This document shows positions 1-64,000 of a stretch of 64,000 nucleotides of DNA, one piece after another. Below the pieces are notes generated by a model that saw only the letters and a program-made list of their open reading frames with translations, did not search any database and was not told the DNA's origin. Source of the DNA: Thermothielavioides terrestris NRRL 8126 (lineage: Eukaryota > Ascomycota > Sordariomycetes > Sordariales > Chaetomiaceae). How positions within the stretch are numbered: position 1 is the first letter of the stretch; the number at the start of each line of letters is the position of its first letter. A program made the translations under genes and the position numbers. The DNA is taken from positions 2,108,001 to 2,172,000 of the forward strand of contig NC_016457.1 in assembly GCF_000226115.1 (NCBI RefSeq). The letters run 5' to 3'.

Positions 1-3000
1 ACCCACAGCTCATGCGCAAAACTGGGGTCGATGTGTTGCAGCTGAGTCAACGGCTCAAGAATGTCACGCACTCTGATGTCGCCAAGCTCGGCAACAAAGC
101 GCCGATGGTTCGCCATGAAAGATTCGTACTTGTCGTCGCTCATATTGGCAGGCTCGCGGGTGTCCTTGGAGTAGATGCCAAAGAGCTGGGAAATTTGCGG
201 AACCCGGAAATCTTCAGGGTGAAGCTGGATGATAGGGTGCATGTCCACCCCGCCCAGGAGCAGCTGGGATGCTTGAGCCAGCCAGTATGAGTCCGCCAGA
301 GTGTCCCAGTTCTGCGACAGGAGGACGTAGGCAAGCCGCGCGCTGGCTGTCTTGGGCAGGCTCCTGTCGAAGATGGCCATGAACTTGTTGCGCATCTCCA
401 CGTCTTGGGCTCTCGTGCCGATGAGGAAGGCGTGCTCCATGCGGACTGTCAATTCCGTCCGCATGATCTTGGGATCCTCGTAGATGCGGAGAACGAGGTC
501 GAGGAATTTCATGAGCATGGCAGGATCCTGCCGGTGCTCAAAGGAAATCATCTTATGCAGCACGGCTGTCTTTTCCTTCAGCGTCGGCCAGGTTCCTTCG
601 GAGCGGAAGACCCAGCCTTCTACGATCTCGAGAATCTTCTCGCCGAGCGTCAAATGCAGGGACTTCTCGACGATGGTCGCCAAGACGCTGAGGAAGGGCC
701 GCCGATTGTCCCCAAGAATCTCCATGCGCATCACGGTGACCTCAATCGCCTTGAGGATCAAGCCTGTCTGAATTTCCAGATCATAGGCGTTCATCTCCGT
801 CGGCGCATTCGGGTCTTGCTGCGGTCGGACACCGCTGGCTTGATGAGCCAAAGCCGCATAATGGGAGACATGGTCCCGGGCGAGTTTCGACTGCAGCGAC
901 TTCATGATGGCGGGAATGTGCTGGTCAATCGTGGACGGCTTGCGGCGTCCAAGCGACCACAAGATGTTGATGCCGGACACATAGTTCGAGGCAGCCATGC
1001 TCTCTGTAGCAATGCTCGACAGGAACATAATGATCTCCGAAGTTTGAGCTTCCGCTTCCCCGTCAGCGTCCGCATCCTCCATTGGGAGGTCCTCCGGAAC
1101 CGCATCTAGGATGCGTTTGACGATGGGTTTGATGTCTCGATCACCGTCATACTTCCTGTCAGCCATGTGCAGGCAGTCCTGAATCTCCGGGTTCTCCGAT
1201 CTCAAGCACTTCTCAAGAATCTTTTGAATCTGACCCATGTTCTTGAGAATCCACTCGTCGGACTTGAAGTTGAGGATGATGCGGACCACCTGCAAGGTGT
1301 TGATGATGTTGGTGATGAACTTGTCGTCGTATTTGTCCGTGTCAGAAGGATCGGCCGTGAGGAGAGCCGCCGACTTTTCGCTGGCCAGGACCACGTCGGT
1401 GACATTGGGGAACAGATCCACGTCCAGGTCCCCCCAGTATTGCGGCTGCAACAGGTTGTAGAGCAAAGTCAACGCCTTCTTGCAGAGCTCCGGTGAAGTC
1501 ATGGGCAGCATCGGCGTCGCAGGATCGCGAGGCTTGGCGGACGGAAGCGGGTAACGTTCGTTCAGTTGCGCGATGAACTCAACCAGGTATTTGATCATCT
1601 TATGACGGCCCATCGGAGGAATCTGGAACTCTGGTTTCTCCGGCTGCCGCACCGCCGCAGGGGACGAGCCTTGGGGGGTCTCTTCCAGCTTCCGCTTCTT
1701 GGTGTTGGGGGATTCGGAGGGGGCACGGAGAGGCTCGCTCACTTTTCCCTCCACGCGCCGCTGCTCCCATTGCCAGATCAACCACATCATGTTGAGCGCG
1801 AGCTTCCGACTCTCGTTGGACGGATTAGGCGGCGACGCCACTTTTCGAAGGCACTGGATAATCAGCATGGCGAACTTGTCCCGAGTGTGGTAGAACAGGT
1901 CCGGGTGCCGAACGAGGAAGTGGAAGATGCACGTCATCTGCTGCACGTTCTGGCTCTCTTCGGCGAGGATACGACGCGGGGCGACAGCCCAGATCGGATT
2001 GCGGTCGGTAAGTGGTGCATTACACCTCTTGGGCATGACTGGGGCCATGAGTTCCAGCGCTTGAGTGACGAGGGATCTGCCTTCGTTCTGGTTGGTCTTG
2101 AGGAGGGAGAAATATATCTGCGTGACAATCTTGGCCGGGGTCTCGTAGTGGGCGATGAAGTAGCCGATCACGACATACGCCGCGTGCTTGTTGATGACGT
2201 CGTCCAGCCGGATATACGTCCAGCCGAATTTGATGAAGTCCTTGCGAGCATCTTGCAGAATCGCGTGGTGGTACTTGACAAGCATGGCCGACAGTTGAAG
2301 AACCTCCATGCGGGTGTGGTCAATGCGCGGCTGCAAAAGGTCCTCTTGCGGATCGGGCAGGTTGACCTTCCAGATTTTCGTGTTGATCGAGTCGATGACC
2401 GTCTTGTCGAGGAAGCGCTGACCCTTGTTCTGCTCGCCACGATTCCAGTGCCGCATAACGTCCATTGCGACGATCGGGTTGACGATGTTGTGGAGCAGAT
2501 ACCATTTGGTCCGCTGCGATGCGCTTTTGCCGGCGTAAATCTCGAGGCAGCGGAGGACAACGGTTCTCCAGAACTCGATCGAGTCGCTGCAAATGATATG
2601 TTTGTAAATGTGCGAGAGCAACACCGGCGTCTCACGGAATTCATCAGCTGTGACGGACTCGACAAGGCCAAAGAGCGGCTCCAGATCCTGGGGGTTTCGG
2701 GCGAGTGCCTCGACCAGAATGTTCATCAGCTGTTCCGAGGCCTGATAAGCCGGGAGCCGCAGGCTTGGCGCCAGAGTGTTCATCCTCAAGTTGCGCTCGA
2801 GCTCCTTGCCAACCTGCTTCAACCAGTCAATGTGCTCCTTGTTGTCCAACCAGGACAACGTGTTAGGGAACTGGCAGAGAGCGTCCAGCATGTTGATGGT
2901 GTTGATGACGGCGATGTACTTGGCCTCCTCTCCTCGGCTGACGAGGTTATTGCACGTCTTGATGATGACCTCGACGTTCGCCGCGCCGTAATCTCGAAGC

Positions 3001-6000
3001 ACTTGGCTGTCTTGGTGCCGCAACACCTGAGCCATAAACCGGCCGTATCTCAGCTCTTCGAGCTTGCCCAAGATAAAAGCCCACACGTCAGATGGGAATT
3101 TGTTGAGGTATTTGTACAAGGGCAGGCGAAACGGACTGTGATGCGTCCTCCGCAACTGCCTCTCGAGGTCCAAGACGTTGTCAATGACGCGCTCCTTAAA
3201 CTGCTTGGCCGCTTCGGGCAGAAGGTGGAAGATGTTGAAGACGGCGGCGATCACCTTCAGCGAGTTGTGCTGCTCGAAGAAGGTGAACGAGACCTGCTGA
3301 AGGAAGTTGGGTTCGGCGATCGACTTGACATGATCGAGGAGGCGCGTGCCGATCTCCACCTTGAAGTAGGTGGTAAGGAGCCGGAGTAGGCGACCGAGGT
3401 TCTCCAAGCTCTGAACGGTCAAGCGCTTGGGGTCCTGCAGGCTACCGAGGACAGGCCGGAGCCCGGACTGCAACAGATCCTTAGGCAACTTGCTGGTATG
3501 CTGCAGGACCGCCTTCAAGGCGTCATTAGCGGCCTCGATCGTCGGCCGAGAGTCTGAGTAGAGGCACTTGAAGAAGACGGAGACAACTTTGATCCTCGTC
3601 GGGTTGTTGGGACCGCTCCCAAACTCATCAAAACCCATGGCGCAGCTGAGGATTCTGATGCACGACACGCGAAGGTTGACGATGAAATCATGTGTACGGA
3701 ATTCCAGCGTCTTCCCTGCTAGAGACTCGTCGCTCGCATCGGCCAGGGCCAGCGACTCCATAAGAAGCCGGTTCAAGTTCTCGTCGAAAGCGACGAAATC
3801 GCGCTTCAGTGACATATAGTACGTGACCGCGTCGATAAACCCAATCTGAATGGCAAAAGGCAAAGCCCGCAGCGGCTTGGCGTAGATTGGCTGAAGGACA
3901 TGCTTACGGTGAGGCTCGAGAAGCTCCCACACCTCGGCCCCAGCGCTCTTGGCAATCAGCTCAAGGGATCTCTTTGCCGTATTTCGGACGTGCCGGTTCA
4001 TGTGCGACAGCTCTCCATTGAGCATCACGACAATCTGAGGGCGCCGAAACTCTTTCTCGGTCGGTGGCGGCGCCGGCCCAGGGGCCTGCGCCGGCCCTGG
4101 TGCCGGAGGGGGCAGCCAATCTGACTTCTGGGTGTTTTTTGCGAGTCTCGTGAGGAGTAGTTCGAGAGTAACCTGCGCCGACCTCCTCGTCTTTTCGGGG
4201 AGATCCTGAGGCATGTCCTTGATGACATACATCAATGCGCGGACAAACTCGATGTGCTGGCCTGCTAACCACGAGTCTCCCAGCTCGAAATTCTGAAGCA
4301 GCGCCTTAATTCCCAATGTGCCTCCGGCTTTTGTAAACCACTCCTCTTCATAACAGCCATGGCAGAAGGTGGAGGCCAGGCTGTCAAATAAGCTTAGGCG
4401 GGCGACGTGGGTAGGAGAGCCGAAGATTGTGACCGCCGAGTCGTACATCTCTTTGATCAGCCGCTCGGCAGCGTCTCGCACATCCGGGTTCTCGGAAGCC
4501 ATAGACTCCAAGATGGCTTCAGACAGGACCCGGTTGTCAACGAAGAGAGGGCCTTCGCCGGCTTTCGTGTCAAAAGGGGCCTTGAGCTTCTTCATGTCGA
4601 CTAGCGCCCGTCCAACTTCGATGATGGTGAAGTGCCGAGCCAAATTCAACAGCAGCGCGTCCACCTCGGCCTTGAAGTCGGGTATTGACTGAGCGAACAA
4701 AAGGGCTTTGATCAGCCGCTTCAACAAGCGTTCCTCGTCATTCTTCTTGGCAATGGACCGCTCACGGTCAGACGCCTCGAAGGGGGCGATGTCGGCGTCC
4801 GTGTTACCGGCAATGAGATCCTGGACCTGGAGGCGGACGAGGCGGGGGAGGTCATCCGGCAAGGTGTCGAAACCAACGCGCAGCTTGACCTGCGACATGA
4901 TCAGGTTCAATGCTTGCCTCTTGTAGTAAGCATCGTATTGTTTCGACGGCGGCGGCGTCGGGCCCTTGGAGGGCTTCGGTACTTCCATCAGCTTTTGGAT
5001 GGCGAGGTCAATTCCGAGATGTGCCGGGAAGGCCCTGTCCCGCTTCGACCCGATGAGACGGACATCGAAGCTTGATCGATCATCCGCGTACTGCTCGAAT
5101 GTGACCGGCAGGGCATCCGTCATGAACTTCCGGTTCCGGCCGCCCAACTTGCCAAGGATCCTCAAAGTCGTGTGGGCGTGGAAGTGGTTGTACGGATGGG
5201 GCTTCAGATGGTCAAAGAGCGCCGTCATGAGCTCGTCGATCACGGGGGCCATTATGGGATCCAAGTAATCGGCCGTAAGGTTGTCGACGCACAGTTCCAG
5301 TGTCCGCAGCCCTTGTCCAACCAGGTCGGTGTTCGCGCGCAGGGCGACGACCAGGGGGCGCATGAGAAAGCTGAGATGCGGCAAAAGATTGCTCAGGCGT
5401 GCTGGCACGGTGAGACAGAGTTCCACGTAGAGGTCCCGTTCGGCCGGCTTGCGAGCCGCCAGGAGGAGGTTGTTGAGGACGTCGAGAAGCATCTCCAGGA
5501 GCGGCAGAATCTGCTTGTAGAGATGCTCGAACTTGCCGCCGCCAATGCTTCTAAAGAGAGATCTCAGCAGCAAAAAGTAGTTCAGCGGTTCCTCTGCCTT
5601 GGCTGACAGCTCGATAGACTTGGTCACGATGTCGACGACGTGCGGCAAAAGCACCTGCTCGTTCTGGGACGCGAAAAGGGTGACGGCCATGAAGGCCAGT
5701 TTGAAGAGCCGGAGAAGGATGGACGACCGCTTAATGTCGGCAGACCCCACATCCTCGATGTGCTCCATCAGGAAGCGCAGCAGCATTCCGCAGAAGCTAG
5801 GCGACGTGGCCTCGCTGGCGAGGAAGAACTGGGGTATGTGAAGGAGGGCGGTGTGCTCGTGGATCATCTCGTAAAGCCGCGGAATTTCCTGCAGGAAGAC
5901 CTCGTGGAAGGTGGCTGGATCAATGCAGTGGAAGACGGTCGCGAACGTCTCTAGGAGCTCCTTCTCCTCCTTGCTACTCGAGACCATGTAGAAGTTGGCC

Positions 6001-7956
6001 ATGTACTCGACCGGCGAGCTGTACGGCGACTCGGATGCCGGCTTCTCCATCTCGTAATATCGGAACACGTAGGCGCCCTCGCGGAACAGCTTGATGATGA
6101 CCTTGACCTCCTCGGCCGTGAAGCCGTAGGCAACGTCCGTCCAATGGGCAGGGGCGCCGGTCAGGTCGACTGCCCCGGGCTGATTGCAGCTCTTCAGTTG
6201 GTAGAACGTGTTCTTCAGACCGTTCATGAGGTTCCGGAAGAGGAACTTATTGTCGACGACGGGGTCGGCCACGCGGTCCCGCGGGTTGGATGCTTTGATG
6301 GGCATAGCATTGAAGATGTCGACTTCGTCCCATTCCGGCGGATGCTCCTTGTCTGGGAGATATGTCTCCGGGGATTTGTCGGCCGCCTGTTGAGCGTAGA
6401 GCTTCGAGAGCTTGACCGCATTCGGATATTGCCTGTTCATGGCGGCAAACTTGTCGGCAATGGCGTGGAGGATCATGATGAGATAATGCCGAGCATCGAC
6501 CTTGTTGGGCATCCGAGCGATGAACTCGGCCATGTTCAGAAGGAGCTTAGCACTCATGGTCTGGAAACTGGTACCCGGGAAGTTGTCCTGGAGATTCCGG
6601 GTGTAGACCTCAACGGTCTTGCGGATTTGCTCAGGTGAGAGACTCTCCCGGACGTGGTGGATCAGGTCAGCCAGCATGCTATACGCAAGGGGCCGCATGG
6701 TCTCGTGGACCGTCAGGCCATCTCCAATCAGAGTCCGCTCGTCCAACAGGTCGTCGATCTTGGGCAGAAAGATCTTCCTGAAGTTGAAATTGATGATGTG
6801 CCGAATCGCCACCAGTAGTTCCTTTCGCGCTCCCGACTTCTCCCGAGGGCAGTCCCGGAGGAGACGGACGGTGATTTCGGGAAGCGAAGGCAGGAAGTCG
6901 GTCAATTGGCCTGAGTACTGCCTAAGCAGGTATGCTAGGAAACTCATGGTTTTGACCTGGGCGGTGATGAAGTCCCCAAAAGCAGCCCGATTTTTGATGT
7001 TAGGGGAGACGCCGATGTGGATGGTGTGCCGAGCAGCGGCGTCCTTGTGTGCCTGGTCCTGGGCTTTTGCTTGGCAAAGCAGAGCGGACTTGATCAACGG
7101 CACGAATGCCTTGACATTCTGCGCGACAGTCGACCGATAGACCTGGAATATGGAGACGACGATGATGGGGCATTCGGCTAAGACCTTGAAGGATTGCATC
7201 CCCTTCAACAGGGTGCGGTTCGTCTGCTGGCCGCCCTCGACGTTGACGTTGAAGTCCGGAGCTCCGGTGGCAACTGGAGAGCCAGGCTTCGGGGATTGCT
7301 GGTGCGGCATAAAGGTGGTTTGTGTGCTGCTCGGCGTGGACGGTGCCCCCAGTGGGCCGGGTACCGAGGTGCTGTCCAACTGCTCGCGAACAATCCTCTC
7401 CAGCTGCTCAAACAACTCCTGTATCAGGGACAGGAAGGGTTGGACTTTGTTCCCCATGATCTTGTGCTGGTGCCGCATGATGTCCGAAATGACCTTGATG
7501 CAGAGGACTGCATTGTCCTCGTTGTCGTTGCGGACGAGATGCATCAAGAGGTCGACAACCTCCTCGGCGTACGGCTCGAATGGTTCGGGGGAGACCTGCG
7601 AGGTAGGTAACCGGTGGAAGATCTCGAGCACGCAGTTCCGCAGCTTCTGCGCATTGATCTGCTCGGCGGTGGTTGTCTGGAGGACGCATGGTTGGCGCAG
7701 GATGTTCACGAACGTGGGCATTACCCGCTTGAGGAAGACCGGGTAGCCGGCGCCGGTGGTGTAGTGGTCGAGACTGTCACGGAGCGCACAGGCGGCCTCG
7801 ACCTTGAGCCGAAGCTCTGCGATAAGGACCATGGTTAGTCTAAAAAGAGGTTGCAACTCCTAGCTGCGGCAACCAAGTGCGGCATTGAGCAAGGAACTTA
7901 CCAGTCTCGGCTACACTGAGCTTCCTCACCACATCCTCAATCAGGCTGCTCGCCAT
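1..7956 (-). CDS. tra1: Tra1, SAGA/NuA4 activator-binding subunit (partial, C-terminus off window)
   Basis: Tra1 (TRRAP in animals) is the giant pseudokinase scaffold that lets acidic activators recruit the SAGA and NuA4 histone acetyltransferase complexes in the nucleus. The reading frame is open from the start at 7956 to the left edge except for one 85-nt intron (7901..7817, GTAAGT...CGCAG). Exon 1 encodes [18 protein letters not shown] plus one base. About 2,620 residues are visible, of the roughly 3,700-3,900 usual for fungal Tra1. What is seen is a run of HEAT/TPR-like helical repeats, a Pro-rich linker near residue 1270 and a Lys/Arg-rich linker (NTKKRKLEE, near 1525-1700 nt); the FAT, PI3K-like pseudokinase and FATC parts must lie beyond position 1. 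Identity rests on recognising conserved Tra1 segments along the whole length, not on a database search. Confidence 0.9.
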
Positions 7957-9020
7957 GGCTGCGACATCCGCCGTCGCGGGGTGGTTAGGCCGACAGCCAC
8001 GTTGGCCTCGACCGGTAGGCCGAAAATGGACTCGTCAATGTCGGGCTGAAACGGAATTCCCCTCGGGGGGCGGTTAGCGACTGGGATGCCAACAAGCCTC
8101 GGGCTCCCGCACTCGCTAGACGAAGTGTAAGAGTAACGGGGAAGCTAGCATATACACACCCCGAAGTCTTCATGAAATTTACTCCGCAGCGCGCTGATGC
8201 AGGAGAAAAAAAAGGCCGGCTTCGTTATCGCAGTTGGGAGCGGTGCACAAAAGGAGGATTGGGGTCCTCTGCCGCCGAGAGAGAGCGTGGGAGGGAAAAG
8301 GCACCTCGGCACGGATATTCTTCAAGCTCACGGATAAGGCTGCGATCCACGCGCAGCATTGATCGAAAAATCCCAGGACGCGAAAGCTGGGGGGGATGCT
8401 GCCGCGAAATCAAAGTGCGCTAGGCGACGCAACATTTTTATTCCGTACGAGTAGGCATGGGTAAATCATCGCTGATTGGCCGCCTGGTTCGCTAGAGCAA
8501 CCTTTCTCCGGTACGTACCCACGGCACCCCTGCACTGCCAAGCAGTCGCACCCCACAGAGGAGATTATCTTATCAGCTTCCACTCCCCACGCAGAGCCTC
8601 ATCCCAGTTTCTTGGCAAAGGTAACGACCAAATGCCATGTTTCGTTGCGATAAAGAAGGGCTGTCCTTCAACGCCAACTCCTATGCAAAGAAAATGCTAC
8701 ACCGGAAACCGGTCTGTCATCCGTCTGAAACCTGGAATGAGTGCTGGGAGAAAAAAGGTTCCCGGATATAGAAGCGAATGTGTCCACAATTGCCGAAGTG
8801 TTCATGAAGTGGGTGTGCCCGCCATCCTTGGCTCGCCATATAAAGAGCGCCCTGCTCTCGAGAGACGCGACTTCGCAACTTCGCTCTCGATGGTCCGAGA
8901 ACGGCTCCAGCTGGCCGAAACGAGCGGGCGCGCGAGTGTGCGTGTGCATGGCCGTGCGTGTGGCGGTGTACGCCCGTGTCTCAATGAGTGTGGGACATTG
9001 AGAGGATTGGAGCATTCCGT
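7957..9020. other. intergenic; upstream region of tra1
   Basis: About 1.06 kb between the Tra1 start and the 3' end of the LPMO relic. It should hold the tra1 promoter and 5' UTR. I see no convincing coding region, tRNA or repeat; the short open frames here have no recognisable domain. Confidence 0.6.
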
Positions 9021-9758
9021 CTAGCCACGGAAGGTAGCGCAGCGGCCGCGGATGGCAGGAGCTGCGTCAGCACCACAGTTGCCCACGGGAGGGTTGAACT
9101 TCGAGCCCGGGGTGTCGACCGACTTGCCAGGGTTGGGGTACTGAACGTCCACACCCTCCGTGGTCTTGCAGTCGGCACGCGGGGCCATGTTGGCGATGAA
9201 CATATCGGGCAGCGCGTCGAGGGCCGCCTTGCTACCACCATCGCCGGGAATCCCGACAGGTGCGCAGTTCATGTAGAGCTCGCGGTTACCGACTTTGTTC
9301 ACCCACGGCCAGGCCAGGGTGGCGTTGCCAGCGGGGACGTCCCGCGGAATGGTGAGATTGTATGTATGCACCCATGGCCACGGCGGTGGGGTCATTGCCA
9401 GCCAATGCTGGCAACGCCCCCAGCGGGACAGCCTCCCTGAATCGAGTGGATGACTGTGAAAGCGCTTTTTGCAGTAGGCCGGTTACCGTAGGTGAGAGAA
9501 ACCTGGCAGGAGCCGCCGCCATGGACGGCAGAGCCGGTGAAGCCCATTTTCTGCTTAGAGCCCTTTGCCATCTCGGTCAGCGTGCCAGAACACCGGGCAC
9601 CTACCGCAGCCTAGCAGGAAAAGTTACTGCCGCAAGGATCCAGCGGGCCCAAACTGGAGCGCAGGACTGGTATAAGGAGCAGAATTTCTCAGGAGCATAT
9701 GAGCATGTCCGATAGTGGCAAGGCCACAGGCGGCAATGAAGGAATTGGCGAAGATCAT
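9021..9758 (-). pseudogene. AA11-type lytic polysaccharide monooxygenase (LPMO), frame-broken
   Basis: AA11 enzymes are secreted copper enzymes that oxidatively cleave chitin. The first segment starts at 9758 with a signal-peptide-like stretch ending in GHA, followed directly by His20 (HMLLRNSAPY). An N-terminal His after cleavage is the first ligand of the LPMO copper-binding histidine brace. The next segment lies in another frame and carries [14 protein letters not shown], the AA11 region with the second His. The last segment returns to the first frame with GNRELYMNCAPV and ends at 9021. Frame changes occur near 9665, near 9405 and near 9375, and an in-frame TAG sits in the middle segment. 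Three shifts of one sign restore the original frame. No GT...AG introns of plausible length repair it, so I call a pseudogene; assembly errors are an alternative. The family call is from remembered AA11 conservation. Confidence 0.65.
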
Positions 9759-11020
9759 TTCGACGGATGCGTCGTACCGGAAAGGTTTCGTCAAAAACGC
9801 GAGCAGATCTAGATCGATGTCAGGGGTAGGGAAGGATAAGGTATGAGCGACACGCTCGTTCAACGAGGCACTGCGCTAGTCGGCTGAATAGCAAATCAAA
9901 GGAGCGCGAAAGATATTGCGCCAGACAATCCAAGAAGCCAAAAACTTTAAGAAGAGACTGGGAAGTTGTTCGCGATTGTGAGTGTGAGGAATCTACGACG
10001 ACATGGGTGGGCTCGATAGCTAGAGGTAACTTCTATCGTCAATGGGTCAATGGAGGTAAATATTGGCCTCCGTGGCGGGTGCGAACATCGGCCTCCATCC
10101 CCTTCCCATCGCATCTCCTTCCCGCGGGCCGAAGAAAGCGGCGAAGAGCTGCTGCGGGAACGGGGTACCCGGCCGCTGCCAGCGATCCCTGGTAGCCAGC
10201 ACTGAGGCCGGCGAACCGATACTGCGGCCCTGCCAAAGTTCACCTGAACGGGAAACATGTGTGGATCTTCGAGGGTCGCAAACAACCTTGCATACGGCCC
10301 ATGAGATCTAGCCCTCATGAAACGGTTGGCGGGTAGTTGCGGTGAGCAGTCGAGCCCGTAGCAATCCATCCTGCAGACCGCGTCCGGAATGCCGGCTGCC
10401 TGGAAACCGGCTAGACGCGGTGTCTTTAAACGCGGCTTGCACTAGCCGATGTGTTGTAGTGACGGAGTGGAACAGAGCGGGCCGGCAAGCGCCGAGGCAG
10501 TTGGAGCGAGACAACCCCCGTTAATGACCTTGTCATGTCAGCGGAAAGCGCGGCGGCTGTGCCGCCGCAGCAAATGGAGGCGTGCTTGTCACCTCCGCCC
10601 TCGGCCTCTTGGCGGGAATTGTGATGCGAGACCGCGGTAGGGCATGGCCAAGGCCCGGAACGGGAACCTAACGGCAACCAAGGCGTGTAACGGAGACCAA
10701 CCTTGGCGGGGGGTTGCATTCTCCGTTGGTGCTGGAAGGTGGGGTGGTGAACCAGGGAACCGGGTCCACGGGTCTGTGACAGTCCGCGCGTCCCTTCCGC
10801 GTTGGCACGTGCCCAGCTTTCTCCTTTGGGAAAGCACCCTGCTCAGCCGGGGCCTTCCCGCCGGCCGCCCCGTTCTGCAAGTCCGGGCGATCATTGGCCG
10901 GGGGCTGGTCCATGGTTGAGGGGAGCCGACTAACTGGGGTAGGGAGGGACGCCCAGCCGAGGCTATGATTACTCAGTTTCGTTGGGTCCCGATGTCGATG
11001 CTAATGTGTGAGAAGGGATA
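9759..11020. other. intergenic, no gene recognised
   Basis: About 1.26 kb. Several open frames overlap on both strands but none has recognisable domains or plausible splice structure. Nothing supportable is seen. Confidence 0.5.
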
Positions 11021-11453
11021 TTACTTCACGACGACGCTAGGGCACAGCTGGCTCGCCTTTGCCACGGCCGTGGGCAGCATCTTGAAGAAGCACAACTCCA
11101 CTGAAAATGGAGAGCCGTTGTAGCTACCGGTGGAGGAGATCTGGACCATGACGGACGGGTCGAAATGGCCCTGGATGAGCCCTCTACACATATGCCTGCA
11201 GTACTCGCACCAAGAGCAAGGGGGCGAGGAAGGTGCTGGACTACCAACCAAGAGCGTGGGTCTTTTCGGGGATCTCGAGCGTGACATATTGGCCACTGCG
11301 GGAATCTCTCCGTGGAAACAGCTCTAAGTCTATCTTCCAAGCCAGAAGGACTAGGATGAATCTACCGACGTCATGCTTTCCGCGGGTAGTATTAAAAAAA
11401 CTCATAACTTGCTCCAGTTGGCTGTCTGGATCAGCCTTGGCTGCCCTCAACAA
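11021..11453 (-). pseudogene. unidentified possible gene remnant
   Basis: Two overlapping minus-strand frames look weakly protein-like: one at 11453..11241 (contains SGQYVTLEIP) and one at 11296..11021 (contains TGSYNGSPFSVELCFFK and ends SVVVK). They are in different frames and I found no clear intron joining them. I do not recognise a family. It could be the 3' part of a degraded secreted-protein gene, like the broken LPMO next to it, or chance open frame in GC-rich DNA. Confidence 0.2.
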
Positions 11454-11540
11454 CTGCTGGGTCGTCTGGGTCGCAATCTAGGGTTCAAGTCAGCGCCTGG
11501 CTTGCTAGCTCACTTGAGCGTTGCGGAAAAAGGAGAAGGG

Positions 11541-11665
11541 CTAGCCCTCACCTTCAAAAACATAGCCGGCGCGTGTCCAGAACTTCAGCTTCTCGCGGCG
11601 GAACTCTTCCAGGTCCCTAGGCAACCACCGCTTCAGTACTTCTGCTTTGGGTGCTGTGCTGCCGG

Positions 11666-11697
<32 letters not shown>

Positions 11698-12356
11698 AAA
11701 AATAACGATTGCAGTGGATACCGCCGTGACAACTCACCATTCCCTGTCCTCAAGATCACTCTCGTCCCTAAACACGTACACCTCGGCCGTCCTCTCCTCA
11801 CCCTCGACATTGCCCTCACCCTGCAAATTGCCGACCTTGTCGAGCAGCTTGACGGTGACAGTCCGGCGTTCGTACTGACCGCCCTCGAAGTAGTCCAGCT
11901 TAGCCATGTTGGCGCGGGTGAGCCCTGTCACGTAAGTGCCAAAAACCTGGTGGGCCTCGTCTTTGGTGATGCCAGGGTAGTCGGCAAACTGGACGCGGCG
12001 CCGGCAGTAGCCGTGCAGGATGGCCGGCTGGAACGTGTGCAGCTTGGCGATGGCCTCGGGCACGTCTTTGCTGCCGTAGCAGACAGAATAGAACACTTCA
12101 GGCACCATCTAGCAGCCCAGTTGTTTGGTCAGCGGTCAGGGTGTCATCTCAGCAGTCACAAGAACTATTCTCTAAAAGTGTCTCCAATACCAGTGTGCCT
12201 ATCACCGGGAACGTGTTGCAAAGTCAGCAGGCGAGCTTAGCCAAGGAAGAAGTCGGTCTGGTGCGACTCCGCGCTCGGGGATTCCCAGGCCGGCTCACCA
12301 TAAAAGAAGGCGCAGTGTGTGCCGTCATCACTGCTTTCGCTGGCTTGGGCGGCCAT
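11541..12356 (-). CDS. gamma-glutamylcyclotransferase-like (AIG2/GGCT fold) protein with 8-nt microexon
   Basis: Proteins of this fold include enzymes that release 5-oxoproline from gamma-glutamyl compounds; the true substrate here is unknown. Four exons give 184 residues: 12356..12299, 12198..12191, 12108..11738 and 11658..11541. Exon 1 ends in HCAFFY plus G. Exon 2 is only 8 nt (GCACACTG) and completes Gly-Thr-Leu. Exon 3 opens with MVPEVFYSVCYG. Together they restore the family signature FYGTL near the N-terminus, which forms the substrate loop. Without the microexon, an in-frame TAG precedes exon 3. Exon 3 also has LDYFEGGQYERRTVTV, the usual acidic-residue segment. Intron 1 (100 nt) and intron 2 (82 nt) carry GCTGAC branch sites; intron 3 (79 nt) has a 28-base T tract before its acceptor. 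Total coding length is 555 nt and phases agree throughout. Confidence 0.82.
11666..11693. repeat. poly(A)28 tract (poly-T in the minus-strand intron)
   Basis: A run of 28 A on the plus strand lies inside the last intron of the gamma-glutamylcyclotransferase-like gene, 7 bases from its acceptor AG. On the transcript it is a very long uridine tract in the polypyrimidine position. Length may be unreliable in sequencing. Confidence 0.9.
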
Positions 12357-13273
12357 CCTCGTTGGGATTCTGATCGCGCTCCCTCGCAGGTGGTACGGCG
12401 CCCTGTTGAAGCGCAGCCTGATGCTGAATCTCGAAGGGGTGAGGGGAATCAGTACGGGCTAATTTAATGCCGAGTCTGTGTGCTCGCGGTGTGCCGTGCT
12501 TTGCCTCCCCGCTTCGTATGTGTCAGGGGTAAAGAGCGAATGTCGCTCTGTAGTAACAGCAGGCACAATCACAACTTTTAAGTTTGCGGGCAGATCAGGC
12601 TGGCAGGTGTTGTGGTGCGGCAGGTCAGGGGAGCCGACTCTTATCAGTTGGTGCTGCCAAGCAGTTCAGAAAGCGGGAGCGAGTCCACGGCAAGGGGCCA
12701 TGGGTCAACATCACTTATTACTTAGGTAACTGGGTTCCCATCACAAAGGTGCTAGGAGATAACAAAGAACCGGGCTTGACCAGGTGGCTCCCATCCTCTT
12801 TGCTCCAGAACCGGGTCATGAAACTTGAGAAAGCATCTCCAGTTGAAAGTCGCCAAGCTTGGTCTCACAGGAACAACGCATGCGCATTAGCCTAAGGTAC
12901 GCTGCTGGGACGCTTCATGCCTTTCAGCAGAAATATACCAGCAAAATGGGAAAAGAGAAATCGAACAAGGAGAGTATCTCACAACCGAGGACATATACTA
13001 ATTGATTGACTAAAAAAACAAATTTACTCTAGATATCCATCTTTGCGGTTCTCGTGTTTTCATCGAGCGGCCGCTGCAAGTGTCCGATTCTTGAAAGAGA
13101 TGGAAGAGGGCCCCACTTGCAACCATTACACAGCAGTTAAGAGCGCACTCACTCAGCGCATCCACCCCTGCAAAGGCCGCAGCAGTTCAACCCGAAACTC
13201 ACCCGCTCAGTCGGAGCACTCTTCACTCGTACCCCCTCACTGGCCAAGGGCTGCAAACACCCACTAGCCAAGA
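12357..13273. other. intergenic, divergent promoters
   Basis: About 0.9 kb between the start of the cyclotransferase-like gene (-) and the start of the IMPACT/Yih1 homologue (+), so both promoters should lie here. A pyrimidine-rich stretch precedes the plus-strand start. No TATA-like element or gene is confidently seen. Confidence 0.5.
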
Positions 13274-14188
13274 ATGTCAGAGGCACTGTTGGACGAAATA
13301 GAAGCTATCAACTCGATCTACGGCGACACCACGCTTTCCCGCTCGGCCCCTGACCAGGACCCCACCCTCTTTGTGCTCACTCTCCCTGGCGATACAGCAT
13401 CGCTCCGCTTGCAGTTCCCGCCAACCTACCCGGATGTCCCACCCGTCGTCCTGGGCACGCAGAGCTCTGGCTCAGCCGGAAAGCGCGGTGACGCAGCCCG
13501 CGACCTGGCCCTCTTCCGAACTGCCGTCAGCGAGGTGTACGAGCCCGGTCAAGTTTGCCTGTTCGACGCCATAGAAAAGGTGCAAGAACTGCTGGCCGCC
13601 GTTAAGGACCGCGAGGTCGCGGATGAGGTCGACCACGAGCACGAGACAGGGGCCGGCGGCACTGGTTCCGTCTTATCCTCATCCGGAGCTGCAACGACCA
13701 ACGGCACCGCTGCTCCCGCCACCCACCAGGAGGCGGAGTCCGATCCTCTTCTAGGCCCGCCGCCCCCTTGGACTCTCTCTCTGCCCTTCACCGAGTCAAA
13801 ATCAACCTTCCTCGCCCGTTGCGCCCCCGTAGCCTCCCCGCAGCAAGCCAGCTCGTACGTCGCCCACCTGCTGGCCTCGGACAAGCGGGTGCGCGCGGCG
13901 ACGCACAACATCACTGCCTGGCGCATCCGCGGCGCCAACGGCACCAGTTTCCAGGACTGCGACGACGACGGCGAGACGGCGGCCGGCGGGCGCCTGCTGC
14001 ATCTCATGCAGCTGATGGATCTGTGGGATGTCATGGTGGTGGTGACGCGGTGGTACGGCGGCCAGAAACTGGGCCCGCGGCGGTTCGCTCTGATTAATCA
14101 GGCGGCGAGGGATGCCTTTGTGAGGGCCGGGCTCGTCAGGGAGGAAGGGACGACGGCAAGGGGTGAGAAGAAGAAGGGAGGGAAGTGA
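13274..14188 (+). CDS. yih1: Yih1/IMPACT homologue (RWD + UPF0029), Gcn2 regulator
   Basis: Yih1/IMPACT binds Gcn1 through its RWD domain and so dampens activation of the eIF2alpha kinase Gcn2; it acts in the cytoplasm in amino-acid-starvation signalling. The single exon encodes 304 residues. Residues 1-110 form an RWD domain with EIEAINSIYGD at 8-18 and the YPDVPP turn near 52-57. A low-complexity Ser/Ala/Thr linker spans about 115-160. The C-terminal UPF0029/Impact domain runs from about 165 to 288 with THNITAWRI (210-218) and TRWYGGQKLGPRRF (258-271). The protein is somewhat longer than the roughly 260 residues of yeast Yih1, mostly through the linker and a basic tail (EKKKGGK). It converges with the CASTOR-type gene downstream. 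Confidence 0.9.
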   Translation: MSEALLDEIEAINSIYGDTTLSRSAPDQDPTLFVLTLPGDTASLRLQFPPTYPDVPPVVLGTQSSGSAGKRGDAARDLALFRTAVSEVYEPGQVCLFDAIEKVQELLAAVKDREVADEVDHEHETGAGGTGSVLSSSGAATTNGTAAPATHQEAESDPLLGPPPPWTLSLPFTESKSTFLARCAPVASPQQASSYVAHLLASDKRVRAATHNITAWRIRGANGTSFQDCDDDGETAAGGRLLHLMQLMDLWDVMVVVTRWYGGQKLGPRRFALINQAARDAFVRAGLVREEGTTARGEKKKGGK

Positions 14189-14521
14189 ACGGTAAGCAAA
14201 AGCGTAGGCTCATTGGATATCAGGCCGTTTCCTATACTACAGACTCTCGGGGCAATACTAACAATCTCAGCTACCTACACATCTCCCACTATACCTACAT
14301 ATGCTGCCTAGGGAGCTCCCCGACTTTTGGACAAGACTCGCACTGACCCGTAGCAACTCGAACTCCTCACCGTTTTTGAACTCCAAACACAAACATCATT
14401 CCTATCCTTTGCGCCTCTCAATCAACCTGTTTTCCTGTACGCCCCCCCCCCCCCCCCCCGGCCCCCTCTTCCCCCCTTTCTCTTCCCTCGCCCTCTCCAC
14501 TGCCAGCCCCGTGCGACCTTC
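14189..14521. other. intergenic between convergent genes
   Basis: A 333-bp spacer holding the 3' ends of the yih1 and CASTOR-type genes. It contains an 18-base C tract (14442-14459) followed by C/T-rich sequence. No gene seen. Confidence 0.6.
14442..14459. repeat. poly(C)18 tract
   Basis: Eighteen consecutive C between G14441 and G14460, in the 3' spacer of two convergent genes. G-quadruplex-like potential on the minus strand; copy length may vary. Confidence 0.9.
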
Positions 14522-15978
14522 CTACACACCCCCTCCCCCCAGGAGCGGGCCCAAAATCCCCAACGCCACCCCGGCGTGCTCGCTCGACAAGATGACTGCC
14601 CCGGCTCTCGCCGTCGACAGGTACGACAGCTCGGCGCCGTCCTCCATCCGCAGCTGCCTGACCAGCCGGCCCGCCACGCCCGACACTATCCCCGTGGCCT
14701 CGAACGGCAGGTCCGCCAGGTCCAAGAAGATGGGCACGAGCGCGCCGTCCACCGGCCCCACCAGCGTGTCGCCGAAGAGGGGCAGCAGCGCCCGGTCCAG
14801 CAGCAGCGACGGCGGGTTGTCGTCGGGCGCGAGCGAGACGCTCAGGAAGCGCGGCTGCGCCACCAGCGCCGCCACGATGCCGGTGTAGAGCTTCGTGTCG
14901 ACCGTGTCCACCCAGGCCGGACCGGCGATGGTTTTGGCTGAACCGCGGCGGCTGCCGTTGGGGCCGCGCGAGCGGGTGATGGAGGAAGCGGAAGGATGGT
15001 GATGGGGGTGCTGCGTGCCGGCGCCGCGGATGCCGGTGCAGTGTACCAGGACGAGGTCGGGCTCGATATGCGGGGTGACGTTGCGCCTCCTGAGGAGGGC
15101 GAAGGTGCGTTCCTGGAGATCGTCGACGGATGAGGGATGCGGAGAAGGGGGCTCGCCGCCTTGGCTGGGCGCGCGGCTGTGGCTGGGATCGAAATCGAAG
15201 CCGTGTGGGTGGCTTGTCGTCGTCGGAGAGGGGTCACGAGACACCAGCTGCGACTGGTCATCCTCGACAAAAACGAATCCCTTTGCCAGCAGCGTCGTGA
15301 TCACAGCTTGGCGATCTTTATCCGGCACAAGGATGAAGTCGGAATCTGATCAAAATATTAGCCATCAGCTTTGCTGGACGGCACAGTCACACCCCAACGG
15401 ATGACGCAGACCGAAAACGGGGGGACGTACAATACGTCGTGATGAAGAAAATAGGGATGTTGGCCATCGCCAACGGGGAAGTCAGATCGGCAACACGCGA
15501 GCCAGCGTCCACGCCCGCGCCAGAGACGCTGAGAGCGGCATATGTGTCCTTGGCGATGGCGACCGTCTTGGCCCGGTCCTTGGGCAGGCGCTGGATGGCA
15601 GGTTCGAAAACGGACTTTGCCCAGGCCGAGTTGCACACAATCGAGCACTCGATCGGCGTGACGCTGATGTTGAGGAAGCCATGCTTGTGGTTGTCAACGG
15701 TGATGCCGTCTGTGATGCTTTGCCTGGTATCTTGGCTGGGCGGGAGCAGGACCTGGAGGATCGGCTGGAGGAGATTGGGATAGAGGTCCACTGGGATGTG
15801 GATGAGGCTCAAGGTCCCCTCCTGTATACAAAAGAATACTTAGCTCTAGAAGAAAGATAGTCGCGGCATAGAACGAGGAATCCAAACCCTGGCGCAGTAG
15901 TTCGGCCGGCCATCAAAGGGATAGTTCTGGCAGCGACAAAGAGTGGGAACCTACCAGGAAGGATACCTGGGCATTCAT
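14522..15978 (-). CDS. CASTOR/GATS-type ACT-domain protein, putative amino-acid sensor
   Basis: In animals CASTOR1 binds arginine through paired ACT domains and relays this to GATOR2/TORC1; a role in fungi is inferred only. Three exons fit phase: 15978..15955 (24 nt, MNAQVSFL), 15821..15431 and 15345..14522, giving 412 residues. The first exon joins EGTLSLIHIPVDLYP. The key signature is created by splicing across intron 2: IFFITTYYSDFILVPDKD, closely matching the CASTOR pattern of S/T-T-Y/F followed by SDFILV. A second ACT-like segment near the C-terminus contains ELSYLSTARAGAVIL. A Ser/Pro/Gly-rich insert follows DDQSQLVSRD. Intron 1 is 133 nt and intron 2 is 85 nt. The tiny first exon is chosen because it gives a start, GT donor and the right phase, and is the least certain part. 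Confidence 0.78.
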
Positions 15979-18311
15979 GGCTAACGAGCTGCCTCTCAGC
16001 TGGCCAAAGAGGGGCCCCCTAATGCTGCGAGCCCTTGACGCTCTCTCAGAGAGTGCTTTCTCGACGGGAGAGCCACGTGAGAGAAAAAGGGGAATGCCGA
16101 ACAGCCCAAGGCTTGGTGCCTCGCTGCAGGAGAATGCTTGGCTACCCACCCACTTGCCACTGCGTTTTTGTTTCGTTTTGCACAGAGAAAAATTGCTGGA
16201 AGCCAAAAAATATGAAGTGGCAAACCAAACCTTCTGAGGCGAGTGAGCTGCGATTCTGTTGTGCTGTGGGAAGCAGGTGGATCTGCGACTGATAGGGGTT
16301 ACCCGCGACAACCACCTGTGGCCGTTTATGATCAGCCCGTGATAAACTTGGGCGAGGAAGGTCAAGACAGTGGGGAGTTCGCCGGTCCGCCGTCAAGTGG
16401 CCAGAACGTGGTCAACTTGTTGCTGCAACTCAGCTGCATTCCCCTCCTTTCATGGTGTTGAATCAAGATGCCGCCCGGGCAACACATGCGCTGTGCTCCA
16501 AATAGGGCATTTCAGTCTGTGATCTCGACGGTGTGCAGTGACGCACGATGAGAGTGCGGCCCAAAGTGATCCTCCATCCGCGAGACGATGTTCTTCCCTG
16601 TATTCTGATACGGAGAAGGGGCCAGCACAGAACACAACACAGAAATGCCCTGTCTACACTAGAACAATGAATGACAACTACCAGATAGGTAAAGAGGATA
16701 GGTAAGGAGAAAGATAAGGGATTCCTGAACGGGGCCCGCATCAGCTCCATAGATAATGGATGACCCTTGCAGAGCATTGTAGTCGAGTTGAAAGGCTCCA
16801 CTTGGGACACGCAGTTCATCAGACTTGAGGTGCTCATGCATGTGCAGTGCAGCATTCTTCTGAGTGACCTCCGCTTGGCGCAGATGCGGTGCTATGAAGC
16901 CGGATGATCGATGAGCAAGAGACTTCTACACAAGCACTGAGTTGAAGCTTGTCTGCAGAAGGGTGGGCCGTGGACGTGGGGGCAAACAGTCAGTGCCATC
17001 CGCACTCGCGAACCACGGCAGATCTCACTCAAGTGTCTAGGAGGCTGGGCAACGTTCAGGGGCTCTCCCCATGCCAAGAAGCAGAGGGCCTTCAGCATGA
17101 CTCGACAGCTACCAAGTGAAAAACAAGCGCAGATGGAAGACTTAGACAGCGTCGTCCAAGGACGAGAGAACGTGGAGCACAAAGGGCAGTCATGGTATTG
17201 TCCCTCCACAACCCCGCATGGAGCTTGGAGCATTGTGCACGTGCGAGCGGCCATTACACCTCCTCACCTAAACCTACCTAATGTGCCGCCATGGCATCGG
17301 TGAGGATGCAACCTCTTAATCAGGAACTGGTTGGAAGGGCAACGAGGAACTCCAGAGCAACTGGGAAACGTCACTGGGGTACAGCAGCTGGATCTTCGAT
17401 CGACCGCCCTAGTTCGGAAAGGGGGCTTACAAGCAGACCTGAGGTCGCATCGAACCCGAGGCAAGGGAACCATGAACACACCTTTCGCCGGTCGGATGAC
17501 ACAAGCTGTGCCACACAACCCCGGACCCAAAGCTGCAAAAATAGCTGGGATTGGCGTGGGGAGTACTGCAGCTTTCCAAAAGTCGCCGTTCTCGTGCGTC
17601 TGGAGGGCACACCGCCGAATGAAGGGTGGACGGGAAGGCAGGGTTGTGGGTAATACCGTGTTATTCTGTCCCTTCCCTCTCCTGCCATCCGATCACCAGC
17701 TGCGCAGCTGGGCTGCTCCTATCGCCGATGCTCGTTTCGTGCGCGTAGGCCGGCGACGCTTTGAAGCTCATATGCCGCTCCGGTGGCGACGCAGTTTCAC
17801 CGAGTCTAGCAGCAAGCACAGCACTGGGATAGAGTGATCTGGCAGTACGCTGTATGCGCTGGATTGTGCCCCGGCTTTACCAAGCAGCTTGATCTTGTAA
17901 TCGGACTAAAGAGTGCGCTGCTGCCAAGGAGTTGCTTCGGAGATTGAGACGTGGAGCCGAACACTGGGGTCGCAAAACGCAGAGCAAAGCGACAGTGAAC
18001 GTACAGCAGCTGGAATGGCGTGGCGGTAGCTGATTGCCTCGGTTTCCGATCTGCTGCTGAGCGTTTCCCCGGCTCGTTGCCTCGGTGACTCGATGGGATG
18101 TGCGAGAAATGTCGCAGACAGCAACGATGCTGGCACGTCATGCCTGATGGCTCAAACAACGGGTACTATACATGGCCGGATGCGAAGGCGGATGCTGCTA
18201 TGGAAGCCAAGTTTCCCTCGCACCACTTGCAGACCCGGCGCCCCTATCCGCCTGTGACAAATGGGAGCCTGGTGCAACTCCCGATGAGAGTCTTGCTGCC
18301 TCATGCCACCT
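15979..18311. other. gene-poor intergenic stretch, 2.3 kb
   Basis: Between the start of the CASTOR-type gene and the 3' end of the methyltransferase-like gene. Open frames up to about 170 codons occur on both strands but none has a recognisable domain and they overlap heavily. No tRNA, repeat or transposon end was recognised. Confidence 0.5.
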
Positions 18312-20123
18312 TTACCTCTTGATGCCAACGACGACCAGATTCCGGGGGCTCTCACGGTAGTCAAAAACCGTTTCTACCCAGCAGTCCTGTACGATATCAG
18401 GATGCTCTCGGAGGAACAGCCAACGGTCCGTCACGATGAGAGACTCCACGACACAGGCGCTAAAGGCCATTAGGCTCCAGACAGCGCTCAGCTCTCGCCT
18501 CCGGTGCCGGAATGCCTCCTCGTAATGGGCAATCTCCTCGTCCGTGATATTACCCATCTTTTCTCTCATGACCTCACTGTATTGGCTGAAGTCTGGGTTG
18601 GTTGTCAGCTTGGTGATGGCGCCCCGCACATATGCCTTGAAGGAAGTATAGCATTGCTTCCGCAGTGAGCCAATGATGACCGGGTTGGTGCTCGAGTTGA
18701 ATGGACTCTCCGGGTCAGCCTCTTGGCCGTGATAGACTCGGGAGATGACACCCTTGTCCAGGAATATTTTCTGGAGGATAGCTCGGTAAAAGTGGCGGGT
18801 AAAGAAGCTCTCGCTTTCCTCGGCGGTCCAGTTTTGCGGCGCCTGGCATGCCATCATCCGAGCGGTGATATTCAGTCGGATGCCGTCACCGCCGTACGTA
18901 GAAACCCGCTCGCTCATCGGGAAGCCTTGAGGATCTCGTCTCGCCGACTCCCTGGCAACTCTTGCATTGATAGGTTGCAGGCTTGGCCGGCTGAAAGGTG
19001 GCTTGTAGGTCGGAGGGCCCAACTTTTCGGTGAGCAGGTTATAGCAGCAACCCACAATGGCCACGGCTCGGATGCACGGATTCAGAACGATCGAACGGAT
19101 ACCATAATGTGAGAGGTTTCCACAGGAGTGAATTGAGATGGCCATCATCCGGAGGCGTTCCTCCCGAATACCGTCCTCGTGTCCGCGGAGCTGCGAGAGC
19201 ACGCCGGTCAAGTCGGCATGCTCCAGCCGGCCGACAACGTACTCAATGGTACCCTTCCCTTCCTCGGCGGCGTATGTGGCCTGCAGCTCCTTTCTGGACC
19301 GGAGGTCGATCGTGGCAATGTCTTCGTCTGCAATGCCGAGCTCCCTGGCCGCGCGCTTTAGAGCCTCCTCGTCGTTGTGCAGCGACGGATCCACCGCCTC
19401 GAGGATGCGGTGATAGAGCTTCTTGTTGCGCACACGCTTCTCCCTCTCGGCGAGGCCCGACAAGATGTCAAGGTCCTTGGCACCAGCCATGTTGACCTCG
19501 TTGCTCTCCACAGCAACGATGTGCTTGTTGTAGGGTGGACTAGCCAATGTTCGGCCTAGATAGTTCTGCCCGCTGCCGAAGTCTACAAAGTGAGTAATCT
19601 CGTGGCCCGAAGCATGGGCGACGTCCTCGGCCAGCCTGTCGATGTACCCAGCGAAATGTGTGACTTCATGCACCTTCTTGGTCTTCATCCCAAGCGCCAC
19701 ATGCCTCGGGAGAACGGGCAGCTTCGGCTTGCTTGGGCGAAAAGACCGCTGCAGAGAGAACTTCCGGATGTCCTTGACATAGCGGAGCAGCGTCTCTGGA
19801 GGTGCCCCGGCGCCGCCCGTCTCAGGGGTGAGCGAGGTCAGATCATCTCGCATCAGAAAATCCAACAGAGCCATTGGCTCCGTCCGCAAGAGATAGTCCT
19901 GCCATTCCTTCGGGACTGCCGACTTAAAGAGACCCGGCTCTGCGGTGTAAAAGTCGAGAATGTGCACGCCGCCGCAGAGAAACCGAAAGAGGTCCGAGTT
20001 CGCCGCGAAGTGCAACAGGCTTTCCACGTATTCCTCGGCTGAATGGAACTCATCCGAGTAGGGGAGCGGCCTGTCCGGCTTCGTCCGCAAGTCGCGCATA
20101 GTTTCGCCGTTTCCTACCGGCAT
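18312..20123 (-). CDS. METTL25/RRNAD1-type methyltransferase-domain protein
   Basis: A single exon of 603 residues. The centre holds a Rossmann-like SAM-binding motif, THFVDFGSGQNYLGRTLA, with the Gly-rich loop at residues 181-190, then IVAVESNE at the end of the second strand, an acidic residue expected to contact the SAM ribose. A later conserved block reads SIHSCGNLSHYGIRSI, followed by VAIVGCCYNLLTEK and a C-terminal MTase-like part. This architecture matches the METTL25/METTL25B (RRNAD1) group, whose animal members include a histidine methyltransferase of ribosomal protein; the fungal substrate is not known to me. The start at 20123 is the first ATG of the frame; a second ATG at codon 9 is possible. 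It shares a short upstream region with the divergent uS13m gene. Confidence 0.8.
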   Translation of the reverse strand: MPVGNGETMRDLRTKPDRPLPYSDEFHSAEEYVESLLHFAANSDLFRFLCGGVHILDFYTAEPGLFKSAVPKEWQDYLLRTEPMALLDFLMRDDLTSLTPETGGAGAPPETLLRYVKDIRKFSLQRSFRPSKPKLPVLPRHVALGMKTKKVHEVTHFAGYIDRLAEDVAHASGHEITHFVDFGSGQNYLGRTLASPPYNKHIVAVESNEVNMAGAKDLDILSGLAEREKRVRNKKLYHRILEAVDPSLHNDEEALKRAARELGIADEDIATIDLRSRKELQATYAAEEGKGTIEYVVGRLEHADLTGVLSQLRGHEDGIREERLRMMAISIHSCGNLSHYGIRSIVLNPCIRAVAIVGCCYNLLTEKLGPPTYKPPFSRPSLQPINARVARESARRDPQGFPMSERVSTYGGDGIRLNITARMMACQAPQNWTAEESESFFTRHFYRAILQKIFLDKGVISRVYHGQEADPESPFNSSTNPVIIGSLRKQCYTSFKAYVRGAITKLTTNPDFSQYSEVMREKMGNITDEEIAHYEEAFRHRRRELSAVWSLMAFSACVVESLIVTDRWLFLREHPDIVQDCWVETVFDYRESPRNLVVVGIKR

Positions 20124-20393
20124 TCGTCGCGGCAGCGAGTTGGTGAGTTGTGGCTCATGAAATGAAATTCATTTTAGGGGTCAGTGGGGGTCCCACTAGC
20201 TGGAGGTTCGCAGCCAGTTGCCAGCTGCTGCCAACAGGTGGGAGCCGCCTGGCAGCAATTCGCTGCGTCGGACTTTTACCAGCAAACAGCCAGCATCGAA
20301 CGCATCGATAACTCTCGTTGTCGTGACACCGGCATGCCCCAGATATGCTCTTGAGAAATAGTCCCCTGAGTGTGTTTGGCTGCGACTGACAAG
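20124..20393. promoter_or_regulatory. probable bidirectional promoter
   Basis: Only 270 bp separate the divergent starts of the METTL25-type gene (-) and the mitochondrial uS13m gene (+), so both promoters must sit here or overlap the genes. A small inverted motif pair, CAGCTGCTG and CAGCCAG-type repeats, is present at 20,208-20,295; no TATA box is evident. Confidence 0.5.
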
Positions 20394-20871
20394 ATGGTAC
20401 GGACACACATCATTATTCACACCTGGGAATGAGGGACCATGCTGACTACAGCGCCAGGTGTTCATCTTCGGCGTCAACTTCCACGAGCAAAAGCTCGTCA
20501 AGGTGCGCGCCCGCCCACATCTCCTCGTACTCCCTGTCAGCGCACTCACCTTTTCATAGAAAGCGCTCGAGTCCTTCTACGCCCTCGGCCCGCAGACATC
20601 GGCGCGCATTCTTGCCAAATACAGCATTCACCCGAGGGCGAAGATGGGCAGCCTGCAGCCCAAGACCCTCACTGCGCTGACGGCCGAGTTGTCGACCATG
20701 ACCATCGAAAACGATGCGCGGAAGATCGTCCGGGATAACATCAGTCGGCTACGTGACATGGGCACATATCGCGGCAGGCGCCACGCCATGAATCTCCCCG
20801 TCCGCGGCCAGCGGACAAGGAACCAAATTGCGACGGCCAGGAAGCTCAACAAGATCCAGCGGGCGGGTTAG
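20394..20871 (+). CDS. sws2: mitochondrial ribosomal protein uS13m (Sws2/MRPS13)
   Basis: Component of the head of the mitochondrial small ribosomal subunit. Three exons give 119 residues: 20394..20396, 20458..20502 and 20560..20871. Exon 1 is the start codon alone (ATG followed by GTACGG). Exon 2 encodes VFIFGVNFHEQKLVK and exon 3 starts KALESFYALGPQ. The C-terminal half has the classic uS13 signature RDMGTYRGRRHAMNLPVRGQ and RTRNQ, the basic segment that contacts rRNA and tRNA. The two introns are 61 and 57 nt with acceptors CAG and TAG. All phases are zero. Without splicing the N-terminal helix of uS13 would be missing, so the split ATG is strongly supported by protein content. Confidence 0.88.
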
Positions 20872-21134
20872 GAGGGAATGGACAGGTTCAAGCGAAGGGG
20901 CTGATGCACGGAATCTGGGTCTGGGCGAGCTACGCACCGCTAGGTCATGGCATGGGTCGGCTTATATTGAGTTGTCTCGGTTGGCAACCGTGTTCGGAGG
21001 AAGGGAAGGTGGATGAATATCTGCTGGCCCAGCTAGAGCAGGCCCGGCTTTGCTTCCTTGTACAATATGTGGGATGTATTCGGCAATGACTTCGATACCA
21101 ACATTCTGACAGGCCGCTGCAGAGCGGGGACCGA

Positions 21135-22704
21135 TCAGAGCCCCCGGTCCGTGTTTCGGAGCCCTGCCGAGAAGAGATCAGGCAGGTCGTCTTCCAGCAC
21201 CGGCTCGCCGCTCTTCTGCATCTCCTCAGCAACAACTTCAACCTCCCTCCACACCCGGAGCAGATTCCCTCCCACCACCTTCGACGCGTCCTCGTCGCTC
21301 ACTCCTTGTCGCAGCAGCTCAGCCACCAGGCTCGGAAACTGGGACACATCATCCAATCCCTCTGGCGTGGCCTGGATCCCATCGAAATCGCTCCCCAGCC
21401 CAACATGGTCGAACCCAATCCGCTCCCCGATATGCAAGATATGCCTCACCACCTGCCGCAGTGTCGAGTTTGCCGGATAAAACTCCGGCAGCCCGTCACC
21501 CCTATCAGGCGCCTCCACGCACGACACGAAGTCCGGACTGAAATTCACCATCACGAGCCCGCCCTTCTTCCCAACCCAGTCCAGCACCTCATCCGGCACA
21601 TTCCGCGGGTGCGGACACAGCGCATACGCACTGGAATGACTAAAGATCACCGGCGCCCTGCTCCCCTCCCAACTCCCCGAACCCTCTCCCGCATCCTCCC
21701 TCGCGCCCAAGACGTCCAGCATGGTATCGACGCTCGTGTGCGACAGATCGACTATCATGCCCAGCCGATTCATCTCGCGGACCAGCCTCCTCCCCTCGGG
21801 GCTGACGCCGCCCCACACGGGCGGCGCCTTGCGCAAGGGGTGCTCCCACAGCGCGGCGTCGGCGAAGCGGTTGCCGCAGTTGTGCGTCAGCGTCGCGTAG
21901 CGCACGCCGAGCGCGTAGAACTGCCGGAGGACGGCGGCCGAGTTGCCGATCTGGTGCAGGCCCTCGATGCCCAGGGGCGAGATGAGCCGGCCGTGATGGC
22001 GGAAATGATGGAGAGCGGCGGTGCTGCTGAGGGTGGGCGGGGAGAAAACCGACGGGTATGCTTGATGGAGGCGTGAGAGGACGTCGATTTGCCGCATCGT
22101 TTCTTGCACGGCTGGGTTGTGGGTCAATCGCGCACGCCTTAGGATGCCTGAGGTGTTTAAGGGGCGAAGGGCTGCTTACTGGAGTGGTAGTTCGCGTCTG
22201 AGTAGTCGGTGCCGTTTTGGGGGCACGGCCAGAAGACGCTCCAGAAGGCGCCGCCGTTCAGGCCGGCTTGAAGACGCGGCAGGTCGACGTGTCCCGGGAA
22301 GCCGCCCTCGCTGAACGGTTTGCTGAAGCTATCATTGTAGATGTGGTTGTTATGCACTGCCCTGATGAAGATGGCAAGGTCGTTGTGTCCGTCTATGAGG
22401 GCGGTTAGCGAGTGTCTACCGCACCAGGACACCGAGCGAGCTTACCGATCAAAGGGGTGTGATGCAGGATACGTCGAACACGCTCCTCAATGCTTCTGGG
22501 CTTTCCAGGGCGGATTCTATGGCCCAGACAGGCAGAGTGCCCAGAGCGCCAAAGGAAGAAAGAGAAAACCAACAATGGCAGTATCGCACACAAAGCGGCC
22601 TTAACAGCCCGGGACCTGCGATGTAGACGCGGAACGGGGCCGGAGTCGCCAGCCGGAGGACCGGCCCAGCCGGCCGGTCCGGGAAGGTCTGTGCCAGACT
22701 TCAT
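21135..22704 (-). CDS. membrane-anchored dipeptidase, peptidase family M19
   Basis: M19 enzymes are dinuclear zinc dipeptidases that hydrolyse dipeptides such as Cys-Gly. Three exons, 22704..22446, 22392..22180 and 22111..21135, give 482 residues. Residues 33-52 (AVKAALCAILPLLVFSFFLW) after a basic stretch form a single signal anchor, so the catalytic part is probably luminal or extracellular. Metal ligands expected for the family are all present: His89 and Asp91 in DGHND (completed across intron 1), Glu207 in GIEG, His282 in VDLSHTS, His316 in IFSHSS, and Asp399 in GLGSDFDG. Introns are 53 and 68 nt; both are phase 1. An upstream in-frame start at 22848 exists, but the ATG at 22704 gives a normal short cytoplasmic tail. 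Confidence 0.88.
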
Positions 22705-24013
22705 CGACCACAACCTATGGATTGCAGTCAGGCGATGATGTGGTACGGAATACGGAATAGAGCACCTTTCTTTTCCTTTCTCGCGCTGGATACGGAGATG
22801 GAGACGGCGGATTAGCCCAAGCCCGAGATAGCAGGTCCATGCCACCACGGCTACGGTGCTTGGGATGACAAATGCGGTCAGGGGCCGACCCTGCCTCGTC
22901 TGAGGTGCCTTAACAAGAGCATGTTCCCAACAGGCCGCCCGGCATGAACGTCACGGGATTCCAACATACTCGATTTAGCGACGAAGGTAGAGGGGAAAAA
23001 GCCCGTACACAGAGCATCTGCCTTCCTTACTGAAACCGGGGTTCTCGTGGTCGCGGTGTCGGTAACCAACCTTGTTACCTGTCTACTGTGTAAGACGCTA
23101 CCTTGGTACCTTGCCTTTTTCAGTCATGTTTCAGGTTTGTGCATGTGCGTCATCCAGGCACCGCAGCCTTGAAATGTGTATTCGGCTCACTCAAAATGGT
23201 TTAATCAGACGTGTTGCGCTCTGTGGCAGCAGTGACCAGTTCCGTTCTGTAGGTATTTGGAGAACAGTGTTTGTCCTCCCTGCGCGCTGTGCGAAATCCT
23301 TTCTCCTGCGGTTGGTGCATGTTTCAAGTGGCTAAGGACGACCTTGGATGCCCTGCCGAGGAGCAGCCCTCGGCCGTCGCTGTGGTTGTTTCCAGGTGGT
23401 CCCTGCCGCCCTGCAGGGGCTGAACGCTAAAGGTTAGCGTAGGATGGACGCTGGGACGAGAGGCCGCCATTTGCTAACGTCGACCTTGGTTGGAGACAGG
23501 CTGTCACCGACAACAAGCTGTGCGCCGTCCAATGAGACACAGCAGACACCTGCGCCTATCCTAGGTTCCATGGGCGCATTGCATGGCCTTGCTGTCTCCG
23601 TCTCTCAACACACAACACACACAACACGAGCCCTCTGTTTTTGCAGCCTCCCATATTCTCCGTTCAACCTCTCACTCATCTTCGGACGGCAAAATTCCCG
23701 TTTGTGAGCTGTTATATTGCACCTTGGATCTTGCAGCGGCACTTCCTTAAGCCGCCCTGAATTCTTTTGACCTAACCGACGGGACCTCGTGGACCCCAGG
23801 CCAGACCAGGATTTAGCTCAGCCTCAGCCTCTCACAGTCGCGCGGCCGCAATCTCTGGGCCTCCCCTGCTGCATCGGAGCTGTGCCACCACTGGCTCCCA
23901 GGAAACCCAACAAACCAACACCCAAACGATTCCGCCATCTGGATTTTTAGTGCCCCAGCAAGCTGGCAAACTGACCACGACGCCTCGACGACGCCATCGC
24001 ACTCGTAGCAAAG
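22705..24013. other. intergenic, divergent promoters
   Basis: About 1.3 kb separating the dipeptidase (-) and RhoGAP (+) starts. A CA-rich patch lies at 23,613-23,632. The last few hundred bases are C/T-rich and probably 5' UTR of the RhoGAP gene. No gene recognised. Confidence 0.5.
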
Positions 24014-26808
24014 ATGCCAGGCTTTGCAGATTCGTTCTGGTCGACAGACTACGCCGCAGGTGAGCTGCTTCTCCCCGGGCATCTGGGCAAGGAGGGATGA
24101 CCGTCCCTTCGGGATCGCGCTGACCGACTACGAGGACTCGGGGTCTTGTTTGGCAAACTACAGCAAGGCGTCATTGAGAATCGCCAGGTCCTCACAATCG
24201 CCCGCATGCGCGCCGAGGCCGAGGAGATCTACGGTCAGCGCCTGTCCGAAATCGCCCCTGCAGTCGACAAGATCCAAGGCGGGTTCGGCCGCGACGATGG
24301 CGCAAGCGTGCGCAAGGCGTACGAAGGCGTGCGATCCGAGATGGAGGATGCCGCCAGGAACCACAAGAAGATTGCGCAAAACATCCGCGATCTCGTAGTG
24401 AACCCCTTCTCGCGCTGGTGCGACGCCCACGAAGCCCGGATCCAAGACTCGCAGGAGGAGCTGCAGGCGCGAATCAAGGCGCACGATAAGCAGGCTGAGG
24501 CCGTGAAGAAGCTCAGGAGCAACTACTTCAGCAAGTGCCGTCTCGTTGAGGACCTAGAGGAGGAGAACAAGCTCGCCTTCCAAGATCCCGAGACCAGCCC
24601 CAAACAGAAGCAGAATGTTCCTCAGATCAAGGTGGAGCAGGAGCCCGTCCAAGAAGACGAGCCTCTCGAGATTGGCGATCAGATGTACACCCCGGAACAG
24701 ATCAAGAAATTGCTCGCGCACATGTTGACCACCGTCAAGATGGGCGAGACGAAGGTCCCGATCCTCGGCACCTACCAAAACACTTCTGCCGGCACAGACA
24801 TTGTGGATTACATTCAGCAGCACATGGGGAGCACGAGTGTGAGCTATGCTGAGAGGATCGGCCAGGACCTGGTTACGCATGGCTTCCTGCGCCTGGTCGG
24901 TAACGTCGGGAATACCTTTGCCAACAGCTCCAAGCTCTTCTACCAATGGCGGCCTAGGGCATTCGAAGTGGCCGGCCTGCCGGAGAAGAAGACGCTTGGA
25001 AGGACCTTTTCAATCCCCGTGTCTGGGTCGGACGCCGCCGACTCTCCCGTGGTTGGCACCGTGACCGAATACCTGGCCAAGTGGGACGTCCTGAATACTT
25101 CGCGCCCGAACGAGACGCCTGCGGAGCGCATGCGCCGAGAAGCGAGAGAGGCGGATGAGAGGTACAAGGCCGGAGTGCAGAAGCTCGACGAGATGCGCTG
25201 CGAGCTGGAGGAGGCTATCTTCCTACATCTCAAGTTTCTCGAGCGCTGCGAGCTTGACCGCCTCAAGGCGATCAAGACGGTCATCCTGGACTTCTCGGGG
25301 ACGATTAGCAACGTGATCCCGAGCCTGCAAGCCACCGTCGACAACATGATGCTCTATCAGGAGACGGTGCAGCCGCTCGGCGACCTGCGCTATCTGCTGG
25401 AGAACTACCGGACTGGCAGCTTCGTTCCAAAAGTTGTCGTCTACGAGAACTATTACAACAAGGTGGACGATCAAACCTTCGGCGTGGACCTCGAGGCCCG
25501 AGCTCGGGCGGACCGGAAGCGGGTGCCTATCATCATCACCACGTTGCTCACCTACCTCGATCACCACTATCCGGATCTCGAAGGCGACGAGGCACGGAGG
25601 GGGGTATGGCTGCACGAGGTTCCGCTTTCCCAGACGCACAAGCTGCGAGCCCTGGTCAACAATGGGAAACCGCCCGCCCTAGAAACGTTTGCCCAATTCG
25701 ATATACCGACCGTCGCAAGTCTCCTGAAGCTTTATCTGCTTGAACTTCCCGGTACGTCACGCTGAAAGCCCCGGGAAACCGCGGCCTCTTTTCTAGCCAC
25801 TACTAACGAAGAACAGATTCCCTCGTCTCCTCGCACGTTTACGAGATCATCAGGACCATCTACACCACTCCCCCCGGCGACGGCGGCGACGCCGCCCGCA
25901 TCCCGGTCCTGCAGCAGACACTCTCCCAGCTACGGCTGACGAACATCGCGTCGCTGGATGCGTGCATGAACCATTTCACTCGCCTGATTGACCTCACGTC
26001 CGCCGATGAGGAGTATGTGTCGAAGCTGGCGACCATGTTGGCCCCCTGCATTCTGCGGCCGCGCACCGAGACCTCTCTTACAATGGAAGAAAAGCATGCC
26101 TACCGGCTGGTTCGTGACCTGTTCGCGCACAAGGACGCCATCTTCAACGAACTCAAGCGCCTGTCAACCATGACTTCCTCCGGCTCCATTAAGGGTCAGA
26201 GCCGGCCGCGGGCGATCTCCACCGACGAGAGTAACCGGAAGGCCCACATGGAGGAGCGCAACCGGGCAATCCTGGAGAAGGCCAGTGGCAGTCGGAGCAG
26301 GGCGACCTCGCCCGCGCCGAGTTCCCGGGCGACCCACCGCCGCGACAGGAGTGTCGGAGGGCCCGAAACACGGTTCCCCATCTCGACCAACATCTCCAGC
26401 CCCACCAGCGAGCACAGGAAGCGGACGAGTCTCGGGCCGGTGCTCCCTAAGAGAACGAGCCTCGAGGTCCCCGCCGAGACCGACGGTGCCACGGGCCTGA
26501 GCCACCCCGCCGACGGCAACTTCATCATGAACGGAATCGCATCGGTGACGGGCGCCGTCCCCGCGGCGGAGCCGCAGGAAGGCATGGTGGAGAAGCGCAA
26601 CAGCCTGAGCCGTAGCGGGGCGCGCTTCTCGGCCGGCCGCCGTGTGACGCCCGCCTCTACCGCTGCGGCGGCCGCGACGGGCACGACGGGCACGCCGCCG
26701 CCGTCGCGCCACCAGCACACCGGCAGTGGCCAGCTGGAGGCGCAGCAGCAGAGTCCCAAGCCCGCGCAGCACGGCGTCACGCTTGTTGATGCCCCGATGG
26801 ACTACTAG
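24014..26808 (+). CDS. Rgd2-like F-BAR/DEP/RhoGAP protein
   Basis: RhoGAPs speed GTP hydrolysis by Rho/Cdc42 GTPases; F-BAR domains bind curved plasma membrane. Three exons, 24014..24059, 24135..25751 and 25817..26808, encode 884 residues. The F-BAR (FCH) start FWSTDYAAGLGVLFGKLQ is completed across intron 1. A DEP domain lies at about residues 219-289, inside the F-BAR region, a layout typical of the Rgd2 group. RhoGAP spans about 470-690, beginning FGVDLE and continuing across intron 2 with LPDSLVSSHVYEII. The tail (about 700-884) is disordered, rich in Ser, Thr, Ala and Pro. At the position of the usual arginine finger (GIFRVSG) this protein reads GVWLHEVP, with Leu508 in place of Arg. Introns are 75 and 65 nt, both phase 1. 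Confidence 0.88.
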
Positions 26809-27402
26809 TGACGGTCCTTGTTGGGGGGGATGGCTGAAGTTGGGGGTGTGACGCTGATACGATGCGGTAAGGTGCTGGATGGTGGAAGGAGGGTGGAAAA
26901 ACGAAGACAAGGACAAAGGCGAGTTATGATGATGACATGATGGCGTGCGGACCGCTGGAGCGAGCCAGTTGGATTCCAATGTATCTGTGCCTGCTACAGC
27001 TGTACGAGTGCAGACTTGGGAAAGCCTTGCATTCTCTTTTTTTTCCTTTGTTCATTTGAATGGGTTTGGTTCCGCAACTGTGTTCTCGATGTGTGTCTTC
27101 AATGATTGGGTGTGTCTCCTGCCTGCATTGTACCGCCTGGTTTTCTTTACAGGATCTTTTTCTCGGTGTTCTGTGCCCTGCGTGGCGGCGGCAATGGACA
27201 TGCTTGACGAAAGCTGTTAGTTCGAGTCCTTGGAGCAGCAAGCCGGAGAGGTTGGATGAACAACTGAGCTGGAAAACCCCCTGGCTGGCGATGCGGTCGT
27301 TCCTTTGATGCACGCCGTGTCTGCTTGCCCATGCAGCTGCTGGCTGGTGAGGATATGCAACGCGAGTGAGCAACCCGCGTCCGTCTTCTTCCAAAGGCTG
27401 CC

Positions 27403-27416
27403 CGCTTTTTTTTTTC

Positions 27417-27447
<31 letters not shown>

Positions 27448-27452
27448 TTTTT
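27403..27452. repeat. T-rich (TTTTTC)n tract
   Basis: About 50 bases of T runs broken by single C, with a recurring TTTTTC unit. It lies about 500 bp upstream of rvt, in the intergenic region. Confidence 0.85.
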
Positions 27453-27747
27453 CCTCGCCCCATTTGGCGCGAGGCTGAAAGTTTGCTGCCTCAGGAGCGC
27501 CAGCAGAGCATCAACAAACGCATTGTAGAACCGGGGGTTGGGGAGTGGCTGGTTGTGTCATTGCCGTGCTTGGCCCGCCGTCCTCAACAGCCCAAGCATC
27601 TCACCTTTGTCCTCGACTGTTCATGGTTGGTCCCATTAATGCTGTGCTGACCGTGACACGCCGTCCTCAAAGGCATCCTGTTCCACACCGATGGGGGCTC
27701 GCTTTGCTGCAGCCAACGTTCGTTGGGCCGATCCTCGCTCGCTCAGG

Positions 27748-27755
27748 TATAAAAA
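27748..27755 (+). promoter_or_regulatory. TATA-like box of rvt
   Basis: TATAAAAA, with flanks CAGG and CTGGG, 189 bp before the rvt start codon. A good TATA consensus is uncommon among neighbouring genes and is often linked to inducible genes; the link to transcription here is inference. Confidence 0.45.
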
Positions 27756-27936
27756 CTGGGATGTTTCCCTCTCCAGAAGATGTCTCTGCAAGACACCGCA
27801 TCCAGCGCTGCCTATCAGGACAACACCATTGACACGCCAAGTGTGCCTTGATCCGTCATTGAGAAGCTACACCTCTCATCACGCTCACGTTTTTCTGCAC
27901 CCCACGCCCATTTCAGCATCAATACGCGACCGCGCC

Positions 27937-30552
27937 ATGGCGTCCACAGACATCCTCTCCCAGACGCTCTCATCCATCACGGCCATCAAACTTGACCAGC
28001 TCCACGCACAGAAAGATGCATACGAGAGCAAAAAGCGCAGCCTGTGCGAAAATGTCGTCTCTGAGGTCAACACCGCCGAGCGCGTGAAGAAGCTGCTGCA
28101 AGGCGCTGAAGCGCTCCGGTCGGTCGGACTCAAGAAGAGCGCCGCGCTCTCGAGCATGGGCGAATTTCTCGACCAAGCCCGATATGATCCTTCGGTGACG
28201 GAGCCCCTGCTGAAGGAATACGAGGCCGAACTCCGCGGCCACCTGGACGCGCAGACGAACAAGTACGAGTTTGCCTCGCTGTACGGCAAGCTGGTCGAGG
28301 AATGGATCGCCTTGGGCAACTCGGACGCCACTTCGGCCGCCGAGGGGTCCGGCTTCGTGCTGGTCGGCCGCGAGGAGATGCATCAGCAGCGCGCAACGTG
28401 GGAGGAGTACGTCTTCAAGGCCAAGGAGACCGACCGCAACGCCATCCAGCGGTACTTGGAAGGGGTGTTCTCCTCGAAGGAGGCCAAACGCGGCCTGGAA
28501 GCCATCCGAGAAAAGTTCAAGACTTTCCAGAAGGACTGGAAATCGCAGCGCCACTTTGACCAGACCGCGCTGGAGACGGTCATCAAGGGCATGTTGAGGA
28601 GCGACATCCTGACGGAGGAGAAGCGGACCACGCTGAGGGACTTTTTGGGAAACCGAGTCGTGCTCTCCGAGATCGCCGATGTGCTGAACATGCGCATGTC
28701 GGCCATTGCGTCTTGGAGTTGGGGCGCACCGCTCATCGTCGAGCAGCGCCGGAACCTCAATGGTCGATACCGGTTTTACACGGACGAAGACTTGCTGCAT
28801 GCCATCTTCATCTATTATGTGGGCCTGCAATGGGCTTGCTACCTCCGCAAAGTCCTGGTCGAGTTCGTCAAGACGGAGGGCGTTTGGAAATCTGACAGCA
28901 AGCCCATCTCCAAGTCCGATGCGCGCCGTCGCCGTTTCTTCCTCAACGACGCCGTGACTCTTCACAAGGCCTCAGTCCAGAAGGATCGTGATAACCACTT
29001 TGGTGCCATTCTCCTGAACCAGCTTCCCATCTCGTTCCACGAGGTCAGGGACTCGTACGACGGCGTCGGGTGCAAGAATGGAGACACCAGGCCGAGCCAT
29101 GTCCGCGTGGTTCAGGGACTGCTTCAGCGGCTTCAAACCGAGATCCTGATGCAAACGAAACTGGGAAAAGAGATCACGGTCATCCGCTCGGACTTCAAGT
29201 GGTTCGGGCCGTCCCTCCCGCACTCGACGATCTTCGCAGTCCTCGAGTTTTTCGGCGTACAGGCAGGGTGGCTAGACTTCTTCAAGCGAGTGCTGGAGGC
29301 GACCATGCGGTTCAAGCACGACTCACCGGATACTCCGGCGCAAGCCCGGAAGCGTGGGACGCCCATCAGCACCCCGATTGCGGATTTCTTCGCCGAGTCG
29401 ATCCTGTTCTGCCTGGACTACGCCGTCAACCAGAAGGCTGGCGGCACCCGCTTGTACCGGCTCCATGACGACATGTGGCTCTGGGGCGGCTTCGAAACGT
29501 GCAGCAAAGCCTGGAAGGTGATCACCGAATTCACCGACACCATGGGACTAGAGCTCAACCCGGACAAGACCGGCAGTGTGCGGATCGCGAGGGACCGGGA
29601 ATCGGCCATGGCGACTGACCCGCGGGTAGGGCTGCCCAAAGGTGACGTGAAATGGGGCTTTCTCAGACTGGACCCTGCCACCGGTCGCTTCTTGATCAAC
29701 GAGGAAGAGGTTGACAAGCACATCGAAGAGCTGCGCCTGCAGCTGTCGGCCTGCCGCAGCGTCCTCGACTACATCCAGGCTTGGAACATCTACGGAAACC
29801 GCTTCTTTGCCAACAATTTCGGGAGGCCCGCGAACTGTTATGGGCTCGCCCACATCGACAGCATGCTCGCTACTTTCCGCCGCATCCAAGACAAGCTCTT
29901 CCCGGATCATGCCGGCGGCGTCGGCGAGCACCTCAAGCAGATGATCGCCTCACGCTTCGGCGTCGCCCCAACCGACATCCCCGACGGCTACCTCTACTGG
30001 CCGACGTCGCTGGGTGGGCTTGGCCTGCAGAACCCCTTCATCACTCTCCTGCTCTCCCGCCGCCAAGTGACGAAGAACCCGGAGAAGCTCATTGATAAGT
30101 ACCTGGAGGAAGAGGAATTCGCATATGCCCGGGCCAAGGCGCGGTTCGCCGAACACAGCGACAGCGGCAGCGGCAGCGTGGGGCCCGGCTGGGTCGATGA
30201 GCACGAGTTCGAGGACCTGCGCGACGAGCCCTTCATGTCGCTGGCCGAGTTCACGCGGTACCGCGAGCGGACCGAGTCCGCGCTCGGCAAGCTCTACCGC
30301 AAGCTGATCGGCACGCCCGACACGGCGGTCGTGGTCGCGAGTGGCGAGGTCAAGGCGGCGCTGGCGGCCGGGGGCGGGGGCGATGCCGACGCCGTGTGGA
30401 GCGAGCTCAGCGACTACGACAAATGGGTCGTGCAGCTGTATCACAAGGACATGGTGGCGCGCTTTGGTGGCGTCGAGGTCGTCGACAAGGGCCTGTTGCC
30501 GACGGGGTTGATGGCGATGCTGTGGCAGAGCCGGTTCCGCTGGCAGGGGTGA
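27937..30552 (+). CDS. rvt: rvt: domesticated reverse transcriptase-related cellular gene
   Basis: Members of the rvt class (described by Gladyshev and Arkhipova) are host genes, not transposons; their cellular role is unsettled, and starvation- or antibiotic-induced expression has been reported in Neurospora. This copy is a single exon of 871 residues. The N-terminal 300 residues are helical and charged, coiled-coil-like. The reverse-transcriptase core shows motif A with Asp419 (IRSDFKWFG), motif B with Gly474 (GTPISTPIADFF), motif C as LHDDMW with Asp511 and Asp512, and motif D with Lys544 (LNPDKTG). The C-terminal 270 residues form a thumb-like and extra domain. No LTR, integrase, RNase H, endonuclease or poly-A tail is adjacent, and the frame shows none of the CpA-to-TpA damage seen after 44 kb. 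An in-frame ATG 82 codons earlier lies upstream of the TATA-like box, so the start at 27937 is preferred. Confidence 0.88.
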   Translation: MASTDILSQTLSSITAIKLDQLHAQKDAYESKKRSLCENVVSEVNTAERVKKLLQGAEALRSVGLKKSAALSSMGEFLDQARYDPSVTEPLLKEYEAELRGHLDAQTNKYEFASLYGKLVEEWIALGNSDATSAAEGSGFVLVGREEMHQQRATWEEYVFKAKETDRNAIQRYLEGVFSSKEAKRGLEAIREKFKTFQKDWKSQRHFDQTALETVIKGMLRSDILTEEKRTTLRDFLGNRVVLSEIADVLNMRMSAIASWSWGAPLIVEQRRNLNGRYRFYTDEDLLHAIFIYYVGLQWACYLRKVLVEFVKTEGVWKSDSKPISKSDARRRRFFLNDAVTLHKASVQKDRDNHFGAILLNQLPISFHEVRDSYDGVGCKNGDTRPSHVRVVQGLLQRLQTEILMQTKLGKEITVIRSDFKWFGPSLPHSTIFAVLEFFGVQAGWLDFFKRVLEATMRFKHDSPDTPAQARKRGTPISTPIADFFAESILFCLDYAVNQKAGGTRLYRLHDDMWLWGGFETCSKAWKVITEFTDTMGLELNPDKTGSVRIARDRESAMATDPRVGLPKGDVKWGFLRLDPATGRFLINEEEVDKHIEELRLQLSACRSVLDYIQAWNIYGNRFFANNFGRPANCYGLAHIDSMLATFRRIQDKLFPDHAGGVGEHLKQMIASRFGVAPTDIPDGYLYWPTSLGGLGLQNPFITLLLSRRQVTKNPEKLIDKYLEEEEFAYARAKARFAEHSDSGSGSVGPGWVDEHEFEDLRDEPFMSLAEFTRYRERTESALGKLYRKLIGTPDTAVVVASGEVKAALAAGGGGDADAVWSELSDYDKWVVQLYHKDMVARFGGVEVVDKGLLPTGLMAMLWQSRFRWQG

Positions 30553-32486
30553 GTGAGCGGGAGGTTGGCTGCTGATCGTCGTCGTGCATGAATTTGCTCA
30601 TTCATTCGGACTGGTCGAGATGGCGGACCCCTCAGGACTGTTGGACGAACGGAATGCCCACTCCTCGAGGGGTCGTTTAGTTGTTGCTGTTAGTAGATTG
30701 CCCCCGAGCTAAACAAGTCTTTGAGTTCCCACGGGACACCCTGCCTTGGGTGTTATACTCAGTCGTTATGTAGTTGCACATGTCGTAAATTGGCACAACT
30801 CCTTTTGGCTTCCTCAACCTGTTACGTGCACACATGGAAAGAGCTCAAAGCTCGATCATTGCCGACTCACGGCTAGGAACCCTGGGTGGACGCGTGAGCT
30901 GACTCTCCATAATAATTCGTCAGCGTCGGTAAACATCCACCCGCGCGGCCCCGTCTTCGGGTCCCCAATGCAGAAAGAATTTGGGCGGCATTGGAGGGCC
31001 CGACAACTTCCTTGTCAGAAGCTGCGCGCGGGCGGAGTTGTCCTCGCCCTCCTCGTTGCCGAATTGCGGACCGCCATCTTCATCCCCTGAAGTCTTGTCA
31101 ACGCAGATGTTGGCCCTGTCCGTCATGCGGGGAGAATGACATGGACCTTGCCCGGGAGACCGCCATTAGCCCGTAGGTAGGAAGGTAGGTAGGTATCCGG
31201 CCGGAGCCGACGCAGTTCTGTCTTGTGGTTCTGTCTCCTTCTCGAGCCCGTCCCAGTCTTGCAAGCAGTCCATCATCTCGCCTTTGCTTGACCGCGTCGG
31301 CCGCGGCGGTCATCCTTGCCTGCCCGTCGGCACGGCGGAAATACTCACGTTTGCGGCGAACTCCTCCAGCGTCACGTTTCTGTCCGTTTCCACGATCAAG
31401 ACACGATAGAGGAGTCTGCACTCCTCTCTGCCATCCGGAGTTGTTTTGAAACAGCTCTGTGGCCTCCAAAACCAACCGCAATTGGCAGGCGAGGGGCTGA
31501 GTCCGGAGCCAACGTTGCTTAAGGCTGACCGCGCTTTGGGCATTCTAAAATTGGGCAGTGCGCCAGCCAACCACAGAAGACTCCGTACCGGACTTTCGCC
31601 AAGTACCGGCGTGAGTGGCAACCTGAAATACACAGTATGGACGGAATACAACGTCCCCAACCGGCCGGATCAGCGTAGCACAGCCGCCAGCGCGCTGGGC
31701 ATACGCAACCTACCTAAGGTAGGTAAGTTACTGAAGTACACTACACTACCTAGGTAAAAGTTACTCCGTACATCATCCCACTTCCAGTAAAACATGTCCC
31801 TCCACTGTTGAGAAGTCTGTCCACCACTGCCTCTGCATGCTCAAGGCCATCTAAAATGAGCTCGGCGAGCTTTTAACTACCAAGCTTCGCGGCTGGGATC
31901 AATGGGAAGTTTGGTCTACCTTGCCAACAACCAACAACCCGAAAGGAACAACCTAGCCCCCACCAAGTCGGAAATGAACGGTGCCGCTGTGCCGCGCTAA
32001 CTAACGTTAATGTATGTGCGTTAGTCACCTTCCCTGCCGCCCGTGGCGCAGAGGCTGACGGCTTCTGGAAGCGTCATAGCTGTGGCTCTGCACTGTGCGG
32101 CCCCCATCTGCGGAGCCGGGGGCAGCCCACCGTCGCCCAGGCAAACCGCAAGGCGGCTGTGTTGGATCCAAGAACCTGTCGTGGAACTTTTCCGAGCTGA
32201 ACGGTTCTGCTCTAGCCTGCGCGTTTCCGTTATTTTCGTCCTTTCTTCGATGATGGCAGCACGGTGATTACCTTGCCTCGTTTGCTTCACGTTGCCATTA
32301 TTGTGTGTTTCTTTTCGCGGTTTCCGTTGTCGCATTTCCACTTGCAGAGCATCCCCCCCTTGGCGTGTTAGGGCCGTCGACATCGCAGCGCCGTCAACAT
32401 CAACAATCAGGCTGCCAAACCTGCCTTGTCCGCGACAGTAGCCATCTCCCCCCAGCAGCCCCCAAGAAGCCCCCCAGCCGACCAAG
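30553..32486. other. intergenic, 1.9 kb
   Basis: No recognisable gene. Short palindromic GGTAGG/CCTACC motifs cluster at 31,170-31,196 and 31,700-31,756 (for example ACCTACCTAAGGTAGGT and ACCTAGGT). The last 300 bases are C/T-rich and are probably the promoter and 5' UTR of the MARVEL-type gene. Confidence 0.5.
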
Positions 32487-33502
32487 ATGTGGGAGCTCGA
32501 ACTCGACCCAGAACTCATTCCGACTTTGAAGCTGGTGTTTCACTCAGCCCAGATCCTCTTCGCTTTCATTTCGTGGTGCCTGGAAATCGCGGTTTTCCGG
32601 GCGGACGGCTCCCAAATCGTGGGAAACAATGGCTGGACCTTCGCCGTGGTATGCCGCCTCTCCATCGCTCGCCGCCGAAAGCATGAAGCGCTTACTTGCC
32701 ATGCCTCGCCAGTTCTTCCTCTCCGTACCGGCCTGGATTTACTTGACCATGGCTCCGAGGTTCCCTCGCACTCGTCACATCGCCAACCCGAACGCCATGC
32801 TCGCGGTTGACGCCCTGTACACGGTCATCTGGCTGTCGGCCTTTGCTACACAGGCTGCCTATAACACGGCCAATCTGTGCGGCTCAGCCTGCGGCGTCAG
32901 CAAGGCCGTTGTGGGTCTTGCCTTCTTCGTCTTGTACGCTGCACCCCTTCTTCCCGCCCCCCTTTCCCTAGAACCGAGCGGAATTGCTAAACAACCTCTT
33001 ATTTTTCAGCCTTTTCTTCTGCATAACTACATTTCTCAGCATCTGGACCCTCAGGTACTACCGGTGGAACAACCGTCTGCCCGGGTACGACCGCGCCCAA
33101 CTCAACAGCCAGAACATCGACCCCGACAAGGCCGCCTTCTCGCTGGCCCCGCACGACGAAGAGGCCTACGCGCCCGTCAACACGAACGACAACGACGAGC
33201 AGCACCACGGATCACATTACGGCGGCGACGGCGCACACTCCGACTACTCTGATCATTTTGCCGGCTCGGCTAGCCATGTTAGCGGCGGTGCCAGCACGGT
33301 CAGCGCGTACCAGGACAACCCGTTCCGGGAGCACGAGCATGAGCATGCGGCCAATCCATTCGAAAGCGATACTGAGTACCACTCCGGGAGGGTGTCTGCC
33401 GCGGGCAGCCGGTATACGCCTCCGACGGCCGCGGACACCTACGAAGACGACTCGCGCCCAGTTAGGTTTCCTGCCGCGAACTACGACCGGATTGAGGGGT
33501 GA
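32487..33502 (+). CDS. MARVEL-type four-helix membrane protein
   Basis: Three exons, 32487..32648, 32713..32933 and 33010..33502, give 291 residues. Four membrane segments are visible: LIPTLKLVFHSAQILFAFIS, a short one around FFLSVPAWIYLTM, AVDALYTVIWLSAFATQA, and VVGLAFFVFLFFCITTFLSI, the last created by splicing. The layout and the LWLxAFAxxA-like third helix fit fungal MARVEL-domain proteins of the plasma membrane or endosomal system; a specific function is unknown. The C-terminal 150 residues are cytoplasmic and disordered, rich in Asp, His, Ser and Tyr, with repeated NPF motifs (DNPF and ANPF), which may bind EH-domain endocytic proteins. Introns are 64 and 76 nt, phases 0 and 2. The start ATG matches the first methionine and gives a short acidic N-terminus. 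Confidence 0.75.
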
Positions 33503-34078
33503 GGAAGGCGAGAATGACTTTGGCTCGGGCCGCAGGGCAGAAGAAAGGGGGAACTGGGTGGCGGAGGATCCATGCTTGAAAATGGGTACAGGAATGGGAC
33601 GGTGTAATATTCTGGCTCTTTATTCCTCGCTTGGTCGGGGCATATACGGACAGCGTTGGATTGGGTTCAGTTTTGGTGTTGCCGGCGTCATAGAGGGCAA
33701 ATTACAAAGAGATACCATGAACATGGCAGATTTATTATTCGGTTTGCCATTCCTTTCGGCTGTCTATCGCTCTAAGTTGTGTCGCAGGTTGTTATATCAA
33801 CCTTTCCTGTACCTCTCTGCCCCATCAGTAACGCCAGACGCCAGCTCGATAAAACCTCGACCCTCTTTACCGCAACTTCAACCGCGGCCTCTTCTTCGCA
33901 TCTCAACAGCAAGTCACGCTTATCCCAAAACCTCATGACCCCTGACCCTTCCTTGACCACTCCTGACCATCACACAGCCGCGCTGCGGGATGTCCTGGGG
34001 AAGTACACGGCGCACTTCACCATCCATTTCCCACACGGCTGCACCCGTGAACTCCCTTTCTGCTTCGCTACCACCCCA
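33503..34078. other. intergenic between convergent genes
   Basis: About 0.58 kb of 3' flank for the MARVEL-type gene (+) and nop16 (-). Nothing beyond probable UTRs is recognised. Confidence 0.6.
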
Positions 34079-34864
34079 TCACGAATCCAACAAACCAGCC
34101 TTTTTCAAGCGCCTCCGGATGTCCGCCGCAGTCTGCTGCATGGGGTTGAGTTTCATGTCCTTCGCCATCGCCGCCGTGTCATCCCCGTGCCGCTCGACCA
34201 GCCGCCGCAGCCAGTCCACCTCTCGCTCGCTCTGATGCCGCACCTTCTTCTCCGTCGGCCGGCTCGCCTCGCGCTCCAGCGCGCGCAGCACCGCGGGCTT
34301 GTCGCCCTCCCCGCCCTCCTTCTCCTCGTGGAACCCGCTCCACTCTTCGTAATTGCGTTGCCGCTGCTTCTCCTTCCGCCGCTCTTCCGAGTCCGAGTCC
34401 GGGTCCGAGTCCAGCTCGTTCAGCGGGTCGCCCAGCGGGTTGCTGTCGCGCAGCACGCGCGTGATGCGGCCGGAGGCGTCGCGCTCGACCTTGACCTCGC
34501 GCACCTGCAGCAGGCCTTGGTCGCCAGACCGGACGGCGAGCGCGTCCTGTCCGGCGGCGGAGATGATGGATCTGTTGGACGGCGCCTTGCCGCCTGTTTG
34601 CTTGCCGAGCTTGGCGACGAGGCCGAAGCGGGAGTAGTTTTGAGAGAGTGTCTCTTTTTTGTTCCTGTGGTCATAATGCAGTTGTCAGCGTCAGCTGGGG
34701 AGAAGAAAGCGAGGGGCGGAGAGACGACGGCTCTGAAGGCGGACGAACCAGTTCTTGGCGATGATGCCGTTACCGAGCGGGTTCAACACCTTCTTCCGCC
34801 GGTTAGGCATGGTAATCTTGGGGCGCGATGAGCGCCGCTTGCGGTTTTGGCGTTCACGACCCAT
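34079..34864 (-). CDS. nop16: Nop16, 60S ribosomal subunit biogenesis factor
   Basis: Nop16 is a nucleolar protein on early pre-60S particles. Two exons, 34864..34749 and 34664..34079, encode 233 residues, near the family's usual length. Exon 1 begins MGRERQNRKRRSSRPK and ends NPLGNGIIAKNW, and exon 2 continues NKKETLSQNYSRFGLVAKLG; this N-terminal block is the Nop16 hallmark. The C-terminal part contains VDWLRRLVERHGDD and NPMQQTAADIRRRLKKAG, also typical. A Asp/Ser/Glu-rich acidic patch lies in the middle (DSDPDSDSEER). The single intron is 84 nt, phase 2, with donor GTTCGT (non-GTAAGT) and acceptor ACAG. Confidence 0.92.
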
Positions 34865-36784
34865 TGTTCGTCAACAGCGGGACTGGAGAAAATGGAGGGG
34901 CTGGCGGTCTTCACGTCGGTGACAGCAATCTCGGGAAGGCCTGCTGTAAGGCGATGGTTCCAAAATTTCCCTGTAGTTCACTGATAAGACAAATTTTGGT
35001 GGGGCCAAGTTCAATGCTGAACGTTCACTAACGTTATCAGGCGCATGCTGGGCAATTGCGGAGCAAAACGACTTAACTATCAACATGATTAGCACACTGG
35101 TCAGATTGAGCCTGCCCGACTTTCATGGCAGAGTACGGATTACACTATGGTACCATCGGTCAAGGTCCCTGATGATCTCCCTTCTCGACCATACCGAATG
35201 TCCGGTGTCTCCCGACAGGAATGGTTGAGTGCGATCCGAGATCTCCCCGGTCTCGAAGGCAAAGCAACAGAGGTAACCATGTACACGAATGGCCCTCCGA
35301 ATCGAAGGGGGGAGGGGTCAACAAAGCCGAAGCCGACGCAAACCACGCCGCTCTTCCTCAGGTAACCCGAGCGAAACCAAGCGCCATCGACCCCGCGTTT
35401 TGAAGTCCTTCCTTCCCGAGGCTAGCACAGGTGTCATCGGCTCTGCTGTGTACAGTACACTACCTTCCCAGTTACCGGTATGGTGCATGGTGCGTGAACA
35501 GCACAGCTGCATCTGACTACATCTGACTCCATTCGTCAACACGACTGCCATCTCACACCGTCCATTTCTATCTTGACTTGGGCCGAAGGGAGAGCCATTT
35601 CCCTGTATGTACATGCCTGACCTGCCCCGCCATCCCCGTCCCTCTTGGACTCGCTTCCAGCCGTCGCTCAGTGAATGAGAACTTGCCAAGTTGAGCCGTG
35701 GCAGAAGGAGAGACAGCACCAACACGTTGGTCAGAGTGGTAGGTTGAAGAGGGTGTGCAAGGCGCATTGCGCGCCTTCGTGACCACTCATCCCAGCCGTC
35801 TTACCAAACACAACCACACCTGCCGCTCCAAACTATGCAGATTACGGCAGCTGGCATTCCGTGTTGTCTTTTTTTCCTCCGCAGGACCAACCTTTGCTTG
35901 CCTTCGTTGTCGCTGGAGGCCCAACCGGTGCGGTGGGATATCAATATCGCTGTTCATCTGGGTTGAGGGGTCTTCACCTCCCCGTTCAGACGGGGAGACG
36001 GATGGTGTCCTCGATATCGGTAAACTCCGTCACGCTTCGGGAAGCTGATTAAGCCCCACGATGGTTGGAAATGTGGGAAATGGGACAGGGGCTCACCTCT
36101 CCGACGGCCTTTCCCTCCCAGGCTAGACTCTCCGTTGGAGCGTAACATGTTGGCCATTCGGCGCCGTTGCCAGCGGGTATGTACCTCTGAGAACCACGCC
36201 AGGCGCAAGCGGAAGTTCCAAGATGGGCAGTTGGGCAGATGCGCGATGGCATCCACATAGTCGCCGAGGAACTCAACCTGAACCGAGCACAGTGTTGCGC
36301 CTCCACCAACGTTAACGTTATCCTTCCGCCCTCTCGCTCCAAGTGCCATCGCACACGACGCACTGAGCATGGGTGATGTTTACTGGACCGTAACCCGTCA
36401 TTTATTTCCGCATCTGCCCCCCCAAGGAACCTGCGCCTCGATATTTACCTCCCCTCCTATAGACTACCTATGACGGACGCCGATACCTCTGCCACCTAGG
36501 TGCCCATGCGCCGTCCTCAGCTCTTCCGGGTATTGTACAAGTACATAATAAGAGAAAGGGAATGGGATGGGCCGCGTCGCCTGTACACCGCGCTGCCGTG
36601 ATAATGACGAGAGAAAGCAATGAGAGAGATCCCGCTCCCGCTCTCAAGGAGACCACCCAAAGTGAAATGTATGTCCCAGACAATGCCATCTCTTTGCCAC
36701 ACTCTTCTAGTGTGCAACCAAGTCGCCCGTCCCTCTCTCCATCCAGCAGCAGCCATCATCATCATCGTCGTCGTTCGTCGCTCA
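34865..36784. other. intergenic, 1.9 kb
   Basis: No gene recognised. Contains copies of two recurring short motifs: GTACAGTACACTAC at about 35,449 and AACGTTATC at about 35,033 and 36,313. The last 300 bases are 3' flank of the Zn2Cys6 gene. Confidence 0.5.
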
Positions 36785-39585
36785 TCAAAACATGATCCAC
36801 TCAACCTCCACCCCAGGCCCGCCGATACACCGCGTCCAGTTAAAGGGCCCCCCTTTACCGCTGCCCGCCATCCTTCCATGTTGCTGGTGATGAGCTCTTG
36901 CCGCGTCCTCCTTCCACCCTTCGCCCGCCCACAGCCGCTCGAGCACCTCCAAGGCGGAGAGGTTGTTCATGTAGCCGCTGCGCGCCATGATCTCGCGGCA
37001 CTTGGACCGCACGATGTTCTGCTGCAGCTCGTTGACACACTCGCTGCCGGCGACGAACAGCGGCCAGAGCAGGAACTTCTCGGCCGCGCTGCCCGCCTCG
37101 AGGCTGGTGGCGTAGTAGACCACCTGGCTGACCAGGTTGCGGAAGTTGTTGTGGTTGGACGGCACGTTGGGGCTGGCCAGCCGCTCCGTGTAGAGCAGCG
37201 CCGCGTAGCGGAAGGCTTCGCTCAGCGAGTTGAGGTCGCGGACCTGGGCGCTCGTCGGGACCGGGGCCGGGGGCATCGGCCCCAGTGGGGACGGCGAGGA
37301 TGGCGAGGCCGTTGAACACGGGGCCGTCAGCGAGGCGCGGGTGCGGGTCGAGTCGAACTGCCAGCTTTGCAGGGCCTGGCGGGCTTCCTTCCATTCGCGC
37401 CAGAACATGCTCCGGGGGTCGTCGTAAGTCGCTGTGGCTTGGACATGCGCTTGGTTCAGCATGTCCTCGTCTTCAAGCGTCGGCGTGCCGAAACCGTTAC
37501 CGTCGAATCGCACGCCGCTGTCGATTGGATGCGGCGGGCCGCCGAAGATGCTGTGGTGGTGGGGGGGGTGTTCCGGCCCGCCAAGGAGGGGCGGGGATTT
37601 GAATGGCCCAGCGAGGGGGGACGCCGGCCGTGGAGATGCGGTCATGCGAGGCAGCGAAGAGGACGCGACGAGCGGTTGGACGGGACGATGTTGGGAAAGA
37701 AGGTTCAGCCGGCCCAATTTGCTGATAGTCTTGAAGAGTTCCCGATCACAACCCACCCAGTTCTCGGCACCCGGCGGTAACAGATGTGCGTCCGGCGGCA
37801 GGCCGTAGAACGAGGTGGTAAGCTGGGGTTCCCTATCGTTGACGCTGGCGGAGATGGCGTCGAAATAAGTAAATAGGGCCTCCATCCATGCCGAATCCCT
37901 CGATGCCGGGTAGGGCGACATCCGTCGCATGCCGAGGATCTTTTTCACTCCCGCAAATTGTGTCTGGAACTTAGCAACGCCCGACTCGGCCATCCGGTAG
38001 TGGCATAGGACTAGGATGGTCGCCAGAACAGAGTCGTGCGTAGACTTTTCCGGGTCGTGTAGCTGCTCGTTGAGGAGGCGGACGGCGAGATTCCGGTGCT
38101 GGTATTCTTCCGCCAGCGACTGATCGCTAGGCTGAACGTCGGATCCGCTGTCGATCAGGCTCATGTCGAATCGCCTCTCCCCAGCATCTCGTCCATGCTG
38201 GCCCAGGCTCAGCTTCCTCTTCATCCTCAGATTGCATGCCGCAAGCGCGCAGATGGCATGCTGCAGACTCCTGCTGCTAGTGCCGAGCCGGAGTATGTGT
38301 TCTCTGAACGGGTTGTTGACGCCGTCGATGTACACCATGCTGGGGCACATGGTCTTCTCATAGTAATCCATGAAGAAGGGCATCTTGGTGATGAGATCCG
38401 GGCTCACCTGCAGGACAGGTGAGGGCGGTTGGGAGGGAATCGAACCCGGCCAGGGCGCGGGATTTCGGTCTGGGACGCTCTGCGAGACGGACTCATCGTC
38501 GGCACTCGAGGACGTCCAAAAAGCGCTATGAGAATGCGCGCTCGAGCTGTATGTGTCCAATTCAGGCGTGCCAGGGCCTGTGCGCCGAGGTCAGCGTCTG
38601 TAATACACAAAAACTCACCAGGGCTTGCGTGGTGTAACTCACCCAACATGTCGCAGTCGTGACGCAGTTTGCGGCTCAGCTGCGCCTCCAGGCTGTCCAC
38701 ATGAGAAACATGAGATTGCAAGCTCGAGGCCGGCTCCGACGGGGCATAGACGAGGCTGGGACATGGCGCCGGTGCGCGGGACTGCTCAATCATCATGGCG
38801 GCCACTGGACTCTGAGGAACGGGCGAAGCGTGGCTGGGAAAGCTCTCGTAGACCACCGGGCTGTGGATGAAGGAAGGCACCTCTTCCCTCGGGAATGAGT
38901 GAACAAGAGGCGACATATAGTCGACGTCGCTCATCGAGTCGATCGGTGTCTGTATCATATCCCGCTGCATCATGTCTCCCGGGGCGGAGACCGGGATATG
39001 GAGAGGCCTCGGTGGGAACCTCGACGCGTCGTTTGTAGGCATGCTCGACGAGAAAGGAATGTGAGTCCAGCCTGGCGGCGCCGACCCCGTCGGCGACATG
39101 TGCGACATGTCGTAGGCGTGAAAAGGCGTCGCCACCGACACGGATGGGTTCCGTCTGTGGCCCGTCTCGGTCTTGATACCTCCTTCCACCTCTTCATTGA
39201 CGGCCTGGTCTTCCTGCTGCTCGGTCGTCCAGTGCCCAGTCGAGGCGATAGAGCCGGTCCGAGCCCGTTCTGGGGTCGGCGACTTGACCGACTTGGCCGA
39301 GCTCACCGGCGGCGCCTTCGCGATGGGCAGCGACAAGCCTCGCAACTTTCCGCGACTCGCCACGCCGACACCCCATGTTAGCTGCGTCTTGTAGCCAGAG
39401 CACTCGTTGCCAATCTCCAAGCACTGCGAGCAGTATGGCCTCCTCCGGTCACACTTCACGTTCCGTTTGGCACAGGTGAAGCAGTCGTCGGCGGCTCCAC
39501 CCGCTGGGGCTCGTCGCCTCCGCTTCCGGGCGGAGGCGGCATCCTTCGCCGTCGAGGTCGGCGGCGTGGTGATCGGGGCGGTCAT
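36785..39585 (-). CDS. Zn2Cys6 transcription factor with fungal-specific TF domain
   Basis: A fungal binuclear zinc cluster DNA-binding protein. Exons 39585..38643 and 38577..36785 give 911 residues. The six zinc ligands are at 35, 38, 45, 52, 55 and 62 with spacing C-x2-C-x6-C-x6-C-x2-C-x6-C, preceded by a basic stretch (ARKRRRRAP). A Pro/Ser/His-rich activation-like linker follows, then a second half of the Fungal_trans_2 type with MPFFMDYYEKTMCPSM, LRLGTSSRSLQHAICALA and LATILVLCHYRMAESGVAKF. The ATG at 39585 is preferred; an in-frame TTG lies 2 codons upstream. The intron chosen is 65 nt. A second GTGAGT donor 24 bases further on keeps frame (see findings). Target genes are unknown. Confidence 0.85.
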
Positions 39586-39841
39586 GATCAAGGCCGACGG
39601 TTAAAGTAGATAATCGGTCGGACACGTTCGCTTCTGCAAGGGCGGTCTCCGGTTTTTCCCCGTCCTTCCAGCAAGCGTCGTGGGGAGGGCAAATCCAAGG
39701 TAACGGGGCGACAGAGTGAATGCTATCCAAGGCACGTTCTGGCCTCTAACGGACAGCAGCTGACTGGTGTGGATAAATAGGCGGTAATATGGGAAGAGTC
39801 GGGTCCCATAAGCACGCTGGGTACTGGGGAGGGGGAAGGGA

Positions 39842-39856
39842 GGGGGGGGGGGGGGG
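39842..39856. repeat. poly(G)15 tract
   Basis: Fifteen consecutive G about 260 bp upstream of the zinc-cluster gene start, on the strand opposite its coding strand. Confidence 0.85.
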
Positions 39857-41046
39857 TTGATTGCTGGCGAGGGAACCTTGGGCGACAAAGAAAAAGGAAG
39901 CACAAGCACAGGGCCAGGAGGGCGGTTGTGAGCAGAGGGGCTTATTTTAATCAGCACGACTGTTCCTTTGGGCGACACTTGCAGGCAAGCCCATGTCGCC
40001 TGCGCAACAAACCCCCCTTAGCCGGGCAAGGTACTAGTCTGTACATTTGCACATACCATGGGGTGCGAACTTTCTTCCGTACTTCCATGGTCACCCCGAG
40101 GCGCGAGTGGCTCCGGGGGACGCCGTCTGGGAGTGGTGCAACGGCTGGGAACTGTGGCGGCAGCAGGGTGACGGGGTGGTGCGCGCAGGCGCAGGGGGTC
40201 GAGGGCTGTCGAGTCCCACCACGCTCCTCCCGGGCCATTGGATTCATCGACGCAAACCCTGGTCCTGCCCTGGCCACATCCGGCCGGGGAGGGCTGGCAG
40301 GATGGCGGGGGCCGGCGTGCGGCGGTCGATTGTGAGCGATTGCCCACGAGCAGGAGCCGTCCAACCACACGCACTCAGGGTGAACACTGGAGGCGTGGAA
40401 GGATGGCAGGCGAACAAATCCACCCATGCACTACACAGATATTTGTCAATGTGACCCAGGTAATGTTATTACGAAGTACCTACCTTGGCCTCCAGGCGCC
40501 GATGAGACTCCCCCTCGTTAAGATACTTTACTCACTTAGCCAACTACCTCCTGGCCCGTCTACACAGTGCAAGCGCTATCGGAAAACCCTGCGAAGTATG
40601 GCCGCGGTGTGTGGTCGCTTGGAAACAAGGTGGGGGTGGCATGGCCGAGGTTTTCGACGATAAGGGACCGGTGTGTGGTACGGAATAAAGGAACATGGGA
40701 CACCCTCGGTTTCCATGATCCCCTGGAGATGAGAAACGGAGCAACAGAGCACGCGCGCCTCTGTGTGCGAAGTGGATTCCATCCCATCTCCTGAGCGAAC
40801 CGGAGCTTGCGGCGGGTGACGCCAGGGACAAGGGAAGAAGCGCAGGCAGTCGCCGAAAGCTGAAGTGCCCGGGAGGAACACTGCAGCCTCAATTCGCACG
40901 CTTCCATGTGGAAACTGGGGAAAGGGGGACCAGACCCGCTCATTGGACGGCAACGTTAGCTGCTTTTCATTGTGGGGAGCAGAAATCCGTACCTTCAGGG
41001 TCCAACCACTCATCTGCTCCCGAATGATGGATGTGTTCCGTAATCC

Positions 41047-41117
41047 GTACACTACCAGTTACGCACTACACTAGTGTACGCAGTAGCTAGTAGTGTAGTG
41101 TAGTTAGGTAGTGTCAG
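41047..41117. repeat. cluster of CACTAC/GTAGTG palindromic motifs
   Basis: Short direct and inverted copies of CACTACACTAGTG and AGTGTAGTGTAG lie within 70 bases. A possible hairpin or solo end of a small element; no target duplication was found. Confidence 0.4.
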
Positions 41118-41368
41118 TACCAAAAGCACGCAAAAAGTTCAATGTTCGTTTTCCTTTCTCTTTCCTTCACCCTTTTTGATTTTTCTCTGTGTACTGCGTA
41201 CTGCAGACGTCAGGCGCGAGGATCCATGCTGTTTTACTCGCTTTGACCCTTGATCCAAGAGCAAGGCCATCTCCGGCCTCGAGGCAGGAGCACTTAACTT
41301 TGCCGAGGCTGCGGCAATTGACCATGGCGGCCATGTCCGATCCTTCTCGTCCCGGCGCTGTTTCGGCA

Positions 41369-41844
41369 CGACTTTTTTAAATCCACTACCCAGATTTTTT
41401 ATTTCCACTACCCACCAGGGACGGTCCGTGCACTCCCCCCAAAATTTGGCAGCGAGTCTCACCACGCTCCCTAGCTAACAATTGACTGAGCTGCTTGTCG
41501 ATAACATTGCTTATCGATAAGGCTAGGTCACGTGACTAACCGACTTGGAGGCTAGGGCTCGTTGTAGGCGGTCAAGGCTGGCAGTATTTGAGTTGGTTCA
41601 ACTTAGGTGCGTAGCACATTTTTAAGTGTTTGGCCATCTCTACGTTAGGTTCCATTCCCTCAAATCTGCCTTTGCTAGCCTCTTCAACAACATTAGCAAC
41701 ATCGTCGATTTGCAGTGGTTCCTATGGCGACGTAGTCGCAAAGGAGCGTAGTGAGACTCGCTGCTCAGTTTTGGGGTGAGTGCACGGACCGTCCCTCGTG
41801 GGTAGTGGAAATAAAAAATCTGGGTAGTGGATTTAAAAAAGTCG
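41369..41844. mobile_element. 476-bp MULE-type MITE with about 103-bp inverted repeats
   Basis: A non-autonomous DNA transposon. Left end begins CGACTTTTTTAAATCCAC and the right end is its reverse complement, GTGGATTTAAAAAAGTCG. The terminal inverted repeats span about 41369-41471 and 41742-41844 with only a few mismatches, several of the C/T type. The same 9-base sequence GTTTCGGCA flanks both ends (41360-41368 and 41845-41853), a target-site duplication length typical of Mutator-like elements. Within each inverted repeat TCCACTACCCA occurs twice in direct orientation. The interior has no coding frame and holds a perfect palindrome GTCACGTGAC at 41528-41537, a potential bHLH site, and a TTATCGATAA-type palindrome. 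The sharp ends suggest a fairly young insertion that largely escaped RIP. Confidence 0.88.
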
Positions 41845-41853
41845 GTTTCGGCA

Positions 41854-44399
41854 TGGCTCGTGCCATGAGGGTGGGGGTGGTTCGCAACCTGGTCGATGGT
41901 GCAAGCTAACGTTATCAATGAGATGCATACTCTCGTGTAAACTGTGCAAGTCGGCTATCCAAGAGCGCAGCGTTGCAAAAACCGGTGGATCGGTCCAAGC
42001 CTGTCCAGCGCAAGCACTGCCTAAGGTCCCGTATCAAGGTCTTTACACGTCTAACCGCGCGCTGCCTCCCGCTGTCGCTCGTCTGCCTCGAAAAGCAAGC
42101 AAAACTTCAATGTTACGACAGTAGGATAAGCGGTCAACCCGAAGCTGCGGAGCCTGGCAGCTGGTGGAACGACGCACCCGGGAGGATGCCACGAGCCCCG
42201 CGTGGGGGTTCTACATGGGAATATACTGTGTATATCAGCAGACCGGTTACCTTGGTTGCCGGGTCAGAGAACCTGGACCAACATGATGTTGGCGAGCAGC
42301 ATATTTGGGGAGCACAGTCGGTCTTGAGAAGCAGGATGACTACCCCAGAAGGCCTCCTGGGAGGGAACTTCATTTCAGATACGACTGGTCGCCCGCCCCT
42401 CGGCCGTGTGGGGAGATCACCCCTCTCGCAGACACATGACCATGACCTCGCAAACTGGAACTGGCTGCGAGATGTGCAGGTAGTATGAAGGCCGTACGGT
42501 GCATATTCAAACAAGGACGTGAGCATAGTCGGCTTGCCGAAGATAGCCTCCCTTTCACATGCTTACATGCTTTGTTGCCGCACTGATAGCGCTTCGTGTT
42601 CATGGACAGTACGATGTTATATACCTGACAGGCCGGAATATTACACCACGTAAAGTACCGTTATATTCTGGTCGAGTATTCCGTGCTTCCGGACCGTCAA
42701 CGATTTGCACGGCAAGGGCCTTTCAGCTTCGTAGTGACGAGGGCCCCTGGGTATTCAGCGCCAGTTCTGATTTGTCGCCTGTCACTCAAAGCACGCCATC
42801 TCATCGAAACGCCGCCCGACTGATCGCCGTGGTGAGAAGCATCGAACGCCCTGTCGAAGGTTTGGCAGGATCGTGGCCATTGCCGCACTTGCCACTCGTG
42901 TTTTGGCCCATACGAAATAATCCGTATGTACAGTACACTACGCTACGCAAGGAGCGAAAATTGGTTAGCGCTTTGCGCTTGCCTGCTTTGAGTATCGCCA
43001 ACGGGCGACCGGGCACGGCCATTGGCTGCACAAGACACCCAGCTTGGCGCAATGCGATGGCATCGGTGAGCCAGTGAGAACTCGGAGCCGTGGATGAAAG
43101 CACAGCTCTGCATTGTGGCTGAAGTAAACGGCCCTTTTCCCATGCCGCCTCGCGGCACCGCCAGTTAACGTTGTCTTGGCTCCCGCCAAGCGGGCCATTT
43201 GGGGCCTGATTCCCTGGGCGCATGCCTGAGCCTGGCAACAGTTGTGCCTGAACTCATCAGCTCAGCTGGAGAGGGACAGGGTGATCCCGTAAGCTCCGGC
43301 CTTCGGTAGGTCCTTATTATCAAATGGTCCTCTGAAGAGTTCCTTTGGAAGTTGAGCGACAGGAATGCGGCCACTCCGCGATCGCTCTCTCGAGTTTTCG
43401 TTGGGAGATCCGGACTTTCGGAAGCCTCCCATCACGCGGAAACATTGCAGCATGCACCGAAGGGTTGCGCCATCAGCGTCAAAAGCCGTCATCAGCCCTC
43501 CCACTTCCAGTCAGCTTGAAAGCATTCCAAATTAATCGTTTCCGTCCGCTCTCCAAGTCCACGGGACCCCTCGATTCTTGCGCGGGGAGCATGCTGAGGT
43601 GGCAGCTCAATGCTCAACGTCGGAAACCTTTCCAGAGCCCAGTCACTTGGTATGCCCTCTTATCGATGATTCGAGCATCGATTAATTGTCTGCAAGCGCA
43701 CTGCGGGAACTCCCTTGCAGAGTGTTGCCGTGTTGTTTTGACTGCCTCTGACCGCTGGACGGATGGAACGTTGCAATCAACCGGCTACGCCTTAACCGAG
43801 CCTGGCATGGCTCCTCGATTCCCTGTTATCATGTGCACCGTCTCCCCGCATTCTGGCTTTTCAGTTCCCAGCCCAGTTCTGTCACCGAGATGCAAGCCGG
43901 GAAACTGGTGTTGCAGTCCAAAAGTCTCTGCCTTGTTCACAGCGGTGTCGCATTGCGCGAACACCTCCACACCTCCCCGATTCCCGATTGCGCGTGGCAT
44001 CCATGTACTGTACATACACCATCCGTACTTGCACACGGTATTCAGTATCGTGTGGCGTGTTATTAGCTAATGGTGCGCATGCCTGCTGCCATCTCGCCTC
44101 GTCGCTTCGTCAAGATCAAGTACGGAATACATGCTGCGCACCTGATCGCGGCCGGGCCTTCTCTTCCCCCAGCATGGGCGCGCCACCGTGGAGCCCTTCC
44201 CTCCATCGCAGGAACCAATGCTTTCACAGCGCTAGAGGTTATAGAGGTCCCGCCAAGCCTAATTTCCGAAGTCCCCACAGGTACCATGGCGCCCGCGCTT
44301 AGAAGTCACTTCTCTTGCCGCCGTTTAACAATTTCTACACGGTGGTCCTTACGTCCGCATCGCGTCAGTAGCTAGCTAGCCGCTAGTTTGCATCCTGCC
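41854..44399. other. gene-poor flank before the AT-rich block
   Basis: About 2.5 kb without a recognisable gene. Contains GTACAGTACACTAC at about 42,928 and a TAACGTT-type motif at about 43,164. Base composition begins to change after about 44,390. Confidence 0.5.
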
Positions 44400-44539
44400 T
44401 ACGTTTCCCTAACCAATCTGCGTCTATACCTACCCTCTATTGTACTCTAACCTATATTACAACATTGTATCGCTATAGAACTATATATTTAGCCTATATC
44501 TAATAGATCTTATTAGTAAGTTGGTCAACTAGTTTGCTA

Positions 44540-44990
44540 TTAGTATATATTAGTAGTTGCTAAGTATTGATTTAGCTATAGACTAGTATCCTACTATAGA
44601 CTAGCTTGCTTTATATAGCTAGTAACTAGAAGATATATTAAGTAAGTTGTTTTACTATTTGCCAATTAGTAGTTACTAAGTATTGATCTAATTATAGACT
44701 AGTATCCTATTATAGACTAGCTCGCTTTATATAGCTAGCTATAAAACAATATACTATATAATTGGCTATAAAACGATATACTATATAGCTAGCTATAAAA
44801 CAATATACTATATAGCTAGTAACTAGAAGATCTGCTAGGTAAATTGTTTTACTACTTACTTATTAGCAGTTGCTAAACATTGATCTAGCTATAGACTAAT
44901 ATCCTACTATAGACTAGCTCGCTTTATATAGTTAGCTATAAAACGATATATTATATAGCTAGCAATAAAACAATGTAGTATTTATAGCCT
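44540..44990. repeat. tandem repeat at the edge of the AT-rich block
   Basis: Three diverged units begin near 44,551, 44,667 and 44,865; each opens AGTAGTTGCTAAGTATTGAT (or a close variant) and contains TATAGACTAGTATCCTA. Inside them a shorter unit around GCTATAAAACAATATACTATA repeats at least four times between 44,740 and 44,980. Differences between copies are mostly C/T and G/A. Confidence 0.7.
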
Positions 44991-45449
44991 ATTAGCGCCC
45001 TTAGTCCCCTTTAATATATAAGTGCTATTTAGTCAAATAGCGAATTTGATTACTAGCGTTAAATTGCTAATGCTATACCTATAGCGAGCTCCCTAGTCCT
45101 AGAATATATATTTACTAAACCTAACTTCGATCTAGCTACTTAGTAGATACTATCCTAGCTCCTCCTTGTCTCTAAGCCTCTAATCCTACAATCGTTATAA
45201 TTAAGTAGTATTCCTAGTCCTACTCTAGCCTCTGCCTAGCTACTTAGTAGCTCTATACTATCCTCTAAGGAAGATAGTTCTTTAAAAGAGATTTCTAGAT
45301 ATAGGTATAGGCACCTATTCCTAATTCGCTTATTTAAACTAAAGGCTAAGGCGCCAAATAGCGGCTTTACAATTCCCAACAACATCGTAAAGATCTAGGA
45401 ACATTAGTTCAAAGAGGGCTAGTTTACCCTTCTATATATAATTTAGTAA

Positions 45450-46600
45450 GCTAAATAGCGCTAGGTATCGTATTTCTATAGCCGAAGAGACGCCCTAAGG
45501 TAGTAGTAAAAGAAGACTATATTCTAGTACCTCCTTTGGAAGACGCTATAAAAGACGAAAGGGCAAGGCCAATGTAACAAGGCATTATAGAATATAGAGC
45601 TATATCGCTATACTCTCTACTAAGTTCTATATAAGGATAATATCGTTAATATCGACATTCGCTATAGCTATAACTACTTAATAGAAGCCATTAAGATAGT
45701 TAAACGCCTATATACTATTCTAGAGTATATCGCCTACCTCCTCTTCTCTAGATATAGCGACAGTGTAATAGAACACTAGCTATATAGCTATACTAAAACC
45801 CCTAAGGCTAGGGTACGCCTTTACTTTATAGGCGGCTAGTATATTACAATAAGGGAGATTGCTAATCTTCGTAGGTCTCTTAAGCTTAGTAAACGTAACG
45901 ATCGAAAGGTATAGTCCTACAAAGTTCTTAAGGAGCTAGAATTTATAGAAGCTATTACTTAGCTACTATCCTATACTAATCGGTATAAGTATAAAGCGTT
46001 GACTATCCCTAGCGAGAACTCCTCTACGTTAGTCTTTGTATATAAAGAGCTATTAGATATACTTAAGAAGTATAGTCAACTGTCGATTATAGATACTATT
46101 TATAAGACTGCCTATAGTGGTTAATATCTATTTACAATTATAGTTTAGAACTTCAATAGCTACTAGCTCCCTTCTACTTACTTCTTTATAGAGAGGTAGA
46201 CTACTAATAGCATTGTAGTATACCTAGGCGTACTGCTAGAGTAGTATAGGGGAGTAGCTAATAGGGGCTAGCTTCTAAAATATATAATTACCAACGACTC
46301 TATAGCCGAACAACTTGCTGTCTAGGAGGCATTTGGCTACGATAAGTATAGCCTCCTATATATATAATATCTCCTTTATATAAAGCATTGCTAAGAGACT
46401 TTAAAGCGCTAGATTAGTATTAACAAAGAGTACCTTAGCTATATAGCGGCTACTCTTCTAAGCTATCGTTTAGAAAAAGGCTATATAGAGTCTATTAAAG
46501 CTGCTATTGCTTACGCTAGTACCGATAGGCTTAAACAGTATTTAAAGAACAACTAGCTAAACAATACTCGACTATAGGCGTATTGGGTACGTGTTATACG
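45450..46600 (+). pseudogene. MULE-type transposase relic
   Basis: A plus-strand frame with many TAG and TAA codons still shows the DDE features of Mutator-like transposases: an IIDTIYKT box with the first Asp near 46,092, then IITNDSIAEQLAV with the second acidic position (Asp changed to Asn in TND), followed by IKHC and ETLKR. Stops fall at former Gln or Trp codons, for example after IKHC. The relic ends near 46,600, where an LTR-like sequence begins, so it may be interrupted by the gypsy element that follows. Boundaries are approximate. Confidence 0.55.
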
Positions 46601-46629
46601 CAACTGTGGCAAGGGCACCTATAACCGTA

Positions 46630-46842
46630 CTACGGTCAGGGGTAACGAGCGTTCCCTTAAAAAGGGAACCTTACCCGGAACCCCTTTGTAAGAAGACAGA
46701 CTACATTAATATACTTTTATAATATATACTAGTGTTTAGGAGTGCCGCTTTATTAGCTGACGAGACTAAGAGGCATTGATCTTTCTTACCTTTATACGTT
46801 TATCGCTAGATAGTTACTAAGCACTATCTACGTATAACAAGT
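46630..46842 (+). repeat. possible solo/5' LTR with primer-binding-like flank
   Basis: Begins near TACTACGGTCAGGGGTAACG and ends in TATAACA, followed by AGTGGTGCC, an LTR-like end plus primer-binding-like start just before the gypsy relic. It holds an inverted repeat GTTCCCTT/AAGGGAAC. No second matching LTR was located in the window, so this is tentative. The 46,570-46,690 part is less RIP-damaged than its flanks. Confidence 0.4.
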
Positions 46843-49620
46843 GGTGCCTACTAACGATTCGAATCTGTTTACTTCCTATTAAAGGGAGCTAAGTTCGGAT
46901 TAGGAGATATTATAAGTTATATTTAGTAAGTTGTATAGAGTAACGTCTAAGGCAGATAATACTCCTTTTTAAAGGAGTAAGCTTTAGGAAACGTATTATA
47001 TAACGAACTAGTTCGCTTCGCTAATACCGTCAACTTGACCTTAAGTACCCTTAAGGTATTAGGAACTAGACGAAGTTAAGCCCTATAAATATAAACGTTT
47101 ATAAGGATATATAGTAGACTCTTAAGTTTATTAAAGACTTTAGGGTTACCTACAACGTTTAGTAGGTTACTAGTATTAGCTGATAGAAACTTAAGTACCT
47201 AGAAGCTATAATATCTTTTAAGATAGTACTAGAAGAAGACGACTATATATAGCGATATACTTAAGAACTATATATCTCGAAGTATCCTCCCTCTTAGATA
47301 CTTAATAACTATATTCTATATACCTATCTTATATCTATTAGGTATAAAGTCTAAGTAGCCGTTAGTAAGAACCTTATTTTAGACCTTAGGATCGAAGACG
47401 CTACCTCGGAGACTAAGGACTTGATCTAAGAAACACTAGAGACCTTAGTACTAGAGAGTTGGGGACTATTAGAGACCTTAAAGCCTTAGGAGACTAGCGA
47501 TTAGTAACTAGGACTAGCTATATCGCTAGAAACATTAGTAAAAACTAGATATAATTCGATTAAGAACTAGCTAGTAACTCTACTAAGCCTAACCTTCTAA
47601 AAGCAACTAGAGCCCTAAGATATATTAACTATTCTTTAATAGGGATACGAAACCTATATCGTTAATAGCTATAATCTTAGTAGACGCTACTAAGGACTAC
47701 TAAGAGGATCGTAGGATTTACCGCCTTAGAACCGACAACCTAAAAAGGAAGATCTATTATCTCTAATAGTTTAGCTAATTAGCGTTTTTAACTAAGTTCT
47801 CTAACTACTACTATAGACGCTTAGCCAACTATCCTAGTACCTATCTAAGCTTTCTAGACTAGGTATAATTATCTAGAACCCTAGAATAAAATATATAGAT
47901 AGTTTAGTCGATTCTAGTGTCTCTTTACTATTTTAAGAGATGTTGAGCCTACTATATAGATAAGTAGCTAGACCCTTTGGACAAGGAGCTAGACCCTCTA
48001 GATAAGTAGCTAGAGCTATAGATATCTAGGCCGCTTTCGCTATATAGGACTTTCTCATCTAGATAGCTAGAATAATAGAGAACTTAAACGTTATAATCGA
48101 AAGAGTGAATAGGGCTATAAGTATAGAAGACCGTTAGCCTAAACCCAAGGATAGAAGTACTACGTCTTTGTAGCTATCTATATCTACATTGAAATAGAAG
48201 ATTTAAGACACTAGTCTCTTCTAGCTAGATATAGAGAACAAGTCTAAGGAACCCTAGGACCTATAGTATAACAAATAGTAGCTATACTATAGGGATATCA
48301 ACCTTTAGGTTAAGTAGGTAGATTAAGTTATTAGATACTACCTAATAAGAGAAGAGACTCTATATATAGAAATATAGACTCTACTTCGAGGCTTAGCATT
48401 ATAATAGTATAAACAGTAGCTCTCTACTATAGAAAAGGCAGTACTGACTATATCTATAAAAGTATAGACTAAACGTTTAAAAAAGGAGTTTAGTATTAAA
48501 AGATATAAAGTAGAGAAATAGTTAAACGAAAACCAATATACTATAAGGGACAACTATAAAAATAAACTAGTTTAGAAATTCGCTATAGAATACTTTAAAT
48601 ATATATATATTTAAAGAGATACTATTAAAGAGCAACGTCTAATACATTTATATAATTGTCTTTATCTAGAACTTCGCTAATTATACTCTAAACTAGATAT
48701 AACTATAGAGATAGGTATATTCTTTAGTATCTTCGATACTAAAGTATATATCGTTAGAGACAAGTTCTACTAGGACGCTGCCAAGGGCTATATTATTAGC
48801 TATAGTCCTATTGCTAACAACGTAGATATAGAGTACAATGACGAAGGATAAGGAGACGACTAGGAGGATAGTAGAGCCTTTTAGATAGAAAGAGGTAAAA
48901 GAGGATATTATAATCCTTAGAGAAGAGATAGGGACAAACCCTAGCAACTTAGAAATAATTAGCGTAGAGATAGTAACTAAGTATAATTATTTGATAACTA
49001 AAACTTCTATAGTACAACTAGATATAGAAGAGGATATTAACTGTTCAACGATTGTAGAGGAGAACTTAGACTATTCAATAGCTAGAGAAGAGGTGACAAC
49101 GGTAATTAAGGAAGACTACCTTGACTTCAACGACTCTAATAGATTTGGATATATATATATAAGAAGTAGTTCGAAGATAGTACCTTCTTATACTATAGTA
49201 AGATTATAGTAATAGAAGACGATAAAGACACTAACCTTTATTGTAAAATACTAGAGAAGACTAGGTATATTCTTATTAACAAATACGATACTAAAGCTAA
49301 GGATGAGGAATTAGAAGACAAGGAAGCTAATAGTTTTTACTACTTATATTATACCTTTCGCTAGCCTAGACTAAGTTGGAATAAACTGCTATAATAGCTC
49401 TTATAGATTTAGTAATATATCGCCTATACTAGAGTCTTTGTAATACGTTATAAGCTTTTCGAGTATATAGCCAACAATAGCGATAAAGACAAGTGTAGAC
49501 CTATATAACCTTAAATAGACCACTAGTATAACCTTAGTAACAACGAGGATAAGCTTAATAGTAAAGATATAAACTTTACGTTGATCAAAGGACAGATTAT
49601 AGAAGTATAGCTATATATAC
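46843..49620 (+). pseudogene. probable gag/leader region of plus-strand gypsy relic
   Basis: About 2.8 kb between the LTR-like repeat and the protease-to-pol relic, where gag should lie. Only a 72-residue open frame (48,991-49,209) survives; the rest is chopped by TAA and TAG. No zinc-knuckle motif could be assured. Assigned by position only. Confidence 0.4.
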
Positions 49621-49639
49621 CGCTATTAAAGGCGTTGGA

Positions 49640-52600
49640 CAAGTAAGCTATATACCTTATAATCAATATTAGTATAAACCTAGGCGAGCTAGGCACTAAG
49701 GTTTACTTTGATATAGGTAGCAATACCAACCTCGTCGATAAGGAGTTTATCTCTAAGTGAGCTAAGAACTTGCGTTAGATTGATATAAAGTTGTACCTTA
49801 TTAAAGGTATTAGAGCCTATACTGAAGTTAAGAAGTAAGTCGAGTTTGACTTTTATATCTAAGGAATCGTCTATAGTACTAATGTAGATAGTTACTTCAC
49901 TATAATAGCTAACGTCATTGAAGGTTTAGGAGTAAAACTATTGATTAGAACTAACTTTATACTCTATAATAGAGTAAAGATTGACCTTAATACGTCTATT
50001 TGTTACTTCTAATCTATTTACAATATAAAGGTGAGAGTATATATAGAATAGAAAAGAATAATCTAGAAAGTGAAAGCTGTAAATACTATAACGGTCGTAC
50101 CTATAACGGAATACTTAATTAAGACTATATTTAAGCCTATAGATACTGATAACGACAATCTAGGTAGCTAAAAACGTAAGCTCTACTTCGCGTTATACGT
50201 TGAAGGTATACTAGACGCTATTATAGATATAAAGAGCGTATACTAGGCTATTGTAAAGAACAATATTACTTGCCTAATTACCATTGTTGAAGGACAGTAT
50301 ATTAGACACCTTTTTTAGTATAGCCTAGAGAAGGACATCTAGACAATGGTATAGAATCTTACATAGTAGACCTAGAATAACATTGTAGACAACAAATATA
50401 TATAAATAACAACAACTATATAATAGGAGCCTAGTAGTAAAGAACCGATGATAGAGATACTAATAGAGGATAAGTATAAGCTATCTACTAAGTAGGAGTT
50501 CTATATACTATCCTATAGCATTAAGAAACTAGACGACATCCTATATATCAAGTTAGTAGTAGGGGTAAGCGTCTATAGTAGGGATAAACGGTATATAGAA
50601 AAGATAAAGGCATTGCTAGACAAGTATAACGTCTTCTATAACTATAGTATTGTTTCTATACTAGAGGATTAGAAGATAAGAATTCTATTTATCGACAGAT
50701 AGTAGAATTAGCTTAAGCTTATTTAGGTTTACCCACTAAGCACTAAAGACTAAGCGATTGTCGACGAAGAATATAATAAACTATATATATAAGGAAAGAT
50801 AGACTTCATAGACTAGCCAACCCCTATTACTTGCCTAGTCTTCGTAGTCTACTATATAGTTATTAGAAAAACAAAAGGCAGAGTCGTAGTAGACCTCTAG
50901 CCCCTAAATACGTTAGTGGTACTAGATATATACCTATTACTTAACTAAGACGATATTATAAATATAATAATAGGCAATATAATCTTTATAGTATTCAACG
51001 TCTCTAGATTCTTCTTCTAGCTTCTAGTTGTAGAAGAATACTATAACTGTATAGTAGTCATTAGTCCTAGAGGTTTAGAACGTTTAAACGTTGTATTAAT
51101 AAGATTTAAAAACTTATTAGCTTTCGTATAGCGCTTTATAGACTACTTGTTCTATAAGTATAAGCACTTTGTATACGCCTATATCGATAATATTATTATC
51201 GCTAGCAGGAATATAGAGGAGTACCTTAAGTATATCGAGATAGTTCTTAATATTTTCAACAAGGTATACGTTTATATTTCAGTAGAAAAATCCTTTATAG
51301 CCTACCCGTTAATAAGACTTCTTAGCTATATAGTCAATAGCGAAGGAGTAGCTAAGATAGACGATAGGATTACTATATTTAAGAAACTTAAGTTCCCTAA
51401 TATCCTCAAGACCTTAGAATAGTACCTTAGTATAGCCGGATAGCTATATAAGGGTATTCTATAGTATATAGCGAAAGTATAGCCTCTATAGGACTATAAA
51501 ACTAAGCTCCTTGCCTAAGGGAGAGTAAGCGAAGACCTTCCTATCGCTAAGTTAAAGAACGTTAGGAAAGTATTTACTTTAAACGCTAAATTCGAGTCTA
51601 CGTTAGTAGAACTAAAGTCCTTTAGATTACTATAGGAATATCTATATAAGTAGTATTTCCTATATTATTACCGCCCTAATAAACTGCTATTTATTAAGCT
51701 CGATATAAACGGCAAAGGATATAGAGCAATCGTCTTTCAACTCTATAGCGAATAGGACGATACTAGTATCCTTAGCTAAGATATTCTAAGTAGCGAGATC
51801 TAGCCTATTATATTCTTATCTCGCCTAACTTTCAATATAGAAAGGAAGTATAGGAGTACCGAAATAGAAGTCGCCACTATTGTATAGGTAGTTAAGAAGC
51901 TCTAAAAGATAGTATAGTTAAACTAATACCCTATAAACATCCTAATAGACTATATAGCAACTAGAGGTATTGTAAAGTATATGTCTCTCGCTACTATAGA
52001 CCTTATAAAGGCTAATTTAAAGCTCGCTAACGCTATAAACTAGCTATCCTAGTTCGACCTTAACATTTTCTATATACTAGGAAAGCTCAACGTTATATTA
52101 GACGCCCTATTACGCTTACCGACCTTCGAGGAGGACGCCTCTAATGAAACCTAAGACGCTACTAATAAATTAGAGGACATTTAGTCTACTACTTAGATCG
52201 ATATCGAGGAATACTATATTATAGACACTAGTACCTTCGAACTAGTTATTAATAACGAGTTTAAAGCTAAGCTAACTATAGTTTACTTTAACGACCGCTA
52301 GTACAATAAGATTATTAGAAGTCTCTATAATATAGAAGAATAAGCTAAGAAGATCGCTAAGTAGAAAGAACGTAAAGAGTAAGAAGGAGAGCTATAAAGA
52401 AAGTAGTACCGAAAGCTATAGCTTAGACCCTACGAACTAAAGGACGGTCTCCTCTACTATATCGACTATAAAGGAGCAAAGAAGCTTTATATCTCTAATA
52501 GCTATATTAAAGACATTCTTATCGTTATATACGACAATATTTACCACTTTAGTATAGACAATATAATAGCGAATCTCTTAGTATTTGTATTTAACCGAAA

Positions 52601-53065
52601 GCGTTAGATAGTATATAAATACGTTTAGCACTACCCTATATATAGAGAGAACTAGACCTTAAGAGAACTAAAGCTTAGAGACCTTTAGCTAATTTGGATA
52701 TTGCTATAGCCTTTCTATACTATTATTATAGATTTTATTGTTAGTTTGTCTACTATACTCTCTAAAGGGACATTATAGTCAATGAAGAAGTACCTAATCT
52801 TCAACGCTATATATACTATTATTTGCAAGTTTAGTAAGAAAAAGCTTTTTATAGCTAAAAACAATAAAATGTTAATAGAGGAATAGGTAGTTATAATCCT
52901 TAGAGTATTAACGTATATAGATTAGGGACTCTTAGTATAAATCATTAGCGACTAAGATACTAAGTTTACCTTTGACCTATAGAAAGAAATCTTTTATATT
53001 TTAGGCATTAGCCTCCTTTTTTCGATAGCTTATTACCCCTAGATAGACAGTTAATTAGAGAGGAC
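49640..53065 (+). pseudogene. Ty3/gypsy pol relic (protease, RT, RNase H, truncated integrase)
   Basis: In order: a protease-like segment near 49,650-49,950; reverse transcriptase at about 50,820-51,430 with RVVVDLQPLN-type start, FNVSRFFFQ at motif A (Asn at 50,997-50,999 where Asp is catalytic) and YIDN at 51,180-51,191 where YIDD is expected; RNase H with KLDINGKG-like and ERKYRSTEIE at about 51,660-51,900; integrase at about 52,440-53,065 with a zinc-binding-like N-terminus and ISDxDTKF. It stops abruptly after the segment before the final catalytic Glu. Many Gln and Trp codons are stops. The only sizable surviving open frame is 51,147-51,422. Confidence 0.75.
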
Positions 53066-53130
53066 GAACTAGTGAAATAGTGCAAAACCTCTATACTAAC
53101 CTACTCCACCACACCTAGGACTAGGCGCGT
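53066..53130. other. breakpoint, less-mutated junction
   Basis: Just after integrase the sequence changes to GTGAAATAGTGCAAAACC and CTACTCCACCACACC, where CpA and TpG survive. It probably marks the end of another element inserted into, or joined to, the gypsy relic. Confidence 0.4.
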
Positions 53131-54849
53131 AAGATAGCTCCTAAAGGAATATAGTGTCCCTCTAGACAGACGAAGATAGTACATATCAAGTAGTAGGAAG
53201 GATGTCTTCTAAAAGGAAGACACGTAGCTTAGATATATCTAGTAGGATATAGTAGGAAGATAAAAGACAATAAGACTATAGTTAGAGTTTAATAGCTCGA
53301 ATGTCTATCGTCTAGATAGAGGTAGAACAATAAGAGGAGAGGCTTAATAGCCTTCCTAGAAGAAGGAGAACTACTAACGTAGTGCCAACGAATGTATATT
53401 GACAACTATTTAATATCTTACTTAATAACGAAGAAGATAGGCTTAGCCCACTTAAATATATATAATTAGAGGGCTAGACCCCCTAGCAACGAATACAACG
53501 TACTAAAACGATTAGAAAAACTAGGTCCCTATATCTAGGTAGTCTATTACTCTAATTTATACTTCCCTTTCGAGCTTGCTATACACTTCTATAGGCAAGC
53601 TTACATCTTAAAAGCTCCCTAGTATATGCTTCTCATTGTCGCTATTCCTTAAGCTGCTCTCTATATATAGCTTACTCAGCTTGCGAAGGCCTAGTTGGCT
53701 ATAGTAGCTGATTACACTGTCTTTCGTACTCCTCTACTTCCTTAATATATATGTCCTATCCTTGCTACTATACTAGATACTTATACTTATAGGCGAAAGC
53801 GTAGTCGTATAGGTTATACAATAGTAGACGAAGTAGCTGCTTAGGCTTAGTAGGCTCCTTATAAAGGTGCTTACTACAGTGCTATACCGAGGGTAACGTA
53901 TAGCTAGATAATATAGGTGATCCTTATACCTATAAATGCTTCTGTACTAGCGAGTAAAGCATCTTAAGATAGTTTAGCCTCTTTATAAATATATAGATAA
54001 GCGTCTCCTCTTCCTAAAGATAGAGATCAAGTACTATTATCCTAAGTGCCGCCTATACTAGGGCCCTAAGCTTTTTAACCTACGTACTACTAAGGAGATG
54101 CTCCTAATTGAACTTGTTTATAGGGGTGTCGACGAGCCTTTGAGTTGTAGTTGCCTATATTATAGCGATCTCTATAATCTTAGCTTTAACGTTCGCCTAG
54201 GTCGATATATTATTAAGATCCTCCGCTAGTATAGCCGATAGTCCTAAAGTAGTATTCTAGTCCTTTATTTAAAGTAGTAGAACAGCCTTAGATACTAAAA
54301 ACGTAGCTTGCAACTATTGTCTAAGGTCACCTATAGGGTTTTATAAAGATAGCTCGCTACTTAGCTATCTATCTAGTGGAAGCTCTACGATCCTATAGTA
54401 GTATACCTAGTATACTACCTCTTACTTTGATTAGAGTACGAGGATTAGCTATATAATAGTAATTAGTCCCTTTTTACTCTAGTTAGAGATCTAGGCTTAC
54501 TTAAATGCTATTGAGTATATAGCTAAGATCCTAAGCTCTATATCGCTAAAGTAGCTATAGATATATATAGGTAGGTCGTCGAGCCTAGAAATATCTAGCT
54601 TATTAGGCGTAAATATGTCGTTGCCTTAGAGGACTTTAATTACTTCGTCTTTATTGTACTCTAAAAGCGTAGGCTATATAGGTTCTTAGGTTAGAGACAA
54701 TAGGTCTAGAGGGAGCTTATATATCTTGCCTTTGTTCTATTATAGCGAAGGGATCCTTTTAGTATAGAGTAGGTAATCCTTAAAGGTACTAAGAGTATTC
54801 CTATAAGCTTCTAACTACAAGTATAATATATACTACTATATAACTTTCT

Positions 54850-55480
54850 TATTGTCTCTCTAATATAGTTGGAGCTAGGGCATCTTAAATTATATTAATC
54901 CGTCTAGAAGGTAGGGCTAGAGCTCTTAAAGAAAAGCCTATATAAACTCTAGGGAGAACTATCTATATTTCCAACCTATACCTTGCTAAGGATAGTAGAC
55001 AATTACCTCCTTATATAGCTACAACTAAGGGAACCTATAGATAGATTAGAAGGCGATCTAGACCTCTAATAAAATGTCGGTATACGTCTCTATACTCTTA
55101 AGTATAGAGTCGAAGTAGTAAAGCTAGCCTACAACTTAGTCAAAGATCGTAATAGCCTAATGCCTTCTATCGACGAAGCAAAGAAAGACCTAGAAATGGC
55201 AATGGTTAGTAATAACCTTCTAGTTAGACTAGTAGAACTCCTTTAGTGTAGGACTAGTATCTAAGACGGGCTATAGATAGAACTAGAGATAGTTCTTATA
55301 AAGACGAAAGAAAAACTATATAACGTCTAGGATTATCTAGCCCTCTAACTATTCTTTAGCAAATAGTATACCTTCTATATCGAAGAGTAAAATACTTATA
55401 TCTATAAAGCTAATTTCAAAAAACTGATCTATTGTATATCTTCCTTTTAGCTAGCCTAGAAATAGGTAGTTTATAATCTT
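54850..55480 (-). pseudogene. Ulp1-like (C48) cysteine peptidase relic in a transposon
   Basis: Ulp1-type peptidases remove SUMO; relatives are carried by several groups of DNA transposons. On the minus strand the classic catalytic order is present: RRH followed by a stop at the Trp position (His codon 55,160-55,162) in a HW-ITIFD context, then YYFDS (Asp codon 55,109-55,111), then an oxyanion/nucleophile region GIGWK-Y-R-F with Tyr (54,965-54,967) where Cys should be. TGT or TGC to TAT or TAC is the G-to-A change that RIP makes at TpG. Sequence up- and downstream to about 53.2 and 55.8 kb is the same relic but unassigned. Confidence 0.55.
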
Positions 55481-55859
55481 AAGGTTCGTACTAAGCCGAG
55501 GGCTCTAAATCTAGTTGGGCTACTAGTTGATTATATCTTATAGGTACTTCTTTAGGGTTTATAGAAATAGAAAAAGCTTAGGACTAGTCTCTCTAGGGTA
55601 ACTTAGTATCTTTAAGTCTAGCTCTTGCTTTATAAGGGAAGTGTAATACCTTGCTTAATCGCTATCTCTAGTAGGCCTCTATAAACTTAGCAATATATAA
55701 AACTTAAGCTCTCTAAGCAGCTACTTCTATCCTAGGACAGCAGTTATATTAGCCTAAGATTATATAGGCCCTACGAAATTAGGAATCCTATAACGACCTA
55801 TAGTAATACTTGCGATAGTATATAAAATTTTAGCTTAATAGAAAAGTCGCTCTCTAGGT

Positions 55860-56230
55860 AGAAAGATCTAGACTAATTAAAGCGATTGTAAGAAAATCTA
55901 AGGTGCGGTAGGTAAGGCGAAAGAAATGGTTGACTATAAGAGAGCTAGTAGGAGGATCGAGAAAAAGGGGGTAGATAAGCCTTTAAAGGCAAGAGGGCTA
56001 TTTAGCTCTTTCCTAATCTAGGCGAAAGAAAATAGATAAGGCCTATAGCGCCCACTGATTGGCTAGAGATAGGCTAGAAAAGAGCGTCCACCTCCTAAAT
56101 TCTTAAGGCCTTCCTCTCCTCTTTACTATCTTAGAACCATTTCCTTCCTCTAACCTTCTCGCTACTTTATTCTAGTACCCTCGTCTCTCTAGGCAAATTA
56201 GGTTCTTAGTGGTTAGGTCTTCTACTTCCC
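55860..56230. promoter_or_regulatory. possible divergent promoter inside the relic element
   Basis: Between the minus-strand Ulp1-like relic and the plus-strand unknown relic. It has more CpA and CpG than the flanks and includes GCCCACTGATTGGCT, an inverted CCAAT-box-like sequence. Interpretation as an element-internal promoter is inference. Confidence 0.3.
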
Positions 56231-58240
56231 TTTCGAATTCGTATATAGCTCCTATATATAAATTTATAACCTAAAAACTAAGATATCGAACAACTAGTGT
56301 ACCTACGACGTCTTATAGGAAATCACTAATAAAGTAGACGACTAAAGGCTATTATTATATAAGATTATAAACCGTTAGATTAATCTTTCGCTAGTACTAA
56401 AAACGAATATTTTTATAGCCTAGAAGTATATCTAGGTAGTCTAAAGTAAAATAAAAGATCCGCTAATGCTAAAAGATAAACGCTATATTGACGAGTATAC
56501 TATAATCTTAGTCGAATACAAAGCTATCTATAGTATAATTAAGATCTTTCGACTAAACATTAGGCTACTATATATCCAATAGGTCCTACTAAGCAATTAG
56601 TAAGATTAGCGTAGGATATAGCGATCGGTTTATATCAACGATAAGCTAGTTAATATAATTGAATAGTATTATAATACCTTAGTCCTTTGTCCAATATATA
56701 TAGAGCATTACAATAGTAGACCGTTTAGGCATTGGATATACTATCTCGCTATACGCCTAAACTAAGCTTTAGCTCTCTTAATCTAGGTATAGGGTCGTAA
56801 ATAAGTGCTACACTTCCCTTTTATATTTACCCTCTAGGCAGAGGAAGACTAATACTCCTATAGCAACAAAGTTCCTTGCTAAAGCTATAAACTATTGTAC
56901 TAGCGTTCAACAACTCCTTTTAACGAAGATAGGGATATCTATATAACTTAGCTCTTTAATAGCTACGCTTCTCTTACTCCTCTTTTTACTAATAAGTATA
57001 TTAACTATATTTAGTTAGAGAAGGAATATACCTAGACTTATATCTATAGGAATAATTAGAAGTACCTAGCTTAGGGCTTGATTTTGTAGGGCTATCTCCT
57101 ATACGATCTAAGGAATAATCCTAGGCTAAAGCTATATCTAGAAGAAGTGGGCTAAGAGTGGTTTACCTCGCTAGAAGATACTATTAAAGAGCAAATAGCG
57201 TAGTACTAGGTCAACTATAAGAATTTATACTACTAAGAAATAGAGACAATAGATAGGGATAGGCAAGGGTAGAATATAGTCTAGGAGCCTAGCCTATAGA
57301 TAGTAGATTAAGAGACTATATACCCTAATCGTAGATTTTTCTTAGCCTTGACTTTAGCTCTAAGAAACTTAGTCCTATACAATAGAAACTATTTGTCTAG
57401 AGGGCAAAAGTGAAAAGAAAAAGGTATAAATGACTATAAGGCCTTTAAAAGTAAGATTACCCCCTAGGAGGAAAACTTAGGTACTAATAAAAAAGAATAA
57501 GGTCCTAAGGGCTAAAAACAAGCGAAGGATAGTAGATAAACGAAGACTAAGTAAAATATAGCTAATAAAGACATTACTAGCGAATAGGAGGCTAATATAA
57601 CAATGGGTATTAGGAAGGAAATATAGCTAAACGCTAGTAAAACTATCGAAGATAGTAGCTTCTACGCCCTCCTCCCTTTCTAGAATGTACGTCCTTATAT
57701 ATCTAGAGGGCTAATGTTAAAACCTAGGTAGTTTTCTATAAGGGATTTCAACGATAAGCTCTTAACGAAGTCGCTCCTTCCTTGCCCCCTTTATAGTCGA
57801 GCGAGTCTAGCTAGCCTAAAGCGCTATAGTACGACTAGGGGTTTCCTTTTTAAGGACCTCCTCTTCAACTATAATTGTAGCGTCCTCTATACCGTCCTTT
57901 CTTAACGTCCTATTATTGCGATCGCTTATACTATAGACCTCGTTGTAACCTAGAACTACAACGCTATTATAGGGAAGCCTATTTAGATGATTAGTGTAGC
58001 TACCTAGGCTAGTAAAGATGTAGGTATAGTCTCCCTCTACCTAGTTAAGGCTAATACTATTGGCGACGCTATATTCCCCTTCGCTATCGTTAGTAGGCGT
58101 CGAGTAACGTATATTTATAGAATCTACACCCTTACTACGATTATTGTTACTATTAGCAGCTCCTAAGTGACTAGCATTTATAGAATCCTACTCCTTGTTG
58201 CTATAGCCTTTATCGCCAACCTTATTGCAATGTCTATCGT
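56230..58240 (+). pseudogene. unidentified relic ORF, divergent to the Ulp1-like relic
   Basis: A plus-strand frame can be followed through many stops, with continuous protein-like segments (for example FTSLEDTIKEQIAQ and YNAIIGKPIQMISVATQ at 57,160 and 57,960). I do not recognise a family. Its orientation opposite the Ulp1-like relic and the shared spacer suggest the two were parts of one DNA transposon. Confidence 0.35.
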
Positions 58241-58249
58241 TATAGCGCT

Positions 58250-61200
58250 CCTCTCTACAATAGAACGAGGCTAGCCTATCTACTTCTAGCTAGACGTTAT
58301 CTAGCTTAAAGAATTTCTTTATACAGTTTAGAGGATATAGCATCTAGATAGGTATATTATTTAGGGTCTCTAGGAAGTAAGTATCTTAGTCTTTAATTAT
58401 CTAAATATAGAATAGGCCGAACTAGCAGTACTCTAGCTTTTAAACTAAGCTTATATCTAGTTGGTATATATTGTTATAGACAAGGACAAGATTATCGATA
58501 GATATAACTATATTTTTAGAGTAAAATTTACGTTTATAGGCCTTATTACGGTATTCGGCTATCTTTTTATAGGCTATAGTAACTTATTCAATAGCAATCT
58601 TATAATTATACTCTACTTCCTAGAGGATATAGATATAGAGGGCAATAAGCTTTATATAGACTTTTATAGGATCTTCTTCCTCTAACTAGGCGTAGATAGA
58701 GTCCTAGGCAAGAATTTACTATATAGGAACATTAAACTCAATTAGACTAATAGGCTTATAATTATAGGCAAGAAAGAAGGGAGATATTCTATAAGAGCCT
58801 TTAACGGTTATACAATCTATATATAAGATATATAGAAGGAGCTCCCTCTACTTCTTTCCTATAATATCAATTATCTTTATAAACGAAGTAGCAATTAGGA
58901 TATAGCTAGCCTCATTTATATCGTTTATATACAAATTGTATAGCGAGATAATGACTCTCTTAATACCTAGCTTATAAAGGATCTCCTTGACTTCGCCTTT
59001 GAACTTAGAGCCTTTATCGACAACTACAACTATAGGGTAACCCTAGCGACAAAGGATATATCGCGAAATGAAGGACTTAACAGACTTAGAGGACTTGTTT
59101 AATAGGATCTTAGCCTTAATATATTCTATAAGATCGTTATAAGCCTCGACGAGGAAATACTTCTTCTCCCTATAGCTAGACGGTATATATTAGATATCGA
59201 GGTGCTATTTAGTAAAAGGAAAAGACGAAGACGTTGTCTAACCTACCGCTTCCTTAAACCTCTAAGCATTGTACGCTTAATATAGGGTATAAGCCTAAAT
59301 CTAGTTCGCTATATCCTTGTATATACTACGCTAGTAGTAGTAGTTCGTTACTTATTAGTATATTAGCTCCCTTTTATAATAGCTAACCTTATTGTAACAC
59401 TAGTTGAAAATTAAACGTCTCTCCTTAAGGGTATTAATAATATACCTATAACACTATATATAATTTGTACTTTGGAGGAAAAGGTAACGATCTTCGACAA
59501 AGTACTTTAACGCTTCTCTTTTAAGCTAACGTCGCTTCTAGTATAGACTATAGCTAGGTAAAGCTTCTATCGTCGATAGGAAGTAGACAATATCCTAGGA
59601 ACACTAGGAGTAACTATCTTAAAGGCGGACAGGTTCTAGCTTCCCCTCTAGATATAAAGTCTCTTCGCCTATATAGTTGATAAAGATTTAGATGTCGACC
59701 TAGTCGTCGATATCCTCCTTCAACTCCTTCTCTATATAGTCAGAGGGCCTAGGCGGCTTATAGAACAATACGTTGGCTATATCGTTTTTAGGACCTAGGA
59801 TATACTTGACTTCGAAGTCGAATAGGTAGATCTAAGCAATCTAGTGTATTATAAAAGTACCTAGAATATTGCTTATAGTACTATTAAGCTAATAGACTAG
59901 AACTAGAGCATTGGTCTCTATAGTAAAATGTATACTAAAGAAGTAGCGGTGAAAGCGCTTTAAGAGGAAGAGTAGCCCCCTTAGCTCCCTCTTTATAGCA
60001 TTATACTACTTCTCTACCTTTGACTAGATACTGCTTTCGAACCTATATAGGTGTCTCTTACTATTAGGACCGACCTACTTAAGTATACCTCCCTAGCTAA
60101 GGATACTAGTATCGTAAACTAGGAAGATTATACTATACTATAGATTGCTATAGACGAAGGTCGTAAAGACTAGAGCAATAGTGATTTTCTCCTTTAGCTT
60201 ATCTATCGCCTTCTATTTAGTAGGCCCCTAAGTCTACTCAACGTCTTTCTTTATTAGGGCGTAAAGAGGAATTATAATAATTGTAAAGCCTTTAATCTAG
60301 ATCTAGTAGTATCTAATTATTCTAATAAAGATATATACCTCCTTAATGTTAGAATAGGTCTTCTACTCTTTTATCTTAATTACTTTCGCTTCCTTAGGAA
60401 GGTGTCTATTAGATATATAAAGATAATTAAATAGGACCGCTTTTGGCTATACCTATTTCGACTTTACTATAATAATAGTTATACTTACTAGCTCTGTATT
60501 TAGCAATATTGTATCGATGTTCTTAAGATACTTAACAATAAATTTATAACGTCCCCCTCTATCTAGATAGCTATTATAATTAGATCAAGGACCTTTTACT
60601 ATAATATCGTCTAGGTAGACTCGATAGACATTTAGAATAAGGTTACTAAAGATCGTCGTTATAGCTCTCTAGAACTAGGCAATGGAATTTATATCTCTTA
60701 TTAGCAGTGTATATATATAGAAGAGACTGATTAGCGTCGAAAAGGTTGTTAAATCGTAGCTCTATTTATCGAGATTAACCTAATTATAACTAAAGAAGAG
60801 ATCTAGGAGAGACATTAGCTTATAGCTACTAAAGTCTTTATTAAATTCCTCTATAGTAGGCGAGATAAAAGTGTTATAGATCGTTATAGCATTAGCCTTT
60901 TAAATATCATTAATAAGCTATAATCTACTATCCTTCTTAAGAACGAGGAACTAGTTATTACAGTAGCTTATATAGCTATACTCGATAATCCTATATATCT
61001 ACTTCTCTCTAAGTAGATCAATGACCTTCTATATTAGTAGCTTTAGAATTAGAATAGACTTGCTTTACTAAGCCTTATATAGGATAGTCTTAATATACTA
61101 AGGCGGGACAATATCTTTATAGATACGTCTATACTTAGTGAAATCCTATATAAGTATAGCTTCCTAGTTTTATAAAATCTTAGTAAACATCTTCTTTTCT

Positions 61201-63000
61201 AACTTATTAAAGAAACTATCTATAGTAGTGAGTATCGTTTAAAAGCGCTCCTCGGTAAGCTTTAAGCTTAGTTTAAGATCTAAGAAACAAAGGACTATAA
61301 GATCGTCCTATTCCTTTTTAAACTATATCTTTGCCTTAGCCTTTATAAGCTACTTCTCTTATTATAATAGGTCTCCCTTTAGTATAGAGCTATCTAATAG
61401 TGCTAAATCGACTAGTTGAACCTTGTTTACAATATTCTTCTAGAGTATAAATGTCTTTAAAGTATATCTAACTTTACGTTTAAACTCCTACCTTAGTCTC
61501 TAATTAGAAAAGGGGTTTCCGATTAAAGTCCCCCTCTTCCCTTTTGAATAGGATAACAATTCGATCTTCGTCTATCTAAATAGAGAAGATAAAGAATAAG
61601 AATATATAATGTGAAAAAGAGTATTAAGGAGTAGTATATAAGACTTCTATAAAATAAAATGAAAAACTGCTTTACCTATATTATTGTTAAAGAAACTAAG
61701 GGTAGTCTCATCTTCCTTTATCTCTATTTAGTTAAAGATTCTTTTAGGACTCTTCGTCAATCTCTAGAATTGCTTTTAAACGGCTAGTTACATTAGAGAT
61801 AGTAGGCGATTCTACTAGGCAATCTTCTTAAAGACGATATACGTCTAGACTATCTTTCCCTTTATAAGTAGATTAGTAGTAATTAGGTTGCTATTATAGT
61901 AATCAAAGGTTAGAGTAGTATCCTTGACGAACAATATACTAAGGATTGCTTTATATTTGCTAGCGATGTCCTTAGTTATAAAGAAGTGAAGGTTAATACC
62001 AACTCTACTTAGGTAAAGAGTGACCTAGGTCTTTCCGAGGAACAGTGCTAAGCTATAAAGACCTTTCGAAACGACCTTAGTAGGCTAATATAGTAGTATA
62101 TACTTCTTAACAACGTTTATCGAGATATAGTTATACTCTAAACTAAAGTCGATTAAGGCGAGATACTTGTTATAATAACCTTTCTCGAACTAGATATATA
62201 GAGTAGAAAGCGACTATACTCTTATTATTATACCGAGTTCTATATGCTATAAGACCGAAAGCGTCGAGATAGACTTCTATAGTAGAGTACAAATATAATC
62301 GTTAACATCTCTAAGCAGACCTTTACAAATCTAACGCTCTTAGAGGCTTCCTATATAGATGCCCTATACACTATCTTTAGTAACTCTGAAGATCGTTGGA
62401 ACTGTCTTAGTCTAACTAGAGCGAGGACTATTAAATATATTTATATTAGTGTATAGAGCCTATATATAGACCCCTATATCTTTTAGTATAGTAGCTAGTC
62501 TATTAGGCTTAGGAATACTAGACCCTTTGTAGTCGATAACCTCGATATTAGTAGAAATGCCCTATAGGTATATAATTAGAGTATCCTTATACTTAGGCGA
62601 GATATAGACTAAGTCGTTAAGGGTTAGACCGGTTTTCGCCTTTATTATAGTATAGATCGTATCCTTTATATATAGAGGCAATATAGCAACCTTTGGCATA
62701 GGTAGCTTAGACTATAGCTCCTCTTTCTTTATATAATTCGCTATAGCTAGGTTCTTAAGGATAGTTATATAAGGAGGCTCCACTAAAGGTATAAAAGTAC
62801 TGTCTATCTAGATGTTGTCTTCCCTTTTATCCTTAGCGAACTAACGCTTAGTAGGTAGTATACCTTGAAGTATAGTCTCTACTTCCTTGTCCACTTCCTC
62901 TTTAGCTTCCCTCTTAGTCTAGTTAAAGAGAGGAAAGGGTAGTCGATAGAATTCGTTAGCCTTTAGTATAGGCTATAGGATAACCTTCTAAGTTAAGATA
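58250..63000 (-). pseudogene. second Ty3/gypsy pol relic
   Basis: Read on the minus strand: protease-like region near 62,900-62,000; RT from about 61,300 with YLDD intact at 60,606-60,617; RNase H and connecting region to about 59,700; integrase with VVDKGSKFKGEVKE (Asp codon 59,016-59,018) and an E in INEAS; and, at the C-terminal end, LVLVYNN with ETL segments down to about 58,260. Stops at Gln and Trp positions are frequent. The plus-strand open frame at 58,461-58,685 is a shadow of this relic. It differs from the first gypsy element in RT and integrase sequence, so it is another family or lineage. Confidence 0.7.
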
Positions 63001-63199
63001 CAACCTCCTTCTAATAGAACTATATAAAACGACAACTAATTAGACACTATATAATAGAAGGCGAAGGTGAGTTTAGGCTCCCCTTTATATATAAGACGAT
63101 TGATCATCGTCTAGATGGTTATAGGCTCCTAATATAGCTTAGGCTATTAGAGGTAGTACTTATTTAGTACTAGGGATATATCTAGCTTGAATAGACGAC

Positions 63200-64000
63200 T
63201 ATTTAAGCGCTTATATTTACAATAGTATACCTAGTATATAGGGTAGCTATTATACTATAGGCAATAGGCTATATATACTAGGACAAGCTAACTGATCTTG
63301 CTAACCTCTTATATATTGTCGATATCTACTTTTATAAGGGTAATCGTCTTAGCTAGTATATAGCCCTTCTTACTCCTATCGCTAAGGCAATAGTCTATAC
63401 TTTTGTAATATATTAGACCTATAGCTATAGCTTTTATAGCTTCTATATACTTGAGGACTATATAGTTAGAGTTACTACAATAGTAGCAATAGCTAGAGCT
63501 TATAGGTCTACTATAGCTAGGAGGACGACTATCAATATATAGGCTAGTGACAAAGCTAACACGTCTCTTCTATAAGTGGCTCTACTACTAGAAATATATC
63601 TAGAGAACCTCGATCTCATTAGGAGTAGGATCGATTCTATATAAATAAAGGGCCTTAATCTTCTATTTAAACTGCTTAGCGATCTTTTACTTTTAGATAT
63701 ATAGACGTTAGAGCTAATTAGCTAGATTATTAATATCGTTGGGTATAGATATAAGAGCTTTCTTCGGTTCCTCCTCTTTCTACTCCTATAGCTTAGGAGC
63801 CGTCTTGATAGTAGGTATAGCTGGAAGCAAGTAGTACTTCTATAGATCGATCTTATATTCGTAGGTCTTAAGAAAGAGGTCTCCTACGTTAAGACCCTTC
63901 TAAAGAGTATCTTGAACGAACTCGAGGAAGTCTACCTACTTCGTAGTATAGATAGAGTCCTTGTTGTCCTTCTTTAAGGTATACTAGTAGTCCTTAAAAG
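63200..64000 (-). pseudogene. gag relic of the minus-strand gypsy element (partial)
   Basis: A zinc-knuckle-like segment CYYCSNSNYIVLKY at 63,447-63,488 has the spacing C-x2-C-x4-H-x4-C with His and last Cys changed to Tyr, as RIP would do. Upstream residues, reading towards and past position 64,000, fit a Gag nucleocapsid with Lys/Pro-rich segments. The element continues past the right edge. Confidence 0.55.

Follow-up and report, generated by a model that had tools for sequence, protein, structure and literature searches.

The window, a stretch of 64,000 nucleotides from contig NC_016457.1 of Thermothielavioides terrestris NRRL 8126 (Sordariales, Chaetomiaceae), carries on its plus strand an intact and intronless reverse transcriptase (RT) gene, rvt-A (27937–30552), identified from its translation, from its match to the PADLOC profile RT_UG37 and from the best 120 of 349 relatives listed by a protein search. 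Translation of this interval yields 871 codons plus a stop and is interrupted by neither a stop nor an intron, exactly as the first-pass annotation had described the frame. Its assignment of the catalytic aspartates was equally exact: D419 lies in motif A (RSDFKWFG, 29185–29208, plus strand), whereas D511 and D512 form part of LHDDMW in motif C (YRLHDDMW, 29455–29478, plus strand). Motif B, read there as GTPISTPIADFF from residue 474, and motif D, LNPDKTG from residue 540, are likewise present. In the alignment, motif B spans residues 471–487 (RKRGTPISTPIADFFAE, 29347–29397, plus strand) and displays the most visible difference between the two groups of rvt proteins described below. An N-terminal all-helical region, residues 4–255 (27946–28701, plus strand), is predicted by the AlphaFold2 model and lies inside the RT_UG37 match. 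The Pfam search with rvt-A returned a single chance match (DHC_N2, E 0.09) and no RVT_1, endonuclease, integrase or RNase H.

The open frame extends upstream of 27937 and contains an in-frame ATG at 27691. This codon was rejected as the start, and 27937 is the likely start codon, since the rvt proteins of both groups align with rvt-A from near M1 and a TATAAA precedes 27937 by 189 bases (27748–27753, plus strand; a consensus match and thus a possible promoter element).

A whole-genome DNA comparison recovered the 4.5 kb from 27000 to 31500 as one copy in the 36.9-Mb genome. Between 24 and 34 kb no LTR- or TIR-like repeat was found; the repeats detected there amount to a single imperfect direct repeat of 26 nt and two inverted pairs, both weak. 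Hence, neither of two observations named beforehand as arguing for a transposon, terminal repeats and near-identical genomic copies, was made in these intervals. Together with the intact catalytic residues and the lack of a Pfam endonuclease, integrase or RNase H, this bears out the earlier description of a host gene devoid of mobile-element parts. The description as single-copy holds for the DNA but not for the protein family, because a protein search revealed a second, diverged, intact and intron-containing rvt gene, rvt-B, on another contig, C6.

As previously claimed, rvt-A itself bears no mark of RIP (CRI −0.85, CpG observed/expected 1.08, GC 61%). The "RIP graveyard" next to which it was placed is real and occupies 44001–64000 (unstranded), where each 2-kb step has a CRI of +1.13 to +1.78 and a GC content of 31–38%, but "next to" is loose wording for an AT-rich block that begins about 13.4 kb downstream of the gene. 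Purifying selection had been deduced from the single copy and the retained catalytic residues; the residues are indeed retained, but the genome has two rvt genes, and the absence of RIP does not by itself demonstrate such selection. Purifying selection on rvt-A is nevertheless strongly indicated by the conservation of the protein across fungal classes. Elsewhere in the genome, 150 of 488 RVT_1 candidates were scored and include neither rvt-A nor rvt-B; on reading, all but six of the 150 contain stops, mostly TAG as RIP would give. Five of these matches are alike in having 137.6 bits and an open frame of 1324 aa without stops (C1:2629902, C2:5104320, C3:579261, C5:3244116 and C5:4280872) and apparently represent a single retroelement present in several intact copies.

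With respect to the neighbours, the F-BAR/DEP gene reported upstream is real (24101–26805, plus strand, Pfam), and its RhoGAP similarity is divided between two frames (E 0.0024 and 0.00091, both under the Pfam cut-off). The MARVEL-type neighbour downstream (32530–33249, plus strand) is a frame with weak similarity, at E 0.0046 also under the cut-off. An Rfam search of 24–34 kb returned no RNA match, a result that a novel RNA partner could escape. Further away, about 13.7 kb upstream of rvt-A, the window encodes a protein with RWD and UPF0029 domains (13274–14188, plus strand), possibly there by chance, a make-up that we take to be that of IMPACT/YIH1, an inhibitor of Gcn2. Two overlapping frames with Fungal_trans_2 and Zn2Cys6 matches at 36785–39591 (minus strand) probably belong to one intron-containing transcription factor gene.

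The rvt-B gene and its AROM neighbour

In the protein search of its own genome, rvt-A found, besides itself, four pieces on contig C6 (3,570,487 bases) that join into one gene on the minus strand. This gene, rvt-B (C6:2267889–2270955), is intact and encodes 908 residues on four exons with predicted borders (C6 2270955–2270592, 2270487–2269948, 2269801–2268605 and 2268514–2267889), separated by three introns of 104, 146 and 90 nt. Its motifs QTDLQWYG and LHDDIW are intact. The two proteins share 34% identity by BLAST and 37% over 856 aligned codons, over which DNA identity is 51% and the first, second and third codon positions differ in 48, 41 and 58% of cases, respectively. The NG86 estimates of dN 0.69 and dS 1.30 are near saturation and unreliable, and they describe a pair of paralogues, not orthologues. 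RIP works only above an identity threshold, which the pair, at 51% DNA identity, probably does not reach. Since no protein identical to rvt-B occurs among the 120 relatives listed for it (best 74%), though the AROM protein of this strain is present in the database, rvt-B seems to be unannotated or badly modelled in the public protein set.

The gene is arranged divergently from a gene for the pentafunctional AROM protein of aromatic amino-acid synthesis, which matches THITE_2124223 of T. terrestris NRRL 8126 at 100%, and 1,998 bp lie between both start codons (C6:2270956–2272953). We compared this arrangement across fungi by means of equal contig sizes, and rvt-B and AROM were placed on the same contig in 18 of the 19 genomes for which both were listed, T. 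terrestris included, while the same was true of rvt-A and AROM in none of 12; some of the shared contigs are megabases long and do not imply adjacency. If the genes were placed at random in a genome of 37 Mb, about 0.8 of the 18 cases other than T. terrestris would be expected to share a contig. The exception, Thozetella sp. PMI_491, has an rvt-B of the Xylariales-type group that is not linked to AROM. Closer proximity is evident from locus tags, which are one or two apart in all five genomes with tags for both genes: Thermothelomyces fergusii (rvt-B/AROM 1445/1444), Mycothermus thermophilus (5745/5746, on a contig of 13,724 bases), Remersonia thermophila (6709/6710), Cercophora sp. LCS_1 (12187/12186) and Humicola hyalothermophila (7196/7194, on a contig of 15,117 bases). 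Contig sharing reaches as far as Pleurostoma, which we place outside the Sordariales.

The interval between the two start codons contains two TGASTCA sites (C6 2271234 and 2271453), a motif that we take to be the Gcn4/CPC1 core. Base-shuffled versions of the interval have a mean of 0.21 sites, and 2.1% of the shuffles reach two; the 1 kb upstream of rvt-A has none. Both sites may serve AROM only, and the linkage may reflect nothing more than a common gene order. Related fungi, including the Sordariales, often have conserved neighbours, so that the linkage alone is suggestive. We regard it as a genomic pointer from rvt-B to amino-acid supply, read from gene arrangement and separate from what is deduced from Neurospora. 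No mention of a fungal pair of rvt paralogues or of an AROM gene next to rvt was found in the literature searched; the 2011 rvt paper and a review of prokaryotic RTs may say more.

Two groups of rvt proteins

With rvt-A as query, 349 of the 8,000 candidates scored were relatives at E 0.001. Most of the best 120 span the whole query, and those with names come from Sordariomycetes and Leotiomycetes, among them Neurospora tetrasperma and Sordaria macrospora. When the 240 proteins listed by the searches with rvt-A and rvt-B were scored against both, all 120 from the first list scored higher with rvt-A and all 120 from the second with rvt-B, which, for the best 120 of each search, is a clean gap and not a census. 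The tree likewise sets 114 group A rows apart from 108 group B rows with a support of 1.0 (222 proteins of 790–1120 residues, from 241 in hand), and with the 83 named rows the split has an SH-aLRT of 100, also in a tree without outgroup. Group A spans Leotiomycetes to orders of the Sordariomycetes; group B has further members such as Aspergillus, Penicillium and Lignoscripta, a lichen fungus. At least ten species have retained both genes, namely eight named in the tree table, H. hyalothermophila (P0094 and P0129) and T. terrestris.

The split is unrooted because no bacterial relative was found to root it. Searching with the rvt alignment gave 26 stretches in genome contigs and 72 in viral contigs, none of which was confirmed, and tblastn of the rvt protein P0001 against plasmids and phages gave no match. 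A hand-made motif C pattern marked 46 stretches in genome contigs; none of these proved to be a full rvt when scored with the rvt profile (best E 1.3e-4 and 1.4e-3). RT_UG37 matched parts of RT cores at E 0.001 in 3 of 17 genomes (best 1.8e-10) and equally in 3 of 14 control genomes; at E 1e-20 it matched none in sets of 296, 396, 3, 398, 294 and 247 genomes, and no control. A bacterial rvt exists in Chloroflexota, a phylum outside the genomes tried, and these negatives do not establish the absence of rvt from bacteria.

Judged from their residues, both groups look catalytically competent. D419 is an aspartate in all 222 proteins, H510, D511 and D512 are kept in 221 with one gap, and R471, G474, W616 and N617 are invariant. 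Sixteen columns are at least 92% fixed within each group yet differ between A and B, and among those near motifs A and B are R417/Q449, two residues before the catalytic aspartate, P425/T457 and, in motif B, D483/K518. In HIV-1 RT, an aromatic steric gate lies five residues after the catalytic aspartate. Among the rows with a letter at this distance from D419, all 113 of group A have G, and 106 of the 107 of group B have A, G or T. A small residue here would fit the preference for NTP that the N. crassa RVT reportedly has, although an aromatic residue at +4 leaves the register ambiguous.

Within group B, the Sordariales rvt-B proteins fall with those of the Eurotiales and apart from the Xylariales-type rvt-B (SH-aLRT 99). 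A constraint joining the 37 Sordariomycete B rows was not rejected (AU p 0.42), so that a single Sordariomycete group is acceptable and horizontal transfer is not claimed.

Proposed role of the two enzymes

According to PMC10680173, rvt relieves amino-acid starvation and antibiotic stress via non-templated polymerisation, for which intact catalytic residues are required. Polymerisation of nucleotides without a template has been published for other RVT members as well (PMC3520738 and PMC10680173), and the published triggers are amino-acid starvation and translation inhibitors. Since rvt-A groups with the Neurospora protein and its catalytic residues are intact, we infer a corresponding activity and trigger. 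We thus favour, with moderate confidence and largely by analogy, that rvt-A is a non-mobile host rvt gene encoding a stress-induced non-templated polymerase of the NcRVT type, and one of two ancient paralogues that have been kept. Its inheritance is apparently vertical. As other RVT proteins reportedly do, the enzyme would add nucleotides independently of a template; amino-acid shortage or a translation block would switch it on, and its activity would carry the cell through these stresses. Other RVT members are also said, in the title of a paper, to form multimers. rvt-B would be a parallel enzyme, with its expression coupled to amino-acid supply through the interval shared with AROM. For the product, our guess, at low confidence, would be the tailing of RNA ends during translational arrest, which we prefer over a use in defence.

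More tentatively, we regard it as quite possible that the Pezizomycotina possess a two-enzyme RVT system, in which a duplication that took place no later than the split between Leotiomycetes and Sordariomycetes left two differently built active sites, rvt-B became wired to amino-acid control via the AROM interval, and RVT synthesis would form an arm of the starvation response. Several observations count against the best explanation: TGASTCA is absent from the 1 kb upstream of rvt-A, whose linkage to AROM is seen in none of the 12 genomes, Thozetella breaks the linkage of rvt-B, the tree has no outgroup, and no bacterial relatives appeared at E 1e-20 in the genomes tried.

Part of the same evidence would also agree with A and B being largely redundant back-ups, with the pairing of rvt-B and AROM an inherited gene order devoid of regulatory meaning. 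Among the best 120 listed for each gene, Neurospora and Sordaria are confined to A and Aspergillus and Penicillium to B, so that one copy may suffice; moreover, conserved gene order is common in the Sordariales, and several of the same-contig cases lie on megabase contigs. We nevertheless consider redundancy somewhat unlikely given that 16 columns are fixed differently in both groups, those near motifs A and B included, and that at least ten species have kept both genes.

Few RT relatives have been retained by eukaryotes as host genes, and rvt is one of them. An old second paralogue with a long-conserved AROM neighbour offers a physiological handle on the question whether RVT enzymes belong to the starvation response, and the products of A and B can be tested in fungi with both genes or only one. 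The class as such is already known; the interest for specialists lies in the two-paralogue history and in the linkage of rvt-B to AROM.

Comparison with known reverse transcriptases

The PADLOC profile RT_UG37 matches rvt-A with an E-value of 1.2e-60 over residues 12–712 (profile positions 7–667 of 778), and a B orthologue, an Aspergillus protein and a Neurospora protein with 4.9e-54, 1.2e-59 and 1.8e-54, respectively. The next profiles for rvt-A are RT_UG17 (5e-7), Drt9 (3e-6) and Drt6 (2e-5), and a profile of 64 rvt proteins compared with PDB sequences finds the DRT9 RT best (E 2.3e-5), followed by DRT2 at 0.034. These matches, of which that to RT_UG37 is near full-length, are what one would expect if rvt were a eukaryotic relative of the defence RTs that acts on mycoviruses or transposons, with the starvation response being secondary. 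We hold this to be distinctly improbable, since RT_UG37 is a candidate defence group in PADLOC for which the literature searched contained no defence test, the reported triggers of rvt are starvation and translation inhibitors, and Rfam gave no RNA near rvt-A between 24 and 34 kb, although a novel RNA partner is possible.

The AlphaFold2 model of rvt-A adopts the right-hand RT fold (pLDDT 87.9, pTM 0.87). About 50 residues with one helix lie between helix 347–358 and the strand of motif A (413–420), and the placement of motif 2 is uncertain. The best solved chains for this model are RTs, including those of the R2 and LINE-1 retrotransposons, in a VIA-align ranking that re-orders Foldseek matches and leaves room for unlisted folds. 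While these chains and the fold itself might recall a retroelement that is recent or has survived, with a frame left open by chance or through a recent arrival, such an origin is practically untenable for a gene that is present once as DNA, lacks flanking repeats as well as Pfam endonuclease, integrase and RNase H domains, and has full-length orthologues over two classes, in a genome whose many RVT_1 matches contain stops in all but six of the 150 scored.

Set beside known systems, rvt-A differs from LTR and LINE retrotransposons, which have terminal or target-site repeats, several copies and Pfam RVT_1, all of which it lacks. The genes called RVT1 and RVT2 in PMC4920403 are transposon genes and not members of the rvt family. 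R2, LINE-1 ORF2p, group II intron RTs and the RT-like domain of Prp8 are also among the closest known systems. The similarity of rvt-A to the defence RTs DRT9, DRT2 and DRT10, the last being the RT of UG17 according to the preprint PMC12632851, is confined to the RT core, and Rfam found no ncRNA for rvt-A in 24–34 kb. The match to the bacterial group RT_UG37 (PADLOC PDLC03776, listed under DRT) takes in the N-terminal region of rvt-A as well as the RT core and thereby connects the greater part of the fungal protein with a group of bacterial RTs that is listed in a defence category, though the fungal proteins run about 160 residues beyond the match and UG37 was compared here by profile only.

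Closest are the rvt genes themselves, the class of Gladyshev and Arkhipova that includes Neurospora RVT, with which rvt-A has in common the RT core, the HDD of motif C and the status of a host gene without mobile parts. It falls in the same group as the RVT proteins of N. tetrasperma and S. macrospora. In PMC10680173 and PMC3520738, rvt is described as single-copy, whereas T. terrestris has two diverged paralogues with introns only in the second; we treat single copy as a description of the family and not as a defining trait. Both the identity of rvt-A as a member of this known class and its paralogy with rvt-B are demonstrated, and by analogy it would share the function of the class as well.
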